From: Thermoproteota archaeon | GTDB lineage: Archaea; Korarchaeota; Korarchaeia; Korarchaeales; Korarchaeaceae | Direction: 5' to 3' | Assembly: GCA_027491415.1 (NCBI GenBank) | Contig: JAOZFH010000050.1 | Coordinates: forward strand, 1 to 64,000 | DNA: 64,000 nucleotides | Shown: positions 1-64,000 of the stretch, piece by piece | Position numbering within the stretch: the stretch's first letter is position 1 | Layout: each line of letters opens with the position of its first letter | The notes under the pieces: model-generated | The model's input: the letters and a program-made list of their open reading frames with translations, nothing else | Database searches by the model: none | Told to the model about the DNA's origin: nothing | Program-made: the position numbers and the translations under genes

Positions 1-157
1 TCTCCACCCTCTCCGGGTCCCTGACCACGACCAAGGCGTTGTAGCCGTCCACGGTCTCCTCGGGGGAGGAGGAGACGTAGACGGCCACCAGATCCTCGCC
101 GAGAAGTTCGCTCAGCTTGAGGGCGAAGGACAGGGCGGCCCTTGACCAGCTCGTCAT
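1..157 (-). CDS. Partial hypothetical protein, nucleotidyltransferase-like fold (3' end outside window)
   Basis: Only the first 52 residues are visible; the frame runs off the left edge. I chose ATG at 157; the same frame stays open back to a stop at 224-226, so a GTG or TTG slightly upstream is possible. The visible part reads as an amphipathic helix (ALKLSELLGED) followed by a strand (LVAVYV) and a second strand (YNALVVV). That is the order seen at the start of archaeal minimal nucleotidyltransferases, but the GS and DxD signatures of active enzymes are not there (SSS and NAL occupy their places). It may therefore be an inactive member or an unrelated alpha/beta protein. No product name is justified. 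Confidence 0.4.
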   Translation of the reverse strand, partial: MTSWSRAALSFALKLSELLGEDLVAVYVSSSPEETVDGYNALVVVRDPERVE

Positions 158-284
158 CCTAAGGAGGAGCGCCAACGCCGCGACCTCCGAAGGTCGAGCC
201 CATCTGAAGATAAAAAGCGAGGGCTACCGAACGAGGGTCGGTCAGCGAGTCGCGGCGACGGCGCAGAGCCAGAGGTCGGAGCGG

Positions 285-689
285 CTAGGGTAGGACCTCC
301 AGCCCAAGCCTCTTGGCCTGCCTCCGGAGCCTCTCGTCGAACGAGGCGATGGGAAGGTCCTCACTCTGGGCCACAGCAAGCACGACCTTGTCATTGAACC
401 TCGAGAGTGGGCGTCCCTCCTCCCTGAGGATCGCCAGCGCCCACCTGACTGCCTCTCTCCCGCCCGACACGACCCGAGCCCTGTGGTCCCAGGCGTACTC
501 CCACACCTTCTCGACCACGTCGGCCAGGTCGACGTCGAGGCCCCTCATGAGCCACACATACTCGTAGAGCACGATGATGGGTATCACCCACGCGTCTAGG
601 GAGTCCAAGAGTCGCCTAGCCTCTACGTGGAAGATAGAATCCTCGAACGTATCGTAGACCAAGACGTTGGTGTCCAAGACAGCCCTCAA
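285..689 (-). CDS. vapC: VapC-type PIN-domain ribonuclease (toxin)
   Basis: A 134-residue PIN domain protein of normal length. The acidic metal-binding residues are visible: D6 in AVLDTNVLVY, E43 in LYEYVWLM, D100 in RFNDKVVLAVA and D118 in IASFDERL. PIN toxins of this family cut RNA and are held in check by the antitoxin encoded just upstream. Its start overlaps the stop of the AbrB-type antitoxin gene by 4 nt (ATGA), so the two are cotranscribed and translationally coupled. The RNA target cannot be predicted. Confidence 0.88.
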   Translation of the reverse strand: MRAVLDTNVLVYDTFEDSIFHVEARRLLDSLDAWVIPIIVLYEYVWLMRGLDVDLADVVEKVWEYAWDHRARVVSGGREAVRWALAILREEGRPLSRFNDKVVLAVAQSEDLPIASFDERLRRQAKRLGLEVLP

Positions 690-916
690 GGCAGGGCCTC
701 CCGCATACCCGCCTCGATCAGCCTCTCGATCTCCTCTGGGGTGAGCCTCCTCCCCGATCTGAGGGTTCTCCGAGTTGGCCTGACCCTTTCCATAACAATT
801 CTCCCCCTGTCGTCGAGGGACACCTCCAGATAGTCCCCCTCACGCAGGCCCACTCTCTCTCTGATCTCCCGGGGGATCGTCACCTGATAGTTCCTGGTGA
901 CCTTGACTCTGGGCAT
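686..916 (-). CDS. vapB: AbrB/SpoVT-type antitoxin (VapB)
   Basis: A 76-residue protein with an N-terminal swapped-hairpin AbrB domain (KVTRNYQVTIPREIRERVGL, then GDYLEV), which in this family binds operator DNA, and a C-terminal tail (LTPEEIERLIEAGM) of the kind that wraps around the PIN toxin. It is the first gene of the vapBC operon. A TATA-like box (947-957, read on the minus strand) lies about 36 nt upstream of the ATG, and a perfect palindrome (921-935) sits between the two, as expected for autorepression. Confidence 0.88.
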   Translation of the reverse strand: MPRVKVTRNYQVTIPREIRERVGLREGDYLEVSLDDRGRIVMERVRPTRRTLRSGRRLTPEEIERLIEAGMREALP

Positions 917-920
917 TTTT

Positions 921-957
921 CTAGTAACTTACTAGATTAACTTCTACTTTAATATTT
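921..957 (-). promoter_or_regulatory. vapBC promoter with palindromic operator
   Basis: On the minus strand a TATA-like element (947-957, AAATATTAAAG) is followed by the perfect palindrome CTAGTAA-C-TTACTAG at 921-935, which covers the expected transcription start and ends 4 nt before the vapB ATG. The location fits an autoregulatory operator for the AbrB antitoxin; binding is inferred. Confidence 0.6.
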
Positions 958-1203
958 CTACTAAATCTTGCGTCGCGCTCACAGGGGCTCACCGTCTACA
1001 CGCTGGCCTACTTAGACTGCCTGCCCCGGCGCCGCGCTCTGCATGAAGCATGGGGGGCTGAATACGTCCGCCTCGAGAGAACGCTCAGGTGGGACCGCGA
1101 GGGGCTCGGTGGAAAAACCTACATAGCGCCCTGAAGCTTCCATCAGGCGGGTAAGCCGTTAAGAGAATAGAGAATGTTGAGATCCCAGAGGAGTAGATCC
1201 GAT
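958..1203. other. Intergenic stretch with an unidentified coding remnant
   Basis: No intact gene. On the plus strand an open stretch of about 50 codons ends with TGA at 1131-1133 and reads TVYTLAYLDCLPRRRALHEA and onward to GKTYIAP. It has coding-like composition but no start and no family I recognise, so it is probably the 3' end of a lost gene. A TATA-like GTTAAGAG near 1157 could serve the decayed gene that follows. Confidence 0.3.
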
Positions 1204-1815
1204 ATGATCGGTAAGATCAGGTATTTTGAGAGACCGGGCTCTGAGAACACACCGATGAAGTCAACGAGGCCGTGGCGGAGGGGCTGATGAGAGGTAACAT
1301 CAACTACCTAATAGTCGCGTCGATCTCTGGGAGGACGGCCATAAGGTTCGCAGAGAAGGCCGGGAAAGCTAAGGTCGTGTGCGTGCCCGGCCCCCCACAG
1401 TGGGACTGCGAGATGGGAGGGGGAAGGTGGCCTTACATCCCAGAGGACGTAAGAGCGAGGCTGGAGGAGCTTGGAGTCCAGATCGTTGACCGCGCACCCA
1501 CGACCTCGCGGGAGGCTCTGTTGACTACAGCCTAGCTAGGTACGGGTACACGCCGCCCTCTTGGTCGGTCGTGGAGACCCTTATCATGGTGGGGGGCTAC
1601 GGCCTCAAGACAGCCGTCGAGGTGTCGCTGATGGCCTGGCTGGACTTTGGCGCAGTGCCCCCGGGAGTCGAGGCTATAGCGGTCGACGGCACGCTCAACA
1701 GAGCGCCGACACGGTCGTCGTGCTGAAGACCGCCTACTCCTCGCAGAGGTCAAGAGGGGGACAGCCTCGAGTAGAGCCTGCGACCAGATCTGGCCCCTGC
1801 AGATCAGGATGAGTT
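1204..1815 (+). pseudogene. Decayed pyruvate-kinase alpha/beta-domain (PK_C-like) protein
   Basis: The pieces match a small archaeal family related to the C-terminal domain of pyruvate kinase, but in several frames. Frame 1 from ATG 1204 gives MIGKIRYFERPGSENT; a frameshift near 1252 moves to DEVNEAVAEGLMRG, YLIVASISGRTAIRFAEKAG, KVVCVPGPPQ and RARLEELGVQIVDRAP; a stop follows near 1535; another frame gives ETLIMVGGYGLKTAVEVSLM; a further shift near 1690 gives ADTVVVLKTAYSS. At least three lesions make a functional product impossible. The intact family has unknown function, probably ligand binding by the PK_C Rossmann-like fold. Decay looks recent because the frames are still easy to join. 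Confidence 0.7.
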
Positions 1816-1899
1816 CCCCGTGGAAGTGCCGCGGGCAGTTCAAACTCTCTGGGAGGCTGGGCACAACTTATTATATCGCGTGCTAGGGTGTGAGGCCCT

Positions 1900-2712
1900 G
1901 TGAGCAAGCAGGTCGTTGCGGTGATAGGCGCCGGCGCCATAGGAGGAGCCGTCGCTACCGCCCTAGCGGAGTCGGGCTGGAGGGTTGTCGCAACCAGGAG
2001 GAGGATCGAGAGGGCGAGGCACCTGGCGGAGAAGGGTGTGGAACTCACATCCGACAACAGGCGGGCGGCCAGGGAGGCAGACGTGATCATACTCGCGGTC
2101 AAGCCGCACAAGGCCGCGGGAGTGGCGGCAGAGATATCTGAAGAGATCAAAGGGAAGCTCCTGATATCCCTGGCAGCGGCCGTCAGCACCGAGACCTTGG
2201 GGAAGGCTGCGCCGGGGGCCAGGGTCATAAGGGCCATGCCCAACATAGCCGTGTCGGTCAGGGAGTCTTTCACGGCCTTTTGCAGGGGACCCAGAGTCAC
2301 GGACGAGGATGTGAAGCTCTTCAAGGAGCTGTTTGGGTGTATGGGGACGTGCGAAGAGGTTCACGAGGAGCTGATGGACGCAGTCACCGCGCTGAGCGGG
2401 AGCGGGCCCGCCTACGCCGCCCTCTTCATAGAGGCCCTGATGTACGCCGGGCTGAAGGTCGGTCTGCCGAGGGACGTCGCCCTGAAGTCCGCGGCCCAGA
2501 CCATGCTGGGGGCAGCCAGGATGGTGCTGGAGCAGGGGGTCCACCCGGCCCAGCTCAAGGAGATGGTGGTTACCCCCGGGGGCACCACGATAGAGGGGAT
2601 ATTCTACATTGAAGAGGGCGGGGTCAGGTCCTCGGTGATGAAGGCCGTGGAGGCGGCCACAGAGAGGGCAAAGACTTTGAGCAGGTTGATAAACGGGCAG
2701 TCAAGGCCCTGA
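1900..2712 (+). CDS. proC: Pyrroline-5-carboxylate reductase
   Basis: Catalyses the last step of proline synthesis, NAD(P)H-dependent reduction of 1-pyrroline-5-carboxylate. The 270-residue length is normal. The N-terminal Rossmann motif is VAVIGAGAIGGAVATAL, and the C-terminal dimerisation and active-site region carries ALSGSGPAYAALFIEAL and VVTPGGTTIEGI, both family signatures. The start is GTG at 1900, about 30 nt downstream of a TATA-like CTTATTATAT (1867-1876), which fits a leaderless message. A T-run directly after the stop (2711-2718) probably ends transcription before the convergent ferredoxin gene. It stands alone; no proA or proB is visible. Confidence 0.95.
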   Translation: MSKQVVAVIGAGAIGGAVATALAESGWRVVATRRRIERARHLAEKGVELTSDNRRAAREADVIILAVKPHKAAGVAAEISEEIKGKLLISLAAAVSTETLGKAAPGARVIRAMPNIAVSVRESFTAFCRGPRVTDEDVKLFKELFGCMGTCEEVHEELMDAVTALSGSGPAYAALFIEALMYAGLKVGLPRDVALKSAAQTMLGAARMVLEQGVHPAQLKEMVVTPGGTTIEGIFYIEEGGVRSSVMKAVEAATERAKTLSRLINGQSRP

Positions 2713-2760
2713 GCTTTTTTGGTGAGAAAGCAAGAAAGGGGGTGAGCCCCGGCCTGGGGC

Positions 2761-3000
2761 TCAGCCCTCCACCTCCTCGACGTGTATGATCTGGACCGGG
2801 CAGGCGTCGGCGGCCTGCTTCACGCAGTCGCCGAGGTCCTCCGGCACCACGCCGGTCCCTATGTCGTCGGTCCTGTACTCCTCGACGATCTGGGACTTCC
2901 CGTCGTCGGGGTTCATCTCGAAGACCTGGGGGCAGAGGGCCCAGCACACGCCGTCGCTGATGCACTGGTCCCTGTCTATGGTCACCTTGAACTTGGGCAT
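2761..3000 (-). CDS. Asp-ligated [4Fe-4S] ferredoxin
   Basis: A 79-residue single-cluster ferredoxin. The motif CISDGVCWALCP places C13, D16, C19 and C23, and C59 and C67 follow in CVKQAADACPV. The spacing is that of Pyrococcus furiosus ferredoxin, in which Cys, Asp, Cys and the distal Cys hold the cluster and the other two cysteines can form a disulfide. By analogy the ligands are C13, D16, C19 and C67, with C23 and C59 as the disulfide pair. ATG at 3000 was chosen because the fold begins there; a minus-strand TATA-like GAATTTTAG lies near 3023-3031. It is probably a general low-potential electron carrier. Confidence 0.93.
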   Translation of the reverse strand: MPKFKVTIDRDQCISDGVCWALCPQVFEMNPDDGKSQIVEEYRTDDIGTGVVPEDLGDCVKQAADACPVQIIHVEEVEG

Positions 3001-3235
3001 ATGACACCGCCGGGGCGACCTGCTAAAATTCTTTACCACTCCGAGGTGCGACCGGCGAGGGCGCCTGATACGCCCCCGGAGTCTGCGTCCCAGGCCAAGA
3101 TCGGGCCTGTCTGAACGGGAGGTGCATAACCCCTCTACAACTGGCGGAGATTCCAGTGGAATGTGCAACGTCCTACGAGGTCAGCCCCTGACGTCAACAA
3201 ACTCGAACTGCTTAAATGCTGGCCGGAGGGGGCGC

Positions 3236-3337
3236 ATGGCCGGGGCCAGGATCGCACGGCGTGTGGAGGTGGCCCGGCAGGTTGGGCGCTTCCGCGACTG
3301 CCGGTCGGAGGCAATGGGTGGTGATTCGGTTAGATGA
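3236..3337 (+). CDS. Possible 33-codon leader ORF coupled to the next gene
   Basis: A short frame of 33 codons starts with ATG at 3236, about 21 nt after a clear TATA-like CTTAAATG (3211-3218), which is the position of a leaderless first gene in this genome. It is rich in Arg and Val (RIARRVEVARQVGRFR) and ends with TGA overlapping the ATG of the following P-loop gene (ATGA at 3334-3337). It may be a regulatory leader peptide, a small basic protein, or simply the 5' part of the message. No homologue is recognised. Confidence 0.4.
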   Translation: MAGARIARRVEVARQVGRFRDCRSEAMGGDSVR

Positions 3338-3957
3338 GCGCGAGCCGCGCCGGACATGCTGAGGTAGTGCTCGTTGTCGGCGAGCCGCGGTCCGGGAAGG
3401 GCGTGCTGGTCAAGATGATCAGCAATGAACTCAAGTCGCGTGGGTACGCCACCCTCACGCTCGGCATAGACCTAGAGGATGCCGCCAGGGAGGGAAGGCT
3501 GACCTGGCTCAGGGAGGCCCTTCGGACGGCCGCAAGGGAGGGAAACGTTCACTTCATCGTGATGAGCCTGAGGGGGAGGAGGCTGGAGGAGAACTCGAGG
3601 CTCTCCGAAGAGGAGATGGACATCCTCCGGTACTCCAGATACGTCGTCATCTGCACCAGGGAGGACGGGGGCCAGGCCAGGGCGTGGAAGGAGCTCATAG
3701 GGTCCCTCTCTCCCGAAGCCAAGGTTGTGGCGAGCCTCACTAGCGTCTTCCCAGACCCCAATGGGTCCAGGGCGTGGTGGGTAGACGTGGGGGGCGTCAT
3801 CTCCGGGAAGATAAGCCACCTGGACGAGGAAGCCTATCTCGAAGGCAGGATACCCACAGTGTCTAAGAGAATCGTCAGGAGCGTGGCTAGGGCAATCCTC
3901 AAGAGGACGGGCGTTGAGGAGGAGGGAGGAGCGGAGGGGGGTGAGGGAGGAGGGTAG
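3334..3957 (+). CDS. Small P-loop NTPase-like protein of unknown function
   Basis: A 207-residue protein with a beta strand followed by a Walker A motif (VVLVVGEPRSGKGVLVKMI, residues about 11-29), the layout of small kinases and nucleotide-binding proteins. Further strands are HFIVMSL, YVVICT and KVVASLTS; the Walker B acidic residue is not obvious. The last 15 residues are a Glu/Gly-rich tail. It is translationally coupled to the 33-codon ORF before it. I cannot assign a substrate; sulfate- or nucleotide-kinase-like chemistry is only a possibility. Confidence 0.6.
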   Translation: MSASRAGHAEVVLVVGEPRSGKGVLVKMISNELKSRGYATLTLGIDLEDAAREGRLTWLREALRTAAREGNVHFIVMSLRGRRLEENSRLSEEEMDILRYSRYVVICTREDGGQARAWKELIGSLSPEAKVVASLTSVFPDPNGSRAWWVDVGGVISGKISHLDEEAYLEGRIPTVSKRIVRSVARAILKRTGVEEEGGAEGGEGGG

Positions 3958-4045
3958 GGGGCTCTGCTCGCACCCCAAAGGAGGGCGGGATCCGGCCGGG
4001 TGACCGCATTTTTAGGATTGGCGTGGCCGCCTCAACCGACCCACC

Positions 4046-5329
4046 ATGGCGAAGACCTCTCGCATTCCGGGTTTCTACAGGCTGCCCATAGAGGAGAGGA
4101 TTGAGACCGTCAGGGAGTTCGCCGACCTTAGCCAGGAGGAGGTTGAGCTCCTCCGGAAGGAGGGGCCGCTCCCAATGGACGTGGCCGACAGGATGATCGA
4201 GAACGTCATCGGGACCTGGCCGCTTCCTTTCGCGGTCGCGACCAACTTCCTGATCAACGGGAGAGACTACCTCGTGCCCATGGCCATCGAGGAGCCGTCG
4301 GTCGTGGCGGCGGCCAGCAACGCCGCAAAGATGGCCAGGCCCTCAGGGGGGTTCAGGGCAAGCTCCACCGAGTCGATAATGATCGGGCAGATCCAGCTGG
4401 TCGACGTCCCCAACCCAGAGGAGGCCAGGGTTCAGATCCTCATGGAGAGGGACAGGATCCTGGAGATAGCCAACGAGCAGGACCCCGTGCTCGTGAAGTT
4501 CGGGGGCGGGGCCAGGGACGTGGAGGTCAGGGTCATCGAGACGGGCGTCGGGCCCATGGTCATCGTCCACCTGCTGGTGGACGTGAGGGACGCCATGGGG
4601 GCCAACGCCATTAACACGATGGCCGAGGCCGTGGCCCCGTTCCTGGAGAGGATCACCAAGGGGAGGGCCCTGCTGAGGATAATCTCCAACCTGGCCGACC
4701 GCAGGCTGGCCAGGGCGCACGCTGTGTTCAGGGCCGAGGACATAGGAGGCGAGGAGGTGGTGGACGGCATAGTCTACGCCTACGAGTTCGCCGCCAACGA
4801 CCCCTACAGGGCGGCCACTCACAACAAGGGCATCATGAACGGGGTCATAGCGGTCGCGAGGGCGACTGGACAGGACACCAGGGCGATCGAGGCCGGGGCC
4901 CACTCCTACGCCGCGAGGTTCGGCAGGTACACGAGCCTCAGCACCTGGTGGAAGAACGAGGACGGGGACCTCGAGGGATACCTGGAGATGCCGATGGCGG
5001 TCGGAGTGGTCGGCGGCGTGACGAAGGTGCACCCAGTCGCCAGGCTGGCCCTGAAGGTACTCGGGATAAAGACGGCGAGGGAGCTGGCCGAGGTCATGGT
5101 CGCCGTCGGCCTCGCCCAGAACTTCGCGGCCCTGAGGGCCCTCGCCACGGAGGGCATCCAGGCCGGTCACATGAAGCTCCACGCCAGGAACGTGGCCATG
5201 GCTGTCGGGGCGGTCGGAGAGGAGGTCGACCTTGTCGTGGAGAGGCTCGTGAGGATGAAGAAGATCCGAGAGGACGTGGCCAGGGAGGTCCTAAGCGAGG
5301 TCAGGAGGGAGAGGGCCGGCGGCGGGTGA
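4046..5329 (+). CDS. mvaA: Class II 3-hydroxy-3-methylglutaryl-CoA reductase
   Basis: Reduces HMG-CoA to mevalonate, the committed step of isoprenoid lipid synthesis. The 427-residue protein is of the compact soluble class II. Catalytic residues can be placed by the constant offset of six from Pseudomonas mevalonii: E83 in IEEPS, K261 in THNKGIMNG, D277 in GQDTRAIEAG and H375 in GHMKLHARN; the ENVIG substrate motif is at 52-56. Class II enzymes occur in some archaeal lineages where others have class I. A TATA-like ATTTTTAG (about 4010-4017) lies about 32 nt before the ATG. Isopentenyl phosphate kinase is encoded about 1.3 kb downstream on the other strand. Confidence 0.95.
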   Translation: MAKTSRIPGFYRLPIEERIETVREFADLSQEEVELLRKEGPLPMDVADRMIENVIGTWPLPFAVATNFLINGRDYLVPMAIEEPSVVAAASNAAKMARPSGGFRASSTESIMIGQIQLVDVPNPEEARVQILMERDRILEIANEQDPVLVKFGGGARDVEVRVIETGVGPMVIVHLLVDVRDAMGANAINTMAEAVAPFLERITKGRALLRIISNLADRRLARAHAVFRAEDIGGEEVVDGIVYAYEFAANDPYRAATHNKGIMNGVIAVARATGQDTRAIEAGAHSYAARFGRYTSLSTWWKNEDGDLEGYLEMPMAVGVVGGVTKVHPVARLALKVLGIKTARELAEVMVAVGLAQNFAALRALATEGIQAGHMKLHARNVAMAVGAVGEEVDLVVERLVRMKKIREDVAREVLSEVRRERAGGG

Positions 5330-5366
5330 GAGCCAGCCAGCCTCTCCCCGGCGGCGGGCGAGGCCC

Positions 5367-5660
5367 ATGGAGGATATGACTTGGGATGAGCTGATCGAGG
5401 AGACCCTGGGCAGCAGGGGGAGGATCAGGATACTGAGGGTGCTCGCCAGGAGGGGTCAGGTCAACATGAGCCGCCTTGCCAGGGAGTGTGGGCTCAGCTA
5501 CGAATCGACCAAGTCGCACGTGGACAGACTCAGGGAACTCGGGCTCGTGGACGTGAGGAGGGTGGGGAGGGTCGTCCTGATAAGGATCAGCGACCACCCA
5601 CTCTCCGTCATGCTCAGGGACATTCTCTTGGGGCCGGAGCGGATCCGAGAGGGTCCCTGA
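5367..5660 (+). CDS. Winged-helix transcriptional regulator
   Basis: A 97-residue single-domain wHTH protein. The helix-turn-helix is NMSRLARECGLSYESTKSHV (residues about 35-54) followed by the wing LGLVDVRRVGRVVLIRI. It resembles archaeal ArsR/MarR-like regulators in size, with no ligand-binding extension and no metal-binding cysteines. It begins 37 nt after mvaA on the same strand and could be cotranscribed, but a regulatory link to the mevalonate genes is only suggested by position. Confidence 0.8.
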   Translation: MEDMTWDELIEETLGSRGRIRILRVLARRGQVNMSRLARECGLSYESTKSHVDRLRELGLVDVRRVGRVVLIRISDHPLSVMLRDILLGPERIREGP

Positions 5661-5738
5661 GAGTCGGCCGCACTTGTGACCGACCGCCGGGGCCGATGCT
5701 CACGGTTTATTTGATCCGGGAGAGGTTTGGGTTCAACG

Positions 5739-6613
5739 TTGGGAGACGCCAGTCGCACGACAGGGCTCCGCTTGATGAGAGCGAACCAATTGCCGTACGT
5801 TCTGGATCTCAGCCGGAGAGGGAGGTTCGGGATCAGCATGACCGTGTTCAGGAGGGGTGAGTGGGACCGCTTGTGGGATGGGCAGGCGGTGGTTCGCCGC
5901 CGAGATTCCGCGGGTCCTGGAGGAGGAAAGGGAGTTTTACTCCCTCCCAGAGTATGCGATAGCCGGAGCTTCGAGGGCTCCCGACTCCCTCCTTCGACCC
6001 CGCATCGCCCACTCTCGGGATGAGCCCTGCCACCCAGTCCCACCCTTCGGCAGGAGACACGGGTTCTCCGATCCGAGGGAGGCGAGCGCGTGGGTCAGGA
6101 GAGACACCAAAACGCCCACCCTCGGAGCCGAGGCGGCGACCGGCCTGGGCTACTCCAAGCTGGTGCCCCTCCTGTCGTGCGTGGGTGAGTTCATCAGGTC
6201 TCGGCTATGGGGCCATCGAGTCGAGGAACGACACCGCCCTGAACATCCCCTTGGCCATAGACGCCGGTCTAGGAAAGCTGGGCGGGAGCGGGCTTCTGAT
6301 AACTCCGCAGTTTGGCCCGAGGGTAAGGCTCTGCAAGGTGCTCACCGACCTCCCGATGGAGCCCGATGGCCCGATCGAGTTCGGCGTCAGGGAGTTCTGC
6401 AGGAGGTGCAAGCTCTGCGCGGAGAGCTGCGAGGTCGGGGCCATCCCGAAGGACAATGAGCCCGAGTTAGAGGGGCTGACCAAGTCGAACAACCCGAGGG
6501 CCCTGAAGTGGTACATTGACCCGGAGAGGTGCCACCTCCACTGGTGCGAGAACGGGGAGTCCTGCTCCACCTGCATGGCGGTGTGCCCCTACAGCAAGTT
6601 GGAGGCCCGCTGA
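5739..6613 (+). pseudogene. Decayed reductive-dehalogenase-like (RdhA family) iron-sulfur corrinoid protein
   Basis: Fragments in three frames align in order with RdhA-type proteins. The N-terminal piece ISMTVFRRGEWDRLW is followed, after a shift near 5870, by GRRWFAAEIPRVLEEEREFY and SLPEYAIAGASRA, then DPREASAWVRR and ATGLGYSKLVPLLSCVGEFI. After another shift near 6200 come GYGAIESRNDTALNIPLAID, LLITPQFGPRVRLCKVLTDL and two cluster motifs: CRRCKLCAESC and, nearer the end, CHLHWC with CSTCMAVCP. About 290 codons remain of the usual 450 or so, so part of the corrinoid-binding region is also lost. A TATA-like GTTTATTTG (5704-5712) remains. It cannot make a working enzyme as read. Epoxyqueuosine reductase is related but lacks the NDTALNIPLA and FGVREFC pattern. 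Confidence 0.75.
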
Positions 6614-6615
6614 GC

Positions 6616-7380
6616 TCACCTCCCGGCCAATAGGAGGGTGCCCGCCTCTCCCGCGAGGGCCCTCCTCAGGTCACCCGCGGAGGCATAGCCAGCGACCCTG
6701 ACCTCTATCCCACTGGACGCCAGCCTGAATCCCTTCCTGAGCTTCTCGGCCATCCCCCCGGTGACGTCTGCCCTGCCGGAGCCGCCCGCGTACTCCAGGA
6801 CGTCTGGGCCAGCCGTCTCCAAGACCTCGCCGTCTGGACCCAACACGCCTGGGACGTCGACCAGGAAGACGACGCGTCTGATCAGGGGGGCGAGGACTAT
6901 GGGGGCGTCGTCCGCCGAGAATATGGCGGCCCCCCTCGTCTGGTGCATGACCACATCCCCGAACGTAACGGGGAGGAACCCCCTCTCGATGGCCATCCTC
7001 ATGGGGGTGATCTCGCCGTCCCAGCCGGAGTCGGTGCCGTAGACGTACGAGCGCGGCGAGAAGGAAATGGCTGGCACGCCCTGCTTTAGGAGCCCCTCCA
7101 CTATTACGAAGTTCAGCCGGAGGGCAGACTGGGCTGTGAGGGCCGACGGAAGCTCCTTACCCTCCTGGAGACCCCTGTCTAGCCCAGCCCTCTTGGCCAG
7201 TGGGTGCCCGAAGCTCCCTGCGCCGTTCGCGAGGATCAGGGGCTCACCCTCCGAGTATACCTCGGCCACCTCCCTGACCAGGTCTGAGATGACAGATCCC
7301 CTCAGGGTGGGCTCAGGGGCGTCCTTCACCGTTATGACCGAGCCGCCCACTTTGATGAAAGTCGCCGTGACCCTCGGCAT
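6616..7380 (-). CDS. Isopentenyl phosphate kinase
   Basis: Phosphorylates isopentenyl phosphate to isopentenyl diphosphate with ATP, the last step of the archaeal variant of the mevalonate pathway. The 254-residue protein has the amino-acid-kinase fold: N-terminal lysine and glycine loop FIKVGGSVIT, the substrate loop NGAGSFGHPLA with the diagnostic histidine H59 of this family, and a C-terminal nucleotide-binding part with ADVTGGMAEKLRKG. The IPK histidine separates it from acetylglutamate and uridylate kinases. It shares the neighbourhood with mvaA but is on the opposite strand, ending 2 nt from the RdhA-like remnant. Confidence 0.93.
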   Translation of the reverse strand: MPRVTATFIKVGGSVITVKDAPEPTLRGSVISDLVREVAEVYSEGEPLILANGAGSFGHPLAKRAGLDRGLQEGKELPSALTAQSALRLNFVIVEGLLKQGVPAISFSPRSYVYGTDSGWDGEITPMRMAIERGFLPVTFGDVVMHQTRGAAIFSADDAPIVLAPLIRRVVFLVDVPGVLGPDGEVLETAGPDVLEYAGGSGRADVTGGMAEKLRKGFRLASSGIEVRVAGYASAGDLRRALAGEAGTLLLAGR

Positions 7381-7441
7381 CCGCGTGGGTCCCAGGTGGC
7401 AAGCTTATTTCACATTTCCCCACCGGCCGCGGGGGAGCCCA

Positions 7442-7837
7442 ATGACCGGGCGCAGCATCGAGGTGGGAATGGAGGCCGAGAGGAGGTTCAAGGTCACCGA
7501 GGACATGGCGGCCTCGTTCATCGGGAGCGGTGACGTCTCCGTGCTGTCCACGCCCTCCATGATCGCCCTCATGGAGACAACGGCGAGGGACCTCGTGCAG
7601 CCGCACCTGCCGCCCGAGGAGACCACCGTTGGAACTGCCGTGAACGTCAGACACCTCGCGCCGGCGCCGGTGGGCGGAGAGGTGACCGTGAAGGCCAAGC
7701 TCATTGAGGTCGATAGGAGGAGGCTCATCTTCGGGGTCAAGTGCCTCTACGGTGACACGCTGGTTGGAGAGGGGACCCACGAGCGGTTCATCGTGAACAG
7801 GCAGAAGTTCCTATCCAAGCTCTCCGGATCCAGGTGA
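7442..7837 (+). CDS. FlK-like hot-dog acyl-CoA thioesterase
   Basis: A 131-residue single hot-dog domain. The three catalytic residues of fluoroacetyl-CoA thioesterase FlK can be matched with a constant offset of five: T37 in STPSMIALMETTA, E45 in the same helix and H71 in NVRHLAPAP. Archaeal FlK homologues probably hydrolyse short acyl-CoA esters as detoxification or metabolic control; fluoroacetate itself is unlikely. ATG at 7442 was chosen because homology starts there and the longer frame upstream is antisense to the isopentenyl phosphate kinase gene. A TATA-like CTTATTTCAC (7405-7414) lies about 33 nt upstream. Confidence 0.85.
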   Translation: MTGRSIEVGMEAERRFKVTEDMAASFIGSGDVSVLSTPSMIALMETTARDLVQPHLPPEETTVGTAVNVRHLAPAPVGGEVTVKAKLIEVDRRRLIFGVKCLYGDTLVGEGTHERFIVNRQKFLSKLSGSR

Positions 7838-7906
7838 CGGGCCGACGCCTGCCTCCTAGCGGAAAGCTTAGGAGGGCGAAAAATAGGGGAAAAAGGGGCC
7901 GGAGGG

Positions 7907-9073
7907 TCACCTCCTCCTCAGGAGGAGTATCACCACTACGGCCGCGACAACCACTATCGCTATCAGGGCCACCCACTTGAGCTCCAGGGAAGGCCCAGAG
8001 GGCTGTGGAGTCGGTATCTCCAGCGGCTCGACGTAGACCTGAGCGGAGGCCTCGGCCGTGCCGTAGCCCTCCTTCGTGGCCTTGACGGTTAGCGTGACTG
8101 TCTGACCGGCGTACTTCTGGAGTACCTCGCTGTCTATTCTGATCTTGTAGAGTCCCACATCCGCCCTCCTGGCCTCGCCGGAATCCTGCCCGAACGTCCA
8201 GGTCACCTCAGCGTCGAGCGGTATCTCGAGGCCGTCAAGTACAGTGGCCTCGGCCAGCAGCCTGGTCTTGGCCCTGTCAGGCGCGGCGAGGTCCACGCTG
8301 ATGGAGTAGGACTGTGACAAGTCAGGAGGCTCAACCCCGGCCAGCGTGATCGCCGTCCACCAGACCCTCGCGACGGCCACTATAGCCCTGCTGGCCTGCT
8401 CGCTGATCAGGTCCCTCAGGTCGTCGCTCCACTCCCTGTCGTCGCTCGGGTCATTCGGGTCCCCGATGAGGGTGGCGTTGAGCCTCGCTACCTTCTGGTT
8501 GCTGTCAACGATTATCTCGAAGGCGAACTGAGTGAGGTTATCGATGGGCTCGATCGAGGCGGACAGGTCGAGGGTGAGCTCACTCCAGTGCTTCTCGACC
8601 AGGGAGTCGGCGAGGCCGTGCTTGTCCATCGGGTTGTAGTTCACGGTGGCGTGGTAGGGCTGGTGGGCATCCTCGACATAGTGGGCCACCCTGCCGGCCA
8701 GCGCCAGGGCTTCGAACCAGTCGCCCCTCTTCAGGGCCTCAACCATGGCCATGGTGTAGTTGTGGACCGCTTGAGGCAGAACTCCGTCCCGGTAGGTCCT
8801 CTTCTCTGGAGGTATCTCCAGGTCGTAGTAGTGCCTGGGCTCCTCCATCGGATCCTCCGCCTTGTAGATGGAGTCCGGCCAGACGCACGTTTCGTTGAGG
8901 AAGTAGGCGTAGTGCTCAAAGAACTGCCGCCACTCGGGGTCGGGTATGAGCTTGATGGCCTCCGTGGTCATGAGCCTGTGTCCGTTGGACCACCAGGCCT
9001 GGGACTGGTACACAGGGAGGAATGACAGAACCACGCCAACCGCTAGTGCTGCCGCAACGGCCTTCCTCCTCAT
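7907..9073 (-). CDS. Secreted, membrane-anchored S1-P1 nuclease/zinc phospholipase C-like protein
   Basis: The 388-residue precursor has a signal peptide (residues about 3-26, ending SQA) and the mature protein begins WWSNGHRLMTTEA. A Trp at the new N-terminus and His residues are how the zinc phospholipase C/S1-P1 fold binds its trinuclear zinc site. Further zinc-site candidates are H and D residues in RHYYDLE, RVAHYVEDAHQPYHA and EKHWSEL. A second domain of beta-sandwich type follows (about 260-350), then a C-terminal membrane anchor (WVALIAIVVVAAVVVILLL) and RRR. It is predicted to sit outside the cell and hydrolyse phospholipids or nucleic acids; which of the two cannot be decided. Confidence 0.8.
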   Translation of the reverse strand: MRRKAVAAALAVGVVLSFLPVYQSQAWWSNGHRLMTTEAIKLIPDPEWRQFFEHYAYFLNETCVWPDSIYKAEDPMEEPRHYYDLEIPPEKRTYRDGVLPQAVHNYTMAMVEALKRGDWFEALALAGRVAHYVEDAHQPYHATVNYNPMDKHGLADSLVEKHWSELTLDLSASIEPIDNLTQFAFEIIVDSNQKVARLNATLIGDPNDPSDDREWSDDLRDLISEQASRAIVAVARVWWTAITLAGVEPPDLSQSYSISVDLAAPDRAKTRLLAEATVLDGLEIPLDAEVTWTFGQDSGEARRADVGLYKIRIDSEVLQKYAGQTVTLTVKATKEGYGTAEASAQVYVEPLEIPTPQPSGPSLELKWVALIAIVVVAAVVVILLLRRR

Positions 9074-9230
9074 ATTCGACCCCGAGGCCAGCCTCCACAG
9101 CTATCTAATATTCGTTCGCGGCGGTGTGCCGCCTCCGGCCGTTCCAGTACAGAGCCAAGGGACCAGAAGGTCGCTCGGCGACTCAGACCGCGATAAGTTC
9201 AAATCCTTGAGTTGAAGGCCCGCTGTCAAG

Positions 9231-9944
9231 TTGGGCAGGGATAGTCGGCCGCTCCTAGTTGGGCACAGGGCAAACACCCTGGCCAAGCTGAGCAGGTACC
9301 TGAGGCAGGGCGTCGACGCCGTGGAGATCGACCTCTATGAAGGGTTCATAGATCACGGGCCCGACTCGATCAAGCCAGCCACTTTGAGGGAGGCCATCTT
9401 CAGGAGGATCGCAGCGCTCGGCAACGGGGAGGGCCAGTCCGCCGAGGAGTTCCTATCGGGTGTTGAGGGGCGAATCCCCCTCGTTCTGGACCTCAAGTCG
9501 CCCAGGCTCACCGAGCAGATGATCACCCTCGTGGAGGCGGAGGCGAAGAGGGGGCTCATAATCACGTCGAAGTTTCACCCCCTACTGAGGGGGCTCTCTC
9601 GCCGCTTGGAGGGAGCAACCATTCTGGCTTCGATCCAGTGCCGCCCGGTGGACCCCCTTTCGATCGCCCGGTCCGCGGGGGCCCGGGGGCTGGCCGTGGA
9701 GGTTGGGTTCGTGGACGCCGAGCTCGTCCATACACTTCACTCCACGGGGATGCTGGTCGCGGCGTGGACCGTGAACGACGCCGATCAGGCCAGGCGCCTG
9801 GTTGAGCTGGGCGTCGACATGATAGTCACCGAGAGACCCGACCTGATCGGCCCGGTCGTCAGGGGGGAGGCCCCTAAGAGGTCCATAGGCCGGGAGATAT
9901 ACAGAAGGCTGACGTCCTCGAGACAGCTGGCGGCGATGGACTGA
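9231..9944 (+). CDS. Glycerophosphodiester phosphodiesterase-like protein
   Basis: A 237-residue TIM-barrel protein of the GDPD type. The N-terminal signature is VGHRANTLAKL, then the acidic pair VDAVEIDLYE and a histidine in FIDHGPDS, matching the HR, ExD and H positions of the metal site. The C-terminal half carries LVLDLKSP and MLVAAWTVNDADQARRLVELG, the usual GDPD end with MIVTERPD. It is shorter than bacterial GlpQ but in range for archaeal members. Likely role is cleavage of glycerophosphodiesters from lipid turnover. The start is TTG at 9231. The stop overlaps the next ATG (TGATG). Confidence 0.85.
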   Translation: MGRDSRPLLVGHRANTLAKLSRYLRQGVDAVEIDLYEGFIDHGPDSIKPATLREAIFRRIAALGNGEGQSAEEFLSGVEGRIPLVLDLKSPRLTEQMITLVEAEAKRGLIITSKFHPLLRGLSRRLEGATILASIQCRPVDPLSIARSAGARGLAVEVGFVDAELVHTLHSTGMLVAAWTVNDADQARRLVELGVDMIVTERPDLIGPVVRGEAPKRSIGREIYRRLTSSRQLAAMD

Positions 9945-10360
9945 TGGAGCGGAGGTCTCAGCTGGAGAGGATCAGGGTCGCTCTTGGCGTGGACGAGACC
10001 GAAGAGCGCCTGAGCCGCGAGCACTTCGGCGATTCAGACGCGTTCCTGCTCTACGACGTCTACAGGGACGGACGCGTGGAGTTCGTCGAGAGGCGCCCCA
10101 ACTCGGTCCGGGACGTGGAGGAGAGAGAGCACGGAGATTCGAGAAAGTTCAGGGCCGTTGCGAGGCTACTGTCCGACGTGGATGTGTTCCTCGCGGCCAG
10201 AATGGGCCCGAACTACCTCAGGATCAGGCGGTCCGGGCGCTATCCAATGGTGATAGGATTCGCCAGCGTCGACGAGGCCCTCCGCACCCTGCTCGACAGA
10301 ATCGAGGAGGTCTTCTCGGAGGTAGAGAGGCTGAGGCTGGGGTCGGGTTCGGAGAGGTGA
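9944..10360 (+). CDS. NifX/NifB-associated-like small protein
   Basis: A 138-residue protein whose pattern (RIRVALGVDE, REHFGDSDAFLLYDV, FVERRPNSVRDVEE, VDVFLAARMGPNYLRI) resembles the NifX/iron-molybdenum-cofactor-binding domain family. No nitrogenase gene is near, and archaeal members are generally of unknown role, perhaps metal-cluster handling. It overlaps the GDPD-like gene by one base and is thus in the same transcription unit, but the functional link is not obvious. Confidence 0.65.
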   Translation: MERRSQLERIRVALGVDETEERLSREHFGDSDAFLLYDVYRDGRVEFVERRPNSVRDVEEREHGDSRKFRAVARLLSDVDVFLAARMGPNYLRIRRSGRYPMVIGFASVDEALRTLLDRIEEVFSEVERLRLGSGSER

Positions 10361-10371
10361 GTGGGCCGACC

Positions 10372-11346
10372 TCAGCCTTCCTGGACCGCCATCATTTCCC
10401 TGGCCCGCTCCAGGAAGCTCAGGAGCTCCTCCCTCGTTGGGCTCCCCCTGGTCTCCAGCCTGGTCGCCTTCAGAGCCCCGGCGGCGTTCGCCCTAACCAG
10501 CGATTCCGCGTCGTCCAGGTCCTCGTACTTCGAGGCCGCCAGGGCGCCGATGAAGGCGTCCCCGCACCCGACCGTGTTGACCACCCTCATCCCCAGCCTT
10601 TCCAAGGAGGGAGCGCCCACACTGACCCACCTGCCCGTGGAGGTGTCCACCAGCATGGAACCCCTCGCCCCGAGCTTCACGATGAACTTGGCCCCCGGGG
10701 ACACCTCGGCCATCTTGGAGGCTATTGAGGACGGATCGGAGGATCCGAGCAGGTTTCTCGTCTCCACCTCGTTGAGGACGAAGTAGTCCACGCTCCCCAT
10801 CACCCGAGCCAGCTCCCGCAGTCCACGGTCCACGTAAACCCCGGGGTCCCAGATCACCGTAGCCTCAGACTCCCTGGCGAGCTTGGCGAGGGCGTCGGCC
10901 GCCTCCAGGGGCGGGTCCATTATGACGACGACCCTGCACCTCTCGACGATCTCCCTGACGGGATCGCTCTTGACGTACTCAGCGTCGACCCTCAGGTTCG
11001 CGCCGAAGTAGGTGTGGATGACGTTCTGACCGGTCGAGTCCACCACTATGTAGGCCTGGCCCGACTCCTCGTCCTCGATCACCTTTATCGCGTCCGTGAT
11101 GATGCCCTCCCTCCGCAGCTCCTCGATCTGTCGATTCGCTATCTCGTCACCCCCAAGCGCCCCCAGGAAGGCCACTCTGTCCGGGCCGAGGATCCTGGCG
11201 GCGGCCACGGCTACGTTGGCGGCCGTTCCGCCGGGGACCCTCTCTATCCTCTCGACCCTGACCTCCTCCCCCGGCTCGGGGAACCTCCTCACGAACAGGC
11301 TTACGTCCCAGTTTATCGCCCCGCAGGTTGCAAGGAGGCCTCCCAT
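10372..11346 (-). CDS. PfkB-family sugar or nucleoside kinase (ribokinase-like)
   Basis: A 324-residue ribokinase-fold kinase. Visible motifs are the substrate-binding VPGGTAANVAVAAARI, the FLGALGGDE segment and the C-terminal anion hole with catalytic Asp NTVGCGDAFIGALAA. The start is ATG at 11346 because GGTGATC, complementary to the 3' end of 16S rRNA, lies 3 nt before it; the upstream GTG at 11355 is part of that ribosome site. It follows the nucleoside hydrolase gene in the same operon, so ribose released from nucleosides, or a nucleoside itself, is the likely substrate. Confidence 0.88.
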   Translation of the reverse strand: MGGLLATCGAINWDVSLFVRRFPEPGEEVRVERIERVPGGTAANVAVAAARILGPDRVAFLGALGGDEIANRQIEELRREGIITDAIKVIEDEESGQAYIVVDSTGQNVIHTYFGANLRVDAEYVKSDPVREIVERCRVVVIMDPPLEAADALAKLARESEATVIWDPGVYVDRGLRELARVMGSVDYFVLNEVETRNLLGSSDPSSIASKMAEVSPGAKFIVKLGARGSMLVDTSTGRWVSVGAPSLERLGMRVVNTVGCGDAFIGALAASKYEDLDDAESLVRANAAGALKATRLETRGSPTREELLSFLERAREMMAVQEG

Positions 11347-11359
11347 CGAGATCACCCCC

Positions 11360-12328
11360 TCAACCCAGCTCGAGGCCGGCCACCCTGTCCAGCAGGAGCC
11401 TCAGGAACTCCGGCCCGTCGACGTCCACGGCGACGTGGACGTTCGGTCTGCGCCTGGGGACCTCCGCGTCGAAGTCCCGGAAGTCCGCCACGGTCTCTCC
11501 CCTCGTGAGCTCTCCGCAGATCTCCACGTCCACGGGCAGCAGCTCGAACGTCAGCAGGTCCGGGAGGATTACGGAGGCGACGGCCATCGGGTCGTGCATG
11601 GGCGCGTAGCCCACGGCGTCCACGTAGGCCCCGAGGATGGCGTGGACGAACCTCCCTACCTCGTCGGGGGACTCCGCGAGGCGCTCGTAGAGTTCCCTCG
11701 AGATCGCGGCGTCCCGCCGAGTGGTCACGTCCAGCCCGACCGCGTAGACCCTGGCGCCCGAGTTGTAGACCACCTTGGCCGCCACGGGGTCAAACCAGAC
11801 GTTGAACTCGCTCCTGGGGGAGCTGTTTCCGGTGCCCTGCCTCCCCGTGCAGAAGGCGCCGCCCATGGAGACTATCGCGGACAGCCTCTCGGCCAGGTCC
11901 GGCTCGATGAGCAGGCTCAGGGCCGCGTTGGTCATGGGGGCCGTGGTGATCAGCGTGACCTCCCTCGGCCCCTCTTCTCTGACCACCCTCCTGATGAAGT
12001 CCACCGCGTGCTCTTTTCTCGGTCTAGTGGACGGCTCTGGGACCTGAACGCCGCCAAGGCCGCCGGCTCCGTGGAACCTCTCCCCGACGCTCCACGTGCC
12101 CGGCGTCACCGGTCCCCTCGCACCCGGATGCACGGGGACGTCCGTCCTGTTGAGGAGCTCGAGCACGTGCAGCGTGTTCTTGGTGGCCTTCTCCACGTCG
12201 ACGTTCCCGGTGACGGTGGTGATCCCCAGGACCTCCAGCTCGGGCGACCTGAGCGCGAGGATCACGGCAACGGCGTCGTCTACGCCGGTGTCGACGTCTA
12301 GGATCACCTTCTTGGCCACTCCATCCAC
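11360..12328 (-). CDS. Inosine/uridine-preferring nucleoside hydrolase
   Basis: Splits ribonucleosides into base and ribose. The calcium-binding signature VILDVDTGVDDAVAVILAL is near the N-terminus; later family features are LITTAPMTNAALSLLI and the histidine-containing YAPMHDPMAVA near residue 240. I start the gene at GTG 12328 (322 residues, normal length). The TATA-like patch at 12353-12365 lies 33 nt upstream, and residues before this GTG have no family similarity. With the adjacent PfkB kinase it forms a small nucleoside-salvage operon. Confidence 0.9.
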   Translation of the reverse strand: MDGVAKKVILDVDTGVDDAVAVILALRSPELEVLGITTVTGNVDVEKATKNTLHVLELLNRTDVPVHPGARGPVTPGTWSVGERFHGAGGLGGVQVPEPSTRPRKEHAVDFIRRVVREEGPREVTLITTAPMTNAALSLLIEPDLAERLSAIVSMGGAFCTGRQGTGNSSPRSEFNVWFDPVAAKVVYNSGARVYAVGLDVTTRRDAAISRELYERLAESPDEVGRFVHAILGAYVDAVGYAPMHDPMAVASVILPDLLTFELLPVDVEICGELTRGETVADFRDFDAEVPRRRPNVHVAVDVDGPEFLRLLLDRVAGLELG

Positions 12329-12352
12329 CGGCCGGGTTGTGGAGGTGTAGCG

Positions 12353-12365
12353 AAAAAGTATATCA
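12353..12365. promoter_or_regulatory. Shared bidirectional TATA patch
   Basis: The AT-rich AAAAAGTATATCA is the only promoter-like sequence between the divergent nucleoside hydrolase and GT-C-like genes. Its centre lies 33 nt from the GTG on the minus strand and 32 nt from the ATG on the plus strand, so one near-symmetrical TATA could serve both leaderless messages. Confidence 0.6.
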
Positions 12366-12392
12366 CGCAGCCCGCCCGATGGTTCCGAGAGC

Positions 12393-14036
12393 ATGGGCTC
12401 AACAAGCAGAAGGGGGCTCAGAGACCTCTTCAGGTTCAGCAGACTCGAAATCGCATTCTTGATCGTCGTCTACGCGGCCGGCGTTGCCCTGAGGCTCATC
12501 CCCAAGCTATCCGTCGACCCGCACCTGCCGGCCTTCATGGCAGACGTGTGGTACAGGATCTGCATGGCCCAGCACATCCTCGACCACTGGTCCCTTCCGG
12601 AGCCGGACATCAGGTACGCCCCCTACGGCTACGTTCCCATGTGGTACCCCCCGGGGTCCCCCTTCCTCCTCGCCCTCGCCGCTAGGCTCACTGGCCTTGA
12701 CATCCCCACCGTCGTGACCAGGCTCGTCCCGTTCGTGGAGGCTCTCTCCCCCCTCTCCCTCTACGTGCTAGGAAGAGAGATGTACGACCGCTGGGTCGGG
12801 GCGGCGGCGACGCTCATACTAGCCCTGACGCCGAACTTCGTCTACTTCACGGGCATCGCGGACCCGCAGTCCCTCACGATGTTCATTATACCCCTGCTCC
12901 TGGCGATGTGGTACAGGCACGCCTCCGACCCGTCCCGGGGAAACGTGCTCCTCGCGGGCCTCCTGATGGGTCTGAACTTCCTCTTCCACCTCTCATACTT
13001 CCTGGAGGCCCTCGACCTCATCGTGTTCAGCCTCGGGCTCTACCTCCAGGGCAAGGCGGGGAGGTGGATCTTCAGGGACCTCCTGGTGGCCATAGGGCTG
13101 TCTCAGCTGATCGCCGCGCCCTGGTGGCTGCCCAGGAACCTGTACTGGTGGTGGATCAAGGCCCTCACCACGTCAAGCGGCCTCCTCCCTCCAGAGGAGC
13201 AGATAGCCCTGTACGGCCCCTTCGCCGCGGCCATAGGGATAGCGGGGACGCTGCTGATCCTCGAGAGGTGGAGGGACCACCTCCCCGTCCTGCTGTGGAT
13301 CGTCCCCAACGCCATAGAGGCGGAGAACGAGGTCATCCTAAGCGCCCTCGGAGCCATACACCTGAGCTGGTCCACCCTTGCCAAGCCCCTCGAGGGGTAC
13401 AGGTTCTTCCCGTTCCTGGCCCAACCCCTGGCTCTGGCAGCCGGGGCGGCCCTCTTCTGGGGCCTCAGTCAGGCACCTAAGAGGAGGCGGCTGCTGGCCC
13501 TCGGACTGATCCTCGTGGGGGCGGGGATAGATCTCGCCCTCTACGACCTCGGGGGCAAGCTCACCAACGCCGGAATGACCGTGGATGAGTACAACGCGGC
13601 CGTCTGGTTCAGGGAGCACGCGGGCGAGTGGGCGAGGATCAGCGCCGACTACTACCGGGCGCAGATGTTCGCTGGGGTGTGCGGGGGTCGCGCGCTCCTG
13701 GGCGGGGCCTTCCCCCTCAGAAACGTGGACTACCCCTACATCAAGGCGCCAGGGAGGGTCCAAGACGATCTATACCGCATGTACTCCACCTGCAACGCGG
13801 CAGAGGCTTGGGCCATCGCGAGGAGGTACAACCTAACGCACATCTACTACTCGGACATGATGGTCTGGTACGGGAACATGATCTCGAGCCTCAACGGCTA
13901 CAAGTTTGGGGTAGAGATCTGCGAGGACAAGTTCCTGAAGTCCCCCTACTTCAGGGTGGTCTACGAGAGGGACACTCCGAGCGGCCGCGTGGTCATCGTT
14001 GAGGTGGTGGGCGCCACGCCGAGCTCAGGGCCCTGA
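12393..14036 (+). CDS. Polytopic membrane glycosyltransferase-like protein (GT-C type)
   Basis: A 547-residue protein with about 10-11 predicted membrane segments in the first 385 residues and a soluble C-terminal domain. The first extracytoplasmic loop has an acidic residue at D51 in FMADVWYRICMAQH, the position of the catalytic acidic motif of GT-C enzymes such as Stt3 and PMT, followed by YGYVPMWYPPGSPFLLAL. No WWDYG motif of oligosaccharyltransferase is present, so AglB function is unlikely. It probably moves sugars from lipid carriers on the outer face of the membrane. Its 3' end overlaps the convergent membrane protein gene by 44 nt. Confidence 0.7.
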   Translation: MGSTSRRGLRDLFRFSRLEIAFLIVVYAAGVALRLIPKLSVDPHLPAFMADVWYRICMAQHILDHWSLPEPDIRYAPYGYVPMWYPPGSPFLLALAARLTGLDIPTVVTRLVPFVEALSPLSLYVLGREMYDRWVGAAATLILALTPNFVYFTGIADPQSLTMFIIPLLLAMWYRHASDPSRGNVLLAGLLMGLNFLFHLSYFLEALDLIVFSLGLYLQGKAGRWIFRDLLVAIGLSQLIAAPWWLPRNLYWWWIKALTTSSGLLPPEEQIALYGPFAAAIGIAGTLLILERWRDHLPVLLWIVPNAIEAENEVILSALGAIHLSWSTLAKPLEGYRFFPFLAQPLALAAGAALFWGLSQAPKRRRLLALGLILVGAGIDLALYDLGGKLTNAGMTVDEYNAAVWFREHAGEWARISADYYRAQMFAGVCGGRALLGGAFPLRNVDYPYIKAPGRVQDDLYRMYSTCNAAEAWAIARRYNLTHIYYSDMMVWYGNMISSLNGYKFGVEICEDKFLKSPYFRVVYERDTPSGRVVIVEVVGATPSSGP

Positions 14037-14472
14037 TCGCCAACCACGCGAGGGCGACCGCACCGGTCACCATGGGTGTGAGCCACACCCTCAGCCCGAC
14101 TCCCCGGAGCAGGAGCATGGCGGCCAGCGGCACGGTGAGCGGGGTGGACAGCTCCACCACTAGCAGGGTGGCGATGAGCCCCGGGCGCCTGAGCGAGTAG
14201 CCCCTCTGGTCAGCGTCGAGGGCGGCCAGGCCAACGACCGTGGCGGTGAGTCCGAGCCACGACCGAGTGAGCGCTTGAACCGCGTCCCCGGAGTAGGCCG
14301 CCAGGACGATCCACGACAGGCTGGAGAGAATGGAGTAAGGTCCGATCCAACCGGCCAACGCCGCGGCTGCGGAGGCCGCCGGGAGCGCCAAGGCTAAGGG
14401 AGGACACCACCTCAGACACGCCAACGCCACGACGGCGGAGCAGACGGCCGATAGCACCCTGAGCCTACGCAC
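13993..14472 (-). CDS. Small membrane protein, last gene of MoxR operon
   Basis: A 159-residue, very hydrophobic protein with four or five membrane segments (for example VVALACLRWCPPLALALP, LLVVELSTPLTVPLAAMLLL and MVTGAVALAWLAIRAL). No family recognised. It starts with GTG at 14472, overlapping the DUF58 stop by 8 nt, so it belongs to the MoxR/DUF58 operon and probably partners those proteins. It overlaps the 3' end of the convergent GT-C-like gene by 44 nt. Confidence 0.65.
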   Translation of the reverse strand: MRRLRVLSAVCSAVVALACLRWCPPLALALPAASAAAALAGWIGPYSILSSLSWIVLAAYSGDAVQALTRSWLGLTATVVGLAALDADQRGYSLRRPGLIATLLVVELSTPLTVPLAAMLLLRGVGLRVWLTPMVTGAVALAWLAIRALSSAWRPPPQR

Positions 14473-15730
14473 CCAGCCTCACCCTCCTCCAGATCACCCC
14501 GAGATCGCTCTTCGGATTCCAATCGACCACCTCGGCGTACGGCTTGAGTTTAGCCAGCAGGAGACTCCTCTTCGTCTCGAGTATCTGGAAGGCCAGAGAG
14601 TTCGCCAGGTCAGGGCTCTCTGGGAGACTGAAGACGTTTGGCGAGGGTGATATCACCGTGACCCTCCTGCCGGCCGACGCCAGCCTCGCCACCGCGTCTA
14701 TCCAGTGCTCCCCCGTCAGGGGCGTTATGACGGCCACGTGCGTTCTGGGCCCAACGTGTACCGCTATGGACTCGGCGACCAAGGGGGCCGTCTCCGCGCC
14801 GCCCGAGGGATAGAGCACCGCCAGAGTCCTGCCGAGCTTGAGGAGCTGCCTGTTCCCCCAGTCAGGCCCCACCCACACGCCCGGGCCCCCGACGCTCGCC
14901 AGCCCGACCCTGAGTCCCGACCTCAGCGCCTCGTCCGCCAGGGCTATGGCGACCCTGGCCTCCACGTCCAACAGGGTGTCACCCTTGCCGTCGCCCACTC
15001 CTGTGGGGAGCGTGGAGTCTACGATTATCACTAGATCGGCCGCCTTCTCCGCCTCGTAATCGTTCGAGATCAGCTGGCCAAGACGCGCCGTGGCCTTCCA
15101 GTTGATGGACCTCATGGGGTCCCCCGGAACGTACTCCCTCAGGGCGTAGAACTCGGTCCCCATGCCCGGCGCGTCAGATGGCGACCTCCCGAGGAGGGGC
15201 TTCACGCCCTTGGCCTCGGTCCTCAGCCCTCCCGCCCTGACCAGCGAGGGCATGACGGAGAGGTACCCCCTGCACTCGATGCTCCTCCATCGCTCGAATA
15301 TCCCCAGTGGATCCCTGAAGCCAACTCGAACCCATCTGAACTTCCAGAAGCCCCTCATGGTCCTAAGCGAGTAGTCCAGCTCGACCCGGCCTGCACCCCC
15401 AACCAGTGCCGCCCACGTCCCGGATTCCACCTCCCCCCGAGGGGGGAGGTCGTCTTCCACGGCGGCCGCGACTCCCCCCTCGAACTCCAATTCTACCCTC
15501 ACGTCGACCCGCTCTCCCTCGGCGACGACGTCCCTGTCGATCCTCCTCTCCGCCCTGACCTCTCGGGGGGTGGAGAGGACGAGGGCGACGACCAGCAGGA
15601 TCAGCGGGGGAGCCGCGGCGGCGAGCAGGCGCCACCTGAAGGTCGCTATGGCCAGACCGGTGAGCACGATCGGCGCCAGCAGCAGGGGTCCCGCCGACGG
15701 ACCCAGAGAGAGCGGAGGCTCCTCACTCAA
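14465..15730 (-). CDS. DUF58 domain protein (MoxR partner)
   Basis: A 421-residue protein with two membrane helices at the N-terminus (LLLAPIVLTGLAIATF and LLAAAAPPLILLVVALVL) and a DUF58 core: GTEFYALREYVPGDPMRSIN followed by WKATARLG, then a vWA-like strand LVIIVDSTLPTG. DUF58 proteins are nearly always encoded with MoxR ATPases and are thought to be clients or adaptors that carry a vWA-type metal site. It starts with TTG at 15730, overlapping the moxR stop by 8 nt. Confidence 0.9.
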   Translation of the reverse strand: MSEEPPLSLGPSAGPLLLAPIVLTGLAIATFRWRLLAAAAPPLILLVVALVLSTPREVRAERRIDRDVVAEGERVDVRVELEFEGGVAAAVEDDLPPRGEVESGTWAALVGGAGRVELDYSLRTMRGFWKFRWVRVGFRDPLGIFERWRSIECRGYLSVMPSLVRAGGLRTEAKGVKPLLGRSPSDAPGMGTEFYALREYVPGDPMRSINWKATARLGQLISNDYEAEKAADLVIIVDSTLPTGVGDGKGDTLLDVEARVAIALADEALRSGLRVGLASVGGPGVWVGPDWGNRQLLKLGRTLAVLYPSGGAETAPLVAESIAVHVGPRTHVAVITPLTGEHWIDAVARLASAGRRVTVISPSPNVFSLPESPDLANSLAFQILETKRSLLLAKLKPYAEVVDWNPKSDLGVIWRRVRLGA

Positions 15731-16673
15731 ACTTGGGGACCTCCACCTGCCTCAAGACGGACGCCACCACCGACTCCTGCGTCACCCTGGTGTACCAGAG
15801 CTCCCTCTTCAGTATGAGCCTGTGCGCCAGCGCGGGTATCGCGATCCGCTTGACGTCGTCGGGTGTGACGAAGTCCCTGCCGTCCATGGCCGCCAAAGCC
15901 CTGGAGAGCTTCAGCAGGGCCAGAGTCCCCCTAGGACTGGCTCCGAGCTCTACCTCCGGCACGTCCCTGGTCTTGCGCACGACCCTCGTCATGTAGCGGA
16001 GTATCGACTCGTCCACGTGGACTGACTCGACCGCCTCCTGCATCTCCAAGAACTCCCCCCTGCCTATCACCGGCTCCACTGACGCCTCGTCGGACCTCCT
16101 GGAGAGCCTCCTCCTGAGGATCTCCACCTCCTCTTCCTCGCTCGGGTACCCCACCCGGAGGCGGACCAGGAACCTGTCGACCTGGGCCGCCGGCAGGGGG
16201 TACGTGCCCTCGAATTCTATGGGGTTCTGTGTGGCGATCACCATGAAGGGCCTGTCGAGCCTGTGGGTCTCCCCCTCGATGGTCACCTGCAGCTCCTGCA
16301 TGGCCTCCAGAAGCGCGGACTGGGTCTTCGGGGGGGCCCTGTTGATCTCGTCCGCCAGGACTATGTTGGCGAACACGGGCCCCCTCCTGAGCTTGAAGTC
16401 CCCCACGGACTGGTCGAAGACGTACGTCCCGGTTATGTCGGCCGGCAGGAGGTCCGGTGTGAACTGAATCCTCGAGAACCCGAGCCTCATGGCCCCGGCC
16501 AGCGTCTTCGCCATCAGCGTCTTGGCGAGGCCGGGCACGTCCTCGATGAGGACATGGCCCTGGGACAGGGCGCAGGCCATGAGGACCTCTAAGACATCTC
16601 TCTTTCCGACTATCACCTTGGAGACCTCGTCGAGCACCGCTCCAACCCTGTCTCGGACCTGTTCAACCTCCAA
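15723..16673 (-). CDS. MoxR-family AAA+ ATPase
   Basis: A 316-residue AAA+ chaperone-type ATPase. Walker A is in VLIEDVPGLAKTLMAKTLA, Walker B is NIVLADEINRAPPKTQSALL, and the sensor region is MVIATQNPIEFEGTYPLPAA, all typical of MoxR. The protein starts with TTG at 16673 inside the end of the preceding gene (11-nt overlap) with a GAGGTGA ribosome site just before it. MoxR proteins activate or insert cofactors into vWA-type partners; here the partner is the DUF58 protein encoded next. Confidence 0.95.
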   Translation of the reverse strand: MEVEQVRDRVGAVLDEVSKVIVGKRDVLEVLMACALSQGHVLIEDVPGLAKTLMAKTLAGAMRLGFSRIQFTPDLLPADITGTYVFDQSVGDFKLRRGPVFANIVLADEINRAPPKTQSALLEAMQELQVTIEGETHRLDRPFMVIATQNPIEFEGTYPLPAAQVDRFLVRLRVGYPSEEEEVEILRRRLSRRSDEASVEPVIGRGEFLEMQEAVESVHVDESILRYMTRVVRKTRDVPEVELGASPRGTLALLKLSRALAAMDGRDFVTPDDVKRIAIPALAHRLILKRELWYTRVTQESVVASVLRQVEVPKFE

Positions 16674-17103
16674 TCACCTCACCTCCGTCTGACTCCGCGC
16701 TCGGTCGCCCGCCCCGGAGGCCTCGAATCTTGGCTAGCCAGGACTCCAGGACGGTCGCCAGATCGCCCTCCAGCAACCCCGTCCTGACGGCCTCGATTTC
16801 TGACCGTGAGAGGCCGGCCTCCCTGGCCAGGTCGGCGACCTCATCCGCGACGATCCTGCGAGATTGCCTAGATCCCTTCAGGGCAGATCTTACCACCTCT
16901 GAGAGGACGAGCAGCCTGTTTCCCGGCGCGACCGGGAACTCTCGGGTGGACCTGCCGCGGGGCGGCGGGAGCAGAGATAGCGCGGTCACCCCTGTCCAGA
17001 CGGTCAGGATCAGCAGCGCAAGCCACCTGACGAAGAAGTGCACGGGAGCGGAGGCAGCCAGCGCCAGTAGGAAGATCAGGGCAATCTCAAGCCTGAGCCT
17101 CAT
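16663..17103 (-). CDS. Small membrane-anchored protein of the MoxR operon
   Basis: A 146-residue protein starting at ATG 17103 (TGATG overlap with the DUF4129 stop). Two membrane helices (LEIALIFLLALAASAPVHFF and LALLILTVWTGVTALSLL) are followed by a soluble, charged, mostly helical domain. Members of this position in archaeal MoxR clusters are poorly characterised. The longer open frame upstream is antisense-like and not used. Confidence 0.65.
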   Translation of the reverse strand: MRLRLEIALIFLLALAASAPVHFFVRWLALLILTVWTGVTALSLLPPPRGRSTREFPVAPGNRLLVLSEVVRSALKGSRQSRRIVADEVADLAREAGLSRSEIEAVRTGLLEGDLATVLESWLAKIRGLRGGRPSAESDGGEVIGG

Positions 17104-17978
17104 CACCCTCGCCCCCTCCTGACCGCCTCTGAGAGCCTCCTCGCCAGCTCGGCATGTTCGGGGTTCACGGGCCTTCTGCTGTACCGAGCGAGCTCGAACA
17201 GCCGCTCCAGGTCGGACAGGGGTGAGGCCTCCGGCAGGCCCATGCGCCTGACCTGCTCGAGGTGCTCTCTCGGCGTCCAGCTGGGCTTCATCGGGACGCC
17301 CTGACCGCGCAAGTGCTCTACCGCAGATCTGTAGGACTCTATGACCTGTAGGCGGGCTCCCTCCCACCGCCTCCTGGGCCATACCCTCCTGCTCCCATCT
17401 TTTGCGACTCTCTCTCGTTCCTCGCGTCCTGACAGACGTCCAGCGAGCCCGCCGAAGAGCGAGACACCCGGCCTCAGGAGGGTGACGACGGAGAACGCCA
17501 GAACCGCCAGCCCGATCGCGATGGCCGCCCACAGAACGAGCGACGCACCCGCCCGGGAGGCGCCAGGAGAAGCCGGGACGCCCAGAGATGGGATGGGCGG
17601 GTTTGAGAGCCAGTCGGGGGGTATGAAGCCCCTCCCCTCTCCGGAGGCCTTCAGTCCCTCATACTCCCCCGGATTCGACAGGTATAGGGCGGCCAGGATG
17701 AGGGCCAGCGACAGCAGCGACGTCAGGGCCCTCACCCAGCTCGTCCGGCCACCGGCCTGGAGGACCCCCACGTTCCTCGCGGCGGTCAGGGCGAGGGATG
17801 CCAGCGCCAAGGCCCAGATGGCCCCCGCAGCTACGAGGAGCCTGTTGGGCGCCTTTTCTCCACCCTGCCTTGGGGTGAGGGGCTCTGACAACCTTGGAGC
17901 CCCCACCTCTGCCGCCGAGGCAAGCAGGAGGCCCGCCGCGAGCAGGGCGAGGCCCACCCGCCAAGTTGCCGCCAGCAT
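17103..17978 (-). CDS. DUF4129 domain membrane protein
   Basis: A 291-residue protein with an N-terminal signal-like helix, three or four more membrane segments and a C-terminal soluble DUF4129 region (SYRSAVEHLRGQGVPMKPSW, TPREHLEQVRRMGL, LERLFELARYSRRPV). DUF4129 is usually fused to transglutaminase-like domains or encoded next to MoxR and DUF58, as here. ATG at 17978 is preferred over the adjacent TTG. It is the first gene of the five-gene cluster DUF4129, small membrane protein, MoxR, DUF58, small membrane protein, which may act on cell-surface proteins. Confidence 0.82.
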   Translation of the reverse strand: MLAATWRVGLALLAAGLLLASAAEVGAPRLSEPLTPRQGGEKAPNRLLVAAGAIWALALASLALTAARNVGVLQAGGRTSWVRALTSLLSLALILAALYLSNPGEYEGLKASGEGRGFIPPDWLSNPPIPSLGVPASPGASRAGASLVLWAAIAIGLAVLAFSVVTLLRPGVSLFGGLAGRLSGREERERVAKDGSRRVWPRRRWEGARLQVIESYRSAVEHLRGQGVPMKPSWTPREHLEQVRRMGLPEASPLSDLERLFELARYSRRPVNPEHAELARRLSEAVRRGRG

Positions 17979-18036
17979 CAACGAGCACCATCCTCTGGCC
18001 CGACCGCGGGGGGCCGGTCTCCTCCAGGCCCAGGGG

Positions 18037-18543
18037 TTACTTCCCCGATACGACGAACTCGCAGTACTCGTCGCCCTTTGCCAGGCAGGAGGTCTCTTTC
18101 GACACCATGCGGTGGCCGAACCTCGCGGACAGGAATCCTGCGAGCAGCCCCGCTATCAGGTGGCACACCCCCTCCGAGGGCTTGGCGGGGTAGTTCTCGG
18201 CGTAGGTCCCCCAGGCCCTGACGATCGACCCAGGGGGAGAATGGGTTATCCTCACAACATCCATCCTGGAGGCCCACCCGGCCAGGGAGGCCCACCCGGC
18301 CAGCTCCCGGAGGGCCGACTCGTGATCCTCCAAGTCGGAGTACCTCTCTGCGAGGTCCCTGCCGACGGACAATCCAGCGTGGTAGAACGCGAGCTTGGCT
18401 GTCCTCGACCCCAGGACGGTCTCAACGGAGTGCTGGAGCTGGGCAATCGTGTCCTTCCCCATGAGGATGACCGGCCTGCCGAGGAGGGTCAGCCTACCTT
18501 CCTCGTCAAACTCCAGCACGCCGCGCGGAAACTCCCTGGCCAT
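18037..18543 (-). CDS. V4R (4-vinyl reductase) domain protein
   Basis: A 168-residue single V4R domain, a small-ligand-binding fold. Family features are KLAFYHAGLSVGRDLAERYS, RAWGTYAENYPAKPSEGVCH and the C-terminal cysteine region SKETSCLAKGDEYCEFVV. V4R domains sense small molecules in archaeal and bacterial signalling proteins. ATG at 18543 has a GAGGTG ribosome site 9 nt upstream; GTG at 18555 is the alternative. It lies directly after a Roadblock/LC7 gene, a pairing expected for small-GTPase-type signalling. An in-frame 18-bp tandem duplication gives LAGWASLAGWAS in the middle. Confidence 0.88.
   Translation of the reverse strand: MAREFPRGVLEFDEEGRLTLLGRPVILMGKDTIAQLQHSVETVLGSRTAKLAFYHAGLSVGRDLAERYSDLEDHESALRELAGWASLAGWASRMDVVRITHSPPGSIVRAWGTYAENYPAKPSEGVCHLIAGLLAGFLSARFGHRMVSKETSCLAKGDEYCEFVVSGK
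18268..18303. repeat. Perfect 18-bp tandem duplication inside the V4R gene
   Basis: The 18-mer GGAGGCCCACCCGGCCAG occurs twice without mismatch and without gap, adding six residues in frame. Perfect identity indicates a recent slippage event. Confidence 0.95.
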
Positions 18544-18571
18544 TACAGACTCCACCTCTGGAGGGGGCCTG

Positions 18572-18946
18572 TCAGAACTTGCTGGCGATCTCCCTGGCCA
18601 GCCTCCTCATCTCCACCAGGAGGAGGCCAAGCTTGACGTCGGCTGGAACCACGGACACGAGGATGGCCTCGGGACCGGCTTGCATGGCCACGACCCGTCC
18701 CTTGTCGCCGGCCACGACTATCTCGCTCAGGGGGCCTATACCCACCTCGCCGACCACCCTCTCGCTGACGCTGATCAGGGCGGCCTGGGTAGCTGCGAAG
18801 AGATCCTCGTCCACCTCTGGGGGAAGGTCTGCCACTATGACCAGCCCGTCGGCGCTTATCACGGCAGAGTAGAGAAGATCGGGGATTCTCCTCCTCATCT
18901 CCTTGATCAGGCTCTGAAGCTCCTCGGATATGGACAGAGGCTTCAC
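18572..18946 (-). CDS. Roadblock/LC7 domain protein
   Basis: A 124-residue Roadblock domain (YSAVISADGLVIVADLPPEV, then EIVVAGDKGRVVAMQAGPEA and ILVSVVPADVKLGLLLVEM). Prokaryotic Roadblock proteins of the MglB type control small Ras-like GTPases. No GTPase gene is in the window. The start is GTG at 18946, with a TATA-like GTTTTAACC (18966-18975) about 25 nt upstream, so it leads an operon with the V4R gene 29 nt downstream. A signalling role with the V4R protein as sensor is inferred from this pairing. Confidence 0.9.
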   Translation of the reverse strand: MKPLSISEELQSLIKEMRRRIPDLLYSAVISADGLVIVADLPPEVDEDLFAATQAALISVSERVVGEVGIGPLSEIVVAGDKGRVVAMQAGPEAILVSVVPADVKLGLLLVEMRRLAREIASKF

Positions 18947-18989
18947 CCCTGACCCTCGGCTCGGGGAAGGTTAAAACGTTAAGTCGGCG

Positions 18990-19670
18990 TCAGCGTGCTC
19001 CAAAGAGACGGACCTCCTCGACGATCCTGCCGCCGGCGTAATCGAACAGGAGCGTGGCGACGCGCCTCGCGGCTGCGAGAACCCTGGCAGGCTCGACCTT
19101 CGGCACGCCGCAGGCCACCACGAGGACCCTCCGGGTGTCCGGCCTGATCATGGTGCGTCGGCAGTCTCTGTGAGGGAAAAGGTGCAATATCCCCAGCGAG
19201 TCCGCTAAGACGGGCTCACCTCCGCTCAGGGTTCGGGTGCTGCCTCCTATGGGCGTGAACTCCTCGCCCGCCTCCGCCAGCCTCAGGTAGATGGGCGGCT
19301 CGATTCTGTCAAGGTCGTAGAGCCCTATTGGCACGAGCAACTCGAGACTCGCCACGTTTCCGACATCCACGACGTTGTTAATCCGAGGGATCCCCCTCCC
19401 CGACAAGACCCTCCTCGCAAGGGCCTCCGCCGACGGCCTCGTCTTTGTCGGGTCTATCCCAATGCGCCAGAAGAAGTCCCTGAAGGCCCTCACCACCGGG
19501 TCGTCCTTGAGGGAGTCCAGGGTCATCCTGGCCCGGAGATCGCTCTCCACCGAGGCGATGAGCCCAGCCAGCCCCGGCCAGTCCTCCCTGACCTCGACTC
19601 CACCCACGACTCCGGCCGCCACGTACGCGCCTATGGTAGATGCTCCCTCCCCTAAAACTATCGGAGGCAC
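18990..19670 (-). CDS. B3/B4 tRNA-binding (editing) domain protein
   Basis: A protein with the B3/4 domain of the phenylalanyl-tRNA synthetase beta subunit: ARRVLSGRGIPRINNVVDVG, NVASLELLVPIGLYDLDRI, FTPIGGSTRTLSGGEPVLAD and FPHRDCRRTMI. Free-standing B3/4 proteins are widespread; a tRNA mis-charging clearance role is suspected. I start at GTG 19670 (226 residues) because a TATA-like GAATTTTATC lies 25 nt upstream inside the longer open frame, and residues before it have no family match. Confidence 0.85.
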   Translation of the reverse strand: MPPIVLGEGASTIGAYVAAGVVGGVEVREDWPGLAGLIASVESDLRARMTLDSLKDDPVVRAFRDFFWRIGIDPTKTRPSAEALARRVLSGRGIPRINNVVDVGNVASLELLVPIGLYDLDRIEPPIYLRLAEAGEEFTPIGGSTRTLSGGEPVLADSLGILHLFPHRDCRRTMIRPDTRRVLVVACGVPKVEPARVLAAARRVATLLFDYAGGRIVEEVRLFGAR

Positions 19671-19731
19671 GGGCGGGGTTATCGGGTCGGCGATAAAATT
19701 CTGAGTCAAGGTCGGGCTTCGCTAGCACAAT

Positions 19732-21096
19732 TCAAACGAGGAGTATCTCCGTCGCAAGCGTCCTGACGACCGCCGCCTCCCTGGGACCGAGCGCTGACGG
19801 GAAGGATATCACGATCACTCTCCCACCCTCGCCCAGCGCCAGATCTGAGAGGACCCTCAGGAGGGAGTAGGCCTCTCTGACCCCGAGGTTGCTCGCCAGG
19901 TCGTTGAAAGAGTCCACGATCAGCGTGATAGGCGTGCCGGCCTCCTTCATGACCGAACTCACCAGGGCCGACAGCTGAGATGCCGACACCCCAACTTCGT
20001 ACTCTCTCCCCTCCTCGTCCAGGGCCCTGGGGTGAGAGATGGGGGTCGTCGTCAAGTAGGCCAGGACGGTTCGGCCGGCTCGCCTCAGGAGTCCGGCAAG
20101 CGGCGACCCCTTCCTCGTTAGAAGGAGGATGGTGTCCGGTGAACTCTCTAAGATGTCGCGGAGAGCTGCCAATAGCCTCCCGGTGTAGGCAGCCGGCTCG
20201 GCCTCAATGAGGATGACCCCCTCGGTCACTCCCTTGGGGAAGATGCTCACCCTCTGGAAGAGGGAGTTGAGGGACCAGTAGGTGATGGCCCTGTCGAACG
20301 TTATCCCGCTGGCCGAAACCACCGTCAGGGAGGCGGCGAGCCAGACGACCCTCGGAGACAGGAGGAAAGACAGGGATAGGAGGACGGCAGATACCAGGGA
20401 GAGGAGGATCGCCATGCAGAGGAGCTTGCCCTCCTCTCCCCTCATCAGGGTAAGTTCCCTCCGGGCGCGAACGCACCAAGTCATGGTCAGCGCGGGCCCG
20501 GGCGTCGCGCCAAGGGCCGCCCACCACCTGGGGTCTGGGGCAACCGTCAGCGTGCGGGTCAGGTGGGTCGCGACGAGGGCCATAATCGGAGCCAGGAGAG
20601 CCACACCGACCACTTGAGACCAGCCCCCCGAGGTCTCAATTTCGAACGGGGAATACTCGACGGAACTCAGCCTAGTCATGGAGATCACGCCGTCTGTGGA
20701 GATTATCAGCTCGCCAGCGGCTATCGCAAGAGCGGACGCCAGGAGGATGCCGAGGGGGAGTTTCCTAAACTCCCCCACGGAGAGCACGAGAACCCCCAGC
20801 GAGACTTCCGCGGCGCCGACAGCCATCGTGGCGCGTGCCTTCTTGAGTAGTGGTCTCTTCAGGATCCCCCAGGCGCTAGATATGGAGATGGCTGGGATCC
20901 ACCAGGCGAAGGCGTACAGGATGAGCATGAACGCCGACTCCACCGCGTGGGGGGAGTGACACACCTTCCAGCCCGTCGGCGGGTGAATGATGATTTCAAT
21001 CCCAAGGAGCAGAGGAGCGGCTTGCGCGAGGAGCCAAGCTCTCTTAAGGGGGGAAGCCTTGGCTTCCCTTTTGTACGCGTCTCTCAGCTGGTCCAC
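19732..21096 (-). CDS. Membrane protein with C-terminal RecA-like (DUF835-type) domain
   Basis: A 454-residue protein: about eight membrane helices up to residue 260, then a soluble alpha/beta domain of about 170 residues with VILIEAEPAAYTGRLL, TILLLTRKGSPLAGLL, ITLIVDSFNDLASNLG and RVIVISFPSALGP. The soluble part resembles the DUF835/KaiC-like domains attached to archaeal membrane sensors, but it has no Walker A, so it is probably regulatory. GTG at 21096 is the likely start: a TATA-like CGTTAAATC lies about 26 nt before it. The function is unknown; signalling is the best guess. Confidence 0.6.
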   Translation of the reverse strand: MDQLRDAYKREAKASPLKRAWLLAQAAPLLLGIEIIIHPPTGWKVCHSPHAVESAFMLILYAFAWWIPAISISSAWGILKRPLLKKARATMAVGAAEVSLGVLVLSVGEFRKLPLGILLASALAIAAGELIISTDGVISMTRLSSVEYSPFEIETSGGWSQVVGVALLAPIMALVATHLTRTLTVAPDPRWWAALGATPGPALTMTWCVRARRELTLMRGEEGKLLCMAILLSLVSAVLLSLSFLLSPRVVWLAASLTVVSASGITFDRAITYWSLNSLFQRVSIFPKGVTEGVILIEAEPAAYTGRLLAALRDILESSPDTILLLTRKGSPLAGLLRRAGRTVLAYLTTTPISHPRALDEEGREYEVGVSASQLSALVSSVMKEAGTPITLIVDSFNDLASNLGVREAYSLLRVLSDLALGEGGRVIVISFPSALGPREAAVVRTLATEILLV

Positions 21097-21253
21097 TACT
21101 CGGGACCAGTGGGTGTTGGATTTAACGGTATCACCCGTAAGTACGGACGGAAGAATCAATTCGCGCGTAATAGAGGCTAATGAGCTGAGTCATACTTCCG
21201 TATTACGAACGGTCTGGACCCGTTAAATTGGCGAGCGAGGACTTTTAGGTAGC

Positions 21254-21478
21254 ATGGTCTCTCCAACCTCTAAGGAAGTAAGGCTCCTCTCCGAGTCTTG
21301 GGCATGGGTCAGCGAAAACTTGGAGAGGCTTAAGAGAAATTACCCTGGAGAGTACGTCGCCGTGCTCGGAGGGAGGCTGGTGGGGCATTCGAAGGATTAC
21401 CACGGTCTGTTGGCCAGACTCTGGTCGAAGGGGTTCTTTCCTGGCCCCGTGGTTATAACTCAGGTACCAGCTGAGTGA
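21254..21478 (+). CDS. DUF5678-like small protein
   Basis: A 74-residue protein with the pattern LERLKRNYPGEYVAVLGGRL then VGHSKDYHGLLARLW and GPVVITQVP, typical of the small archaeal DUF5678 family of unknown function. The ATG lies about 28 nt after a TATA-like CGTTAAATTG. It precedes an ArsR-like regulator and a quinone prenyltransferase gene on the same strand. Confidence 0.75.
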   Translation: MVSPTSKEVRLLSESWAWVSENLERLKRNYPGEYVAVLGGRLVGHSKDYHGLLARLWSKGFFPGPVVITQVPAE

Positions 21479-21517
21479 GGTTGGGCCTCATCAGCCAACA
21501 ATACAAACACCTTTTCA

Positions 21518-21546
21518 ATATTCAAACATTTAAATCTGTCGAATAT
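21518..21546 (+). promoter_or_regulatory. Promoter of ArsR-like gene flanked by inverted repeat
   Basis: ATATTC (21518-21523) and GAATAT (21541-21546) form an inverted repeat around the TATA-like ATTTAAAT (21528-21535). The ATG follows at 21568. A regulator bound here would cover the TATA box, fitting autorepression by the ArsR-like protein. Confidence 0.5.
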
Positions 21547-21567
21547 CATACCCGGATTGGAGCGCCG

Positions 21568-21981
21568 ATGGCGAGGGCGATCCTAAAGTCAGAAAGCATA
21601 AAGAAACTGATTGGTGAGGACTGTCTTTCTGTTCTGAGGGCCCAGGACGAGATTCCAGAGAAGATAGTCATTCCCTCGAAGGAGGAGGTTTATGAGGTCT
21701 CTCGACTATTTAAGCTCATCTCTTCTGAGCCTAAGCTCGAGATACTTGCGCTCCTAAGCCAGACAAGCCTTCCAGTCTGCGCGATATCCAAGCTACTCCA
21801 GAAAGACCAGTCTCTCGTCTCTCACCATCTATCAGAACTCAGGATGGCCGGGCTGGTCCGCGAGAAGAGGTCTGGCAGGTTCAAGGTCTACTCGATAGAT
21901 AAGGAGAACATAGAGGGCATCTGTAGTCGCATGCAGAAGCTTATAGGCACCTCACAATTGACCGGGACTGGCTCAAGGTGA
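21568..21981 (+). CDS. ArsR-family winged-helix regulator
   Basis: A 137-residue regulator with an ArsR-type wHTH: LFKLISSEPKLEILALLSQ, then LPVCAISKLLQKDQ, SLVSHHLSELRMAGLVREKR and a wing RSGRFKVYSI. One cysteine stands at the ArsR metal-motif position (PVC, against the ELCVC of arsenic sensors), so arsenite or cadmium sensing is not supported. ATG at 21568 was chosen over the upstream frame because the promoter lies inside that extension. Codon use is visibly more AT-rich than in the neighbours. It sits 10 nt before the UbiA gene and probably controls this unit. Confidence 0.85.
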   Translation: MARAILKSESIKKLIGEDCLSVLRAQDEIPEKIVIPSKEEVYEVSRLFKLISSEPKLEILALLSQTSLPVCAISKLLQKDQSLVSHHLSELRMAGLVREKRSGRFKVYSIDKENIEGICSRMQKLIGTSQLTGTGSR

Positions 21982-21990
21982 GGAAGTGGA

Positions 21991-22887
21991 ATGGGCCTCA
22001 GAGTCTGGCTTGCTGAGCTCAGGGCGCCGTTTCTCCTCTTGACTCCCGATGTAGTCGCATTTGGGACGGCGCTTGCCTGGGTCAGGGGTTACTTCAGCCC
22101 CTTGCTCTGCGCTGTGACCGTCCTCGGCGCCCTGCTTCTACACATGGCCGTCAATGTTCTCAACGACTACTTCGACTACGTCGGAGGTGTGGACCTGCAC
22201 ACGAAGAGGACTCCTTTCTCCGGGGGAAGCGGAATCCTGACGGCGGGGCTCCTCAATCCCAAGTCAGTTTACTCCCTCGGCGTGGCGTCTCTGCTGGGCG
22301 GCCTAGCGGTGGGCGCATACCTCGCCCTGACGGTCGGTCCCTGGGTGCTGGCGCTGGGGCTCGTGGGAGCCGCAACGGCCTACCTCTACACTCCCGTCCT
22401 CACCAAGCTGGGAGTCGGAGAACTCTCCACGGGCCTTAACTTCGGCCCGCTCATGGTCTTGGGTGCCTACTACGTCCAAACTGGAAGGATGGACTTGGAG
22501 GGATTCCTCGCCGGCATCCCCCTCGGGCTCTTGATTGCAAACCTGCTGCTCCTCAACGAGTTCCCCGACGTCGAGGCCGACGCTCGGGGTGGGAGGAGGA
22601 CGCTCCCCATCTTGGTGGGAAGGCCCGCCGCGGCCAGGATATTTGCCGCCGTGCACATCCTCGCGTTCCTGAGCCTGGCGGCGTTGGTGGCCTCTGGAGT
22701 TCTCCCAGTGGGTGCCCTGCTGGGGATCGTCGGCGCCTTTCCCGCCTTCAAGGCCAGCTCTGGGGCCCTGAGACACTCGGAGGAAATTGAGGCGCTGGTG
22801 CCGTTCATGGCGGCCAATGTCCAGGCGACTCTGATCACCCCGCTGCTGGCGACCGTGGGGGTGGTGGTCCAGGGCCTCCTGGCCTGA
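21991..22887 (+). CDS. UbiA-family prenyltransferase (MenA-like quinone biosynthesis)
   Basis: A 298-residue membrane prenyltransferase with about eight helices. The two Asp-rich motifs that bind prenyl diphosphate through magnesium are NDYFDYVGGVD (residues about 55-65) and NEFPDVEADARGGRRTLPI (about 190-208). The first motif and the GGSG after KRTPFS are typical of MenA-like enzymes that attach the isoprenoid tail to a naphthoquinone head group. A menaquinone-type product would feed the bd-type oxidase encoded at 58-61 kb. GGTGAGG upstream of the ATG is a ribosome site. The hairpin at 22899-22920 ends the unit. Confidence 0.85.
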   Translation: MGLRVWLAELRAPFLLLTPDVVAFGTALAWVRGYFSPLLCAVTVLGALLLHMAVNVLNDYFDYVGGVDLHTKRTPFSGGSGILTAGLLNPKSVYSLGVASLLGGLAVGAYLALTVGPWVLALGLVGAATAYLYTPVLTKLGVGELSTGLNFGPLMVLGAYYVQTGRMDLEGFLAGIPLGLLIANLLLLNEFPDVEADARGGRRTLPILVGRPAAARIFAAVHILAFLSLAALVASGVLPVGALLGIVGAFPAFKASSGALRHSEEIEALVPFMAANVQATLITPLLATVGVVVQGLLA

Positions 22888-22898
22888 AGGCGGAAGGG

Positions 22899-22920
22899 AG
22901 GCCCCTCGGGTTGGGGGCCT
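22899..22920 (+). terminator. Hairpin after the UbiA gene
   Basis: AGGCCCC at 22899-22905 pairs with GGGGCCT at 22914-22920, followed by CACCTTATTTTCC. It lies 12 nt past the UbiA stop. The AT-rich patch after it may also be the TATA box of the next gene. Confidence 0.6.
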
Positions 22921-22953
22921 TCACCTTATTTTCCAGACAGGGGGTCAAATTAG

Positions 22954-24924
22954 GTGATGATTAGGCCCGGCCTCAGGAGGGAGGCCGTCGGCTCCCTGGC
23001 CCTTATCGCCTACTGGAGGGGCCTGACCTCACCCGAGGAGTTCGATCAGCCGGAGGGCCTCTCGGGCATCGAGATCGACGGGCTAGATCCTCAAATCTTG
23101 GAAGAGGCCGTCAGGAGGGCACGAGGTCTCTCCAGGCACGGCGCCATGAGGTTGGCCAGGGAGATACAGGACTCCCTGGCCCCGAAGCTGGGCGGCCTCA
23201 GGAAGAGGCTGGCCGCCTACTACACCCTGAGGCCGGTGGCGAGGATGATGGCCAGGTCGGCCTGGAGGGTGATCGGCGGGTCGCCGGAGATCTCCGACCC
23301 ATTCGCCGGCGCGGGCGTGACCCTGTGGGAGGCCGTGATGGCCGGGCTGAACCCCAGTCTGGTCCTGGCATCCGAGATAGTTCCCGAGGCGGCCCTGGCC
23401 TGCTACGCCACGGTCCTGACGGCCCTGCGCGGCGACGAGGGGGTACTCGACGTGAGGGCGGGCGACAGCTTCCGCACCCTCTCCGGCGAGGAGTCAGAGG
23501 TCGACGTGATTCTCACCAACCCGCCCTTCACCAGGTGGGAGCTGCTGGAGAGGGACTACCGCTCCTTCCTGCAGTCAGAGGGGCCCGGGGCGCCTGAGGA
23601 CCTTGGGGGCCAGCCCTCCCTTCAGGCGTTCGCCCTCGCCCTCTCAGAGAGGCTGCTCAGAGATGAAGGGGTGCTCGCGAGCGTCCTCCCCGCCTCGACC
23701 TTCTACACCCTATACGGCCGCGGCGTTGTGAGAATGCTCAGGGACAGGTTCGACCACGTGGCCCTGCTCGAGGGGCCGTGGCACTCGGCCAGCGCGGGCA
23801 GCGGATTCAAAGAGGTCATCCTGCTGGCCACCCGCGGTCTCGGGCTCAGGGGGATTGAACACCTCAGACTCACAGAGGAGGCGCTCGGCGAGGTCGAGCG
23901 GCTGATAGGTAGGCGCGCGATGCCCGCAGAGAGGATCGAGGCGGAGGCGAGGGCCTTCCCCAGCTTCCTAGCGGCCGTGAGGAGGCACCCCATCAAGGAC
24001 CTCCTCCTGCCAGTCTTGCTGGAGGGCCTTTCGAGCGGGGCCCTGAGGCACGGCCCGCCCTGCAGGTCCTTGAGGGGGGTCGAGATGTACGGCCCCGACT
24101 TCTTCCTCATCCCCCACAGGTACTGGTCCCTCATGGGCTGGGGCCCCGAGGGTGCCTTCATAGTGGGCGAAAGCGGGAGAGAACTCTTCATCCCGTCTGA
24201 GTTCCTGCTACCGGCCTTCAGGAAGCCAGAGGCCCACAGGTGGATTGCGGTTACGTACCCCTCGCACTTGCTTCTGACGCTGCCGGAGGACCTCTCGTCG
24301 GCTCCGCCGGACGTGAGGGAGTACGTCAAGTGGGGAGAGGAGAGCGGCGCGGCCAGGCCAGCCATTCGATCGTTCGGACCGGCCTGGTGGGCCCACGCGA
24401 CTAGGCAGGTGGCCTCGAAGAGGCCCTTCGCCAGGCTCTTCCTCCTCGACAAGCTGGATCCCTCCAGGCGCGGCAGCCTGGCCCTCTACTCGCCTGAGCA
24501 GGTGACTGCGACCAAGAACTTCTACCCAGTGGACTGCGGGGATCCCACCTGGGAGGCGGCCCTGGCGGCCTGGTACAACTCCACCGCGTTCCTGGCCTAT
24601 CTGCTGCTGGCCGGTCGGGAGATCGGTCCGAGCTGGCTTAGGTTTTTGCTGGACGACTACAAGAGCATCCCCACGCCGAACGTTCCCTCTCTATCCCCAG
24701 GCAAGGTTGACAAGGCGGCCGAGGTCCTCCTGAGGGTCGGCTCCAGGGAGCTGCCGCCCCTGCCCGACCAGATTGGATCAGATGAGAGGTGGGAGCTGGA
24801 TAACGCCATCCTGCGAATGATCGGCCTCGAGGAGGAGGCCGCGTCCTCGCTCCTCGGCGGGCTTTACCGGCTTGTTAGGGAGGAGCTCGCGCTGAGGGTC
24901 GAGGCCTCTAGGAGCTCGGTGTGA
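22954..24924 (+). CDS. Solitary N6-adenine DNA methyltransferase
   Basis: A 656-residue protein with S-adenosylmethionine motif I in ISDPFAGAGVTLWEAVMAGL (residues about 111-130) and catalytic motif IV NPPF in DVILTNPPFTRWELL (about 185-199). Upstream of motif I is a YYTLRPVARMMARSAW helix like motif X. The C-terminal 350 residues probably recognise the target and hold a second DNA-binding part. The length is like combined type II or orphan enzymes, but no endonuclease, BREX or DISARM partner is next to it. A TATA-like CTTATTTTC near 22925 gives an almost leaderless start. Host DNA marking or an incomplete restriction system are both possible. Confidence 0.85.
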   Translation: MMIRPGLRREAVGSLALIAYWRGLTSPEEFDQPEGLSGIEIDGLDPQILEEAVRRARGLSRHGAMRLAREIQDSLAPKLGGLRKRLAAYYTLRPVARMMARSAWRVIGGSPEISDPFAGAGVTLWEAVMAGLNPSLVLASEIVPEAALACYATVLTALRGDEGVLDVRAGDSFRTLSGEESEVDVILTNPPFTRWELLERDYRSFLQSEGPGAPEDLGGQPSLQAFALALSERLLRDEGVLASVLPASTFYTLYGRGVVRMLRDRFDHVALLEGPWHSASAGSGFKEVILLATRGLGLRGIEHLRLTEEALGEVERLIGRRAMPAERIEAEARAFPSFLAAVRRHPIKDLLLPVLLEGLSSGALRHGPPCRSLRGVEMYGPDFFLIPHRYWSLMGWGPEGAFIVGESGRELFIPSEFLLPAFRKPEAHRWIAVTYPSHLLLTLPEDLSSAPPDVREYVKWGEESGAARPAIRSFGPAWWAHATRQVASKRPFARLFLLDKLDPSRRGSLALYSPEQVTATKNFYPVDCGDPTWEAALAAWYNSTAFLAYLLLAGREIGPSWLRFLLDDYKSIPTPNVPSLSPGKVDKAAEVLLRVGSRELPPLPDQIGSDERWELDNAILRMIGLEEEAASSLLGGLYRLVREELALRVEASRSSV

Positions 24925-24925
24925 G

Positions 24926-24985
24926 CCCTCACCCCAGGCTCAACGTCCGAAAGGCCCAGCTCAAAGAAGGGGGGAGGTGAGGGCT
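24926..24985. terminator. Inverted repeat between convergent genes
   Basis: AGCCCTCACC just after the methyltransferase stop and GGTGAGGGCT just before the DUF4349 stop are exact reverse complements. The resulting stem-loop lies between two convergent genes and may limit read-through from both sides. Confidence 0.5.
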
Positions 24986-24990
24986 GAGGG

Positions 24991-26004
24991 TCAACCTCCC
25001 TCCGTGGCGAGCGCTTGAGAGGGGCCAGACCCAGACTGAGGGACCTGCCCCGGTACCCCCTTCGACCTCCGGTAGACCGCCAGGATGGCCCAGCCCACCA
25101 CCACGATCGGCGCAAGGAAGGCCGCCCCGACGATTATCAGGGTGAGGGCAAGCACCAGCGCCTTCAGGGCCGCCCTCACCAGGTCCCTGAGGCTGAAGCC
25201 TGGGAGGAGGGGCTCCTCGGGCGGCTCGGGCTCCGGGACGGAGATCGTGACGGTCACGGTCGCGTAGTCCACCTGCTCCTCCAGCATCTTCTTCTGAGCC
25301 TCGAGCCTCTCGATCCTCTCCCTCACGTAGGAGAGTCGATCCTCAACCTGCAGTATCTCGTTTACGGTCTCGGCCTTGCTCATGATCTCCAGCAGCCTCT
25401 GCTCCTCCGCCTTAGCGTTCCGCAGCCTGGCGTCGAGGTCGACAAGCTGGTCCGTGACGTCGGTCGCGCTCCTGGTCTCGCTCTTTACGGTGCCTATCTG
25501 CCTGATCTCCGCCAGGGCAGCGTCGAGGCTCTCGACCGGGACCCTCACGGTCACGGTGGCGTACTCGTCGGTCACCATGGAGTACTCCACCCAGCCCCCC
25601 TTGGAGACCGCCACCTTCTCCACGGCCGAGGCCGCCTGTCCAACCTGGCCCTCGGGGACCTCGACGCCCATTTCCACCCTTATGATCAGCGACCTCCCTG
25701 CGTAGGCCGAGGTGGGGATCTCCGCGCCTCCGGCCGACGTGACGGGATACGTCGCGGGAGGCGCCGTCGGCGCCGGGACTCCGGCCCCGCCGTAGGCGGC
25801 CTCTCCCACCCCGGGCGTGATCAGGAGGCCCGCCCCCCTAGCCGCCTTTACCCCGCTCTGGGGGACCTCCTCCAAGCCAGGGGCGGGCGGAGCCCGCCCG
25901 ACCCCCAGGAGAGTGAGACCCACGTATCCCAAGAGGAGGTAGCCAGCTAGGCCTGAGAGCAGGATGAACCCAACCACGTAGAGCGCCCTCTTGGTCATAC
26001 TCAC
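24991..26004 (-). CDS. DUF4349 surface protein, membrane-anchored at both ends
   Basis: A 337-residue protein with an N-terminal membrane helix (VVGFILLSGLAGYLLLGYVG), a Pro/Ala-rich linker, and a DUF4349 domain: RSLIIRVEMGVEVPEG, GGWVEYSMVTDEYATVTVRV, a long coiled-coil (about 190-245, DQLVDLDARLRNAKAEEQRL) and VDYATVTVTISV. A second hydrophobic region near 275-310 (ALVLALTLIIVGAAFLAPIV) anchors the C-terminus. DUF4349 function is unknown. The start is GTG at 26004, 26 nt from the TATA centre at 26025-26036. A palindromic element 26 bp further upstream resembles the one before the DUF3160 gene. Confidence 0.82.
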   Translation of the reverse strand: MSMTKRALYVVGFILLSGLAGYLLLGYVGLTLLGVGRAPPAPGLEEVPQSGVKAARGAGLLITPGVGEAAYGGAGVPAPTAPPATYPVTSAGGAEIPTSAYAGRSLIIRVEMGVEVPEGQVGQAASAVEKVAVSKGGWVEYSMVTDEYATVTVRVPVESLDAALAEIRQIGTVKSETRSATDVTDQLVDLDARLRNAKAEEQRLLEIMSKAETVNEILQVEDRLSYVRERIERLEAQKKMLEEQVDYATVTVTISVPEPEPPEEPLLPGFSLRDLVRAALKALVLALTLIIVGAAFLAPIVVVGWAILAVYRRSKGVPGQVPQSGSGPSQALATEGG

Positions 26005-26044
26005 CGCCTTTGAGGTCCAAGGAGGGTAAATAAACCGTGTGCTT

Positions 26045-26068
26045 AAGGTGCGAGGTTCTTCGCAGTTT
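26045..26068. promoter_or_regulatory. Palindromic element upstream of DUF4349 (imperfect copy)
   Basis: AAGGTGCGAGG, then TT, then CTTCGCAGTTT. The right arm matches the reverse complement of the left at 8 of 11 positions. Its centre lies about 26 bp upstream of the TATA centre of the DUF4349 gene. The same left arm recurs in the perfect palindrome at 41772-41797. Confidence 0.6.
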
Positions 26069-26091
26069 TGAAAAGGGGAGGGGGGTGTCCC

Positions 26092-27393
26092 TCAGATCCT
26101 CTCGGCCTTACCCGTGGCCAGCGGCCTCACGAAGTAGGCGGGAATGAAGCCCATCGATATGTACAGGGCCGAGAGGAGCACCGTCATCCTGGGCCCCAGG
26201 GCCTCTATCCCCCACCCCACGAACACGGCCGTCAGGTAGGCCGAGACGTGGAGCATCGACATGAAGTACTGGAAGAGGAACGACGGGAACTCTGGTGGGC
26301 AGAGGTCGCCGAGCACAGTCTCCCAAGTGGTGAAGTTGAAGCCCTCGAAGAAGCCCAGGGCGAAGGACAGCGGGTACATGAGCCAGACCCTCTCCGGGGT
26401 CAGGAGAGACATCCCGGCAAGGGATGCGGCGGCCCCGGCGAGGGAGAAGTAGTACGCCCTCTTGTGACCTATCCGGTCGGCCAGCATCCCGGTGATCGGT
26501 GATCCAACGGCGACCGCCAAACCGAAGGCCACGGAGGCTAGGCCTCCACCCCTGAGGCTCCTCCCGGAGAGTTCCTTGATCACTAGGGAGAACACGCCCC
26601 TGTTGGGGTCGAAGGAGTAGACGGACGCCCCGAATATTGCGAAGATCACGGCGGCCAGCAGCCTAGGGTCGGTGAACGTGAGGGCAAGGACCCTCTTGTT
26701 GATCCTCCTCTCCTCCGTGAGCGGGGGCTCCCTCACGGCGGCCATGGCGAAGGCCGGAATGGTGTAGAGGGCCATGAGAGAGATGGCGCCGTCCCACCCG
26801 AACCTTGAGACGGCCCAAGTCACGAAGAGGGCGGAGAGCGAGTATCCAATGGCCCTGCCCCCCCAGCCGAAGCCGAACCCCATACCGTGGTAGTCGGGAG
26901 GGGTGACGTCGAGGAGGAGAGCGTCGGCCGCGATGTCCAGGAGGGCGTCCCCCGAGAAGATGATCAGCGCGGCAGGGAACGCCTGCCTCCACGGATCCGC
27001 GGCCCTCGCGAGGAGGAAGAAGCAGACCATCCTCATGACGTTGCCGGCCATGAGGTACATCCTGCGCCTCCAGCCCCTCACGGAGGGGGTGAGGTCCATC
27101 ACCAGGCCTATGATGAACTTGAAGTGCCACGCTATGTACGCCGCGGCGACGAAGAAGCCGATGTCCGCCGGTCCTAAGCCGAATCTCTCCGACAGGTAGA
27201 ATGGGAGGAAGATCCCTAGGCTGCGCACGGCTCCCTCCGTCAGGTACACCAGCATGTAGGTGGTGGTGACCAACCTCGGACTCCAGTACTCACCGTAGAG
27301 CCTTTGGATTCTCTCCCGCTTGCTTGTTGCCGCCGAGCTTTGCCCCGCGAGATCCGGATTGGCGGCGCTCTGACTAGCGTCGTCGGCGGGCAT
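26092..27393 (-). CDS. Major facilitator superfamily transporter
   Basis: A 433-residue, 12-helix MFS carrier. After a polar N-terminal tail of about 40 residues, the first helix is VTTTYMLVYLTEGAVRSLGI. Loop motifs typical of MFS include GLVMDLTPSVRGWRRRMYL between helices 2 and 3 and MLADRIGHKRAYYFSL between helices 8 and 9. It resembles proteins of the folate/biopterin or AmpG-like branch in its helix 1 and 2 pattern, but the substrate is not predictable. It seems to be a single-gene unit on the minus strand. Confidence 0.85.
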   Translation of the reverse strand: MPADDASQSAANPDLAGQSSAATSKRERIQRLYGEYWSPRLVTTTYMLVYLTEGAVRSLGIFLPFYLSERFGLGPADIGFFVAAAYIAWHFKFIIGLVMDLTPSVRGWRRRMYLMAGNVMRMVCFFLLARAADPWRQAFPAALIIFSGDALLDIAADALLLDVTPPDYHGMGFGFGWGGRAIGYSLSALFVTWAVSRFGWDGAISLMALYTIPAFAMAAVREPPLTEERRINKRVLALTFTDPRLLAAVIFAIFGASVYSFDPNRGVFSLVIKELSGRSLRGGGLASVAFGLAVAVGSPITGMLADRIGHKRAYYFSLAGAAASLAGMSLLTPERVWLMYPLSFALGFFEGFNFTTWETVLGDLCPPEFPSFLFQYFMSMLHVSAYLTAVFVGWGIEALGPRMTVLLSALYISMGFIPAYFVRPLATGKAERI

Positions 27394-27471
27394 AGCCCCA
27401 TCGACCCCTCAGCTGGGCCCTCGTGAAATACGTTATCAATTTTAACGAACGTATGGGGGTCGACGGGCTGG

Positions 27472-27591
27472 GTGCCGCGGATGGGCGTGAAGGTGGTGAT
27501 CACGGCCGTGGTAATCGCGACCGCTTTCGTAACCTACTTGGTGCTCTACCTCCTTGGCAGGAGGTGGAAGAGAGAGCTGGGCCTAAGGTGA
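27472..27591 (+). CDS. Small single-span membrane protein (39 or 36 residues)
   Basis: A short frame not long enough for routine gene calling. From GTG 27472, or ATG 27481, it encodes one hydrophobic helix (VVITAVVIATAFVTYLVLYL) followed by a basic tail LGRRWKRELGLR, which predicts an N-out, C-in orientation by the positive-inside rule. A TATA-like ATTTTAAC (27437-27445) lies about 30 nt before the GTG. It stands alone between two larger genes. The function is unknown. Confidence 0.5.
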   Translation: MPRMGVKVVITAVVIATAFVTYLVLYLLGRRWKRELGLR

Positions 27592-27667
27592 GGCCGAGAT
27601 GGCGTTTCGCCTGTTTCAAGATCGTTCCCAGGCGTCCCTAAACTAGCCTCCCCTCCGACGCTCCCCG

Positions 27668-29050
27668 GTGAAGTGGAGAGTGGGGAGAGGCGCGCTTATC
27701 CTGATCGTCGTCCTGCTCGCAGGCTTGGTCGCCGTGGGAGTTCTTCGCTGGGTGAGGCCGACCAAACTCCGTGGCGGGGGCGGGACCGAGTCCCTCACGC
27801 TAGACCTCAGCGACGCGAGGGATCCCGAAGAGATTTCCTACGAGTTGCTGGCCAACGGGACCATCGAGGTTGAGGGTCGCCAGGTCAGGTACCTCGCCGT
27901 CGAGTTCCCGGGCATCAGGTGGAAGGGTAAGCGGTGGAGTCACCGGGCCTGGATCTTCTACTCGGAGGGGTGCGACTCCGAACTCGGCGCCGTCGTCGCC
28001 GGCGGTCCTGGTCCCGCCGGGTTCAAGCGATTCGCGGTGGAGTTCGGCGCCAGAGCGGTCGCAGAGACCTGCGTCCCCGTTCTGATGCTGTTCGACGTGC
28101 CCAACGGCCAGTTCGGGCTGGAGGAGACTGAACTCATGGCTTTCTCCATGTCCAAGGCACTCGAAACCGGCGACCTGACCTGGCACCTCGTCTATCCCAT
28201 GGCGTTCGCCTACTCACGGGCCATGACACTCGAGAGCCCGCTGGTCCCCTCCCACCCGAGCCGCTTCGTGCTGAGCGGAGGTAGCAAGAGGGGACTCACG
28301 ACTTGGATCGTGGCCGCCTACGACGACCGGGTCGCGGCGATAGCGCCGCGCTCCTACAACGGGGCCAACCTCACCGCCCTGCTGCGGTCCCACTATCAGG
28401 CCTACGGGATGCCGATCGGGTCGCTGGCCGTTATGGAAGCCTACGGCGTCCTGGACCAGGTGAACCGCTCAGCCAACGTGGATGACCTGCTGGAGGTGTA
28501 CGATCCGGTGAAACACTTCGACGAACTCTCGATCCCGATCATGGTGATCTTCGGAACTGCCGACCAGCTGAGTCCACCGGCAGTCGAGTGGACCTACGCC
28601 TCCTACTACCACGGGCCGCTGTGGTTCGAGATCGTCCCCAACGCTACGCACACCGGGCTCCACTCGACCGAGAGGGCGGCGGCAGCCTGGAGGGCCTTCC
28701 TAGCCCACGTCACCGGCGCGGCCGAGCTCCCTGAGGTCAATGTCCACGTCTCTCACTCGACCGGCGGCTCTGCGTGGGTCTTGGCTGAGGTGACCTGCCG
28801 CTGCGAGATCCTGGGGGTCACCGCGTGGACGGCGACCTCTGAGAGCCTCGCCGGGTTGGTGACAGCGGGCTGGAGCCCAATCCGGATGACCCTGGAAGAG
28901 GGTGTCTGGAGGGCGTCGATTCCAGTGACCGAGGCCTACGCTGGCGTGTTCGTGGAGGTGCGGTTCTCCTCGGGTGGGGTCACGGGGTACGCGTCCTCTC
29001 CCCGGTTCGTGATCGTCGAGGGGGCCCGGCGCGGGGCTAGCGAGAGATGA
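27668..29050 (+). CDS. PhoPQ-activated pathogenicity-related (PqaA-like) alpha/beta hydrolase
   Basis: A 460-residue protein with an N-terminal membrane or signal helix (GALILIVVLLAGLVAVGVL). The alpha/beta-hydrolase core has the nucleophile elbow VLSGGSKRGLTTWIVAAYD (Ser in GGSKRG), the Asp region IMVIFGTADQLSPP and the His in PNATHTGLHS. These match the PhoPQ-related protein family, named from bacteria but of unknown substrate. The domain after residue 360 is an immunoglobulin-like beta-sandwich. It is predicted to be extracellular. The start is GTG. The 3' end overlaps the convergent AIR-synthase-like gene by 14 nt. Confidence 0.85.
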   Translation: MKWRVGRGALILIVVLLAGLVAVGVLRWVRPTKLRGGGGTESLTLDLSDARDPEEISYELLANGTIEVEGRQVRYLAVEFPGIRWKGKRWSHRAWIFYSEGCDSELGAVVAGGPGPAGFKRFAVEFGARAVAETCVPVLMLFDVPNGQFGLEETELMAFSMSKALETGDLTWHLVYPMAFAYSRAMTLESPLVPSHPSRFVLSGGSKRGLTTWIVAAYDDRVAAIAPRSYNGANLTALLRSHYQAYGMPIGSLAVMEAYGVLDQVNRSANVDDLLEVYDPVKHFDELSIPIMVIFGTADQLSPPAVEWTYASYYHGPLWFEIVPNATHTGLHSTERAAAAWRAFLAHVTGAAELPEVNVHVSHSTGGSAWVLAEVTCRCEILGVTAWTATSESLAGLVTAGWSPIRMTLEEGVWRASIPVTEAYAGVFVEVRFSSGGVTGYASSPRFVIVEGARRGASER

Positions 29051-30035
29051 GACGGGAGTAGGGGTCCTCAGCCTCCCGGGGGAATGGCCTCCCCCCTGAA
29101 GGGCCCAGGATCAGCCTCTCCTCTGGCCTCCCGAGGAGCGCGCCCACGACCTCGGCAGAGATGCCTATGACCCCCAGGCACCACACAGCCTCCCTAGCCC
29201 ACTCTGGCCTGACGACCGCCACCAGCAGACCGGAGCTGGAGGCGGCCAGCGGATTGAACCCGTGCTCGTCGGCCAGGGCCAGGAGTTCCGGGGGGATCGG
29301 GAGCTTCTCCTCCTCCACGTAGAATCCCAGCCCGGAGGCGTCCGCCAGGTCGTTCAGGGCCCTCACGAGCCCGCCCTCCGCCCCGTCCTTCATGGCCAAG
29401 GCCAGGCCCCTGCGGGAGAGGAGCATGGCAGAGTCCACGACCGACAGGTCCCTGTAGTAGCCCCTCCATCTCCTGACACCCTCCTCTCCGTAGGCGTCTG
29501 CCAAGACGGAGGGTCTGAAGTGGGCAAGGGAGTACAGAAGTTCGCCTCCGACGGCGCCGGCCAATAATATCTTGTCTCCGGAGGAGGCGTTCGAGGGGAG
29601 CATCAGTCTGTCGACCCTCCCGGCCACCGTCGTCACCGCGACCGGCTCGCTCACGCCTGGATACCAGCCGGTGTGACCGGTCACCACGGAGGCCCCGTAC
29701 AGGCGCGCCTCCTCGTGGATCTGCCGCATGATCTCCACGGCCTCCTCGCCGGGGAACCCCGCAGGGAGGAGGAGGTTGACGGCCACGTACTCGGGCCTTC
29801 CCCCCATGACGGCAACATCCGAGGCCGTAAAGTGGAAGGCCAGTATCCCGAGGTGTTCCCCCGGGACCCCAAGGGCCGGGTCGGTGGCCCAGACGTATAT
29901 TGACCTTGAGCCCGAAACGACCCCCGCGTCCAGGAGCGGGTTGGGTGGAACCTTGACATCCGCCCGCCTAGCGCCGGACAGCCTCGTGATCAGGTTCAGG
30001 AGTTCCCTGCGGGCCTTTCCGGACAACTGGGACAC
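29037..30035 (-). CDS. AIR-synthase-related (PurM/HypE/ThiL-fold) protein
   Basis: A 332-residue protein of the PurM-like ATP-binding fold. Recognisable parts are the N-terminal glycine-poor region with DAGVVSGSRSIYVWATDP, the FTASDVAVMGGRPEYVAVNL helix that follows, GASVVTGHTGWYPGVSEPVA and the C-terminal DGAEGGLVRALNDLADASGL. This is the layout of HypE and ThiL relatives, but the C-terminal cysteine of HypE is missing and no hydrogenase gene is near. Archaeal members of this subgroup are of unknown role. It starts with GTG at 30035. Confidence 0.8.
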   Translation of the reverse strand: MSQLSGKARRELLNLITRLSGARRADVKVPPNPLLDAGVVSGSRSIYVWATDPALGVPGEHLGILAFHFTASDVAVMGGRPEYVAVNLLLPAGFPGEEAVEIMRQIHEEARLYGASVVTGHTGWYPGVSEPVAVTTVAGRVDRLMLPSNASSGDKILLAGAVGGELLYSLAHFRPSVLADAYGEEGVRRWRGYYRDLSVVDSAMLLSRRGLALAMKDGAEGGLVRALNDLADASGLGFYVEEEKLPIPPELLALADEHGFNPLAASSSGLLVAVVRPEWAREAVWCLGVIGISAEVVGALLGRPEERLILGPSGGRPFPREAEDPYSRLISR

Positions 30036-30073
30036 CGCTCCCCACCTAGGGTGAGACGGGCGCAGGGCCCGGA

Positions 30074-30391
30074 TCAGCGCCTGTCCCTTTCCGCGGGGCC
30101 TGACCCGATGTACACCGCCTGGATCGCCCCCCTCTCGTCCAGCCGGAAGGATATCTCCCCCCTCTCCCCCATCTCCTCCAGAACGAGTCTCGCGAGATCT
30201 CTAAGCCTCTTCACGTCCTCCAGGACCCTCCTGGAGCCCCTGATCCTCTCCCTCTCCCTCGCCCGAAGGGCCGCCTTGAGGGCCTCTCGGAGGGCCACTC
30301 TGTCCCTTGATGACCTGAGCTCATCCCAGTCAACTAAGGTCAGGGACTCGCCGCCCCCAGGCAAGGTCCTCCGCCTCCTCGAGAAGGTCAA
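30074..30391 (-). CDS. Hypothetical helical protein next to broken nucleotidyltransferase gene
   Basis: A frame of 105 codons; the conserved-looking part begins near LTLVDWDELRSSRDRVALRE and continues as charged helices (REALKAALRARERERIRGSR) to LDERGAIQAVYIG. A TTG or GTG start downstream of the first ATG is possible. It overlaps the decayed nucleotidyltransferase gene by about 60 nt, the geometry of a two-gene cassette of toxin-antitoxin type. The partner is broken, so this may be a survivor of such a module. No family is firmly recognised. Confidence 0.45.
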   Translation of the reverse strand: MTFSRRRRTLPGGGESLTLVDWDELRSSRDRVALREALKAALRARERERIRGSRRVLEDVKRLRDLARLVLEEMGERGEISFRLDERGAIQAVYIGSGPAERDRR

Positions 30392-30909
30392 GGACCCCCT
30401 CTTCTTTAGCTCTTCTCCTGAGGAAGTCCAAGTCTATGCGCCCCCTCAGAGCCCTCAGGAGAAGGATGGTCTTGTCTCTATCCATCCCAGAGTTCCAGAA
30501 CTTCCGGCCCGCCAGGGACTTGACGATCAGATCCTCAGGGGCCTCGACGTAGAGCCTCCTCCCTCTGACCACCAGTTCCACGGGCCTCCTCTTCCCCGTG
30601 GGGACCGTCCCGACCAGGTCGATCCCCCCCTCTCAGCGAGGGGACGAAGCCGGGGGACCCAAGTCCTCCCAACCCTGTCGGCGATCGCATCCAAGGACTT
30701 CACCAAGTCGATCCCGCGTACACCTCGACTGAGAAACCTCCAACGAGAATCGCACTGCCAATCCCCCTGGCCTCGAGGCACTCGTTAAGCCACGAGAAGA
30801 AGATGAGGACCCTGGTTGTCGGATCGGGCTCGCAAGCAAGCTCCCGCAAGACCTCTCCCTCGAATACCCCCACCATCTCGTCTACATGCTCCTTCCGGTT
30901 CAAGCCCAT
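30330..30909 (-). pseudogene. Broken nucleotidyltransferase-superfamily gene
   Basis: The N-terminal piece in one frame reads MGLNRKEHVDEMVGVFEGEV, then VLIFFSWLNECLEARGIGSA and ILVGGFSVEVYAG, which is the GG..E..AG signature of minimal nucleotidyltransferases. A second frame continues GIDLVKSLDAIADRV and a third gives IDLVGTVPTGKRRPVELVVR, GRRLYVEAPEDLIVKSLAGR and KFWNSGMDRDKTILLLRAL. At least two frameshifts (near 30720 and 30640) separate the parts. Intact relatives are about 190 residues and often work as antitoxins or tRNA- or protein-modifying enzymes. Confidence 0.7.
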
Positions 30910-31030
30910 CACCACGCTCAGAGAGGCTGCGCGCTGCGCTGACACCCGCTCCCATTAAACCCGTCACCCATGCAGAGAGCTGGGGGTCGAACGCGAAAGC
31001 ATAAGTGCTAAGACCGATGAACTTAGGCCA

Positions 31031-32965
31031 GTGGAAGCACGGCCTTCGGTCGCTGCGTCAGCCATCTTCTTGGCGCTGGTGCTCTGGTCTCCCTTGGGAT
31101 TTGAACGCGGCTCCAGCTGGTTGACCGCCACGAGGAGGCTCTCACCAACGCCTGGTATCCCGCAGGCGGAGGACCTCCCCCTAATCTGGCCCACGCCGAG
31201 AGGTTCGTGGGGTCCAACTGAAGTGACCTCCCTCGACCTGGGGCCCGGACGAATTCCACTCTCGATGGAGGGCCCAGGTACCCGCGCGCCAAGGCCAAAC
31301 GCCAGGATCAGCCTCTACTTCATGGGACCGCCCACCGAGGACAAGCTAAGCCTAGCCAAGATGGCAGATATAGTAGAGGCCGCAGAACTCTCACCGGGGG
31401 TTAGATCAGAGCTCATCGACGCCGGGGCGCGGCTGATGTTGTACGACTGGATATTCGCCACGTACGAGTGGGATGCGGGCGGGTACAGGCGAGAAGACTT
31501 CCTCGTCAGCTTCGACGGTCCCTACGGGAGGGCGTTGGCCTACGACTATGGGAGCGAGGAGCTCCGAAGGGAGAGGATCGTCAGGCTGCTGGACGAGATT
31601 TCCGATGGGGGGTACTCTGCAATCTTCTTCGACTGGTTCCCCGTGGCGTGCTCGGAGGACTGGGCGTCTGAGGTGCCGGGGTACCTCGAGGAGTTCAGGG
31701 AGAGACACCCCAACCTCACGCTATGGGAGGCGCTCAGGGAGTTCCTGGTGGGCCTGAGAGAGGAGGCCGAGGCGAGGGGGATCGACCTTGTGATCGTGTC
31801 CAACCAAGCCTACAGGTGCGGAGCTGAGCCGCTGAGGTACGTGGACTGGGACATCAGCGAGTCGTACTTCTCCGACGTCGTCCAGGGGTACACGGTGCTC
31901 TTTCCGTGGGATGCGGACTCGTGGGAGAGCCCGGCTATGTACGTCCCCGAACTCGTCGTCCAACCCTACGAGGAGGCCCGGAGACGCAACCCTAGGCTGG
32001 GGTTCTTTCACCTCAGCTACGCCCTTCCCGACAGGGGAGGCAGGGAGGCGGCCTTCTACTCCTTTGCTGGGGCCAGGGTGTTCGGCCACGACGGGGCGGC
32101 CTACTCCCCGTCCGAGGTGTGGGGAGAAGTCCAACTCGAGGACCTGCCGAACCTCTACTGGCTCGGGTGCTGGAGGGGATCTGCCTTCGGGGATCGCTGG
32201 GCCATAGGCGTCTACGACGCCGGATTGGTCGCCGTGGGGCAGGCCCCGGCCGCGGTACCCGAAGGCTTGGTGGGGGCTTGGGCGCTCGACCTGTACGACG
32301 GAGTCCTCTTGGAGCTGCCCAGTACGCTGGACTTTGGCAGGGATCCCTGGGGGAGGGTGTTCCTCCTCATGGCGGAGGAGGGCGCAGAGGTCCGCTGCAC
32401 GTCGTGGGAACTCGAGGTCCCCGTGTATGGGAAAGTCGCGCGGGCGGCGATTGAGACCATAGCCGCGGCTGGGGACTGCGAAGTGAGGATCTACGCCCTG
32501 AGCCGGCAGGGCGCACTCGAGCTGTGGTCTGAGTGGCGGGAACCAGGGATCGAGGTGGCGATCCTGTCGAACGACATAGACTGGAACCTGACCGGGACTC
32601 GGCTGGCCGACGAGATTCGTCAAATGGGCGTCGAGGTCCGCAGGGCCCGGCTGGACCAGGAGGGGTTGAGGCTGGCCATGCTAGACAGCAAGGTGCTCAT
32701 CCTGCTGGGCGGGCCCGAGAGCCCCCACCTCGGGGACCTGCTCCGCCCGCTCACCCGCGCGCTGGGCGGGCCGGGGATTTACGATCTCGGCCCCGGGAGG
32801 GTGCTGATATGGCTGTGGGGGGAGGATCGGTTTTCGACGAGGAAGTACGCGCTCGATAACTTGGACGTCGTCCTGGAGACCGTGGCCGACCTGATCTCCC
32901 CGATACCACGCTGCCACCAGATGGACGGGCTCACCTACGCCCCTCTGACCGGGTCCGACGGGTGA
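31031..32965 (+). CDS. Large secreted glycoside-hydrolase-like protein
   Basis: A 644-residue protein with a signal peptide (SAIFLALVLWSPLGF). The central 300 residues look like a TIM-barrel hydrolase: SLYFMGPP, LMLYDWIFATYEW, GGYSAIFFDWFPVACSEDW, LVIVSNQAYRCG and VDWDISESYFSD, with acidic residues at strand ends as in GH-type barrels. The last 120 residues (VAILSNDIDWNLTGTRLADE, KVLILLGGPESPHLGDLL, RFSTRKYALDNLDVV) resemble a domain at the end of archaeal S-layer-type proteins. Role and substrate are unknown; cell-surface polysaccharide processing is inferred. The start is GTG at 31031. Confidence 0.65.
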   Translation: MEARPSVAASAIFLALVLWSPLGFERGSSWLTATRRLSPTPGIPQAEDLPLIWPTPRGSWGPTEVTSLDLGPGRIPLSMEGPGTRAPRPNARISLYFMGPPTEDKLSLAKMADIVEAAELSPGVRSELIDAGARLMLYDWIFATYEWDAGGYRREDFLVSFDGPYGRALAYDYGSEELRRERIVRLLDEISDGGYSAIFFDWFPVACSEDWASEVPGYLEEFRERHPNLTLWEALREFLVGLREEAEARGIDLVIVSNQAYRCGAEPLRYVDWDISESYFSDVVQGYTVLFPWDADSWESPAMYVPELVVQPYEEARRRNPRLGFFHLSYALPDRGGREAAFYSFAGARVFGHDGAAYSPSEVWGEVQLEDLPNLYWLGCWRGSAFGDRWAIGVYDAGLVAVGQAPAAVPEGLVGAWALDLYDGVLLELPSTLDFGRDPWGRVFLLMAEEGAEVRCTSWELEVPVYGKVARAAIETIAAAGDCEVRIYALSRQGALELWSEWREPGIEVAILSNDIDWNLTGTRLADEIRQMGVEVRRARLDQEGLRLAMLDSKVLILLGGPESPHLGDLLRPLTRALGGPGIYDLGPGRVLIWLWGEDRFSTRKYALDNLDVVLETVADLISPIPRCHQMDGLTYAPLTGSDG

Positions 32966-33093
32966 AATCCGGGGCCCCTGGCTCTCCTCACAGGGCGTCA
33001 ACCTCTCGAGAGCGATCTACGTCCGCCGGGAGCCGTGCGCGTCAAGTCCAACGGGAAGACGACGAAGGGGCGTCCCTGGAGACTTCAGTAAGT

Positions 33094-33228
33094 GATTTAT
33101 ACTGCCCGGGGTTTCTCGCCCCCCGGCGGGCACCGGGGGAGCTGGGGCAACCCGGCTGAGAGGGCGGCTAGCGCGCCGCCGACCCCTGGAACCTGATCCG
33201 GGTAATGCCGGCGTAGGGAGCGTGCCCG
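33094..33228 (+). promoter_or_regulatory. TPP (THI-box) riboswitch with its promoter
   Basis: A TATA-like GATTTATAC (33094-33102) is followed about 25 nt later by a complete thiamine-pyrophosphate aptamer (33127-33228). The closing helix P1 is a perfect 7-bp pair, CGGGCAC (33127-33133) with GTGCCCG (33222-33228). The invariant CTGAGA is at 33156-33161, the variable P3 hairpin GGCGGC...GCCGCC follows, then ACCTGAT at 33191-33197, GGGTAATGCCGGCGTAGGGA at 33200-33219. All strongly conserved parts of the family are present. The genes downstream are a thiamine ABC transporter, the classic target. Confidence 0.95.
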
Positions 33229-33287
33229 CGGCACCTCCTTATGCCGACTCCCGCGGCCCCTCCGGTGTCTGCCGGGAGGGGTGTGGT
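33229..33287 (+). promoter_or_regulatory. Candidate expression platform masking the thiB ribosome site
   Basis: CCCCTCC (33257-33263) is exactly complementary to GGAGGGG (33275-33281), which is the ribosome site 6 nt before the GTG start of thiB. A second small hairpin, CGGCA (33229-33233) with TGCCG (33242-33246), displays CCTCCT in its loop, also able to pair with the ribosome site. Translation control by sequestration is therefore likely; which pairing forms with TPP bound is not decided. Confidence 0.65.
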
Positions 33288-34397
33288 GTGAAGTGGACTG
33301 CCGGCCGGATCCTGGCCCTAGCCCTTGCGGCGGTGGTGGTGCTAGCCGCAGCGTACGTGGCCCTGCAGAGGACCGGCGAGGCTCGGGCCGAGAGGAGGCT
33401 GGTCATCTACACCTACGAGAGCCTGCTCAAGTGGGGGGACGATCCCAACGCGACGCTCGACGCGGTCTACGGCGAGTTCGAGCGCAGGTACAACTGCGAG
33501 GTCGTGGTCAGGGAGTTCGACGACGCTAGGTCCGCGCTGCTGGCCCTGATCCAGGAGAAGGACAACCCGCAGGCGGACGTGATCATAGGGATTGACAACG
33601 TGCTCGTGCACGAGGCCGTCGATGCCGGGGTGCTCGAGCCCTACACCCCGAGCAACCTCGACGAGATCTACGACTGGCTGGTCAGCTCCCTAGATCCGAC
33701 GCACCACGTCGTGCCCTACGACTACGGCCTCATAGCACTGGTGTACGACAGTCAGCGCATCGCAGAAGAGGAGATGTCCAGCCTCACGTTTGACGACCTG
33801 GCCAGGCCGGAGTACGCCTCCAAGATAGTTGCGGAGGATCCGACCGTGAGCAGCACCGGTCTCGGCTTCCTGCTCTGGCAGATCGCCTACTACAAGATGA
33901 CCGGCGGAGACTGGAGGAGCTGGTGGACTCGGGCGATCGACAACGGCATGCTGGTCGCGGGGAGCTGGGGGGACGCCTACGACGTCTTCCTGGATGAGGC
34001 TCAGGGCAGGCCGATCGTGGTGAGCTACGGGACCGACGGGGCGTACTCCTACCACTTCTACCAGGAAACCAGATACAGGGCGACGCTGGTGACCTACAAC
34101 GGTAAGGAGTGGGGCTGGCTCCAGATAGAGGGCATAGGCCTAGTCAAGGGGGCCCCGCACAGGGAGCTGGCGGAGGAGTTCATCGAGTATTTCCTCAGCC
34201 CCGAGGTGCAGAGGCTCATACCGCTGAACAACTGGATGTACCCGGCCAACGAGAACGTCCAGCTTCCCCCAGAGTACGAGCGGTACGCCATCGATCCCAC
34301 GAAGATCAGGCTTATGAACGAGGTCCTTTCCACGGACGAGATCGCGGCCAACCTCAGGCGTTGGCTAGACGAGTGGAGGAGGGCCGTGGGGTCCTAA
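33288..34397 (+). CDS. thiB: Thiamine ABC transporter, substrate-binding protein
   Basis: A 369-residue extracytoplasmic binding protein. An N-terminal membrane or signal helix (ILALALAAVVVLAAAYVALQ) precedes the mature part with the ThiB pattern LVIYTYESLLKWGDD, ADVIIGIDNVLVHEAVDAGV, VVPYDYGLIALVYDS and DDLARPEYASKIVAEDPTVS. It captures thiamine or its phosphates and hands them to ThiP. GTG at 33288 was chosen because the signal helix begins there and a ribosome site (GGAGGGGTG) precedes it. The longer open frame starts inside the riboswitch and is not used. Confidence 0.93.
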   Translation: MKWTAGRILALALAAVVVLAAAYVALQRTGEARAERRLVIYTYESLLKWGDDPNATLDAVYGEFERRYNCEVVVREFDDARSALLALIQEKDNPQADVIIGIDNVLVHEAVDAGVLEPYTPSNLDEIYDWLVSSLDPTHHVVPYDYGLIALVYDSQRIAEEEMSSLTFDDLARPEYASKIVAEDPTVSSTGLGFLLWQIAYYKMTGGDWRSWWTRAIDNGMLVAGSWGDAYDVFLDEAQGRPIVVSYGTDGAYSYHFYQETRYRATLVTYNGKEWGWLQIEGIGLVKGAPHRELAEEFIEYFLSPEVQRLIPLNNWMYPANENVQLPPEYERYAIDPTKIRLMNEVLSTDEIAANLRRWLDEWRRAVGS

Positions 34398-34421
34398 CCC
34401 TAGTAAGGTCGAGGAGAGGCG

Positions 34422-36002
34422 GTGCGGGTGTTCCTTAAGGGCGGACGGCTAGGGCGGGACGTGGAACACTGGGCTCCCGCCCTCCTAGCCGCCGCCCTCC
34501 TCTTTTCTCTCTGGGCTTCATCGGCCGGGGCGCTGCTCGTTGAGGGGGTTCGAGGCATCGTCGACGCCGCCAGAGACCCGGTAGTCTCTAGGGCCCTGAG
34601 GTTCTCCACCTTACAGGCCTTGGCCAGCGCCGGGGCCGCCGTGCTGCTCGCCCTGCCGCTGGCCTACCTCAACTCCACGTACGACTACCCCGGCAGGAGC
34701 CTGGTGGAGACACTCGTGGCGCTTCCGTTTACCCTTCCGACCGTGTCGGTGGCACTAGCCTTCCTGCTACTCGTTAGGGCCGGCCTAGTTCCGCAGGGCT
34801 GGATCGCGATAGTCTTGGCGCACGCCTACTTCAACTTCGGGGTCTGCGCCCAAATGATCTCCGCATCCCTAGGATCCGTTGGACCGAGCATCGAGGAGGC
34901 GGCCGAGACCCTTGGAGCGGGGCCGCTCGCGAGGTTCTTCAGGGTCACACTCCCACTCGCGCTGAGGGGGATCGCGGCCGGCTTCTCTCTCACGTTCTCC
35001 CTGAGCTTCACCAGCTTCGCTATACCCCTACTCCTGGGGGGACCACGGTACAGGACCCTCGAGGTGGAGATCTACTCCCTGTACAAGGTGTTCCTCGACG
35101 CCGACCGGGCCTCCGCCGCGGCGCTGATTCAGCTGGCCGCCACGATGGGTGTTGCGTGGGCATCCCTGAGGTGGTCCCCCGTGGGGGTTTCGGGGGAGGT
35201 CAGGAGGAGGAGGCCCCTGGTGGGATCCCAGGCGGCCCTCGCCGCGGTCTATGGATACGCCTCAGCCGCTCTATCGATCTACCCCGTCGCCTACCTGTTC
35301 GTGCGATCGCTCTTCGACCCGCTGACCGACAGGTTCAATCCCACCGTCTACGCGAGGATCCTCTCGACCGCCTACGACGCCTCCCTAGGGACTGAACCAT
35401 TCCGAGGGCTCCTCAACAGCGCCTTCTTCGCCGCCACGACGGCCGTGGTCACCCTCTCCCTCGCCGCGCTGGTCGCCTCGGCTCCGCCCAAGGCCAGGTC
35501 TCTGGCCCTAGGGGTCTCATCTCTACCCCTTGGTACCTCATCCATTACGGCTGCCCTGGGGCTCTACGCCCTCGGCCTCAGGCTCAGGGCCCCCGGCTGG
35601 TCCCTCATAGCGGCGAGCCACATCATGATAGCGGCGCCCTTCGCCATGAGGGCCGTGGAGTCGGGCGTGTCAGGCCTGTCTGAGAGCCTGGTGGACGCCG
35701 CCGAGACGCTGGGCCTCAGCAGGCTGGACGCCACCTTCAGGGTGCTCCTGCCGGCGGCCGCTCCCGCGGTGCTCTCTGGCGCCTTCTATTCCCTGGCCCT
35801 CTCGCTGTCTGAGACGGCGGCCAGCGCGCTCCTGGCCTCCCCGGCGACGCAGACCATGACCGTGGTGGCCCTCAGGTACGCGGGGGTGAGGAGGTTCCAG
35901 GAGGCCGCGGCGGTCTCGTCCCTCGTGGCCCTGCTGACGTGGGGGGCGCTGTGGGCAAAGCAAATCGCGGAGGGGAGAATGGGGTGGTTGAGGTCGAGCT
36001 GA
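34422..36002 (+). CDS. thiP: Thiamine ABC transporter, permease
   Basis: A 526-residue fused permease with two transmembrane halves, each containing the EAA loop that docks the ATPase: IEEAAETLGAGPLARFFRVT and LVDAAETLGLSRLDATFRVL. About 12 helices are predicted, as in bacterial ThiP. It begins 24 nt after thiB, and its 3' end overlaps the thiQ start by 19 nt, so the three genes are one operon under the TPP riboswitch. Confidence 0.93.
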   Translation: MRVFLKGGRLGRDVEHWAPALLAAALLFSLWASSAGALLVEGVRGIVDAARDPVVSRALRFSTLQALASAGAAVLLALPLAYLNSTYDYPGRSLVETLVALPFTLPTVSVALAFLLLVRAGLVPQGWIAIVLAHAYFNFGVCAQMISASLGSVGPSIEEAAETLGAGPLARFFRVTLPLALRGIAAGFSLTFSLSFTSFAIPLLLGGPRYRTLEVEIYSLYKVFLDADRASAAALIQLAATMGVAWASLRWSPVGVSGEVRRRRPLVGSQAALAAVYGYASAALSIYPVAYLFVRSLFDPLTDRFNPTVYARILSTAYDASLGTEPFRGLLNSAFFAATTAVVTLSLAALVASAPPKARSLALGVSSLPLGTSSITAALGLYALGLRLRAPGWSLIAASHIMIAAPFAMRAVESGVSGLSESLVDAAETLGLSRLDATFRVLLPAAAPAVLSGAFYSLALSLSETAASALLASPATQTMTVVALRYAGVRRFQEAAAVSSLVALLTWGALWAKQIAEGRMGWLRSS

Positions 36003-36985
36003 GGTCCGTGAGCAAGAGGTTCGGAGACGTGGTTGCGCTGGAATCCGTGACGCTCAGGGCTCCGGAGGGCACCATCACCGCCGTGCTGGGCCCGAGCGGG
36101 TGTGGGAAGACCACGATGCTGAGGGTGGTCGCTGGCCTGGAGAGGCCGGACTCCGGCAGGGTGTTGTTCGGCGGAGTCGACGTCACCGAGGTGCCCCCAA
36201 GGGAGAGAAACGTCGGTATGGTCTTTCAGGACCTCGCGCTGTTCCCGCACATGACCGTCCTAGACAACGTGGCCTTCGGGCTCGTGGCGAGGGGGGTTGG
36301 GGGGGTCGAGGCCAGGCGCCGGGCCAGGGAGTACCTGAGGCTCCTCAGGCTCGAGGGCCTCGAGTCGAGGTATCCTCACCAGCTCTCTGGAGGTCAGAGG
36401 CAGAGGGTGGCCATAGCGAGGGCGCTCGCCCCGGAGCCAAGGGTGCTCCTCCTGGACGAGCCCTTCGGGGCGCTCGACGCCAGGCTCAGGGAGGATCTCC
36501 TCTGGGAGATCAGGAGGCTCCACGCCGAGAGGGGCTTCACGGCCATCCACGTGACCCACGACCAGGCGGAGGCGCTGGCCATCGCCGACAGGCTGGCGGT
36601 GATGAGGGCCGGCAGGATCTTGAGGGAGGGGCCGGCCGGCGAGGTGGTGGACGATCCTCGGAGCGAGTTCGTCGCCAGGTTCCTCGGTGCAAACGTGCTC
36701 AGGCTGGAGCGGAGGGGCGGCAGTAGATACGGGCTTGGGGATTACGAGGTCGAGCTGGAGTGGACTGGGGAGGCGGTCTCCGTGGCCTTCTACCCCGAGG
36801 AGGTTGAGCAGACGCCCGCCGGAATTGCCGCCACGATAATCGCGGTGTCCCGCTCCAGATCCGCCTACAGGGTGAAGGGAAGGGTGGGGGATGAAGAAGT
36901 CGAGCTTGTGTTGGAAGACCCGCCGACTGGGTCGACGGTAACCTTCAGGCCGACTGAGCTGAGGATCCTGCGTACGAAGGCGTGA
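35984..36985 (+). CDS. thiQ: Thiamine ABC transporter, ATP-binding protein
   Basis: A 333-residue ABC ATPase. Walker A is GPSGCGKTT, the signature is QLSGGQRQRVAIARAL, Walker B is VLLLDEPFGALD, and the switch histidine lies in HVTHDQAEAL. The C-terminal 100 residues form a TOBE-like regulatory domain as in the MalK/PotA/FbpC branch. GTG at 35984 was chosen as start because the ABC fold begins VEVELRSVSKRFG. It is longer than bacterial ThiQ, which lacks this extension, but the operon and riboswitch identify the substrate. Confidence 0.9.
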   Translation: MVEVELRSVSKRFGDVVALESVTLRAPEGTITAVLGPSGCGKTTMLRVVAGLERPDSGRVLFGGVDVTEVPPRERNVGMVFQDLALFPHMTVLDNVAFGLVARGVGGVEARRRAREYLRLLRLEGLESRYPHQLSGGQRQRVAIARALAPEPRVLLLDEPFGALDARLREDLLWEIRRLHAERGFTAIHVTHDQAEALAIADRLAVMRAGRILREGPAGEVVDDPRSEFVARFLGANVLRLERRGGSRYGLGDYEVELEWTGEAVSVAFYPEEVEQTPAGIAATIIAVSRSRSAYRVKGRVGDEEVELVLEDPPTGSTVTFRPTELRILRTKA

Positions 36986-37034
36986 CGGAAAGCCGGACTG
37001 AGGGGGCCTGCAGCGGCGCGCCCTGAGCCCCCTG

Positions 37035-38075
37035 TCATGTGGGAATTATGATCCGCCCCACCACCCGGGTAACCGGGATCCGCGCCGGCGGATGGGAGGA
37101 GCGCCGCACGCCGCTCAGGCACCTCCACGGGTCGGCCAGGCCCTCCCCTGGGAAGTAGGCCCCGTAGTCCTCCCCCGACCCGTCTCCCCTGTCGTAGAAC
37201 ATCCAAACCCCCACCAGCGAAGGGTTCCTCACGGACCTGAGGTTTGGGCATATCCCGCTGAGCCACTCCTCCACGTCACCTGCCCCCTCATAGCCCGTCA
37301 CCACCATCTGATTGGGCAGGGTGCCGGAGAACTTCGCTATCTCGTCCTCGCTGTACAGCTCGGTGATCACGAGGAACTCCGGTCCGACTCCCGCCAGTTG
37401 ATTGACCAGCGGCGCGAACTCCTCATCCAGCCAAGCGGCGTAGACCCCCTTCAGCGCCTCGGGGAGGGAGTCGTAGAACCGGATTATATCCGCGTAGTCA
37501 CGCCTATAACTCCACCCGTACCATATGGCCACCTTCCAGGTCGAGTTCAACGTTGAGAGAAACTCCATGAGCCCCAGCACCAGCCCATTCATGGGGGTTC
37601 CGGGTTCGAGGTAGTCGTCCTCGGGCCCGCACTTCCACTTGGGGAAGACCCCCCAGATGACCCTCATGGATCGCTCCTCCGCGAGGTCGTCTATCACCCT
37701 CAGGTTGTGGCGAAAGAGGGGGGAGTCGTCCGCGGGGATGATCACTATCACGGTGTTGTAATACCTCCCCATCAGGGAGAAGTCACTCCCGATCGGCCTC
37801 CTGCAATCTGAGAGGTTGGCGTACACGTAGAAGTATATCCTGTCCCCGTATTCCTCCGTCCAATAGCTTGTACAACACTCCGACGGGAGGATGTAGACTA
37901 TCCCCCTTATTCCCTCCCCCGCGAACTCCGACGGGAGGATGGGCGGGGTCGTGGCGGTCTGCGTCTGACCTCGCTCTCGATTACCGGCCGGACTCCCTAG
38001 GGCTTGAGGCGCGATGATGAGGGCCGAAGCGGCCAGCGCCGCTAAGAGCGTCGACAATCCGGGGAATCGGCCCAC
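37035..38075 (-). CDS. Secreted protein of unknown function
   Basis: A 346-residue precursor with a signal peptide (LSTLLAALAASALIIAPQALG). The mature part looks like an alpha/beta barrel: GIVYILPSECCTSYW, VIVIIPADDSPLFRHNL, RVIWGVFPKWKCG, VAIWYGWSYRRDYADIIRFY and GVYAAWLDEEFAPLV, with paired cysteines (CC near residue 68) suggesting disulfides outside the cell. The layout recalls the secreted barrel protein at 31-33 kb, and both flank the thiamine operon. No family is recognised with confidence. Confidence 0.55.
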   Translation of the reverse strand: MGRFPGLSTLLAALAASALIIAPQALGSPAGNRERGQTQTATTPPILPSEFAGEGIRGIVYILPSECCTSYWTEEYGDRIYFYVYANLSDCRRPIGSDFSLMGRYYNTVIVIIPADDSPLFRHNLRVIDDLAEERSMRVIWGVFPKWKCGPEDDYLEPGTPMNGLVLGLMEFLSTLNSTWKVAIWYGWSYRRDYADIIRFYDSLPEALKGVYAAWLDEEFAPLVNQLAGVGPEFLVITELYSEDEIAKFSGTLPNQMVVTGYEGAGDVEEWLSGICPNLRSVRNPSLVGVWMFYDRGDGSGEDYGAYFPGEGLADPWRCLSGVRRSSHPPARIPVTRVVGRIIIPT

Positions 38076-38195
38076 CTGGCCGCACCTGTGGATCGATTGA
38101 CAGGGTTGCCCATAAGGGTTAACCGGAGGCCGCGCCCCGATGCCTCGTCCCTCCTCACCTCGAGAGAGGAGGTTCGGCGTGGCGTGACAGGCTCC

Positions 38196-38576
38196 TTAAC
38201 TCTCCCTAGACCTCCAATTCCTCTCCAGTTCCTCCAGTATGCCAGGGTCGCCGGCCAGGATCCTACCCACGCGCAGGATCTCATCCACGATTCTCCTCCC
38301 TTGCCTGGCCATCTCGACGAGTTCGCTCTTCTCGTAGACGAAGGGGTCTAGGTCGATCGGGAGGCTCGGATCCAAGAACTCCCCCACACGCTCCGCCGGA
38401 TCGCCTGGGGCTGATCCGTCGGGCACGACCACCACTACATCGGCGTCCGAGAAGGCCGTGTAGTTTCCCCTGGCCAGCGACCCTATCAATATCACCGCCA
38501 GGGCTCCCTCCCTCACCTTCCTCCGGGCGTAGGAGGAGAGTGATCTCACAACTCCATCGTAGTCAAGCCTGAACAA
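38196..38576 (-). CDS. MNT-type minimal nucleotidyltransferase (antitoxin)
   Basis: A 126-residue nucleotidyltransferase with the signature LIGSLARGNYTAFSDADVVV (GS, then DxD), and an additional acidic pair in PIDLDPFVYEKSEL. In MNT/HEPN modules this enzyme neutralises the HEPN RNase, in studied cases by adding AMP to it. The start is probably TTG at 38576, overlapping the HEPN stop by 14 nt; there is no ATG nearby in frame. It is the second gene of the pair. Confidence 0.82.
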   Translation of the reverse strand: MFRLDYDGVVRSLSSYARRKVREGALAVILIGSLARGNYTAFSDADVVVVVPDGSAPGDPAERVGEFLDPSLPIDLDPFVYEKSELVEMARQGRRIVDEILRVGRILAGDPGILEELERNWRSRES

Positions 38577-38958
38577 CTTTACCCCTGACCCACTCGAGTA
38601 TCTCACTCGCATAGGAAATCGCCCTCTCGGCCTGCTCCCTCGTGTAGTAGTCCATGGGAGCGCCTTCGGGGTGGGCGTTCGGATACCTGGAAGGGATGTA
38701 GTGCTGATCCAGCTCCTTAGCCATCTCGACGAGTTCTCGAGGAGGTCTGCTCTCCTCCGGTAGAGCCTGTAGGAGCCTGGAGACTGAGTGACCCCAGACC
38801 TCATTGCCCAGCATCTGGTGAAGAGCCTTAACCGCCTTCTCTGCCGCTTGGTGGGCGATGAGGCAGGCCCACTCGTAGAAACCATCCTCCAAAGCCCTTT
38901 TGGCAAACTCGAGGTCCCTGACGGCCTGCCTAAACCAGTCTCCAGACCGCGACACCAT
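38563..38958 (-). CDS. HEPN-domain protein (toxin)
   Basis: A 131-residue HEPN protein: DWFRQAVRDLEFAKRALEDG, FYEWACLIAHQAAEKAVKAL, GHSVSRLLQALPEE and the conserved SRYPNAHPEGAP, which contains an Rx4H arrangement as in HEPN RNases. The pair with the downstream nucleotidyltransferase is a standard HEPN/MNT toxin-antitoxin module. A minus-strand TATA-like AATTATTACC (about 38988-38997) lies 33 nt before the ATG, so the message is leaderless. Confidence 0.85.
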   Translation of the reverse strand: MVSRSGDWFRQAVRDLEFAKRALEDGFYEWACLIAHQAAEKAVKALHQMLGNEVWGHSVSRLLQALPEESRPPRELVEMAKELDQHYIPSRYPNAHPEGAPMDYYTREQAERAISYASEILEWVRGKVVQA

Positions 38959-39218
38959 CTAATGTTGTCGGACCCAATGAGGGTAATAATTCCAGCGCGA
39001 ACCCGCCGAGCCCCCGGGGAGCCCAGGGAGATCACCTGCAGCCTCCCGGCCCCACTTTCGCCGAGCTGGTGAGGTCGAGTTGACCAGGACCTAAGACCTA
39101 CCAATGCACAAGGGTCCTCTCCCCTGTCCACATGATGTCGCCGCGACGAAGAAAAAAGGGAAACCCCCAACTTGTTAATTCTGCGTGAAACCTTTTATCG
39201 GCAAAGGTCAGATGCGCC

Positions 39219-39539
39219 ATGATGCTCCCATCAACATCCTGGGTAGATGGGTTGCCTCCCGTCCTCGCCTTACTTACACTCGCGCTGATGGTGGACCTGG
39301 TTGAGAGGCTCCTCGAGTACATCGGTAGGGCGATCTGCGGGTGGGACAGAGCGCCCCCCGAGAGGTCGGTTGACCTGTGGGTTCTGGCCGCCCTGATCAC
39401 CCTTGTCCTCTTCGTGCCGGGGCTGGGCCTGGGGTCGGTGTTCGCGCTTGGGCTCGTACTGATAGTCCTCGACCTGGTCTCCAAGCGAGAGAGGAGAGAA
39501 GAGAGGGTGAAGGCAAGTCAACCCCAGCTCTCTGCGTAA
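39219..39539 (+). CDS. Small membrane protein
   Basis: A 106-residue protein with two strongly hydrophobic segments (LPPVLALLTLALMVDLVERL and LWVLAALITLVLFVPGLGLG then SVFALGLVLIVLDL) and a charged tail SKRERREERVK. ATG at 39219 lies about 25 nt after a TATA-like CTTTTATCGG. The 3' end overlaps the convergent DUF3160 gene by 22 nt. No family recognised. Confidence 0.65.
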   Translation: MMLPSTSWVDGLPPVLALLTLALMVDLVERLLEYIGRAICGWDRAPPERSVDLWVLAALITLVLFVPGLGLGSVFALGLVLIVLDLVSKRERREERVKASQPQLSA

Positions 39540-41734
39540 AGATCCGAGATCCAGTCCGGGAGTTCGGGCGGATTCTGAGCGAGCATATCTCTCCACGATT
39601 CGTCGGTCAGCCTGTCCGAGATTGGGTGCTTGAACTCGTAGTACGTGAGAACAGGTCCGACTGCCACGTAGGTCCCATCTGGCGCTGGGAAAATCACCAC
39701 CAATAGATCTAAAGGTCCAACCCCCTCCTCTAGGGCCAGCCCGGAGTTCAGGTCTGTGTGGACATCCGCCACCATAACGGTGGACTTGGACCTCTCCGAG
39801 AGGCCTGACAGGATGTCTTCCAACACCTCCCCGATCCTCAGCAGGAACTTCACATCCTCCCTGGAGAGGGCCTCTCCAGCTAGCTCCCTCCTGGAGATCC
39901 TCGCCAGATTCTCCAGCAAGTCCTCCATGCCCGCCAGCCTGCGATCGGCATCCTCAGTCAAGTACCCCAAGGAGCGGAGGCCCTCCCTCGACTGCCTCGT
40001 GAGTGCGAGAAGCCTGTCGTAGAGCTCTGGGATCGGCTCCACGAAGGCCAGCCTCTCGGGCGTGGCCGGAGGCGCTGCAGCCAACTTTGGAGTGTAGCTC
40101 TGCTTCGCGTAGAGAATCGTGTCGTGCCTCAGCTCGGACCACGACGCCAGGGCCGCGAGGAGCTGTCTGCGCTCCCACGCCTCGGTCCTCATGTACGCGG
40201 GGTAGCCCTCCGGCCTGGGGCTCGCGAGGATCCTCAGCGCGTCCAGCCAGGACCAGTACAGGTTCCTCGACCAGTCATCCTCGCTCAGGTTCGAGAACTC
40301 CTCCCTGAGCCGGGCCACCACGTCCTCGTAGCGCTCGTAGTCGGCATCCCCCTCCTCCCTCATCACCTGCAGGGCGGTCTCGCTCCCGACCACGGCGAAC
40401 CAGTCTAGACCCCTCGGGAACACCCTGGCCGGCCCGCCGTCGGTAAGGCCCAACGTGAACGGCTCGTCGTCTCCCGTGTACAGGCCGACCGAGGGGGTCA
40501 CGAGCCTCTGGAAGACGTACGAGTCTGGGACGTATCGCTGGCCCATGAACCTCATCCCCGCGCTCGCGTCGAGGCACTCCGCCAAGTCCTCCTCCGTGAA
40601 GGGCGGGTAGACCACACAGAACCCGGTCCCGCCGTAGATCTTGGGTCTCCCCATCCCGGCGACCAGCGCCCTGATCTCGTCTATCCTGCCGGGAATCTGC
40701 CGGGCCTCGACCGAGTCTCCAAAGAGCTCTGCGAGGGCCTCCAGGTAGTCGTAGGGGGTTAGGTCGTCCGCAAAGCCCACAAAGAAGGCTGTCACCGAGT
40801 ATATATCGCTCCAGACCTCTCCCACAGTCCTGCCGTCCCCGAGCTCCACGTTCGGCATGGCCGCGGAGATCAGAGCGGCCTGGAGAGTGAGCATCCTGGC
40901 CTGGTCGGCCGTCACGAACCCGCCGGGCCCCCCTCTCAGGAGGAAGGCCATCCTCCCGTACCACATCATCGCCCTGAAGTACCTCCGGAGCGTCTCCGAG
41001 CGAGTGTAGTGGCCTCTGGGAATGTACTGGCTGTAGTCTTCCTTGTACCAGAAGAGGGGGCTTCTCTGCACCCCCGGGTGGGACTCTATCAGGCTCAGCT
41101 CAGCCTGAACGACGTCCCGCACCTCTCTGGGGGGCTCGAAGTCTGGGTCTAAGAGCGAGAGGGCCACCGCGAAGTATGCCGCGTTCCTCCTGGCGGCCTC
41201 CGCCACCTCCCCCTGCGATCCCATGCTGAGGGTGAGGCTCTCCTCCATCATGGCCCTCGTGACTGCCACCAAGTCCGGGTAGATCTTCTGCTCCTCTATC
41301 TGGGCGAGTGTGGTGTCGAAGAGCACGTGATACGCGTGCAGTACGGTGTCTGCCGTGACGTAGACGGGCACGGTCGGGGGCAGGGCCTCGTAGGCCTCCG
41401 AGAAGTCGTCGAAGGCGCCCCACCTCACCAAAACGAAGCCCCTCTCCAGTACGGACGTCCTCTGGGCCGGGCCCAGGTTGAGGACATCCATGGCGTCTGG
41501 GTTGGCCAGCTGAGACTCCTCGAGGGGGAGCGACTGACTCAGGGAGGTCGGAGCTGGCCTGGCCGGGGAGACGCTTGGCGGGGGGAGCCCCGGCCTCCTG
41601 AGAGAGGAGAGCTCGTAGCCGACCCCGCTCGGACCGACCACACCACCGCCGCCCCGACCAGACCATAAGAAGTAGGCGGCGGCCGCGGGCAGCGAGAGGG
41701 CGAGCGCCAGGACGGCGAGCGATCGGGCGCGCAC
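39518..41734 (-). CDS. DUF3160 surface protein
   Basis: A 738-residue protein with an N-terminal membrane anchor (LAVLALALSLPAAAAYFLWS) and a large extracytoplasmic DUF3160 domain: FDDFSEAYEALPPTVPVYVT, ADTVLHAYHVLFDTTLAQIE, YFRAMMWYGRMAFLL, and near the end VADVHTDLNSGLALEEG and VGPVLTYYEF. DUF3160 proteins are secreted, all-helical and of unknown function. GTG at 41734 was chosen: a TATA-like GGTTAAAAG (41755-41763) is 25 nt upstream and the membrane helix follows directly. Longer frames would read through this promoter and the palindrome behind it. Confidence 0.85.
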   Translation of the reverse strand: MRARSLAVLALALSLPAAAAYFLWSGRGGGGVVGPSGVGYELSSLRRPGLPPPSVSPARPAPTSLSQSLPLEESQLANPDAMDVLNLGPAQRTSVLERGFVLVRWGAFDDFSEAYEALPPTVPVYVTADTVLHAYHVLFDTTLAQIEEQKIYPDLVAVTRAMMEESLTLSMGSQGEVAEAARRNAAYFAVALSLLDPDFEPPREVRDVVQAELSLIESHPGVQRSPLFWYKEDYSQYIPRGHYTRSETLRRYFRAMMWYGRMAFLLRGGPGGFVTADQARMLTLQAALISAAMPNVELGDGRTVGEVWSDIYSVTAFFVGFADDLTPYDYLEALAELFGDSVEARQIPGRIDEIRALVAGMGRPKIYGGTGFCVVYPPFTEEDLAECLDASAGMRFMGQRYVPDSYVFQRLVTPSVGLYTGDDEPFTLGLTDGGPARVFPRGLDWFAVVGSETALQVMREEGDADYERYEDVVARLREEFSNLSEDDWSRNLYWSWLDALRILASPRPEGYPAYMRTEAWERRQLLAALASWSELRHDTILYAKQSYTPKLAAAPPATPERLAFVEPIPELYDRLLALTRQSREGLRSLGYLTEDADRRLAGMEDLLENLARISRRELAGEALSREDVKFLLRIGEVLEDILSGLSERSKSTVMVADVHTDLNSGLALEEGVGPLDLLVVIFPAPDGTYVAVGPVLTYYEFKHPISDRLTDESWRDMLAQNPPELPDWISDLYAESWG

Positions 41735-41771
41735 GAGCTTCCACCCGAGCGACCCTTTTAACCCTGCGCCG

Positions 41772-41797
41772 AAAGGTGCGAGGCTCCTCGCACCTTT
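41772..41797. promoter_or_regulatory. Perfect 26-bp palindrome upstream of DUF3160 promoter
   Basis: AAAGGTGCGAGG, spacer CT, CCTCGCACCTTT: the 12-nt arms are exact reverse complements. Its centre is about 25 bp upstream of the TATA centre of the DUF3160 gene. The same motif, less perfect, stands in the same place before the DUF4349 gene (26045-26068). Chance formation of such a long palindrome in 64 kb is very unlikely. Confidence 0.8.
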
Positions 41798-41866
41798 TTG
41801 GCGAGGAGCGCCTGACCGGCGCCGGCCGGCCTCCATTTTATAATCGGGTCGACCCGACCTGATGGC

Positions 41867-42397
41867 GTGCTCGCCCGGAAGGCCCTCTCGGTTCTCTGCG
41901 CGTCGCTCGGCATCGTGTACCTGGCCCAAGACCTGGTCCTCGCCTTCTCCGTCGAGGTGGCCCCGGTCTGGCTCGTCCTGGAGAACACCTTCTTCGCCTT
42001 CGCCTACGTCAGTCTCGGGACCTTCAGAACCCTTAAGAGGTCGGAGATTGTCCTCTCCGCGGTTGCGGGGTTCAGCGCGGGGAGGACAGTTGACTCGATT
42101 CTGGACGCGTCTGCCCCGGCCTACCTACGTGCGCTTCGCTCGGCCCTGGCCCTGGTGGCGCTGGCGGTCGTGGGTCTGTCTTGGGCCTCTATCTCGTGTG
42201 CTGGGGATGGTAAGAGAGAATGCCGGGGAGAGCTGGGGCGAGATAGAGCGGATGAGCAGGCGATTCATGAAAGGAGGAGTGAGGACTCAACGCCGCCAGC
42301 ACCTGCCGCGCGCCGATCCGCTGGCTCCAGGCGGAGGAACCTGAGGGATCTATCTGCCCGCCGGTCGAGTCGGCCCCGGGGAGGACCCCATCCCTAG
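41867..42397 (+). CDS. Membrane protein with Arg-rich tail
   Basis: A 176-residue protein with four membrane segments in the first 110 residues (ALSVLCASLGIVYLAQDLVL, LVLENTFFAFAYVSLGTF, VLSAVAGFSAG and ALALVALAVVGLSWASI), then a polar Arg/Ser-rich tail. GTG at 41867 is 27 nt from the centre of the TATA-like ATTTTATAAT (41835-41844). The tail looks unlike a folded domain; a frameshift near 42210 that ends the natural protein early cannot be excluded. No family recognised. Confidence 0.55.
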   Translation: MLARKALSVLCASLGIVYLAQDLVLAFSVEVAPVWLVLENTFFAFAYVSLGTFRTLKRSEIVLSAVAGFSAGRTVDSILDASAPAYLRALRSALALVALAVVGLSWASISCAGDGKRECRGELGRDRADEQAIHERRSEDSTPPAPAARRSAGSRRRNLRDLSARRSSRPRGGPHP

Positions 42398-42419
42398 GCC
42401 CCCGTGATTGCGTGACGAG

Positions 42420-42752
42420 CTACTCATCCAGCAGTCCCATCTCGCTCCTCAGCGATCCCACCCTCCTGACTCCGAACTCGACGTACCCGAGTTCTGCGAA
42501 CCACTCCTTGTGATCGTCGCCTAACATTCGATCGGACCCGTCTCCCCGACGAACTCCCCGCCGGTCATTCTGAACCTCCCCCTCAAGGCTCCCGGATCTC
42601 GCCTTGGCGGACTCCGGGCCTCTTCGAGTCCTCTGAGCCTCTCCCAGCCTCTCAAAGTCGGACCTCAGCTCGTCGTCCATAAGGCCGAAGCCCTTTGGAG
42701 TAGAGGTTGTCGCCGAGGAGGGGGACTCGACGACCTTCAAGTGCCTCAGCAC
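42420..42752 (-). pseudogene. Probable remnant of a coiled-coil/nuclease-like (DUF3782-type) gene
   Basis: The open frame begins with helical MDDELRSDFERLGEAQR; in a second frame the next stretch reads GALRGRFRMTGGEFVGETG, and the first frame resumes with HKEWFAELGYVEFGVRR. Joined, they resemble the helix plus nuclease start of archaeal DUF3782 proteins. The match is weak and the frame changes indicate decay. Confidence 0.3.
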
Positions 42753-42789
42753 CTACTCGGACCTCCCAACCCCCCAGAGCCCTCCTTGG

Positions 42790-43432
42790 GATGAGCGCCC
42801 AGCAAGCGATAACGGTCCTAGGCGCCACCCAAGCCCTTCTGGACTGAGTAAAGACTTAGCTGAAGGGATGGTCGGGAGAGACGAGGAGATTGACAAGTCC
42901 TATCCTACTTACTGATAGGCAGGCAGGCCTCCGCCGCGGTGTCCAGGAGGCTCGAACCTGAGGATTTCGACCTCAGGTAGGTCACCGACGCTCTCGGCTA
43001 CAGGCCGGCTGCCAAGGCCGTTGAGAGGACTGGAGATCACGCCGCTAAGGTGGCCAAGACGGCCATCAAGCTTGGGGATCCGCTGCCAAACCTGGAGAAG
43101 CTGAGGAAACTCGCGAGACTTGGAGCCGAGATTCTGAACAACTCGACGAAGGCCTCGTATCTCTGGGCAAAGGGAAGGCACGGTACGCGCTGAAGAAGTC
43201 CGCAGAGATCCCCCAAGCTCGGAGACGGCATACTCGAGGACACCCTTGGTCTCAGGCGCCCTGAGGGAAAGGAAGGTTAGGCCCGGCTTGCCCTCAAGAG
43301 CCTCGGGAGGGTGGCCGAGTACGGAGCTGCTGTGGCCGAGGTCGCTGTGGACCTCCGGGCTGGTTGCCATTTACCCATCCATGCCCCCACGCCTTCAATC
43401 TCCCCCCTCACGAAGTCCCCCGAAGGCAAGTG
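42790..43432 (+). pseudogene. Shattered PhoU-like phosphate regulator gene
   Basis: Consecutive fragments follow the PhoU order. SKDLAEGMVGRDEEIDKSY (frame from 42850) shifts to YLLIGRQASAAVSRRLEPED then FDLR and an in-frame TAG at 42978. DALGYRPAAKAVERTGDHAA, KVAKTAIKL and NLEKLRKLARLGAEILNNST follow and end at TGA 43191; after further lesions KSLGRVAEYGAAVAEVAVDL completes the second three-helix repeat. The two ER.GDHA/GRVAEYGA helices are the PhoU metal-binding hallmarks. At least four lesions are visible. No pst transporter genes remain next to it. Confidence 0.75.
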
Positions 43433-43609
43433 ACGGAGCCGCAGAAGCCGGGACCTCTTCTCAGCCTAAATGCAGATAAAGAAGCAAAGCAGATCGTCTG
43501 CGCGTCCTTCCATACGAGAGCTTAGCGAAAAATCCGGTATCCGCCTAAGGCTTTGACGACCGAGAGTGGGGCACCAGCAGTTGAACAAAACGGTATACAG
43601 CATCCAGTT

Positions 43610-43634
43610 GTTTACCTAATAGGTAAACTTTATA
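43610..43634 (+). promoter_or_regulatory. Promoter with perfect palindromic operator
   Basis: GTTTACC-TAATA-GGTAAAC (43610-43628) has exact 7-nt arms and overlaps the left edge of the TATA-like AACTTTATAG (43626-43634). The ATG of the first gene is 29 nt further on. A dimeric repressor here would block the TATA box; the HTH at the C-terminus of the second gene product is a natural candidate. Confidence 0.65.
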
Positions 43635-43658
43635 GCCCTCGAGTTCGGGGAGGTCTCA

Positions 43659-44138
43659 ATGCGGTCGAGCTGGCGTATCCCCCTCGAGCTCCTCGCGGGA
43701 GCGGCTGCGGCGATCCCGATAACCCTGACAGGGAGAGTCCCTGACCATGCACCCTTAGACCTGGGCTTCGTAGTGAAGCTGCTATTAGCGTGGCTCTCAA
43801 CAATGATGCTCCCATCTGCCGCAATCTCGGCGCTCTCGCTCGTCCTAGGGGGAGAGAGAATAAGGGAGAAATGCGGGGGGCTGCCAGCCGGAGGGAGGAT
43901 AATCGGCTACCTCGAGAGGAGCGTCATCTTCTCTGTGTTCTTGATTTCCAAGATCGAGGACATCCCGCTGAAGGACGTGATGAACGTCTTGGGCCTGCTG
44001 GTGGCCGGAAAGGCCATCTTCCGGTTCTCCAGAGCGGAGGAGAGGGTGTGCGCCGACTGGCACATCATCGGAACCTTCTCGAGCCTCCTCGCCGGAACCG
44101 TGATGAGCTGGCTGCTCCTGTCTCCGCTGGTGGGATGA
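43659..44138 (+). CDS. DUF3307-like membrane protein
   Basis: A 159-residue protein with about four membrane helices. The second half has the layout of the C-terminal part of DUF3307 proteins: GGRIIGYLERSVIFSVFLIS, LLVAGKAIFRFSRAEE and DWHIIGTFSSLLAGTVMSWL (the usual family pattern is G..IG.LER, AAK...RF, EY.LIGTLLS). The N-terminal half is shorter than in bacteria. It overlaps the next gene (ATGATG across the stop), a SatD-like protein; DUF3307 and SatD genes are also neighbours in bacteria. The function of the pair is unknown. Confidence 0.65.
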   Translation: MRSSWRIPLELLAGAAAAIPITLTGRVPDHAPLDLGFVVKLLLAWLSTMMLPSAAISALSLVLGGERIREKCGGLPAGGRIIGYLERSVIFSVFLISKIEDIPLKDVMNVLGLLVAGKAIFRFSRAEERVCADWHIIGTFSSLLAGTVMSWLLLSPLVG

Positions 44139-44803
44139 TGCCGGTGGCGGTCGTGGTGGACCTGTCTGGCTCCAGAAAGATGGAGGTCCGGAAGAAGGTG
44201 AGGCTCTACGGTGAGATAGGGAGGCTGCTGGGGGAGTCCCATAGTAGGTTCCGGAGGGAGTGCCTAGTCAGACCGGCTCTTACGGCGGGGGACAGCGTGG
44301 AGTTCTTGGTGAACTGGTGGCGACCGCCGACGTTCTTTCTCCACGCCCTAAAGGTCTCAGTCCCAGACGTAGAGTTTCGAGTCGGCGTCGGAGCGGGGGA
44401 GGTTCACGTGCTAGGAGAGAGCGCAGACGAGTGCGACGGACCGGCGTTTTGGAGGGCCCGCGAGGCTCTCGAGGATCTAAAGTTGATCAGGGGTGTGGGG
44501 AGGGAGTCTATAGCAGACCTCAAGGTGGACCCCTCTGCCGGCCCTTCCGACGTCCACTTGGCGGGGGTGATATCTCTGACGGTCGGCCTCCTGGCCAACA
44601 TGTCCGAGAGGAAGCTGGCCTACTGTTACCATCACGCCTGGCTCGGCGAGAAGATGAGCGACATAGCCAGGGAGTTTGGGGTGACGAGGGGAAACGTCAG
44701 CAAAGTGCTCAGGGGGACCGACTGCCGCTTGCTGGTGAGGCTCGCCGCCCTCGGCCCCGTTGAACGCCCGCAGTCAAGCGCCCGGCGGACGCTACGCCGA
44801 TAA
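44135..44803 (+). CDS. SatD-family protein with C-terminal helix-turn-helix
   Basis: A 222-residue protein. The N-terminal part follows the SatD pattern: VAVVVDLSGSRKMEVRKKVR, LTAGDSVEFLVNWW, EFRVGVGAGEVHVLG and CDGPAFWRAREALEDLKLI. Order and spacing (D.SxSR, GD.F, R.GvG.GE, GpAf.rA) also recall class III nucleotide cyclase-type folds. The last 60 residues contain an HTH: KMSDIAREFGVTRGNVSKVL. It is translationally coupled to the DUF3307-like membrane protein. It may be a sensor-regulator that binds a nucleotide and the operator at 43610; this is inference. Confidence 0.7.
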   Translation: MMPVAVVVDLSGSRKMEVRKKVRLYGEIGRLLGESHSRFRRECLVRPALTAGDSVEFLVNWWRPPTFFLHALKVSVPDVEFRVGVGAGEVHVLGESADECDGPAFWRAREALEDLKLIRGVGRESIADLKVDPSAGPSDVHLAGVISLTVGLLANMSERKLAYCYHHAWLGEKMSDIAREFGVTRGNVSKVLRGTDCRLLVRLAALGPVERPQSSARRTLRR

Positions 44804-45076
44804 TCGCGTCGGCGTAAATTTCCCCCAAAACGGCTTGATGCTTTTCTTTGGAAGATCAGATCGATCCCGTGCCCACGGAACCTCCCTAGAGGTAAGCCTG
44901 ACCCCCGGCCGGATATACCACCCGAACGGTGGCTATGTGGGGGCAGAGCACCAGCGGCGCTTCACCTTGATGACCCCATGCAGAGAGTCCGTTAACGTTG
45001 GCTCCGTGATCTTCATGGCGAGCTCATAGCCCCTCCGGTATCTGCAGTTGGAATCTAGAGTAGGAAAAAGTTAAAT
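44804..45076. other. Intergenic region without an intact gene
   Basis: About 270 bases in which no frame has a convincing start or family. The plus-strand frame 44760-45029 has coding-like stretches but no homology that I recognise. The right end carries the AT-rich promoter of the next vapBC operon (TATA-like AGTTAAATT near 45069-45077). Confidence 0.4.
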
Positions 45077-45095
45077 TACATTTTGAGAAAATGTA
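45077..45095 (+). promoter_or_regulatory. Palindromic operator of second vapBC operon
   Basis: TACATTTT-GAG-AAAATGTA is a perfect palindrome with 8-nt arms. It begins at the end of the TATA-like GTTAAATT and covers the expected transcription start, 17 nt before the vapB ATG. Autorepression by the AbrB-type antitoxin is likely. Confidence 0.65.
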
Positions 45096-45111
45096 GCCCG
45101 GAGCGATCGGA

Positions 45112-45366
45112 ATGATAGTGAGGAGGAGGGTGGGCCCGAAGGGGCAGATAGTCATTCCCAAGATAATCAGGGAGTTCCTCGGGATGGAGCCCGGAACAGA
45201 GGTCCTTCTGGAGGTCCAGGAGGACAGGCTCATAATCAGACCCAGCATGGATCCGGCTGACTTCGTCAACGAGTTCTGCTCGCAGGTGAAGGAGAAGCTG
45301 ACTGGAGAGGTGAATCTGGAGAGGATCTTGGAGGAGGAGGTGGAGGAGAGGGTTGCTCTACGTTGA
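45112..45366 (+). CDS. vapB: AbrB/SpoVT-type antitoxin (VapB)
   Basis: An 84-residue antitoxin. The AbrB hairpin domain is RRRVGPKGQIVIPKIIREFL then GMEPGTEVLLEVQEDRLIIR; the tail DPADFVNEFCSQVKEKLTGE and ERILEEEVEERVALR is helical and would bind the toxin. The stop overlaps the TTG start of vapC by 14 nt. Not closely similar in sequence to the antitoxin at 686-916. Confidence 0.88.
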   Translation: MIVRRRVGPKGQIVIPKIIREFLGMEPGTEVLLEVQEDRLIIRPSMDPADFVNEFCSQVKEKLTGEVNLERILEEEVEERVALR

Positions 45367-45757
45367 CTCCAACGTGTTCATCTACCCCGCGATCTACGAC
45401 CCAGGAGATGAGCGGGCTAAGAGGTCGAGGGACCTCCTGCTGAAGATAGCTTCGGGCGAGGTGGAAGCTAGCACCTCGCTCCTCACGTGGGATGAGGTAG
45501 TCTGGGTCGTTAGGAAGCTGGCTGGCGTCGAGGCCTCCGTAAGGCAGGGCGCTCTCCTGCTCAAGTTCCCACACCTCAGGTTCCTCTCCTTGACGGAGTC
45601 TACGGTATTGAGGGCGCAGATGATCATGGAGGAGTACGGGCTCAAGCCCAGAGACTCGCTGCATGCGGCGTCAGCCCTGGAGAGCGGGATTAGGATCGTA
45701 GCGAGCTACGACGAGGACTTTGATAGGATAAGGGGCATAGAGAGGGTGGAGCCCTAG
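45353..45757 (+). CDS. vapC: VapC-type PIN-domain ribonuclease (toxin)
   Basis: A 134-residue PIN protein with D5 (LYVDSNVFIYP), the acidic DE pair in LLTWDEVVWVV, D in LKPRDSLHAASAL and the final ASYDEDFDRI motif, all normal for active VapC. The start is TTG at 45353, inside the antitoxin gene, so its translation depends on vapB. Confidence 0.88.
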   Translation: MLYVDSNVFIYPAIYDPGDERAKRSRDLLLKIASGEVEASTSLLTWDEVVWVVRKLAGVEASVRQGALLLKFPHLRFLSLTESTVLRAQMIMEEYGLKPRDSLHAASALESGIRIVASYDEDFDRIRGIERVEP

Positions 45758-45828
45758 CCCACGCCCAGCCACGATCCGGTCGGGGAGAGTCGGGCCTCTC
45801 CCCATCGCCGGCTCCGACGCGGTCGGGG

Positions 45829-46263
45829 CTAGCTCTCCATGACCCTGATCAGGCCCCTCACCGCGTCTTCAATGCCCTCCCCCAGGCCCTCGATTAGACC
45901 CAGCGCCCGGGCGGCCTCGACCACCTCCCTGCAGTGCCTCCGGCCGTCTCTCCCCGGGCAGAGGGGCTCCATCCCGAAGATCACCCTGAGGCCCCTCCCA
46001 GGAACGTAGATCGCGTAGATCCTGAGCGCCAGCTGCCTGCTCCTCATCACGGCGAGTCCCCTCACCGCATCCATCCTGATAAGGTCGGCATTCAGGGACT
46101 CGGTCATCTCGACGAACCAGGCCGCCAACCTCGCCCTGGCGTCCCTCACAGCCTTGTTGACGGCCTGCCTCGAGGTCCCCAGCTCCCTGGCGGCGTCGGC
46201 CTCGCTGAGCCCCCTGGCCGTAAGGAGCCAAGCCTGCTCCATCCTCTCAGGAAGTCTCGGCAT
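45829..46263 (-). CDS. Tfx-like helix-turn-helix regulator
   Basis: A 144-residue archaeal regulator. The HTH is LTARGLSEADAARELGTSRQ then AVNKAVRDARARLAAW, of the type seen in the Tfx family; the C-terminal part (RQLALRIYAIYVPGRGLRVI, CPGRDGRRHCREVVEAARAL) with two cysteines may sense a signal. ATG at 46263 (MPRLPERMEQAWLL) was chosen because homology starts there; it overlaps the stop of the preceding membrane-protein gene by 17 nt. It is the third gene of an operon with two paralogous membrane proteins and may control it. Confidence 0.75.
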   Translation of the reverse strand: MPRLPERMEQAWLLTARGLSEADAARELGTSRQAVNKAVRDARARLAAWFVEMTESLNADLIRMDAVRGLAVMRSRQLALRIYAIYVPGRGLRVIFGMEPLCPGRDGRRHCREVVEAARALGLIEGLGEGIEDAVRGLIRVMES

Positions 46264-47071
46264 TTGCGACGGCCTCCGATAAGGCTTCTCTGAGCTTAAG
46301 GGCGTCAACTTCAGTGAGAGCCAAGACGTACAGGGTTTCGCCGTCGGAGAACCTCAGCTTGAAGGCCGAGTGCGCCGGAACTCTCCTTCCGCTAAGTAAC
46401 AGCCCTGCCACGCCTAGGGCGCCGAGGCACGCCGGCACGATTGGGAACTCGCCCGAGTAAGATTGTGGGGGCACTCTGGCGATGAAGGACGACGCCGCAA
46501 CGGCTACCGAGCTCAGGCACGCGGCGAGGCGCAGTCTGTGGCCAAGTCCCCTCACCCTGCCGAGAGCGGGAGAGGCCAGGAGCGTGAGCGAGGTAGAGCT
46601 GAGCGAGACCGCCGCAAGGACCGCGGCTGGAAGGGCCAGCGGGCTGGGCCACGACTTCGAGAAGCCCCACCAGAACACGATCGTCTCTGCCGCCAGCTCG
46701 CCGAGCGTAATGGCGGTGAGCCCAGGTATCCTCCTAAGAGCAAAGTAGCCCTTAGTTGACGTGATCTCAACAAGCTCCACTACGTCGGCGAGCCTGAGCC
46801 TGCGCTCTGGGGATATCCTCCTCCTGAGCACTAGCTCGCCGTTCGAGACCTCCACCATGGCGGCGCTCAGCGCGATGGCGGCCATACCAAGCGTCATGCC
46901 GGCGGCTAGAACCCCGTATATCTTGAGGAGACTGCTTGCTCTCGTCATAGAGGCTACAAGCGCGTATACAACGCTCCCGGAGAGGGCGGCCCACCCCACC
47001 GCAGCTAGCGGTAGCCTAAGGCCAGACCATGGGGCTGCAGACAGGCCGCCGTCACACCTCACTCTCGGCAC
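46247..47071 (-). CDS. Membrane protein, paralogue B of tandem pair
   Basis: A 274-residue protein with about six helices. Shared features with the preceding gene product: WSGLRLPLA near the start, LRLADVVELVEI, RRIPGLTAITLGE, WWGFSKSWPSPLALPAAVLA in mid-protein and a C-terminal strand-helix FKLRFSDGETLYVLALTEVD then ALKLREAL. The layout, membrane helices with two cytoplasmic beta-rich segments, recalls PH-like archaeal membrane proteins. The start is GTG at 47071, overlapping paralogue A by 20 nt with a GGAG site before it. Confidence 0.6.
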   Translation of the reverse strand: MPRVRCDGGLSAAPWSGLRLPLAAVGWAALSGSVVYALVASMTRASSLLKIYGVLAAGMTLGMAAIALSAAMVEVSNGELVLRRRISPERRLRLADVVELVEITSTKGYFALRRIPGLTAITLGELAAETIVFWWGFSKSWPSPLALPAAVLAAVSLSSTSLTLLASPALGRVRGLGHRLRLAACLSSVAVAASSFIARVPPQSYSGEFPIVPACLGALGVAGLLLSGRRVPAHSAFKLRFSDGETLYVLALTEVDALKLREALSEAVANAETS

Positions 47072-47852
47072 CTCCTAGCGCTCTAACGAGGGCATCCCTC
47101 AGTTCTGAGACAGTCTCTCCCCTCATGACTATCACGTACACGCTCCCGTCGGCCAGCCTGATCAGCAGGAGGTCCCTCATCCTCCTTGGAGCGATCGCAA
47201 AGGCCGCCGAGAAGAGCAGCCCGGCGCATCCGAGCACTACCAGAATCTTGTCCACGCCAGCTGGCGCATCGGCGGATGCGAGCAAGGCAATTAGCCCCGC
47301 CGAAATGCCCAGAGCGTGTCTGAAGTCAAGCCTCCTGCCCCCGCTTGGAGAGATCAAGGTGATCAGCATTGCGTACTGCAGCGAGAGCGCCCCAGCTAGA
47401 GAGGCTGGCAGGGTGAGTGGAGAGGCCCACACCTGCGCCAGCGACCACCACAGGGCTGCCCAGCCAGACAAAGTCGATACGGCTGTGGATAGCGCCAGAC
47501 CAGGCAGTCTCCGCGCGAGGACGAACCCCGACAGCTCTCCCACGTCCGCAAGCTCCACAACGTCGGGGAGCCTGACGACCCTCTTGAGCAGGCCGTAGCT
47601 CAGGATCAGCGACTGACCTGAGACCTTAGCCTCCTTACCGCCCGCGGCCAGGAGAAGGGCCGCTCCCACCGCTATCAGGATGCCGGATGTCAGGGCAACG
47701 TCACTTCTCTTGACGACCCAGGACGCAAAGCCCAGCGGTATTGCCGCGCTGATCGAGCACATTGCCGCGGAGACCAGCGCCAGGGGCAAGCCAGACCAGG
47801 GGGCTGGCCACGCCGGTGGGCAGCGGGCGGACGCCCTCACCCGCGTCGTCAC
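47052..47852 (-). CDS. Membrane protein, paralogue A of tandem pair
   Basis: A 266-residue protein, first gene of the operon. Parallel features with paralogue B: WSGLPLALVSA, VRLPDVVELADVGEL, ARRLPGLALSTAVSTL, WWSLAQVWASPLTLPASLAG and LLIRLADGSVYVIVMRGETV. GTG at 47852 was chosen because the TATA-like TTATATTA (47878-47886 on the minus strand) lies 29 nt upstream; the longer frame includes that promoter. The palindrome at 47867-47876 covers the expected start of transcription. Confidence 0.6.
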   Translation of the reverse strand: MTTRVRASARCPPAWPAPWSGLPLALVSAAMCSISAAIPLGFASWVVKRSDVALTSGILIAVGAALLLAAGGKEAKVSGQSLILSYGLLKRVVRLPDVVELADVGELSGFVLARRLPGLALSTAVSTLSGWAALWWSLAQVWASPLTLPASLAGALSLQYAMLITLISPSGGRRLDFRHALGISAGLIALLASADAPAGVDKILVVLGCAGLLFSAAFAIAPRRMRDLLLIRLADGSVYVIVMRGETVSELRDALVRALGGAESEV

Positions 47853-47866
47853 CTCTGTCAACCTAA

Positions 47867-47886
47867 GTAAGCTTACATAATATAAC
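47867..47886 (-). promoter_or_regulatory. Promoter and palindrome of the paralogue/Tfx operon
   Basis: The 10-bp perfect palindrome GTAAGCTTAC (47867-47876) is directly downstream, on the minus strand, of the TATA-like TTATATTA (47878-47886). It is a plausible operator for the Tfx-like protein encoded at the end of the operon. Confidence 0.5.
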
Positions 47887-47964
47887 CCCTTCCTAGGCCG
47901 GGCCCTCCTCCTGAAACGAGCCTCGTACGCGCTTGCAGCCCGCGCCCGGCCGTGTGAGCCCGGT

Positions 47965-48405
47965 TCATCGCCCGGATCTCCGTCCACCTGCTGATCCAGC
48001 TGCCCGCACGAACTCATCCAGGGGTATGAGGCCAAGGCCGAACTGTGACATCCTCTCGAAATGCCTCAGGTTTCCCGTGACCAGGCCGACCCCGAGCTCA
48101 ATGGCGCTAGCCCCGACTATGAGGTCGCGGAACTCCAGCCTCTCCCCGCGCCTGGTGAGCTCCAGGTCAACCATGAGGGCCCTCCTCAGGATCGTCTGGG
48201 AGATCGGGACGACCTCGTACACCCGCTCGAGGGCCCCCTTCTCCTCGTCTAAATCCCTCCCCAGGTAGGCTAGACCGAAGAGATACTCGTATAGGGTTAT
48301 CTGGGAGATTAGGCACCTATACCTGTCCAAGACGGTAGACAGGGTCTCAGGCCTCCTGTGCAGCTCAATGAGGGCGTCCGTGTCTAGTAGGACCTCCTCC
48401 ACCAC
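47965..48405 (-). CDS. vapC: VapC-type PIN-domain ribonuclease (toxin)
   Basis: A 146-residue PIN protein: LLDTDALIELH with the first Asp, ITLYEYLFGLAY with the conserved Glu, RLEFRDLIVGASAIEL with the third acidic residue and VTGNLRHFERM, the usual end of this VapC subgroup. The short tail GSAGGRRSGR is basic and may be disordered. The gene overlaps its antitoxin by 22 nt. Confidence 0.88.
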   Translation of the reverse strand: MVEEVLLDTDALIELHRRPETLSTVLDRYRCLISQITLYEYLFGLAYLGRDLDEEKGALERVYEVVPISQTILRRALMVDLELTRRGERLEFRDLIVGASAIELGVGLVTGNLRHFERMSQFGLGLIPLDEFVRAAGSAGGRRSGR

Positions 48406-48617
48406 GACCCCCTCCTCTCCCGCACCACCTCCCTGAGCTTCTCCGCCTCGCGATCGCGGAGCATGAGCCTGTCCACGAGCTCCCTCGCTTTTGAGGTCCT
48501 GTGCTCCTCCACAAGCTTGACTATCACTTCCTCGTAGGTTCTAAGGCCGAGCTCCTCCTTCATCCTCTTCAGCATCGCGAGGGTCTCGCGGGAGATCGTG
48601 AGGGTGGTCCTGCCCAT
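48384..48617 (-). CDS. vapB: VapB-type antitoxin
   Basis: A 77-residue antitoxin unlike the AbrB type at the other two loci: TTLTISRETLAMLKRMKEEL, GLRTYEEVIVKLVEEHR and a charged helix LMLRDREAEKLREVVRERR. The beta strand followed by two helices fits a ribbon-helix-helix-type DNA-binding start. ATG at 48617 is preferred to ATG 48638 because the TATA-like ACTTAATAG (48641-48649 on the minus strand) would leave no room for a message starting at 48638. Confidence 0.75.
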   Translation of the reverse strand: MGRTTLTISRETLAMLKRMKEELGLRTYEEVIVKLVEEHRTSKARELVDRLMLRDREAEKLREVVRERRGSWWRRSY

Positions 48618-48640
48618 CCGGGCGGGGGATGAGGGCATGC

Positions 48641-48666
48641 ACTATTAAGTATTGTGAATGTAATAC
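48641..48666 (-). promoter_or_regulatory. Promoter of third vapBC operon with inverted repeat
   Basis: GTATT and AATAC, separated by 8 nt (48649-48666), flank the upstream side of the TATA-like ACTTAATAG. The repeat lies before, not after, the TATA box, in contrast to the AbrB-type operons in this window. Confidence 0.45.
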
Positions 48667-48809
48667 GGAGCCGGCCGGGGCGGTTGCCCTGCCCTCGCCG
48701 TCCTGACGTCTGACCGAGGGCCCGTGGCCCACCCCGCGGAACCCAAGGAGAAAAACCCTTAAGTTCTGGTTTATGCTCCTCAGCCAAAGGAGCGGAGGCC
48801 CAGACGGAG

Positions 48810-49238
48810 ATGAGAGCCGGGGATCTTGTCAAGGGGGCAAGGGCAGGCGGCTTCTCAGGACTTATCCTGGGCGCCCTCTCCGTGCCCATCAACTACTACC
48901 TCCTCGCCGTGAAGTACAGGGGAGAGATCTCGGAAGCCCTCGGGAGGCCCTACTATCCCAGCTTGGAAGGGCTGTTCTTGATCGGAACTCTCACGGCTCT
49001 GATATTCGCGCTGTGCGGCGCCCTCTACGCCGTCTCCTACGAGAGGCTACCGCCTAGGAGCCCCTTCTGGAAGGCGTTCATATTCGGCTCCCTCGTTTTC
49101 GTGGGTTCCCGGGTCGGCGATCTGGTCGTAGACTACCCGCTCTCGCGCGGCCTGGTGCTCGAGAGCGCGACGTGGTCTGCCCCCATGTGCCTGCTCGTAT
49201 GGCCCTACTTCACCAGCAGGCTATATCACCGGAATTAG
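48810..49238 (+). CDS. Membrane protein of unknown function
   Basis: A 142-residue protein with four helices (GGFSGLILGALSVPINYYLL, LFLIGTLTALIFALCGALYA, FWKAFIFGSLVFVGSRVGDL and SAPMCLLVWPYFTSRLY). A TATA-like GTTTATGC lies near 48768-48775, giving a short leader before ATG 48810. No family recognised. Confidence 0.6.
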   Translation: MRAGDLVKGARAGGFSGLILGALSVPINYYLLAVKYRGEISEALGRPYYPSLEGLFLIGTLTALIFALCGALYAVSYERLPPRSPFWKAFIFGSLVFVGSRVGDLVVDYPLSRGLVLESATWSAPMCLLVWPYFTSRLYHRN

Positions 49239-49239
49239 T

Positions 49240-49640
49240 CGAGCTAGTCCGCTCGACGGCAGAGAGCCTCCTGGGAGCTGAGTGCCTCTCATCACCGTCG
49301 TGAAATCCCTATTTCGCGACGAAACGGCGGAACCTGGGTGAAAAAGCGGGGGCGAGGGGCCTCGAGGAGGCCCTCCTGGCCGCCAGGCTTGGGGACTCGG
49401 AGGCTCTGAAGAGGCTGCAGAACTCCTGAGGTCGGCGGCGGGGGAGCTCGAGGTCCTGGCCGAGGCTTGGAGAGGAAGCATTGTTACCCATACTGGGTAA
49501 CATCTTCCCCGATATAACGGAGTCATAAAAGAGCCTACGGGAGATGATCCTATGTAGGCTCCTCCCCCCTCCTAGGGGAGGGGGGAAATCCATAAGTCCG
49601 CGTCGCCACGTAGGGCTCGGCATCCGAGCCTTGGAGGTCG
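49240..49640. other. Non-coding or decayed stretch with a winged-helix gene remnant
   Basis: No intact gene. On the plus strand, GLEEALLAARLGDSEALKRL ends at a stop near 49429 and a second frame gives SAAGELEVLAEAWRG. On the minus strand at 49316-49361, FSPRFRRFVAK is followed by a stop; this copy matches a repeat at 51995-52039. A strong inverted repeat (CCTCCCCCCTCC-TA-GGGGAGGGGGG, 49560-49585) may be a terminator. Confidence 0.4.
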
Positions 49641-50007
49641 AGGTCGACGGGGTTCGCTGAGGGAGAGGTGGGACGAGGTTAGGAGGGCCTTCCTAGAGAG
49701 GTTCGAAAGGGACATAACGGAGGAGGATCTCCTCAGGGAGGGGGAGAGGGAGAGGCTCCTGATCGAGGTCGAGGCCCGCCTGGACGAGCTGTCCATTGAA
49801 GGAAAAGATCTGCTCGTGTACGCCGCCGCTGAGGGAGAGGAGGAGGCGGGGAGGCTCTTCGTCTCGCTGAGGATCCCCGTGGCAGCGGTCTTGGCCGCGC
49901 TGGCGGCAGGGGGATTGAGTCCTACTCGGGCACAGGGCCAGGGAGCTGATCAGGCTGCCGAGGGAGCCAGCGGGGGATTGGAGCTGACCTCCTCGCTTCA
50001 AGGCTAG
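49640..50007 (+). pseudogene. 5'-truncated coding remnant
   Basis: An open stretch without a usable start reads SLRERWDEVRRAFLERFERD, then ITEEDLLREGERERLLIEVE, ARLDELSIEGKDLLVYAAAE and a hydrophobic IPVAAVLAALAAGG, ending at TAG 50005. A different frame just before contains GIRALEVEVDGVR, suggesting a frameshift near 49655. Composition looks coding, but no family is recognised. Confidence 0.35.
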
Positions 50008-50021
50008 CCTGCCTGCGCGTC

Positions 50022-51238
50022 TCACTTGGGCGAATTAGATCTGCTCCCTGCCTCAATCTTCGGGAGAGTCAGGCTCACGGCCAGCGCCAGCGCCTCCAGC
50101 CCGGCGGAGGCGGCGAAGGCGCCCTCGAGCCCCAGGCCAGAAAGGAGTCCCGCTAGGGCTGGTCCCAACGCCCCGAACGCCCTGGTGAAGGTTCCCTCTA
50201 TGGCCACCGCCTTGCCCCTGTCCTCCTCCGGGAAGGCGTCCATCGTGTAGGCCAGCAGGCCGGGGGAGAAGAGTGGCGTCAGCGCGCCGGCCAGCAGGGC
50301 CGCGTAGAAGAGAACCGGGATCAGGGGGGCGAGCGCCAGGCAGGCGAAGACGGATGTAGCGACGACGTAGGTCGCGGAGTAGAGCCTCCTCCTGTCCACC
50401 CTGTCCGCCAGCGCCCCGCCGGCGAGGGACAGGGCGGCGCGGGCGGCGTACCCAGCGGAGTAGGCCGAGAACACCTGGCCAGCGGAGAGGCCGACGGACT
50501 CGCCGAGGAGGGGGACCAGAGGGTAGGAGCCGTAGGCCAGGGCGTCGAGGGACTTGATGACGCAGAACCTGGCCAGCAGCCCGCGGTTTGCCATGGAGCG
50601 GAGGTCGGACAGCGCGGAGGGGGGCTGAACCTGCCCGAGCCGGAGCCCGTCTTTGCGGATTCGTACCCTGGGAGCCTCAGGGCCGCCAGCCCGGCCAGGG
50701 CGAGGGGGGCGCCGGCCAGAGCGAAGGTCCACCGCAGCCCGAGCCTCGAGGCCACCAGGGCAGAGCCCGCGGTGCCCAAGGCCATGGCCGAGGAGAGCAG
50801 GAGGCCCCACACGCCGAAGGAGAGACCCCTCCCGCCGCTCAGCCTCGCCAGCATGGGGGCCGTCGGCACCCTGGCCACAGACCCTGCGGCATAGGAGGCC
50901 AAGTAGAGGGCAGCGACGGCAGCGGCCCCCGAGGCCGCCCCGAGGGCCGCGGCGCCGAGGCCCGACGCTATCGCCCCGACGGCCATCTGAAGCGCTCCGC
51001 CCAGCCTGTCGGCCAGGACACCCGCTGGCACCCCTATCGCCATGCCCAGGAGCCTGGAGGCCGTGAGGAGCGCGCCGTAGGCCTCGGCAGAGGATCCGAG
51101 CTCCCTCAGGTAGAGGGGGAGCGACACGCCGACGACCGACCTGGAGAGGGCGTCGGCGAAGATGAGGGAGTACAGGGTGAGAAGCTCCGGCGTCAGGATC
51201 CCTCTGACCCTCGACTCATCTCTCTCAGGTCGAGCCAA
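50022..51238 (-). pseudogene. MFS transporter interrupted by one frameshift
   Basis: The N-terminal half (from TTG 51238) has six helices and the MFS loop GVPAGVLADRLGGALQMAVG; the C-terminal half (frame 50022-50630) has six more with GGALADRVDRRRLYSATYVV and FPEEDRGKAVAIEGTFTRAF. The halves are in different frames. The break is at a run of six G on the plus strand (50619-50624): with seven, the frame would read SGRFSPPSALSDLRSMANRG without interruption. This may be a sequencing or assembly error, a recent mutation, or slippage that allows some full-length protein. The first 46 nt overlap the preceding PqqD-like gene. Confidence 0.8.
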
Positions 51239-51513
51239 ATAACTCCCCTCTCGGAGAGCTTTAGGATCAGCCTCCAGGCGGCTCTAATCAATTCCTGCGG
51301 GGGGTCTTCGGATGTGAAGGCTTCCCCTAAAATATCCTTAAGGGTTCTAGGGCCGTCGGACAAGCTCAGTATCTTTACAACGACTTCGCTCTTAGCCACC
51401 ATGAACTTCCCGTTAGACTTGTTCAGGATTAGCGGGGGATCCGGTGGCTTGATTCTAATGATGGCATCAGGCGACCTACTGGGCCTGATTTCGAGAATCT
51501 CCTTCACATCCAT
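51193..51513 (-). CDS. PqqD-like (RRE-type) protein
   Basis: A 106-residue protein with the PqqD pattern: a strand-rich start (PPLILNKSNGKFMVAK), then SEVVVKILSLSDGPRTLKDI and ELIRAAWRLILKLSERGVIW. PqqD-type domains bind leader peptides for radical-SAM maturation enzymes. None is in this window, so the protein is an orphan here, next to a transporter of exporter-like type. A ribosome site GAGGAGGT lies 7 nt before ATG 51513 and a TATA-like CTTAAGAG just before it. Confidence 0.6.
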   Translation of the reverse strand: MDVKEILEIRPSRSPDAIIRIKPPDPPLILNKSNGKFMVAKSEVVVKILSLSDGPRTLKDILGEAFTSEDPPQELIRAAWRLILKLSERGVIWLDLREMSRGSEGS

Positions 51514-51539
51514 CTCTCTAACCTCCTCTTAAGCGCGCG

Positions 51540-51876
51540 CTGATCGATGCAATGGCCAAGCTGGAAGAGGAAGCTTCGTTTTATGACTGCTACAGGGAAC
51601 TCCTCCGCTTGAGGGTGCCCATAATTGCTGTGGAGGGTAACAACGATTACACAGCCATAGAGAAAGGGGCTTACTTCTGGGAGAAATACTTCGGGCCGCT
51701 CTACGGCGTAGTTCAGGTTAGACTTCTTATTTGTGCTCTCGATTCTGATATGGGAAGGGTCTACCCAGATCAATTGGAATTGGGTGGGAGAAAACAATCC
51801 AGAATTACGATGGAATTTCAAAGATATTAATAGCCCACTACCCGTATCACAGCGAAGCCCTGGATTCGAGTTCTGC
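51540..51876 (+). pseudogene. Fragment of a calcineurin-like metallophosphoesterase
   Basis: The plus strand keeps three motifs of the family in order. LRVPIIAVEGNNDY is the GNHD motif with Asn for His, YFWEKYFGPLYG and ICALDSDMGRVYPDQLEL form the middle, and after a shift near 51795 comes NYDGISKILIAHYPYHSEAL with the second histidine motif. The N-terminal GD motif and the C-terminus are missing, so this is a truncated and frameshifted remnant. It is distinctly more AT-rich than its surroundings, suggesting a foreign origin. Confidence 0.6.
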
Positions 51877-52040
51877 TACGTGATACTCCACAACCTTCCT
51901 TGATATGCCGAGTTCTGAAACAAGCTCGGCTAAGTAAGCTTCTCTTCTCATTAGGGACGAGACTACACGGAATCTCACGGCGTGAAAGAGCCCTGCGACG
52001 AAACGCGCGAAACCTGGGTTAAAAATCGGGAGGGGGGCCA
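51847..52040 (-). pseudogene. Truncated winged-helix (ArsR-like) gene
   Basis: The frame reads FNPGFARFVAGLFHAVRFRV, VSSLMRREAYLAELVSELGI and SRKVVEYHVAELESRASL, then stops. This is the N-terminal and HTH part of a wHTH regulator; the wing and C-terminus are missing. The segment 51995-52039 is nearly identical to 49316-49361, where the frame is broken. A TATA-like TTTTTAACC in the repeat may be its promoter. Confidence 0.5.
51995..52039. repeat. Dispersed repeat, copy 2 (copy 1 at 49316-49361)
   Basis: The two copies share GCGACGAAACG, then AACCTGGGT, AAAAA and CGGG in the same order and spacing, about 32 of 35 positions with a single one-base gap. Both are at the 5' edge of a winged-helix gene remnant on the minus strand. 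Confidence 0.65.
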
Positions 52041-52076
52041 AGTGGCCCCACGAGGGTCTCTTGCACGGATCCGCGT

Positions 52077-53684
52077 TCAGTTTGTGCCCTCCTCGCCGAC
52101 ACCCCCGCCCCCGCGCCTCGCTCGTCGGCTGGCCTGAATCCACGCGGCCAGCGCTACGACGGTTCCTCCGAGGACGGTGCCGATGGCAACGGCCACCGGG
52201 GAGGAGAGTCCTCCTCCCGTCCCGGCGGGTGGGGGTGTGGTCGACGACGGCCCCTCGGTCTGTGGGGGCGAGGTTGAGGGGGGCTGAGTCTCGGTCTCCG
52301 CGGGCGGAGCGGTCTCGGTGGGCGGCGGAGGTGGGACCGACACTGTGGCGTTCACGGTGAACCTCTCGCCCCCGGCGACGCAGGTCAGACTCACCGTGTA
52401 GTTGCCTGGTTCGATCCTCTGGTCGACGCGGACGGTCACGGGCTCCGTCTCGACCTCCCCGGACGATAAGTGCACGGGCCCGGACGGAAGTTCAACGGCC
52501 AGCTGCGCGGTGGGTGGGGTGACCGTCCATCCCACCAGCAGGTCGGCCTCAAATCCCCCGAGGGACTGAAGGGTGAGGTTCAGATCGGCCGAGTCCCCCG
52601 GCGAGATCTTCAGCGATTCGGGCGAGAGGGTCACGTTGAGCCCCGCCTCCTCGGTGGCCTCCTCGGGACGCCCTCCGGATGCCGCCCGGTCGAAGAGGTT
52701 CAGGAGCAGGCGGTCGTTTCCATCTGGATCTCCCTGCAGGAAGAAGGCCCACCAGAGGGGGGACCCCACGGCCAGTATCCCGCCCCCGTCCACCTCGGAG
52801 AAGGCGACCATCCCCACGTCCCCCGACTCGCCCGGAATGCCCGCGATCACCAGGGAGTTCGGTGACGAGGCCTCTACCGGGGTTGGCCGGAGCAGCCCCA
52901 CGGCGGAAACGCCTTCCGTGAGCCAGTGCTCCGCCAGCCTGTCCGCCCTAATCCACCCCGATTCCTCCCCATCCCTGAACGTCAGTCCGAACTCGCCCGT
53001 CAGTTGATTCGCCGCGTCCACCGAACCCCTGAAGAAGTAGGAGGCGAAGACCACCAGGTACCCCCCGGACCTGACGTAGGACTTGATGCGGGATTGACTC
53101 ATCGATAACAGGCCCCTCTCGTCGAGGATGATTACGTCGAAGGATTCTAGGCCGTCCGACACCCGATGCCAGTCTTCGCGGAGGACGTAGCTCACGTTGA
53201 CCTCCGCTTCTTCCACGAATCTCTGAAGCGTCGAGAATGCGTTTGGGTTCGTCGTCGACCCTTCAGAGAAGGGCGAGGAGTATACCAAGACGTCGAGCCT
53301 CGGGGTGGAGTCCAGGACCCTTGCGGATACCGGGATCGTCAGGTCGCCTGCATCCGTCTCCACCACTATGGCGCCCCCCAGTTCTCCCGGGGTCGACGTG
53401 TTCACCCTCACCCCCACGAGCCCGGATCCGCTCGGATTGCGGATCTCCGGGTCGGAGTAGACGATCTCGATCCAGCTCGGCCCCGAGCTGATCCTCACCA
53501 TGTTCGCGTCGGTCACCCTGAAGCTCCCTTCCACCACGGCGCCAACGTAGACGGAGCCGAAGTCCAGCTCGGGCGGCATTGCCTGTGGGGTCTGCGCGGC
53601 CCCGACTGGAGAGGCCGCATGGAAGGGGGCAGAGGCTAGTGCGAACAGGCAGAGGACCAGCGCAAGAAGCACAGAACGACTCAT
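52077..53684 (-). CDS. Secreted, membrane-anchored protein with GATase-like and beta-sandwich domains
   Basis: A 535-residue precursor. A signal peptide (SVLLALVLCLFALASAPFHA) is followed by an immunoglobulin-like start, then an alpha/beta region of glutamine-amidotransferase-like type (RLDVLVYSSPFSEG, FDVIILDERGLLSMSQSRIK, SYVRSGGYLVVFASYFFRG, GGGILAVGSPLWWAFFL), a CARDB-like beta-sandwich (NVTLSPESLKISPGDSADLN) with many Asn-X-Thr/Ser sites, a Pro/Thr-rich wall-spanning linker (about 455-500) and a C-terminal membrane helix with RRARRGGGG. It is probably a glycosylated surface protein; no enzyme activity is proven. Confidence 0.7.
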   Translation of the reverse strand: MSRSVLLALVLCLFALASAPFHAASPVGAAQTPQAMPPELDFGSVYVGAVVEGSFRVTDANMVRISSGPSWIEIVYSDPEIRNPSGSGLVGVRVNTSTPGELGGAIVVETDAGDLTIPVSARVLDSTPRLDVLVYSSPFSEGSTTNPNAFSTLQRFVEEAEVNVSYVLREDWHRVSDGLESFDVIILDERGLLSMSQSRIKSYVRSGGYLVVFASYFFRGSVDAANQLTGEFGLTFRDGEESGWIRADRLAEHWLTEGVSAVGLLRPTPVEASSPNSLVIAGIPGESGDVGMVAFSEVDGGGILAVGSPLWWAFFLQGDPDGNDRLLLNLFDRAASGGRPEEATEEAGLNVTLSPESLKISPGDSADLNLTLQSLGGFEADLLVGWTVTPPTAQLAVELPSGPVHLSSGEVETEPVTVRVDQRIEPGNYTVSLTCVAGGERFTVNATVSVPPPPPTETAPPAETETQPPSTSPPQTEGPSSTTPPPAGTGGGLSSPVAVAIGTVLGGTVVALAAWIQASRRARRGGGGVGEEGTN

Positions 53685-53955
53685 GCGGGCATCACTTTCC
53701 CCTAGTGCGCCCTGCCGAAACCCAAAAAGAGCCCCTACACGGGCCGTGAAGGCGACTCTGGGTCAGAGGGTGCATCCTCAGAACTCAGAGGAACAATTTA
53801 ACCATAGCAGCTCTCTGGGGTTCAAATGGAGAGCCAGCAAGGGCCGGAGAGATCTGATTTCACCGCCTTCTGGCCCCCAGCGTCGTCCCTGAGTTCCAGA
53901 GACCCACACAGAGGACGGACGTTCCCAACTCACGCATGACTCCGGAACAGCCTGA
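53685..53955. other. Intergenic region without a recognised gene
   Basis: A TATA-like CAATTTAACC (about 53793-53802) precedes a 37-codon plus-strand frame beginning at the ATG in 53826 (MESQQGPERSDFTAFWPP) that ends near 53939. It has no recognised relatives and may be chance. Nothing else is seen. Confidence 0.3.
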
Positions 53956-54290
53956 TCAGGGCGGTAACGAATCCAAGTGGACCCTCGCCGACCCCTCCGC
54001 GACCTCTATTGCCACCTCCACAGCCCTCCTCAGGGCTGACGCCAAGAGACTCAGGACCTCTCTATCCATCTCGGCCGCTATCTCGGACGAGATGGGGACA
54101 AGAATGGACCCCGCAGGTGCGTCGAGGCCCAGGCGATCCTCCTCCCTCGAGGCCCAGTAGGACACGTAGTTGTGCGGAAAGGTGCCAGCGTGGTGAGACA
54201 GCCTCGCCGGGATCCCCTCAGCCCTGAGCCTTCTCACGATCTCGCCGGCGGGAATGCCGAGGCCACCTCTACCCCATCGCGAAGGTCATG
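53956..54290 (-). pseudogene. C-terminal fragment of pyrrolidone-carboxylate peptidase
   Basis: The frame gives GLGIPAGEIVRRLRAEGIPA, then RLSHHAGTFPHNYVSYWASR and GSILVPISSEIAAEMDREVL. This is the C-terminal third of pyroglutamyl-peptidase I. The catalytic motif is normally SxxAGTYxCN; here it is HAGTFPHN, so the cysteine nucleophile is lost, and the N-terminal two thirds are absent. A short frame MLERVMTFAMG just upstream ends with TAG. Either a true remnant or a small protein with a new role. Confidence 0.65.
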
Positions 54291-54457
54291 ACTCTCTCCA
54301 GCATGGCGGAGTGGAAGGGCCGGGGAAACGGACTTATACCGATTCGGAGTGCCGGTAGGAGGGCACCCTGAAGAAAAGCGACCTGAACACCTGGGGCCTG
54401 CCGTCTGTTCTGGAGGGCTCTCCTTCCCTCAGGAAGCTCTGGGATAGAGCGGTCAGT

Positions 54458-55126
54458 TTGGACAGCAGGCTCGTTCTCGCAGTGGACTTTCTGAGCGGTT
54501 CGAGACCGAAGGAGAGTGGCGTCAGCGCGCTCCTAGAGGAGATCGACGATCTCGCGGTCGGGGTAAAGGTTGGCCTCCCGCTGGCGCTGGAGGTCGGCTG
54601 GGAGGGTCTGTCTCGCCTCGCCTCAAGGTACCCTGAGTTCTACTGGATCGCGGACCTCAAGCTCGCGGACATCCCGGCCGTCGAGATTCGGGTGCTGGAG
54701 GGACTGGCGCTGATGGGCTTCGACGCGGCCATCATCCACCTGTTCCCAATGGGGCTGGAGGAGGTCTCCTCCGCTGCCGCGAAACTGGGGATCGACCTCA
54801 TTGGGGTGGCGGCGATGAGTCACCCCAGAGCGCACACCTTCGAAGAGAGTCTCGAGACGCTGGTGGCGTACGCTCGACAGGTCGGGGTGGAGGGGCTGGT
54901 GGTGGGGGCCACCAAGCCGGGGCTGATTGAGGCCACTCGGTCCCTACACCCCAGGGCCACGATCCTATCGCCGGGGGTGGGAGCCCAGGGGGCAGAGCCT
55001 GGAGCGGCGATCAGGGCAGGAGCAGACTTTGAGATCGTCGGCAGGGCCATAACGCTCTCCGAGAACCCTCGAACCTCTGCCGAGGAAGTCGTCGAGGCTC
55101 AGAGGGGGTGGGCGCGATGGACTTGA
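54458..55126 (+). CDS. pyrF: Orotidine 5'-phosphate decarboxylase
   Basis: Makes UMP from OMP. The 222-residue TIM barrel shows DSRLVLAVDFLSGS at strand 1, the catalytic WIADLKLADIPAVEIRVLEG (DxKxxD), then MGFDAAIIHLFPM, GLVVGATKPGLIEATRSL, ILSPGVGAQGAEPG and FEIVGRAITLSENP. TTG at 54458 gives the normal length. The only clear TATA (ACTTATACC, 54332-54340) is 120 nt further upstream, and the frame is open from a CTG at 54368, so a 30-residue extension is possible. First gene of pyrFEKD. Confidence 0.93.
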   Translation: MDSRLVLAVDFLSGSRPKESGVSALLEEIDDLAVGVKVGLPLALEVGWEGLSRLASRYPEFYWIADLKLADIPAVEIRVLEGLALMGFDAAIIHLFPMGLEEVSSAAAKLGIDLIGVAAMSHPRAHTFEESLETLVAYARQVGVEGLVVGATKPGLIEATRSLHPRATILSPGVGAQGAEPGAAIRAGADFEIVGRAITLSENPRTSAEEVVEAQRGWARWT

Positions 55127-55719
55127 AGGCGGAAATCCTTAGGCTGGGGCTGCTGAGGTTCGGGAGGTTCAGGCTCTCCTCCGGCGAACTGAGCCCTGTC
55201 TACGTGGACCTCAGGCCAGCGGCCTCGCATCCCGACTTCTTCGACTCACTCGTGGAGCGGCTCTCCGCCCTGGTGTTCCTCGGTGGGCACGACGCCGTGT
55301 GCGGCGTGGCCGTCTCTGGCCTGCCGTTGGCCACAGGCGTGGCTCTGAGACTTCGAATACCCCTGCTCTACATCAGAGGACGGCGAAAAGATCACGGGAC
55401 CATGTCAACGCTCGAGGGCGGACTTCAGAAGGGGTGGGACGTGGCTGTCATCGACGACGTGTCCACCACGGGATCCTCGATACTCCGAGCCGTCAGGGCG
55501 CTAAGGTCATCCGGCGCCGATGTCAGAGCCGCCTACGTGGTCGTCGACAGGGAGCAGGGCGCTCGGGAGAGGCTGACAGAGTTCGGGGTGGATCTCAGGC
55601 CGCTGACCACCCTCCTGGGGGTGGTAGAGAGGGGAGTCGAGCTAGGGTTGGTCGATGGGGCGACGGCCGAGGAGGTGCGCAGACACCTGACTGCGACAAG
55701 AGTCGGTGGAAGGGGGTGA
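55117..55719 (+). CDS. pyrE: Orotate phosphoribosyltransferase
   Basis: Joins orotate and PRPP to give OMP. About 200 residues; N-terminal GRFRLSSGELSPVYVDLRPA, AVCGVAVSGLPLATGVAL, the flexible loop GRRKDHGTMSTLEGGLQKG and the PRPP motif DVAVIDDVSTTGSSIL. ATG at 55117 overlaps the pyrF stop by 10 nt; GTG at 55108 is an alternative start. In the same operon as the other three pyr genes. Confidence 0.95.
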   Translation: MDLKAEILRLGLLRFGRFRLSSGELSPVYVDLRPAASHPDFFDSLVERLSALVFLGGHDAVCGVAVSGLPLATGVALRLRIPLLYIRGRRKDHGTMSTLEGGLQKGWDVAVIDDVSTTGSSILRAVRALRSSGADVRAAYVVVDREQGARERLTEFGVDLRPLTTLLGVVERGVELGLVDGATAEEVRRHLTATRVGGRG

Positions 55720-55725
55720 CCAAGG

Positions 55726-56493
55726 GTGCACCTGACGGCGGAGGTAAGAGAGGTCGAGAAACTCACGGCGCGAGTGAAGCTCTACGTCCTGGAGTTGAAG
55801 GAGCGCCTCGGGTCCTGGCCTGGCCAGTTCGTAATGGTCTGGCTTCCGGGATCCGGGGAGATACCGATCAGCGTCGCCAGGGAGAGGGGGCGCGAGATCT
55901 GGCTGGTGATCGCAAGGGTTGGCAGGGTCACCGGGGCCATCCACGAGGAGGTGGGCGAGGGGGCAAGGCTCTGGATCAGGGGGCCCTACGGGCGCGGGTT
56001 CTCCACAAGCCCTGGGAGACACCTGCTCGTGGGCGGGGGCTTTGGCGTGGCCCCGCTGCTCAGGCTAGCAGATGAGCTTCGAGCTCTCGACGGGCCGGTG
56101 GAGGTCTGGGCGGCGCTCGGATTCAAGTCCGCCGACGACGCGCTGCTGCTCGAGGAATTCAAAGAGGTCGTAGACAGGGTGACCGTGTCCACGGACGACG
56201 GCACCCTGGGGGAGAAGGGTCTCGTTACCGACGTGGTGGAGCTGGATTGGCCGAATGTGGTCCACGCCTCTGGACCCGAGCCCATGCTCAGGGCGCTGGC
56301 CTTTTCCTGTCTCCAGAGGGGCGTGAGGCTGGAGATCAGCCTTGAGAGGCGGATGAGGTGTGGCCTGGGGCTGTGCGGATCCTGTGAGGTCGAGTCGACC
56401 GGGATGAGGGTTTGCAGAGACGGGCCCGTCTTCGACGCCAGGCTCCTGGCCTCCGCGGAGTTCGCCAGGCGGTCGCTGGAGGTGTGGGCGTGA
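55726..56493 (+). CDS. pyrK: Dihydroorotate dehydrogenase electron-transfer subunit
   Basis: Carries electrons between dihydroorotate dehydrogenase and NAD. The 255-residue protein has the FAD-binding start (GSWPGQFVMVWLPGSGEIPI), the NAD-binding HLLVGGGFGVAPLLRLADEL and a C-terminal [2Fe-2S] site with MRCGLGLCGSCEVESTGMRV then C, four cysteines in the PyrK arrangement. It starts with GTG at 55726, 6 nt after pyrE; its stop overlaps the pyrD start (GTGA). Together with pyrD it makes a class 1B enzyme. Confidence 0.93.
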   Translation: MHLTAEVREVEKLTARVKLYVLELKERLGSWPGQFVMVWLPGSGEIPISVARERGREIWLVIARVGRVTGAIHEEVGEGARLWIRGPYGRGFSTSPGRHLLVGGGFGVAPLLRLADELRALDGPVEVWAALGFKSADDALLLEEFKEVVDRVTVSTDDGTLGEKGLVTDVVELDWPNVVHASGPEPMLRALAFSCLQRGVRLEISLERRMRCGLGLCGSCEVESTGMRVCRDGPVFDARLLASAEFARRSLEVWA

Positions 56494-57470
56494 GGACTGA
56501 AGGGGGCGTGGGAGCCGAGACTCGGCCCTCAGAGAGATCTGCGGGTGGATGGGCGCTCGAGGTGGAGCTCGCGGGCCTCCGCCTCGCTAATCCGACGGTT
56601 CTGGCCTCCGGAGTGCTCGGGACGTCTGCGTCCCTTCTGGCCAGGGCAGCAAGCTCCGGAGCGGGCGCTGTGACCACGAAGACCCTCACGCTTCATCCCA
56701 GGCGGGGTAACCCCAATCCGGTTGTTGTAGAGTTGGACACGGGGCTCCTCAACTCCATGGGACTCCCAAACCCTGGACTGGAGCCTTTCCTACCCGAGAT
56801 CCGTGCGTACCGGTCCTCCGGCCTCAGGTCACCGCTGATAGGGAGCATCTGGGCGCTTAACTCAGAGGAAGCGTCCACCATGGCATCGATGATTCAAGAG
56901 GCGGGTGCCAACGCGGTGGAGTTGAACGTTTCATGCCCCAACGCTTCTAAGGACGAGCTGGACACTATTGGGAGTGAGCAACTCGTGAGAGAGTTGGTCG
57001 AGGCAGTCAGGCGCTCTGTTAGCGTGCCGGTATTCGTGAAGCTGCCTCCCCTGCACTGGGGGCTCACCAAGCTGGCGGGGGCAGCCGTTGATGCCGGCGC
57101 GGATGTCCTCGTGGCAACCAACGCGCTCAGAGGAATGGCGATTGACGTACGTGCCCGCCGCCCGATCCTCTCAGGGATCACTGGGGGTCTGTCCGGCAGG
57201 GCCCTGAAGCCGGTGGCCCTGAGAGCCGTCTACGAACTCTATGGGGAGTTCGGCGACGAGATCCAAGTAGTGGGGGTGGGAGGCGTACAAGACTGGCGAG
57301 ACGCCGTGGAGTACCTCCTTGCGGGCGCCTCTGCCGTCGAGATCGGGACGGCACTGATCTACCGGGGTCTCAGCGTGTTCAGGAGAGTGGCCTCAGGGAT
57401 CGAGGGGTATCTGCGAGAGGAGGGGTTTCACTCCGTGGAAGAAATCGTAGGGGCCGCTCGCCGCGGGTGA
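56490..57470 (+). CDS. pyrD: Dihydroorotate dehydrogenase, class 1B catalytic subunit
   Basis: Oxidises dihydroorotate to orotate. The 326-residue barrel has ANPTVLASGVLGTSASLL, TKTLTLHPRRGNPNPVVVEL, the catalytic cysteine in AVELNVSCPNAS and the FMN phosphate loop VVGVGGVQDWRDAVEYLLAG followed by ASAVEIGTALIYRG. GTG at 56490 overlaps the pyrK stop. The cysteine base and the pyrK neighbour identify class 1B. Earlier pathway steps (pyrB, pyrC) are not in the window. Confidence 0.95.
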   Translation: MRTEGGVGAETRPSERSAGGWALEVELAGLRLANPTVLASGVLGTSASLLARAASSGAGAVTTKTLTLHPRRGNPNPVVVELDTGLLNSMGLPNPGLEPFLPEIRAYRSSGLRSPLIGSIWALNSEEASTMASMIQEAGANAVELNVSCPNASKDELDTIGSEQLVRELVEAVRRSVSVPVFVKLPPLHWGLTKLAGAAVDAGADVLVATNALRGMAIDVRARRPILSGITGGLSGRALKPVALRAVYELYGEFGDEIQVVGVGGVQDWRDAVEYLLAGASAVEIGTALIYRGLSVFRRVASGIEGYLREEGFHSVEEIVGAARRG

Positions 57471-57542
57471 TCGCCGGCCGCCATTCACCACTCGGCCCCC
57501 TCGGGTAAAATTCAGAAAAAAGTGTGGAGAGGTTCGGGCGGC

Positions 57543-58202
57543 TCACTCGACCTTCTTGTGACAGAACCACCAGTCGAAGCACTCGATCTCTCCAGCCTTG
57601 GCCTTCTCTAGCCTCTCCTTGGCGGTCTCCTCGTCAGAGGCGGGCGGGACTATGACGTGGTCGCCGACCAGCTCGTTCTCGGGCCAGTTGTGCGGAATGG
57701 CCACGCCGTGCTTGTCGGCCACCTGGAAGCCCTTGATCATCCTCAGTATCTCGTCGACGTTCCTCCCGAGCTCCTGCGGGTAGTAGAGGATGGCCCTGAT
57801 TATGCCATTCGGGTCGACTACGAAGACGGCCCTCACGGTGTTGGTGCCCTTGTTCGGGTGAATGAGGCCCAGCGCGCTGGCGACCTTGCCCAGGTCGTCG
57901 GCTATTATCGGGAACTTGATCTCCACGCCGAGCTTCTCCTTGATCCACTCGACCCACTTGATGTGGCTGAACACCTGGTCGATGCTCAGGCCGATGAGCT
58001 CGGTGTTGAGCTCCTTGAACTTCTCGTACCTCTTCTGGAAGGCGACGAACTCGGTGGTGCAGACGGGCGTGAAGTCGGCTGGGTGGCTGAACAGCACGAA
58101 CCACTTGCCGGCGAAGTGGTCGGGGAGCTTGATCTTGCCGTGGGTCGTCTGGACCTCGAGGGTTGGGAACTTCTCGCCCAGCAGCGGAATCCTTCCCTCC
58201 AT
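57543..58202 (-). CDS. Peroxiredoxin (archaeal Prx6-type thioredoxin peroxidase)
   Basis: Reduces hydrogen peroxide and organic peroxides. The 219-residue protein carries the peroxidatic cysteine C48 in [13 protein letters not shown], a conserved Arg in [20 protein letters not shown], and a C-terminal extension with C208 and C214 (ECFDWWFC), as in Aeropyrum-type enzymes that form decameric rings. A TATA-like CTTATAATA (58233-58243 on the minus strand) and the palindrome at 58216-58228 precede ATG 58202. It lies next to the bd-type oxidase operon, consistent with oxygen defence. Confidence 0.95.
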
Positions 58203-58215
58203 GATACCACCTACT

Positions 58216-58243
58216 AACCAACTTGGTTGTGATATTATAAGTC
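58216..58243 (-). promoter_or_regulatory. Peroxiredoxin promoter with palindrome
   Basis: AACCAA-C-TTGGTT (58216-58228) is a perfect palindrome between the TATA-like CTTATAATA (58233-58243) and the ATG, covering the expected transcription start. A redox-sensitive repressor site is plausible but unproven. Confidence 0.5.
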
Positions 58244-58383
58244 TTACCTTCGCTATCCAAACTTCAATAACCTGACCTTTACCTAAACAAAGTGATTGAT
58301 CTCGGGTTGTTCAGAGTTCCCAAAGATACAAAGAGGTATCCAACCAGAGGCAATAAAAATGGAAAAATTAGGGGAGTCTAAAA

Positions 58384-58400
58384 GAGACCCTCGGGGTCTC
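58384..58400 (-). terminator. Terminator hairpin at the end of the oxidase operon
   Basis: GAGACCC-TCG-GGGTCTC has perfect 7-nt arms and overlaps the cydA' stop codon; on the minus strand it is followed by TTTTAG and, further on, further T-rich runs. Confidence 0.7.
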
Positions 58401-59670
58401 AATCCGACCCTCCGTCGCCGCCTGTCCGGCCCACTTCAGGCTGCCCTTCTCCACCTTCCGCTGCCATTTCTTCCCGCTGCCGACTTACCCCTTCGAGATC
58501 CTCGGGCTCCCCCTTGGTCGCGACGTAGATCAGCGCGGCAACGGCCGCGAGGAGCGGGGTCAGCGCCGCGCCCGTGATGACGTAGACGCCAGGCAGGTTG
58601 GCCAGGGGGTTCACCGTGTCGACGGAGAGGGCGCTGACGACCCAGGACGGCAGCATGTTGAAGAGGTCGGGCCTGGCCACGAAGTACGGGAGCTGGCTGT
58701 ACATGTTGAGCAGCTCTCCCGTGATCACCGTGCCCAGGGCGGCCGGCCCCAGCGTCTTTATCCAGCTCATGGGTCGGTCGTCGAGCTCTAATCCCTTGAG
58801 GAGCCTGTCGAGGACGTAGAGGATGACTCCGAACTGAACGGCCACCAGCGCCATCTTCACAAGGAAGAGCCAGGAGAAGTCCTTGGTCGGGTCCGCGCCC
58901 AAGAACCCGCCGAAGATGTTCAAGAACTTGTACTGCGAGACGGAGAGGAGGCTTAGCGTGTACCAGAAGCCGAAGACCAGCATCAAGAACAGGGAGAGCG
59001 TGCCGTACGGCAGCAGAGCCTTCACCAGACCGGCGTACCTCTCCCTCAGCTCACCCTCCGTCCTGAGGTACCTCCAGGCGTATGCCGACGCGACGACGAA
59101 TAGTCCGGTGGACAGGGCGCCGAACACGCTCTTCAGGTAGAGCGGCATCAGGGTCGGGTTCGACAGCGCCTCGCCCAGTATCAGGTGGGGCTTTGGCTGG
59201 AGCCTGAGGCCGAACGGGGCGTTAAGGAACGCGAAGACAGCCCTGAAGCCGAGGGGGATCAGGATGCCGGTGGCGGCCATCGCGGCCCCGATGAGCAGGT
59301 GGATGCCGCTGGAGACGCGATCCCAGAGGTACCAGTAGCCGGCCACTGAGAGGAACCTGAGGGCTATGAGGAGGACGGCGAGGCCGAAGGGCACCCAGGT
59401 GAGGTGCCCGGCCAGCCCTATGAAGGCGGGGTAGAAGGCGAGCAGGGCGACGGTGAAGGCCGTGCCGAAGACTCCGGCGACGGCGTACGTCATTGCGTAG
59501 TATCTCATGAGGTTCTTGGCCCTCCTGACCAGGAACTCGTCCTCCCTGCGCTCCCCGACCCTCTTCATGATCGGGATGAGCGTCGCAAGCCCTATGTCCA
59601 GGTTTACGAGGGCGATGTGGAGGCCAAAGGCCAGGGAGAGGATGAAGACGATGGGAACGGGCTCGGGCAT
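58399..59670 (-). CDS. Cytochrome bd-type quinol oxidase, CydA'-like subunit
   Basis: A 423-residue membrane protein with nine or so helices. Its start FILSLAFGLHIALVNLDIGL then ATLIPIMKRV keeps the histidine that corresponds to a high-spin heme ligand of CydA, and GVFGTAFTVALLAFYP and ARFL-like helices follow, but no Q-loop and no GRxPW motif. It does not look like CydB. This matches the archaeal CydAA' type in which CydB is replaced by a duplicated, diverged CydA. It begins 9 nt after the cydA stop, in the same operon. The last 35 residues are a charged, Gly-rich tail. Confidence 0.8.
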   Translation of the reverse strand: MPEPVPIVFILSLAFGLHIALVNLDIGLATLIPIMKRVGERREDEFLVRRAKNLMRYYAMTYAVAGVFGTAFTVALLAFYPAFIGLAGHLTWVPFGLAVLLIALRFLSVAGYWYLWDRVSSGIHLLIGAAMAATGILIPLGFRAVFAFLNAPFGLRLQPKPHLILGEALSNPTLMPLYLKSVFGALSTGLFVVASAYAWRYLRTEGELRERYAGLVKALLPYGTLSLFLMLVFGFWYTLSLLSVSQYKFLNIFGGFLGADPTKDFSWLFLVKMALVAVQFGVILYVLDRLLKGLELDDRPMSWIKTLGPAALGTVITGELLNMYSQLPYFVARPDLFNMLPSWVVSALSVDTVNPLANLPGVYVITGAALTPLLAAVAALIYVATKGEPEDLEGVSRQREEMAAEGGEGQPEVGRTGGDGGSD

Positions 59671-59678
59671 GCGTCAGC

Positions 59679-61292
59679 TCACCTCCCACTCTCCTCCCTC
59701 TTCCAGAGGTAGACGTAGACCACGGCGAACAGGAGCGCCAGCAGGGCGACTAGGTAGGCGGCGACTAGCATCAGCTGCCACGTCGGCGGCGGGTTCACGG
59801 TGAGCTCGGTCTGGACGTCCATGATCCCGTAGATGGCCCAGGGCTTCCTCCCCATCTCCCTGACCGCCCACCCGAGGAAGCTAACCACATGCGCCAGGAC
59901 CGGCGAGGCGGCGGAGAGGTTGAGGGCCCAGCCCGGCGGTTCGGCCGACCTCCTGAGGCATGCGACCGAGAGGAGGGCCACGAGTCCGAGGAGGACCCCC
60001 AGCCCGATCTTGGTGTAGTAGAGGTAGTGCACGACCAGGGGGGGCCTGAAGTCGGACTGGATGAGGTCGTAGGACGGGATGACCGCGCTCGTGCTCCCGT
60101 AGGCCAGGAGCGGCATGAGCTTCCCGTGGACCAGCCCTTCGGCGTGGATCAAGGCCGGCAGACTCGTTATCTGCTCGCTGGTCCCCTCCATCGCGGCGAA
60201 CTTCTCCGGGTTGAACTCGGCGACGGCGGCCCCCATCGCGTGGCCGGAGCCGGTCCCCTGGATGGCCACGGCCACCAGGGCCACCACGGCGGCGAACTTG
60301 AAGGCCCTCCTGAAGTACTCCCTGTCCGGATCGTCCCCGGGAGTTCTGAGGAGCCTCAGCGCGTAGGCGCCCATGACCGTGAAGGCCGAGACGGTCACCG
60401 CGGCTCCTATGGAGTGCACGAAGGTGGCCACGTAAGTCCCGGACTTGAAGGTGATCGTGTACACGCCGGCGTGCCTTACGGTGTTGGCCACTATCGAGTC
60501 GAGGACGCTCTTGAGCGGGACCGACGCGAGCGCCTGGGCCGCCTCGGGTCTCGCGACCGCCGCGAGCAGGCTCTCGCCGACGGTGTAGCCGGCGAAGGCC
60601 TGACCCATCAGCGCCCTGACCAGCCCGGCCGGCAGCGAGACCAGGACGTAGTCGGCCCCGCTCTCCAGGAGCTTCCCCCCGACCGACGCGAGCTTCTGGG
60701 CGTCGAGGGCCTGGGCCACCTGAGTGGGGACGAAGAGGAGCACCTCCGGCGGCGCCCAGGATCCCGTCGTCGGGTCGTAGTTCGCCAAGACGTTTGCCGG
60801 AGACTGCATGAAGGAGTTGACGCTCAGGATCATGGCCCCGGAGAACCAGGCGCCGGCCAGGGCGAGCACCCCGATGAGCAGGTGCGCCTTGCGGGAGACC
60901 CTGCCGTCGGCGTAGAAGTAGAGGTAGATGAAGACGACCTCCGTGATGAAGGCGAAGATCTCGAGGTAGAGCGGGAAGTAGATGTACCTGCCGGCCGCCT
61001 CCGTGAGGTTGGGCCAGAGCAGTATGAGCCCGAACTCCGACGCCGTGCCGGAGGCGGCGCCGACCGCGAAGACCACCGCGAAGCCCTTGGCCAGGTTCCT
61101 GGACAGCCTCTTCCAGTGCTCGTTCCCCGTCCGCAGCCAAATGGCCTCGGCCAAGACCGCCAGGAGCGGCAGGCCGAGGACGTACTGCAGTATGGCCCAG
61201 TGGACCTCTATGCCTATCATGGACAGGAGGCGCTCGTACCCGGCCGGGTATCCCCTGAGCCACTCCAGGATCAGATCGACGAGGCCCGGCAT
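59679..61292 (-). CDS. cydA: Cytochrome bd-type quinol oxidase, subunit I (CydA)
   Basis: A 537-residue CydA. H31 in IGIEVHWAILQYVLGLP is the high-spin heme b595-type ligand; SGTASEFGLILLWPNLTEA holds the conserved Glu; the Q-loop has NPEKFAAMEGTSEQ with the Lys and Glu seen at the quinol site of E. coli CydA; MGRKPWAIYGIM is the GRxPW signature. It oxidises a quinol and reduces oxygen to water. With the CydA'-like subunit it forms an archaeal bd-type enzyme. The product of the UbiA-type enzyme at 22 kb is a possible electron donor. Confidence 0.93.
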   Translation of the reverse strand: MPGLVDLILEWLRGYPAGYERLLSMIGIEVHWAILQYVLGLPLLAVLAEAIWLRTGNEHWKRLSRNLAKGFAVVFAVGAASGTASEFGLILLWPNLTEAAGRYIYFPLYLEIFAFITEVVFIYLYFYADGRVSRKAHLLIGVLALAGAWFSGAMILSVNSFMQSPANVLANYDPTTGSWAPPEVLLFVPTQVAQALDAQKLASVGGKLLESGADYVLVSLPAGLVRALMGQAFAGYTVGESLLAAVARPEAAQALASVPLKSVLDSIVANTVRHAGVYTITFKSGTYVATFVHSIGAAVTVSAFTVMGAYALRLLRTPGDDPDREYFRRAFKFAAVVALVAVAIQGTGSGHAMGAAVAEFNPEKFAAMEGTSEQITSLPALIHAEGLVHGKLMPLLAYGSTSAVIPSYDLIQSDFRPPLVVHYLYYTKIGLGVLLGLVALLSVACLRRSAEPPGWALNLSAASPVLAHVVSFLGWAVREMGRKPWAIYGIMDVQTELTVNPPPTWQLMLVAAYLVALLALLFAVVYVYLWKREESGR

Positions 61293-61374
61293 GGCAACCT
61301 CTGGTTCTCGTGCCTCGCTGGTTTCTAATTTAAATTAATCCGGTTAGAATTACAAACTAAGCCGTCCCCGGGCC

Positions 61375-61725
61375 CTACCGCCTCCGGGGCTGGTCCTCAA
61401 CCCTCCCCGATCCAAAGTAGGCCGTCGGCCCTTCAGCCTCCCTGAGGACCCTCGCCCTCTCCCCCACCCTGTAGAGGGCCAGGTACTCATCGTCCCCCAC
61501 CCTGTCAACGGCCTCAACGACGACCTCGTCGCCCAGCAGATCTCGGACCCTCCAGGCGAGGTCCTCGAAGTAGTCGTAGAGGCCGCAGGAGGCGCAGAAG
61601 GGGCCCCTCATCCTGACGACCGCGGCGTCTCCCTCAACGTGGATCAGCTCTGCCACGGCCTCCGGACTGCGGAACTCGTTGAACCCCCTCACGGCCTCCT
61701 CAAATGCCTCCTTCAAGTCACGCAT
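61375..61725 (-). CDS. NifU-C-like protein with CxxC motif
   Basis: A 116-residue protein with the pattern AAVVRMRGPFCASCGLYDYF then EDLAWRVRDLLGDEVVVEAV, which resembles the C-terminal NifU domain (hydrophobic strand, CxxC, amphipathic helix, strand). NifU-C proteins pass iron-sulfur clusters on. The rest is charged and less typical. It lies between sfsA and the oxidase genes on the same strand and may be cotranscribed with sfsA. Confidence 0.6.
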   Translation of the reverse strand: MRDLKEAFEEAVRGFNEFRSPEAVAELIHVEGDAAVVRMRGPFCASCGLYDYFEDLAWRVRDLLGDEVVVEAVDRVGDDEYLALYRVGERARVLREAEGPTAYFGSGRVEDQPRRR

Positions 61726-61769
61726 CCCGCGCGGCCCCCGTCTGGGGTTAATAAGGGCTCACCCATGGG

Positions 61770-62456
61770 CTACGCCACCACGGGTATACTGCCCGCCGGC
61801 TCGATGACCCTCCCCCTGAGCCTGAACTTGTGGGCGAGCAGCGCGACCCCCCTCCGGCGGGCCGCCCTGAGGGCCTCCGCGAACTTCGGGTCGGTCTCCC
61901 CGTTCGGCTCCAGCCTCTCGGCGTCGGGCCGCATCACCAGGAACAGCACCGCGGCCTTCATTCCTGAGCGGACGGCCCTGATGAGGTTTAGGACGTGCCT
62001 GGTGCCCCTCTCGGTGGGCGCGTCCGGGAACAGGGCCACCCCATCAACCACCAGCGTGCACCCCTTGACCTCCACAAGCGTGGGCGGAGAGGTGCCGAGC
62101 ATGAGGTCGACCCTGCTGTCGCCAAACCTGACCTCCCTCCTGATGGGGGCGTCAGCCGGGAGCTCCGGGACCACCCCCGAGAGTATCAGCTCCGTGGCCA
62201 GGTCCGTGTGAAGGCCCGAGTTCACGACAGTCCACCAGCCCCCCGACCACACGGCGAGCACCTCGCAGTCCGTCTTCCTCCCGGGGGCGCCCCTCTCCAA
62301 GAATATGGTCCTGGCCCCCGGAACCAAGATCTCGTTCAGCCTGCCGGGATCTCTCAAGTGGCACCTTCTCGTCCCGGCAGACGTGTCGAGCACAACCGTG
62401 AACCTGTTAGGCCTCGACCTGAACCGCCCGTACCCCAGCCGACCCTCTATCCTCAA
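61770..62456 (-). CDS. sfsA: SfsA-family nuclease-like protein
   Basis: A 228-residue SfsA homologue: N-terminal OB-like part (GRFRSRPNRFTVVLDTSAGT, RCHLRDPGRLNEILVPGART) and C-terminal nuclease-like part with EVRFGDSRVDLMLG, TLVEVKGCTLVVDGVALFPD and APTERGTRHVLNLI. The ExK and D residues match the nuclease fold of the family; its role in archaea is not known. TTG at 62456 lies 24 nt from the TATA-like AAATTTACAC patch shared with the flavodiiron gene. Confidence 0.9.
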   Translation of the reverse strand: MRIEGRLGYGRFRSRPNRFTVVLDTSAGTRRCHLRDPGRLNEILVPGARTIFLERGAPGRKTDCEVLAVWSGGWWTVVNSGLHTDLATELILSGVVPELPADAPIRREVRFGDSRVDLMLGTSPPTLVEVKGCTLVVDGVALFPDAPTERGTRHVLNLIRAVRSGMKAAVLFLVMRPDAERLEPNGETDPKFAEALRAARRRGVALLAHKFRLRGRVIEPAGSIPVVA

Positions 62457-62474
62457 CGCCCCTCATAGTGGAGT

Positions 62475-62486
62475 GTAAATTTTTTC
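62475..62486. promoter_or_regulatory. Shared AT patch between sfsA and flavodiiron gene
   Basis: GTAAATTTTTTC is the only AT-rich sequence between the divergent genes. It is 24 nt from the sfsA TTG and about 39 nt from the TTG of the flavodiiron gene, so it probably serves both. Confidence 0.45.
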
Positions 62487-62518
62487 AGGTTTGTCGGCCT
62501 CCGACGCCCGGTGGAAGC

Positions 62519-63703
62519 TTGAGTTGGATCAGGGCAGAGGTCGCCCCGGGAGTCACCCTCGTCAGGGTTCTCAACACCACGTTCAAGAGGTTCGAGAACT
62601 TCTGGCCCATCCCAAAGGGAACGTCCTACAACTTCTACGTGGTCAAGGGGTCTGAGGGAGTTGCTCTCATAGACGGCGCCGATGAGCGGGTCTCGGACGC
62701 GTTCTGGGAGGCGCTCGAGACGGTTGTGGATCCCTCAGAGATCACCCTGGTCGTCTCTCAGCACACGGAGCCCGACCACTCGGGCACCCTCGCCGAGGTC
62801 TTGAGGAGGGCCCCTAAGGCGAGGCTGGTGGGCACGAGGCAGGCGATTCAGATAGGGACCTCCCTCTCCAGCTACCCGGCCGACAGGTCCAAGCCCGTGG
62901 CGGACGGGGAGACGATCAGCCTCGGGGACAGGACCCTAAGGTTCGTCTCGGCCCCCTTCGTGCACTGGCCAGACACCATGATGACGCTCCTCCAAGAGGA
63001 GGGGGTCCTCTTCACGTGCGACCTCTTCGGCTCGCACGGGGCCAGCACGGCCGTCTACCACGACGAGGACCCGGATGGCTTCGAGCTGCGGGACTACTAC
63101 TCCTCCATCCTGATGGTCTACTCGGCAATGGTGGCCAAGGCGGTGGCCAAGGTCAGGGAGATCTCTCCGAGGCTCATAGCGCCGGGACACGGGGCCCTCC
63201 ACAGGGACGTCGAGTCCGTCCTGAAGACCTACGAGAGGTGGACGTCCTGGACCCCCCTCAAGAGGGCCCTGATAGTGCTTGGCAGCCAGTACGAGCGCAC
63301 GCAGAGGCTCGCGGAGGCCGCGGCAGAGGGTCTGAGGGGGAGGGGGTTCGAGGTCGTGGTCATGGACACGGCGGAGGCCGACTACGACGACCTCCTCTCG
63401 GAGACGCTGGAGTCGGCCGCGCTGGTCATAGCGTCGAGCACGCACAACGCCAGGCCCTTCCTTGGGGTGACCTTCTACCTCGACCTGCTCGCGGAGTACA
63501 AGCCCAAGAACAAGGTTGTGGCGCTCCTGGGCTCCTACGGGTGGGGCGGCGGGGCGCTCAGGGTCGTCAGGGAGGTGGTAGAGGGGCTGAAGCTTCCGAT
63601 AGTCGGGGAGCTGGCCGTCAAGGGGACGCCGGGGGACGAGGACCTCAGGGCTGCGCGCGAGCTTGGCGAGAAGCTGGCGGAGGAGGCCCTCAAGCTCCTG
63701 TAA
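62519..63703 (+). CDS. fprA: A-type flavodiiron protein
   Basis: A 394-residue fusion of a metallo-beta-lactamase diiron domain and a flavodoxin domain. The iron ligands are visible in SQHTEPDHSG (HxExDH), FVHWPDTM (H), FTCDLFGSHG (D) and APGHGALH (H). The flavodoxin part starts KRALIVLGSQYERTQRLAEA and has SSTHNARPFLG. FprA enzymes reduce oxygen to water, or NO to N2O, using reduced coenzymes. The start is probably TTG at 62519: upstream codons in frame include no other usable start after the promoter. Confidence 0.93.
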   Translation: MSWIRAEVAPGVTLVRVLNTTFKRFENFWPIPKGTSYNFYVVKGSEGVALIDGADERVSDAFWEALETVVDPSEITLVVSQHTEPDHSGTLAEVLRRAPKARLVGTRQAIQIGTSLSSYPADRSKPVADGETISLGDRTLRFVSAPFVHWPDTMMTLLQEEGVLFTCDLFGSHGASTAVYHDEDPDGFELRDYYSSILMVYSAMVAKAVAKVREISPRLIAPGHGALHRDVESVLKTYERWTSWTPLKRALIVLGSQYERTQRLAEAAAEGLRGRGFEVVVMDTAEADYDDLLSETLESAALVIASSTHNARPFLGVTFYLDLLAEYKPKNKVVALLGSYGWGGGALRVVREVVEGLKLPIVGELAVKGTPGDEDLRAARELGEKLAEEALKLL

Positions 63704-63739
63704 CTTCGCCCGGCGGTCCCAGATCCGCGGAGGGCGGCG

Positions 63740-64000
63740 TCACCCGACCCCGCGCTCCCAGACCACCCTCCCCCTCACCCTCACCTGGACCACCCTGTGG
63801 AGGGGAATGACCGTCCCGTCCGGGAGCACCATCCTGTCCGACCTCACCTCCAAGAGGTCGCCGCCCCTGACCGAGTCCAGGCCAGTCTCCGTCCCCCTGG
63901 AGATGTACACTATCTCGTACTCCTCGGGCCTCTCACCCGGCTTCCACAGCATGGCGCTCAGTATCTCCCTGATCTCGGCCTTTCCCTTTCTGGCCCTGGC
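63740..64000 (-). CDS. UPF0248 (DUF504) protein, 5' end outside window
   Basis: The visible 86 residues (KGKAEIREILSAMLWKPGER, then EEYEIVYISRGTE and DGTVIPLHRVVQVRVRGRVV) match the small archaeal DUF504/UPF0248 family, which is a short strand-rich domain found in thermophilic archaea and linked to RNA metabolism only by gene context. The frame stays open to the right edge, so the N-terminal residues are missing. Confidence 0.85.
   Translation of the reverse strand, partial: ARARKGKAEIREILSAMLWKPGERPEEYEIVYISRGTETGLDSVRGGDLLEVRSDRMVLPDGTVIPLHRVVQVRVRGRVVWERGVG

Follow-up and report, generated by a model that had tools for sequence, protein, structure and literature searches.

The window, i.e. 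the whole stretch of 64,000 nucleotides that was analysed, is korarchaeal and carries two minus-strand genes, each preceded by a TATA box and a palindrome (operators 1 and 2), and a candidate regulator gene lies elsewhere in the same genome (G000):

39518 to 41734, minus strand: DUF3160 gene, GTG start at 41734 (Pfam PF11369, E = 1.8e-189)
41755 to 41762, minus strand: GTTAAAAG, the DUF3160 TATA box, with 11 bp between it and the core of operator 1
41772 to 41797, no strand assigned: operator 1, AAAGGTGCGAGG-CT-CCTCGCACCTTT, a perfect 12-2-12 palindrome
24991 to 25998, minus strand: DUF4349 gene, ATG start at 25998 (Pfam PF14257, E = 4.4e-51)
26027 to 26034, minus strand: TTTATTTA, the DUF4349 TATA box, with 11 bp between it and the core of operator 2
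26045 to 26068, no strand assigned: operator 2, the degenerate palindrome AAGGTGCGAGGTTCTTCGCAGTTT, 3 mismatches to the consensus
G000:C1:12316, outside the window: candidate regulator gene, 258 aa, ArsR-like winged helix plus two transmembrane segments

The sequence-only reading had named the two genes DUF3160 and DUF4349, which is borne out by Pfam. Judging from the translations, the DUF3160 product has a signal-peptide-like N-terminus and is secreted, and the DUF4349 product combines an N-terminal signal or anchor with a coiled region and a C-terminal transmembrane segment; the DUF3160 transcript is probably leaderless. No convincing relative of known structure was found by sequence for either protein. 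DUF4349 is hardly described in the literature searched, and DUF3160 figures in a list of secreted families of archaeal dark-matter islands (PMC4158269).

The perfect 12-nt arms of operator 1 and the degenerate copy are both there as that reading described, and so is their common position before the TATA box, the distance from palindrome centre to TATA centre being 26 bp in both promoters. On the minus strand (i.e. the gene strand of both) an inner 22-mer (8-6-8) ends 11 bp before TATA in each case. In operator 1 this 8-6-8 repeat (41774-41795, AGGTGCGA-N6-TCGCACCT) is the predicted functional core, and the DUF3160 promoter reads AGGTGCGAGGAGCCTCGCACCT-ttcggcgcagg-GTTAAAAG; the core of operator 2 (26046-26067) reads AACTGCGA-N6-TCGCACCT and its promoter AACTGCGAAGAACCTCGCACCT-taagcacacgg-TTTATTTA. 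In the sister species operator 1 is conserved at the orthologous place and operator 2 is identical. A 176-aa membrane-protein-like gene without Pfam match (41867-42397, plus strand) diverges from the DUF3160 gene and shares its intergenic region; its own TATA-like box (TTTTATAA, near 41835-41842) is ~40 bp from the palindrome and therefore does not have the 11-bp geometry.

That the palindrome would not be expected by chance, as had been claimed, agrees with its two matches in the window (at most 3 mismatches) versus none in 100 dinucleotide-preserving shuffles. A search of the whole genome (1.78 Mb in 63 contigs) with the 24-mer gave no match beyond the two in the window. A looser scan with AGGTGCGA-N6-TCGCACCT (at most 3 mismatches) gave four good sites, namely the two in the window plus C39:8534, which precedes the gene of a secreted 426-aa protein, and C1:12252, which precedes the gene of the 258-aa winged-helix protein. 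In the other species of the genus the four orthologous places carry sites in the same scan, and the remaining 3-mismatch matches are not common to both species. The flanks in the intergenic region of the secreted protein differ between the two species, with both half-sites retained. When the composite element was searched for (half-site, N6, half-site, 11 bp and TATA, with at most 1 mismatch), exactly four promoters were found in this genome, i.e. those of the DUF3160, DUF4349, secreted S-layer-anchor-like and winged-helix/two-transmembrane genes. The motif is thus not frequent at random positions, which would have spoken against an operator, since all four occurrences in 1.78 Mb lie in promoters. 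The same search in the sister species returned three of the four promoters, the fourth having a one-base deletion next to TATA.

Further candidates did not extend the set. The extra 2-mismatch matches inspected in G004, G007, G013 and G016, as well as the extra composite matches inspected in G003 and G007, were coding, lacked the TATA geometry or were not conserved. At G000:C5:25396 (L017) a half-site stands 11 bp before an A-rich box, and it was treated as chance, its counterpart in the sister species not being found. Within the window, a motif match at 45448-45469 (AGCTTCGGGCGAGGTGGAAGCT, 16.1 bits) is identical in the sister species and has no TATA box 11 bp away; it is probably coding sequence. 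Distant archaea show scattered 3-mismatch matches.

The secreted 426-aa protein gave a good structure model (pLDDT 85.7). Among archaeal structures, this model is closest to the domain that anchors the Methanococcus voltae S-layer protein in the cell wall (9fsa, probability 1.00, E = 3.8e-3), and the match of the protein to Pfam S_layer_C is sub-threshold (E = 0.062). Going by the model, the label S-layer-anchor-like is suggestive only. Directly upstream of this gene lies that of a large protein, likewise secreted, that has EF-hand-like DxDxDG segments (L025, G000:C39, 6429-8501) and a C-terminal region resembling, by eye, that of the S-layer-anchor-like protein.

Orthologs from 24 genomes of the family, covering 5 genera, were used to follow the operator beyond this genus, in which the motif is AGGTGCGA-N6-TCGCACCT. 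Across the family the half-sites drift (AGGTGCGA, TGGTTCGA, AGGTTCAA), giving a pooled motif WGGTTCRA-N6-TYGAACCW with T4 and A19 near-invariant, and the 11 bp before TATA are retained. This is the case for the promoters of DUF4349 in G013 (TGGTTCGATCCTCGTTGAACCT-11-TTTTTAGG), DUF3160 in G006 (AGGTTCAATGATCATTGAACTT-11-TTTATATC), the secreted protein in G007 (AGGTTCAATGAAATTCGAATCT-11-TTTATTAC) and the regulator in G013 (AGGTTCGACGCGTATTGAACGT-11-TTTATATC). In a leave-one-gene-out test, a weight matrix from three genes was applied to the fourth, against a background of ~305,000 positions with known sites masked. A site at p < 0.05 per region, with an A/T-rich box at the fixed distance, was found before 19 of 20 DUF4349, 8 of 12 DUF3160, 10 of 10 secreted-protein and 20 of 21 regulator genes, although the test was not fully blind, because the first list of sites had been collected with a consensus from all four genes. 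The TATA spacing was kept out of the matrix score and is therefore an independent check. Absence from orthologous promoters, the other observation that would have counted against an operator, is thus not what the family shows, 57 of 63 promoters having the site at the same TATA spacing. In the remaining four DUF3160 promoters the matches at this position are weak, and no recognisable site was seen in the promoters of one regulator gene (G017, L036) and of one DUF4349 gene (G008, L078).

Outside the orthologous set, the operator is absent from the promoters of six homologs of the secreted protein that are not its orthologs (one divergent, the others of the ACIPT type). The ACIPT-type homologs without operator occur in several g3 genomes (L102, L105, L108, L111 and L120), and it seems that this branch either left the regulon or never joined it. 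Beyond the family, in the class-level outgroup G025, the regulator gene alone is preceded by a partial site (AACTACAGAGTATGCTGAACCT-tttcactcagc-TTATAAG), DUF4349 having none, and in three more distant genomes, where DUF4349 is present and the regulator absent, no site precedes DUF4349. The site thus follows the regulator. As read from these genomes, there is an operator of fixed geometry, conserved across the family and defining a regulon of four members. The proposal that the palindromes are the operator of an undescribed surface-protein regulon is accordingly strongly supported, with two members in the genome in addition to the two originally proposed.

The gene of the winged-helix/two-transmembrane protein is present in 23 of the 24 family genomes and in one genome of the same class, and is directly preceded in this genome by a HAD phosphatase gene, the same neighbour being seen in the upstream sequences of relatives. 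The N-terminus of its product matches HTH_20 (41.3 bits) and HTH_5 (29.1 bits) above the Pfam cut-off, and nothing else in Pfam, HAMP included, was found above it. AlphaFold gives a confident winged helix (pLDDT > 90), separated by only a short linker from the first transmembrane segment, and two long helices with a disordered loop between them; the two hydrophobic segments (~114-150 and ~201-226) recur in 16 of 17 aligned members of the family. Foldseek matches are to ArsR-like proteins (e.g. PH1932 and Phr). In profile searches the protein scores below the cut-off for ArsR/SmtB metalloregulators (NF033788, 34.9 bits versus 55) and far below that for NCBIfam Phr (21 bits versus 320). Among plasmid records, only HTH domains of halophiles matched. 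A covariation between recognition helix and half-site (KHH in g1 versus VFH or IFH in g3) was considered and rejected, being broken by g3 genomes with TCGCACC half-sites.

Since 20 of 21 genomes have the site before its own gene, the winged-helix/two-transmembrane protein is the strongest candidate for the cognate regulator, one that would also act on itself. Alone, such a site shows only that the regulator gene belongs to the regulon; the identity of the binding protein, its activating role and its signal are what we infer. We put a probability of roughly 0.6 on a small autoregulated korarchaeal regulon in which a dimeric, membrane-anchored winged-helix one-component activator reads the palindromes. 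A dimer of the regulator would bind the 8-6-8 inverted repeat, where it would be placed immediately outside the BRE, at 11 bp from TATA on the upstream side, and probably help to recruit TFB/TBP. The DUF3160, DUF4349 and S-layer-anchor-like genes and the regulator's own gene would thereby be activated in response to the state of the cell envelope. The wider version, i.e. a family-wide envelope-sensing regulon in which a membrane-tethered activator with a short extracellular sensing loop switches on surface proteins and itself, its operator drifting and the geometry being kept, is more tentative, its chances lying a little below even.

Most ArsR-like proteins are repressors, and negative autoregulation is common. 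With such proteins being the closest folds, it is conceivable, if rather unlikely, that the same regulator acts in the opposite sense on the same regulon, silencing its own gene and those of the surface proteins until it is released by a signal from the envelope. A repressor needs no rigid spacing, however, and usually overlaps the BRE/TATA or the start site, whereas the site lies outside both BRE and TATA, at a constant 11 bp from the latter in four different promoters, which is the place occupied by known archaeal activators. Its location directly upstream of the BRE therefore favours activation. For Tar, the palindromes are upstream of BRE/TATA and activation has been obtained in vitro (PMC6737238), and flaB needs the ArnR boxes, which are located between its positions -43 and -84, for promoter activity (PMC6396743).

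Less likely still is a real regulon whose operator is bound by another transcription factor, with the membrane-anchored winged-helix protein as no more than one of the targets. A promoter site alone cannot separate regulator from target, and further winged-helix families are conserved in these genomes; however, autoregulation is the usual pattern of a local regulator, the site follows the presence of the winged-helix gene across the phylum, and the remaining members of the regulon are all structural surface proteins. One such further winged-helix family, distinct from the regulator, is represented by L060 (G000:C25:34704-34922), L058 and L192, and in several relatives the start of its gene overlaps or adjoins the end of another gene.

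That the palindromes are a repeat element, an RNA hairpin or terminator, or a chance occurrence is highly improbable. A T run comes after the palindrome at 41772-41797 on the plus strand, and this palindrome could fold into a hairpin; however, their place upstream of TATA puts the elements outside the transcripts. Their orthologous positions, drifting sequence and fixed spacing are unlike those of a copied repeat, and chance is excluded by the shuffles together with the composite count.

The activator reading has its closest parallel in ArnR and ArnR1 of the archaellum network of Sulfolobus acidocaldarius (PMC6396743), which are likewise membrane-bound one-component regulators with an N-terminal HTH and two C-terminal transmembrane segments, and which control genes of surface structures by way of inverted repeats immediately upstream of the BRE. 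By analogy, the korarchaeal regulator may work like ArnR, but it is not filed as a member of that family. In ArnR, a putative HAMP and a sensor domain separate the HTH from the membrane segments, whereas none is detected here by Pfam or AlphaFold; its boxes are paired (TCGAC-N5-GTCGA), whereas each korarchaeal promoter has a single repeat; and here the targets are DUF3160, DUF4349 and S-layer-like genes, with a box also in the regulator's own promoter. Tar (TK0271) of Thermococcus kodakarensis (PMC6737238) shares the single palindrome upstream of BRE/TATA and the small set of promoters, but it is a soluble activator of aromatic amino acid synthesis, and its palindrome (TGGACA-N8-TGTCCA) differs in sequence and spacer. 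Phr and PH1932 of Pyrococcus, ArsR-like proteins whose winged-helix domains are the nearest of known structure in both sequence profile and fold, are soluble, whereas the korarchaeal regulator has two transmembrane segments.

In the literature searched (mostly outside subscription papers; korarchaeal regulons, membrane-anchored winged-helix regulators, DUF4349 and DUF3160), we found neither an account of this operator or regulon nor any korarchaeal regulon with a known operator. If the envelope-sensing activator reading is true, Korarchaeota would have here their first regulon whose operator is defined. We know of no genetics in Korarchaeota; a regulon of four promoters that share one fixed geometry, and for which a candidate regulator can be named, is directly testable with purified protein. 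A single control circuit would join three poorly characterised families of surface proteins (DUF3160, DUF4349 and S-layer-anchor-like), which provides a lead to their function.

Follow-up and report, generated by a model that had tools for sequence, protein, structure and literature searches.

A SatD-family protein and a small membrane protein form a recurrent two-gene unit with phased palindromic candidate operators in Archaea and Bacteria

The gene pair and its promoter

The stretch of DNA analysed here (64,000 nucleotides of contig JAOZFH010000050.1, assembly GCA_027491415.1, from a Thermoproteota archaeon of the Korarchaeaceae; referred to as the window) carries two overlapping genes on the forward strand. 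The first gene (43659-44138, + strand) encodes a helical membrane protein of 159 amino acids, here termed MEM. The second gene (44135-44803, + strand) encodes SatD, a protein of 222 amino acids with an N-terminal domain of predicted cyclase/GGDEF fold and a C-terminal helix-turn-helix (HTH). Both open reading frames are intact and overlap in the sequence ATGA, which bears out the translational coupling claimed in an earlier note on this DNA. The name SatD derives from the acid-tolerance operon of Streptococcus mutans. The same pair is present in a sister species, where SatD is 98% identical; the 11 synonymous and 6 non-synonymous differences between the two SatD genes indicate purifying selection.

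Upstream of MEM lies the main candidate operator GTTTACCTAATAGGTAAAC (43610-43628), a perfect palindrome of the form GTTTACC-TAATA-GGTAAAC. Searching the 1.78 Mb genome with up to 3 mismatches returned this single site, with 0 matches for the reversed-pattern control; the palindrome recurs in relatives (see below). A degenerate copy, GTTGAACAAAACGGTATAC (43580-43598), is located exactly 30 bp from the main site, and both copies together reach a tandem score of 22/28, which was attained by 0 of 300 shuffles. The main site is followed by a TATA box, TTTATAG (43629-43635, + strand), which was read from the sequence and is conserved in the sister species. The operator had been described as a palindrome overlapping this box; the palindrome is indeed perfect, but it abuts the TATA box rather than overlapping it, and its right arm falls at the position expected for the archaeal BRE. 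The centre of the TATA box is located 27 nt before the ATG of MEM, a geometry suggesting that the MEM transcript may be leaderless. A scan for bacterial-type promoters at the locus returned none, as expected for an archaeon. Both palindromes and the TATA box form a block that is almost unchanged in the sister species, with many differences and indels in the flanks. As judged by sequence comparison, the genes, their overlap and the upstream candidate control sites are conserved together.

The SatD protein

SatD belongs to the family suggested by the earlier note: the Pfam scan assigns PF16264 with 34.4 bits (gathering cut-off 29) to amino acids 4-127. When aligned over its full length with SatD of bacteria and haloarchaea, the protein has the C-terminal HTH part seen in other PF16264 members. 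The HTH (amino acids 174-192 around GVTRGNVSKVLR; 44654-44710, + strand) is assigned by weak Pfam HTH matches, by profile matches to sigma region 4/UPF0122-type HTH structures, and by helices 174-181 and 185-192 of the AlphaFold model, in agreement with the earlier reading of the C-terminus. The model (pLDDT 88.3) displays a palm-like order of strands and helices, followed by a helical HTH domain.

The N-terminal domain (amino acids 4-131; 44144-44527, + strand) is supported by Foldseek and by alignment of archaeal and bacterial sequences. Foldseek comparison with the PDB ranks class III adenylyl cyclases best (probability 1.00, E 1.2e-3, TMt 0.51); GGDEF domains and GTP cyclohydrolase III come next. 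The cyclase-type core proposed from motif order is accordingly present in the predicted structure; a SatD fold lacking such a core, which would have spoken against the proposal, is not what the model shows. Residues D9, S13, G52, D53 and G102 are invariant across the archaeal and bacterial sequences aligned. Profile-profile comparison of SatD with a cyclase profile (hhalign) sets the D and GD motifs in register but is not significant (probability 0.7%, E 0.076), so that sequence profiles do not bear out a classical cyclase. Motif reading of class III GxxVNxAxR against GPAFWxAR of SatD places W at the Asn position and R one residue early; the transition-state Asn/Arg motif of class III cyclases is not kept. 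Querying a viral fold library with SatD gave no match below E 0.001.

SatD hence resembles class III nucleotidyl cyclases and GGDEF proteins in its predicted fold and in two conserved acidic positions, and differs from them by the lack of significant sequence similarity, by the altered Asn/Arg motif and by its C-terminal HTH. On the basis of the model, a nucleotide/metal sensor is the preferred reading of the N-terminal domain, which is not a proven cyclase; given the predicted cyclase/GGDEF-like fold and the two acidic positions kept, SatD probably senses a nucleotide or a nucleotide-metal complex. Among the papers searched, none gave a mechanism for SatD or contained SatD together with DUF3307.

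The membrane partner

The Pfam scan yields no family match for MEM, DUF3307 (PF11750) included. Comparison by hhalign nevertheless relates MEM to the C-terminal module of DUF3307 proteins (probability 98, E 2.4e-13, 103 columns), and MEM and these proteins share the pattern G-x-x-IG-x-x-E / AAK-x-x-x-RF / GT-x-x-S. The description of MEM as a DUF3307-type partner is therefore right for the C-terminal module and does not hold for the Pfam domain itself, which is absent. In the partner protein of Halorientalis the Pfam DUF3307 domain lies in the N-terminal half, and the counterpart of MEM is the C-terminal half of such proteins. In the partners of Agrobacterium, Sphingomonas and Natronosalvus, the C-terminal half of the DUF3307-type protein makes up nearly the whole protein.

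Conserved residues of MEM are E86-R87, K118, R122 and D/E133-W134. E86-R87 start one predicted helix, K118-R122 end the next one, and D/E133-W134 start the third. Since these residues fall at the start, end and start of successive predicted helices, the charged ones probably lie together at the same side of the membrane, a placement that follows from helix order and not from coordinates. Comparison of MEM with PDB folds gave no match worth naming, transporter folds included.

Recurrence and spacing of the palindromes

Among 16 genomes of the same family, palindromes with 0 mismatches are found only in front of the SatD-MEM pair, and none was found in six searched same-family genomes that do not carry the pair. 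Palindromes with 2 mismatches are few elsewhere, and the reversed control also gives such matches in some genomes. The claim of a single target holds at the stringency searched, at which weaker operators elsewhere could escape the pattern.

Loci of the korarchaeal type often carry two palindrome copies 29 bp apart. Across 20 SatD loci the best tandem spacing is 29 bp in 12 and 28-30 bp in 16, as compared to 2.2% and 8.1%, respectively, in dinucleotide shuffles; the corresponding binomial P of about 1e-15 assumes independent loci, several of which are related, so that independence is overstated. The period of 28-30 bp is seen in korarchaeal-type, Thorarchaeal, methanogen-like, haloarchaeal and alphaproteobacterial lineages ("methanogen-like" being a label inferred from gene content). 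The arms of the palindromes vary by lineage (e.g. TACAACC..GGTTGTA and GTTCGCC..GGCGAAC), whereas period and geometry stay. When the spacing test was repeated in Asgard archaea, several loci duplicated the earlier 20 and eleven Thorarchaeal-type loci were new; in all 11, no spacing scores higher than 29 bp. At most archaeal loci, the palindrome nearest to the promoter either adjoins the TATA box or includes it. The Arthrobacter locus carries a single palindrome, some Asgard operons with SatD as the first gene have no clear 29-bp palindrome pair, and no 29-bp pair is present in the stretch tested at two loci with SatD but no MEM (L036 and L119). As far as comparison of sequences can tell, the unique site, its recurrence before the pair in relatives and the conserved spacing and geometry support the earlier suggestion of a real operator.

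Distribution and gene neighbourhood

Matches to PF16264 and to a MEM profile coincide across 394 archaeal genomes, and apparent mismatches mostly resolve on inspection: genomes G258 and G309 contain a SatD below the family cut-off adjoining MEM, and G352 contains a diverged MEM. Asgard genomes carry SatD in 27 of 228 cases, with MEM adjacent save at contig ends, in one case of MEM loss and in one case involving PycTM. In nearly all archaeal and bacterial loci examined (the bacterial ones taken from plasmid records) SatD and MEM are adjacent, in either gene order, and constitute, as judged from these genomes, a two-gene unit common to other archaea and bacteria. The order MEM-SatD is kept in further genera of the family (SatD identity 37-49%) and is also found in Thorarchaeotes and in another Thermoproteota metagenome-assembled genome (MAG). 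SatD comes first, followed by a membrane gene, in a further set of Asgard genomes (L124-L131), in two methanogen-like genomes, and at haloarchaeal and bacterial loci. The distribution is patchy and includes plasmids. At three loci (L017, L019, L090) MEM is split or contains stops, which could be MAG errors; one of these is a MEM relic without SatD. A SatD-like match in Aerococcus is degenerate and lies beside a DUF975 protein; it was left out.

Within one genus, the pair is flanked by phosphate-transport/PhoU genes and, on the other side, by an AstE-like gene. A conserved metabolic context, considered beforehand as evidence against a signalling or defence role, thus exists in this genus only, with phosphate-transport/PhoU genes on one side; outside of it the neighbours differ, and there is no general metabolic context. 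The placement of the pair in an accessory zone with toxin-antitoxin modules is correct insofar as VapBC and HEPN-MNT genes lie nearby, but apart from the partner gene no neighbour is generally conserved. The window contains VapBC-like pairs, consisting of an AbrB/MazE or VapB-type antitoxin and a PIN protein, at 45112-45757 (+ strand) and 47965-48638 (- strand), and a HEPN plus nucleotidyltransferase pair of the HEPN-MNT type at 38196-38958 (- strand). A DUF3160 protein of 803 amino acids (631 bits) is encoded at 39518-41929 (- strand); at the equivalent position, the sister species has an open reading frame of 737 amino acids that looks like the same gene.

PADLOC returned no match for MEM or SatD, comparison with PHROG gave only marginal HTH matches, neither protein matches toxin-antitoxin or defence families, and no relatives were found in phages or viral contigs. 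The neighbouring genes inspected show no pattern of a defence island either, and the reading of the pair as a defence system finds no support other than a single PycTM case. At one Thorarchaeal locus (L036) SatD occurs without the usual MEM, and a gene for a PycTM-type membrane effector (5388-5909, - strand; PF18967 34.8 bits, PADLOC E 5e-22) is located divergently at a distance of 88 bp. This keeps the idea of a signalling pair alive, although it is a single case: PycTM was found beside SatD in L036 only, and MEM itself has no PycTM match in Pfam or PADLOC. Upstream of the AUK152 pair (L037:361-1617, + strand) lies a gene for a protein of 418 amino acids with an MCM_C-type winged HTH and weak matches to CasR/CARF3.

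A possible mechanism and its alternatives

Based on this data, we hypothesize that SatD serves as a dedicated autorepressor, probably responding to a nucleotide, and that its sole output is its own operon and hence MEM; we put the probability of this at roughly 0.58. The coupling of the genes, their co-occurrence, the conservation and spacing of the operators and, at the stringency searched, the single target can be read directly from the genomes. Contact between SatD and this DNA is suggested by their co-conservation, and SatD would bind the phased palindromes at its own promoter as dimers. In archaea, an operator that abuts or contains the TATA box normally means repression. Repression is therefore expected here, since the promoter-proximal palindrome abuts or contains TATA/BRE in most archaeal cases, and SatD bound to this palindrome would block TBP/TFB. 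A nucleotide or nucleotide-metal complex sensed by the N-terminal domain may change DNA binding, and the output of the operon would be the level of MEM (and of SatD). As the site is found only at the own operon, MEM, or SatD itself, would have to be the effector; the charged residues of MEM may constitute its functional site or the place where SatD docks. More tentatively, the pairs could represent a so far unrecognised class of membrane-coupled transcriptional switches across Archaea and Bacteria, in which an HTH protein that senses nucleotides through a cyclase fold assembles on palindromes phased at 29 bp and controls its own operon only, with MEM as the sole, possibly lethal, membrane output. 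If confirmed, the autorepressor reading would bring a further protein family into the group of operons that combine a regulator with a membrane protein, of which the LytTR regulatory systems (LRS) are the type, and would be a case of a cyclase fold used as sensor in a one-component regulator. The predicted sensor fold, the defined candidate operator, the single target and the minimal partner make SatD a directly testable regulator.

Transporter-regulator pairs usually consist of a membrane gene and, next to it, the gene of a dedicated regulator that has one target. SatD and MEM fit this layout, and the conserved charged residues beside the MEM helices would suit a protein that exports or imports a small molecule sensed by SatD; given the very small size of MEM and the lack of a transporter fold in the PDB comparison or of a family match in Pfam, we consider such a function doubtful. 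The closest published layout is that of LRS, a two-gene autoregulated operon of a DNA-binding and a membrane protein with repeated elements upstream of its promoter, which is widely scattered in bacteria and some archaea (PMC6193735). In LRS, the repeats are direct ones that lie upstream of -35, and the feedback is positive. By analogy, MEM may be a membrane inhibitor that holds SatD inactive until MEM receives a signal; SatD would then be freed to control its own promoter, perhaps by activating it. Besides the shared layout (PMC6193735), the almost constant adjacency of MEM and SatD agrees with this idea, which we likewise regard as doubtful: the position of the archaeal palindromes, next to the TATA box or around it, fits repression and not positive feedback. 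The LRS proteins are unrelated to SatD and MEM, and no LytTR DNA-binding domain was matched in the Pfam scan.

In another possible scenario, MEM would be a harmful membrane protein kept low by SatD as repressor or antitoxin. The overlap of two small genes, their self-control through a palindrome, the patchy distribution, the copies on plasmids and the decayed MEM copies are consistent with a toxin-antitoxin-like pair. In Streptococcus pyogenes, satD is present in 178 of 249 genomes, and no other accessory gene stands with it in the highest essentiality class of all transposon studies (PMC11323703). A gene that represses a toxic product would be expected to behave in this way, which lends some weight to a toxic output as far as satD is concerned. 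Considering the lack of matches to toxin-antitoxin or defence families and the presence of SatD without MEM in two Asgard genomes, this scenario appears rather unlikely, but a toxic MEM is a serious alternative. Very unlikely, in our opinion, is a second-messenger system in which a cyclic or linear nucleotide produced by SatD would act on MEM, in the manner of Pycsar or Panoptes. The predicted cyclase-type fold with both acidic positions kept and the PycTM gene near one MEM-less Thorarchaeal SatD would fit, and Pycsar (PycC cyclase plus PycTM) likewise joins a cyclase-fold protein with a membrane partner. However, W replaces N in the class III Asn/Arg motif, MEM is not PycTM, SatD has an HTH and a dedicated operator, a defence context is missing, and the PycTM case is single.

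Among known systems, a close counterpart is the pair BV210_RS18205/RS18210 on plasmid pHOS300 of Halorientalis, consisting of SatD and a DUF3307 partner. Here, SatD likewise exceeds the PF16264 cut-off, the membrane partner likewise overlaps by few bases, and phased palindromes are likewise located upstream. The pair differs from the one in the window by its reversed gene order and by a partner that has the Pfam DUF3307 domain, which MEM lacks, MEM being equivalent to the C-terminal module only. At the Halorientalis locus L048, about four palindromes of the GTTCGCC/GTTCGGT type, and thus more than two phased copies, are located in a leader of 130 bp upstream of 4971.
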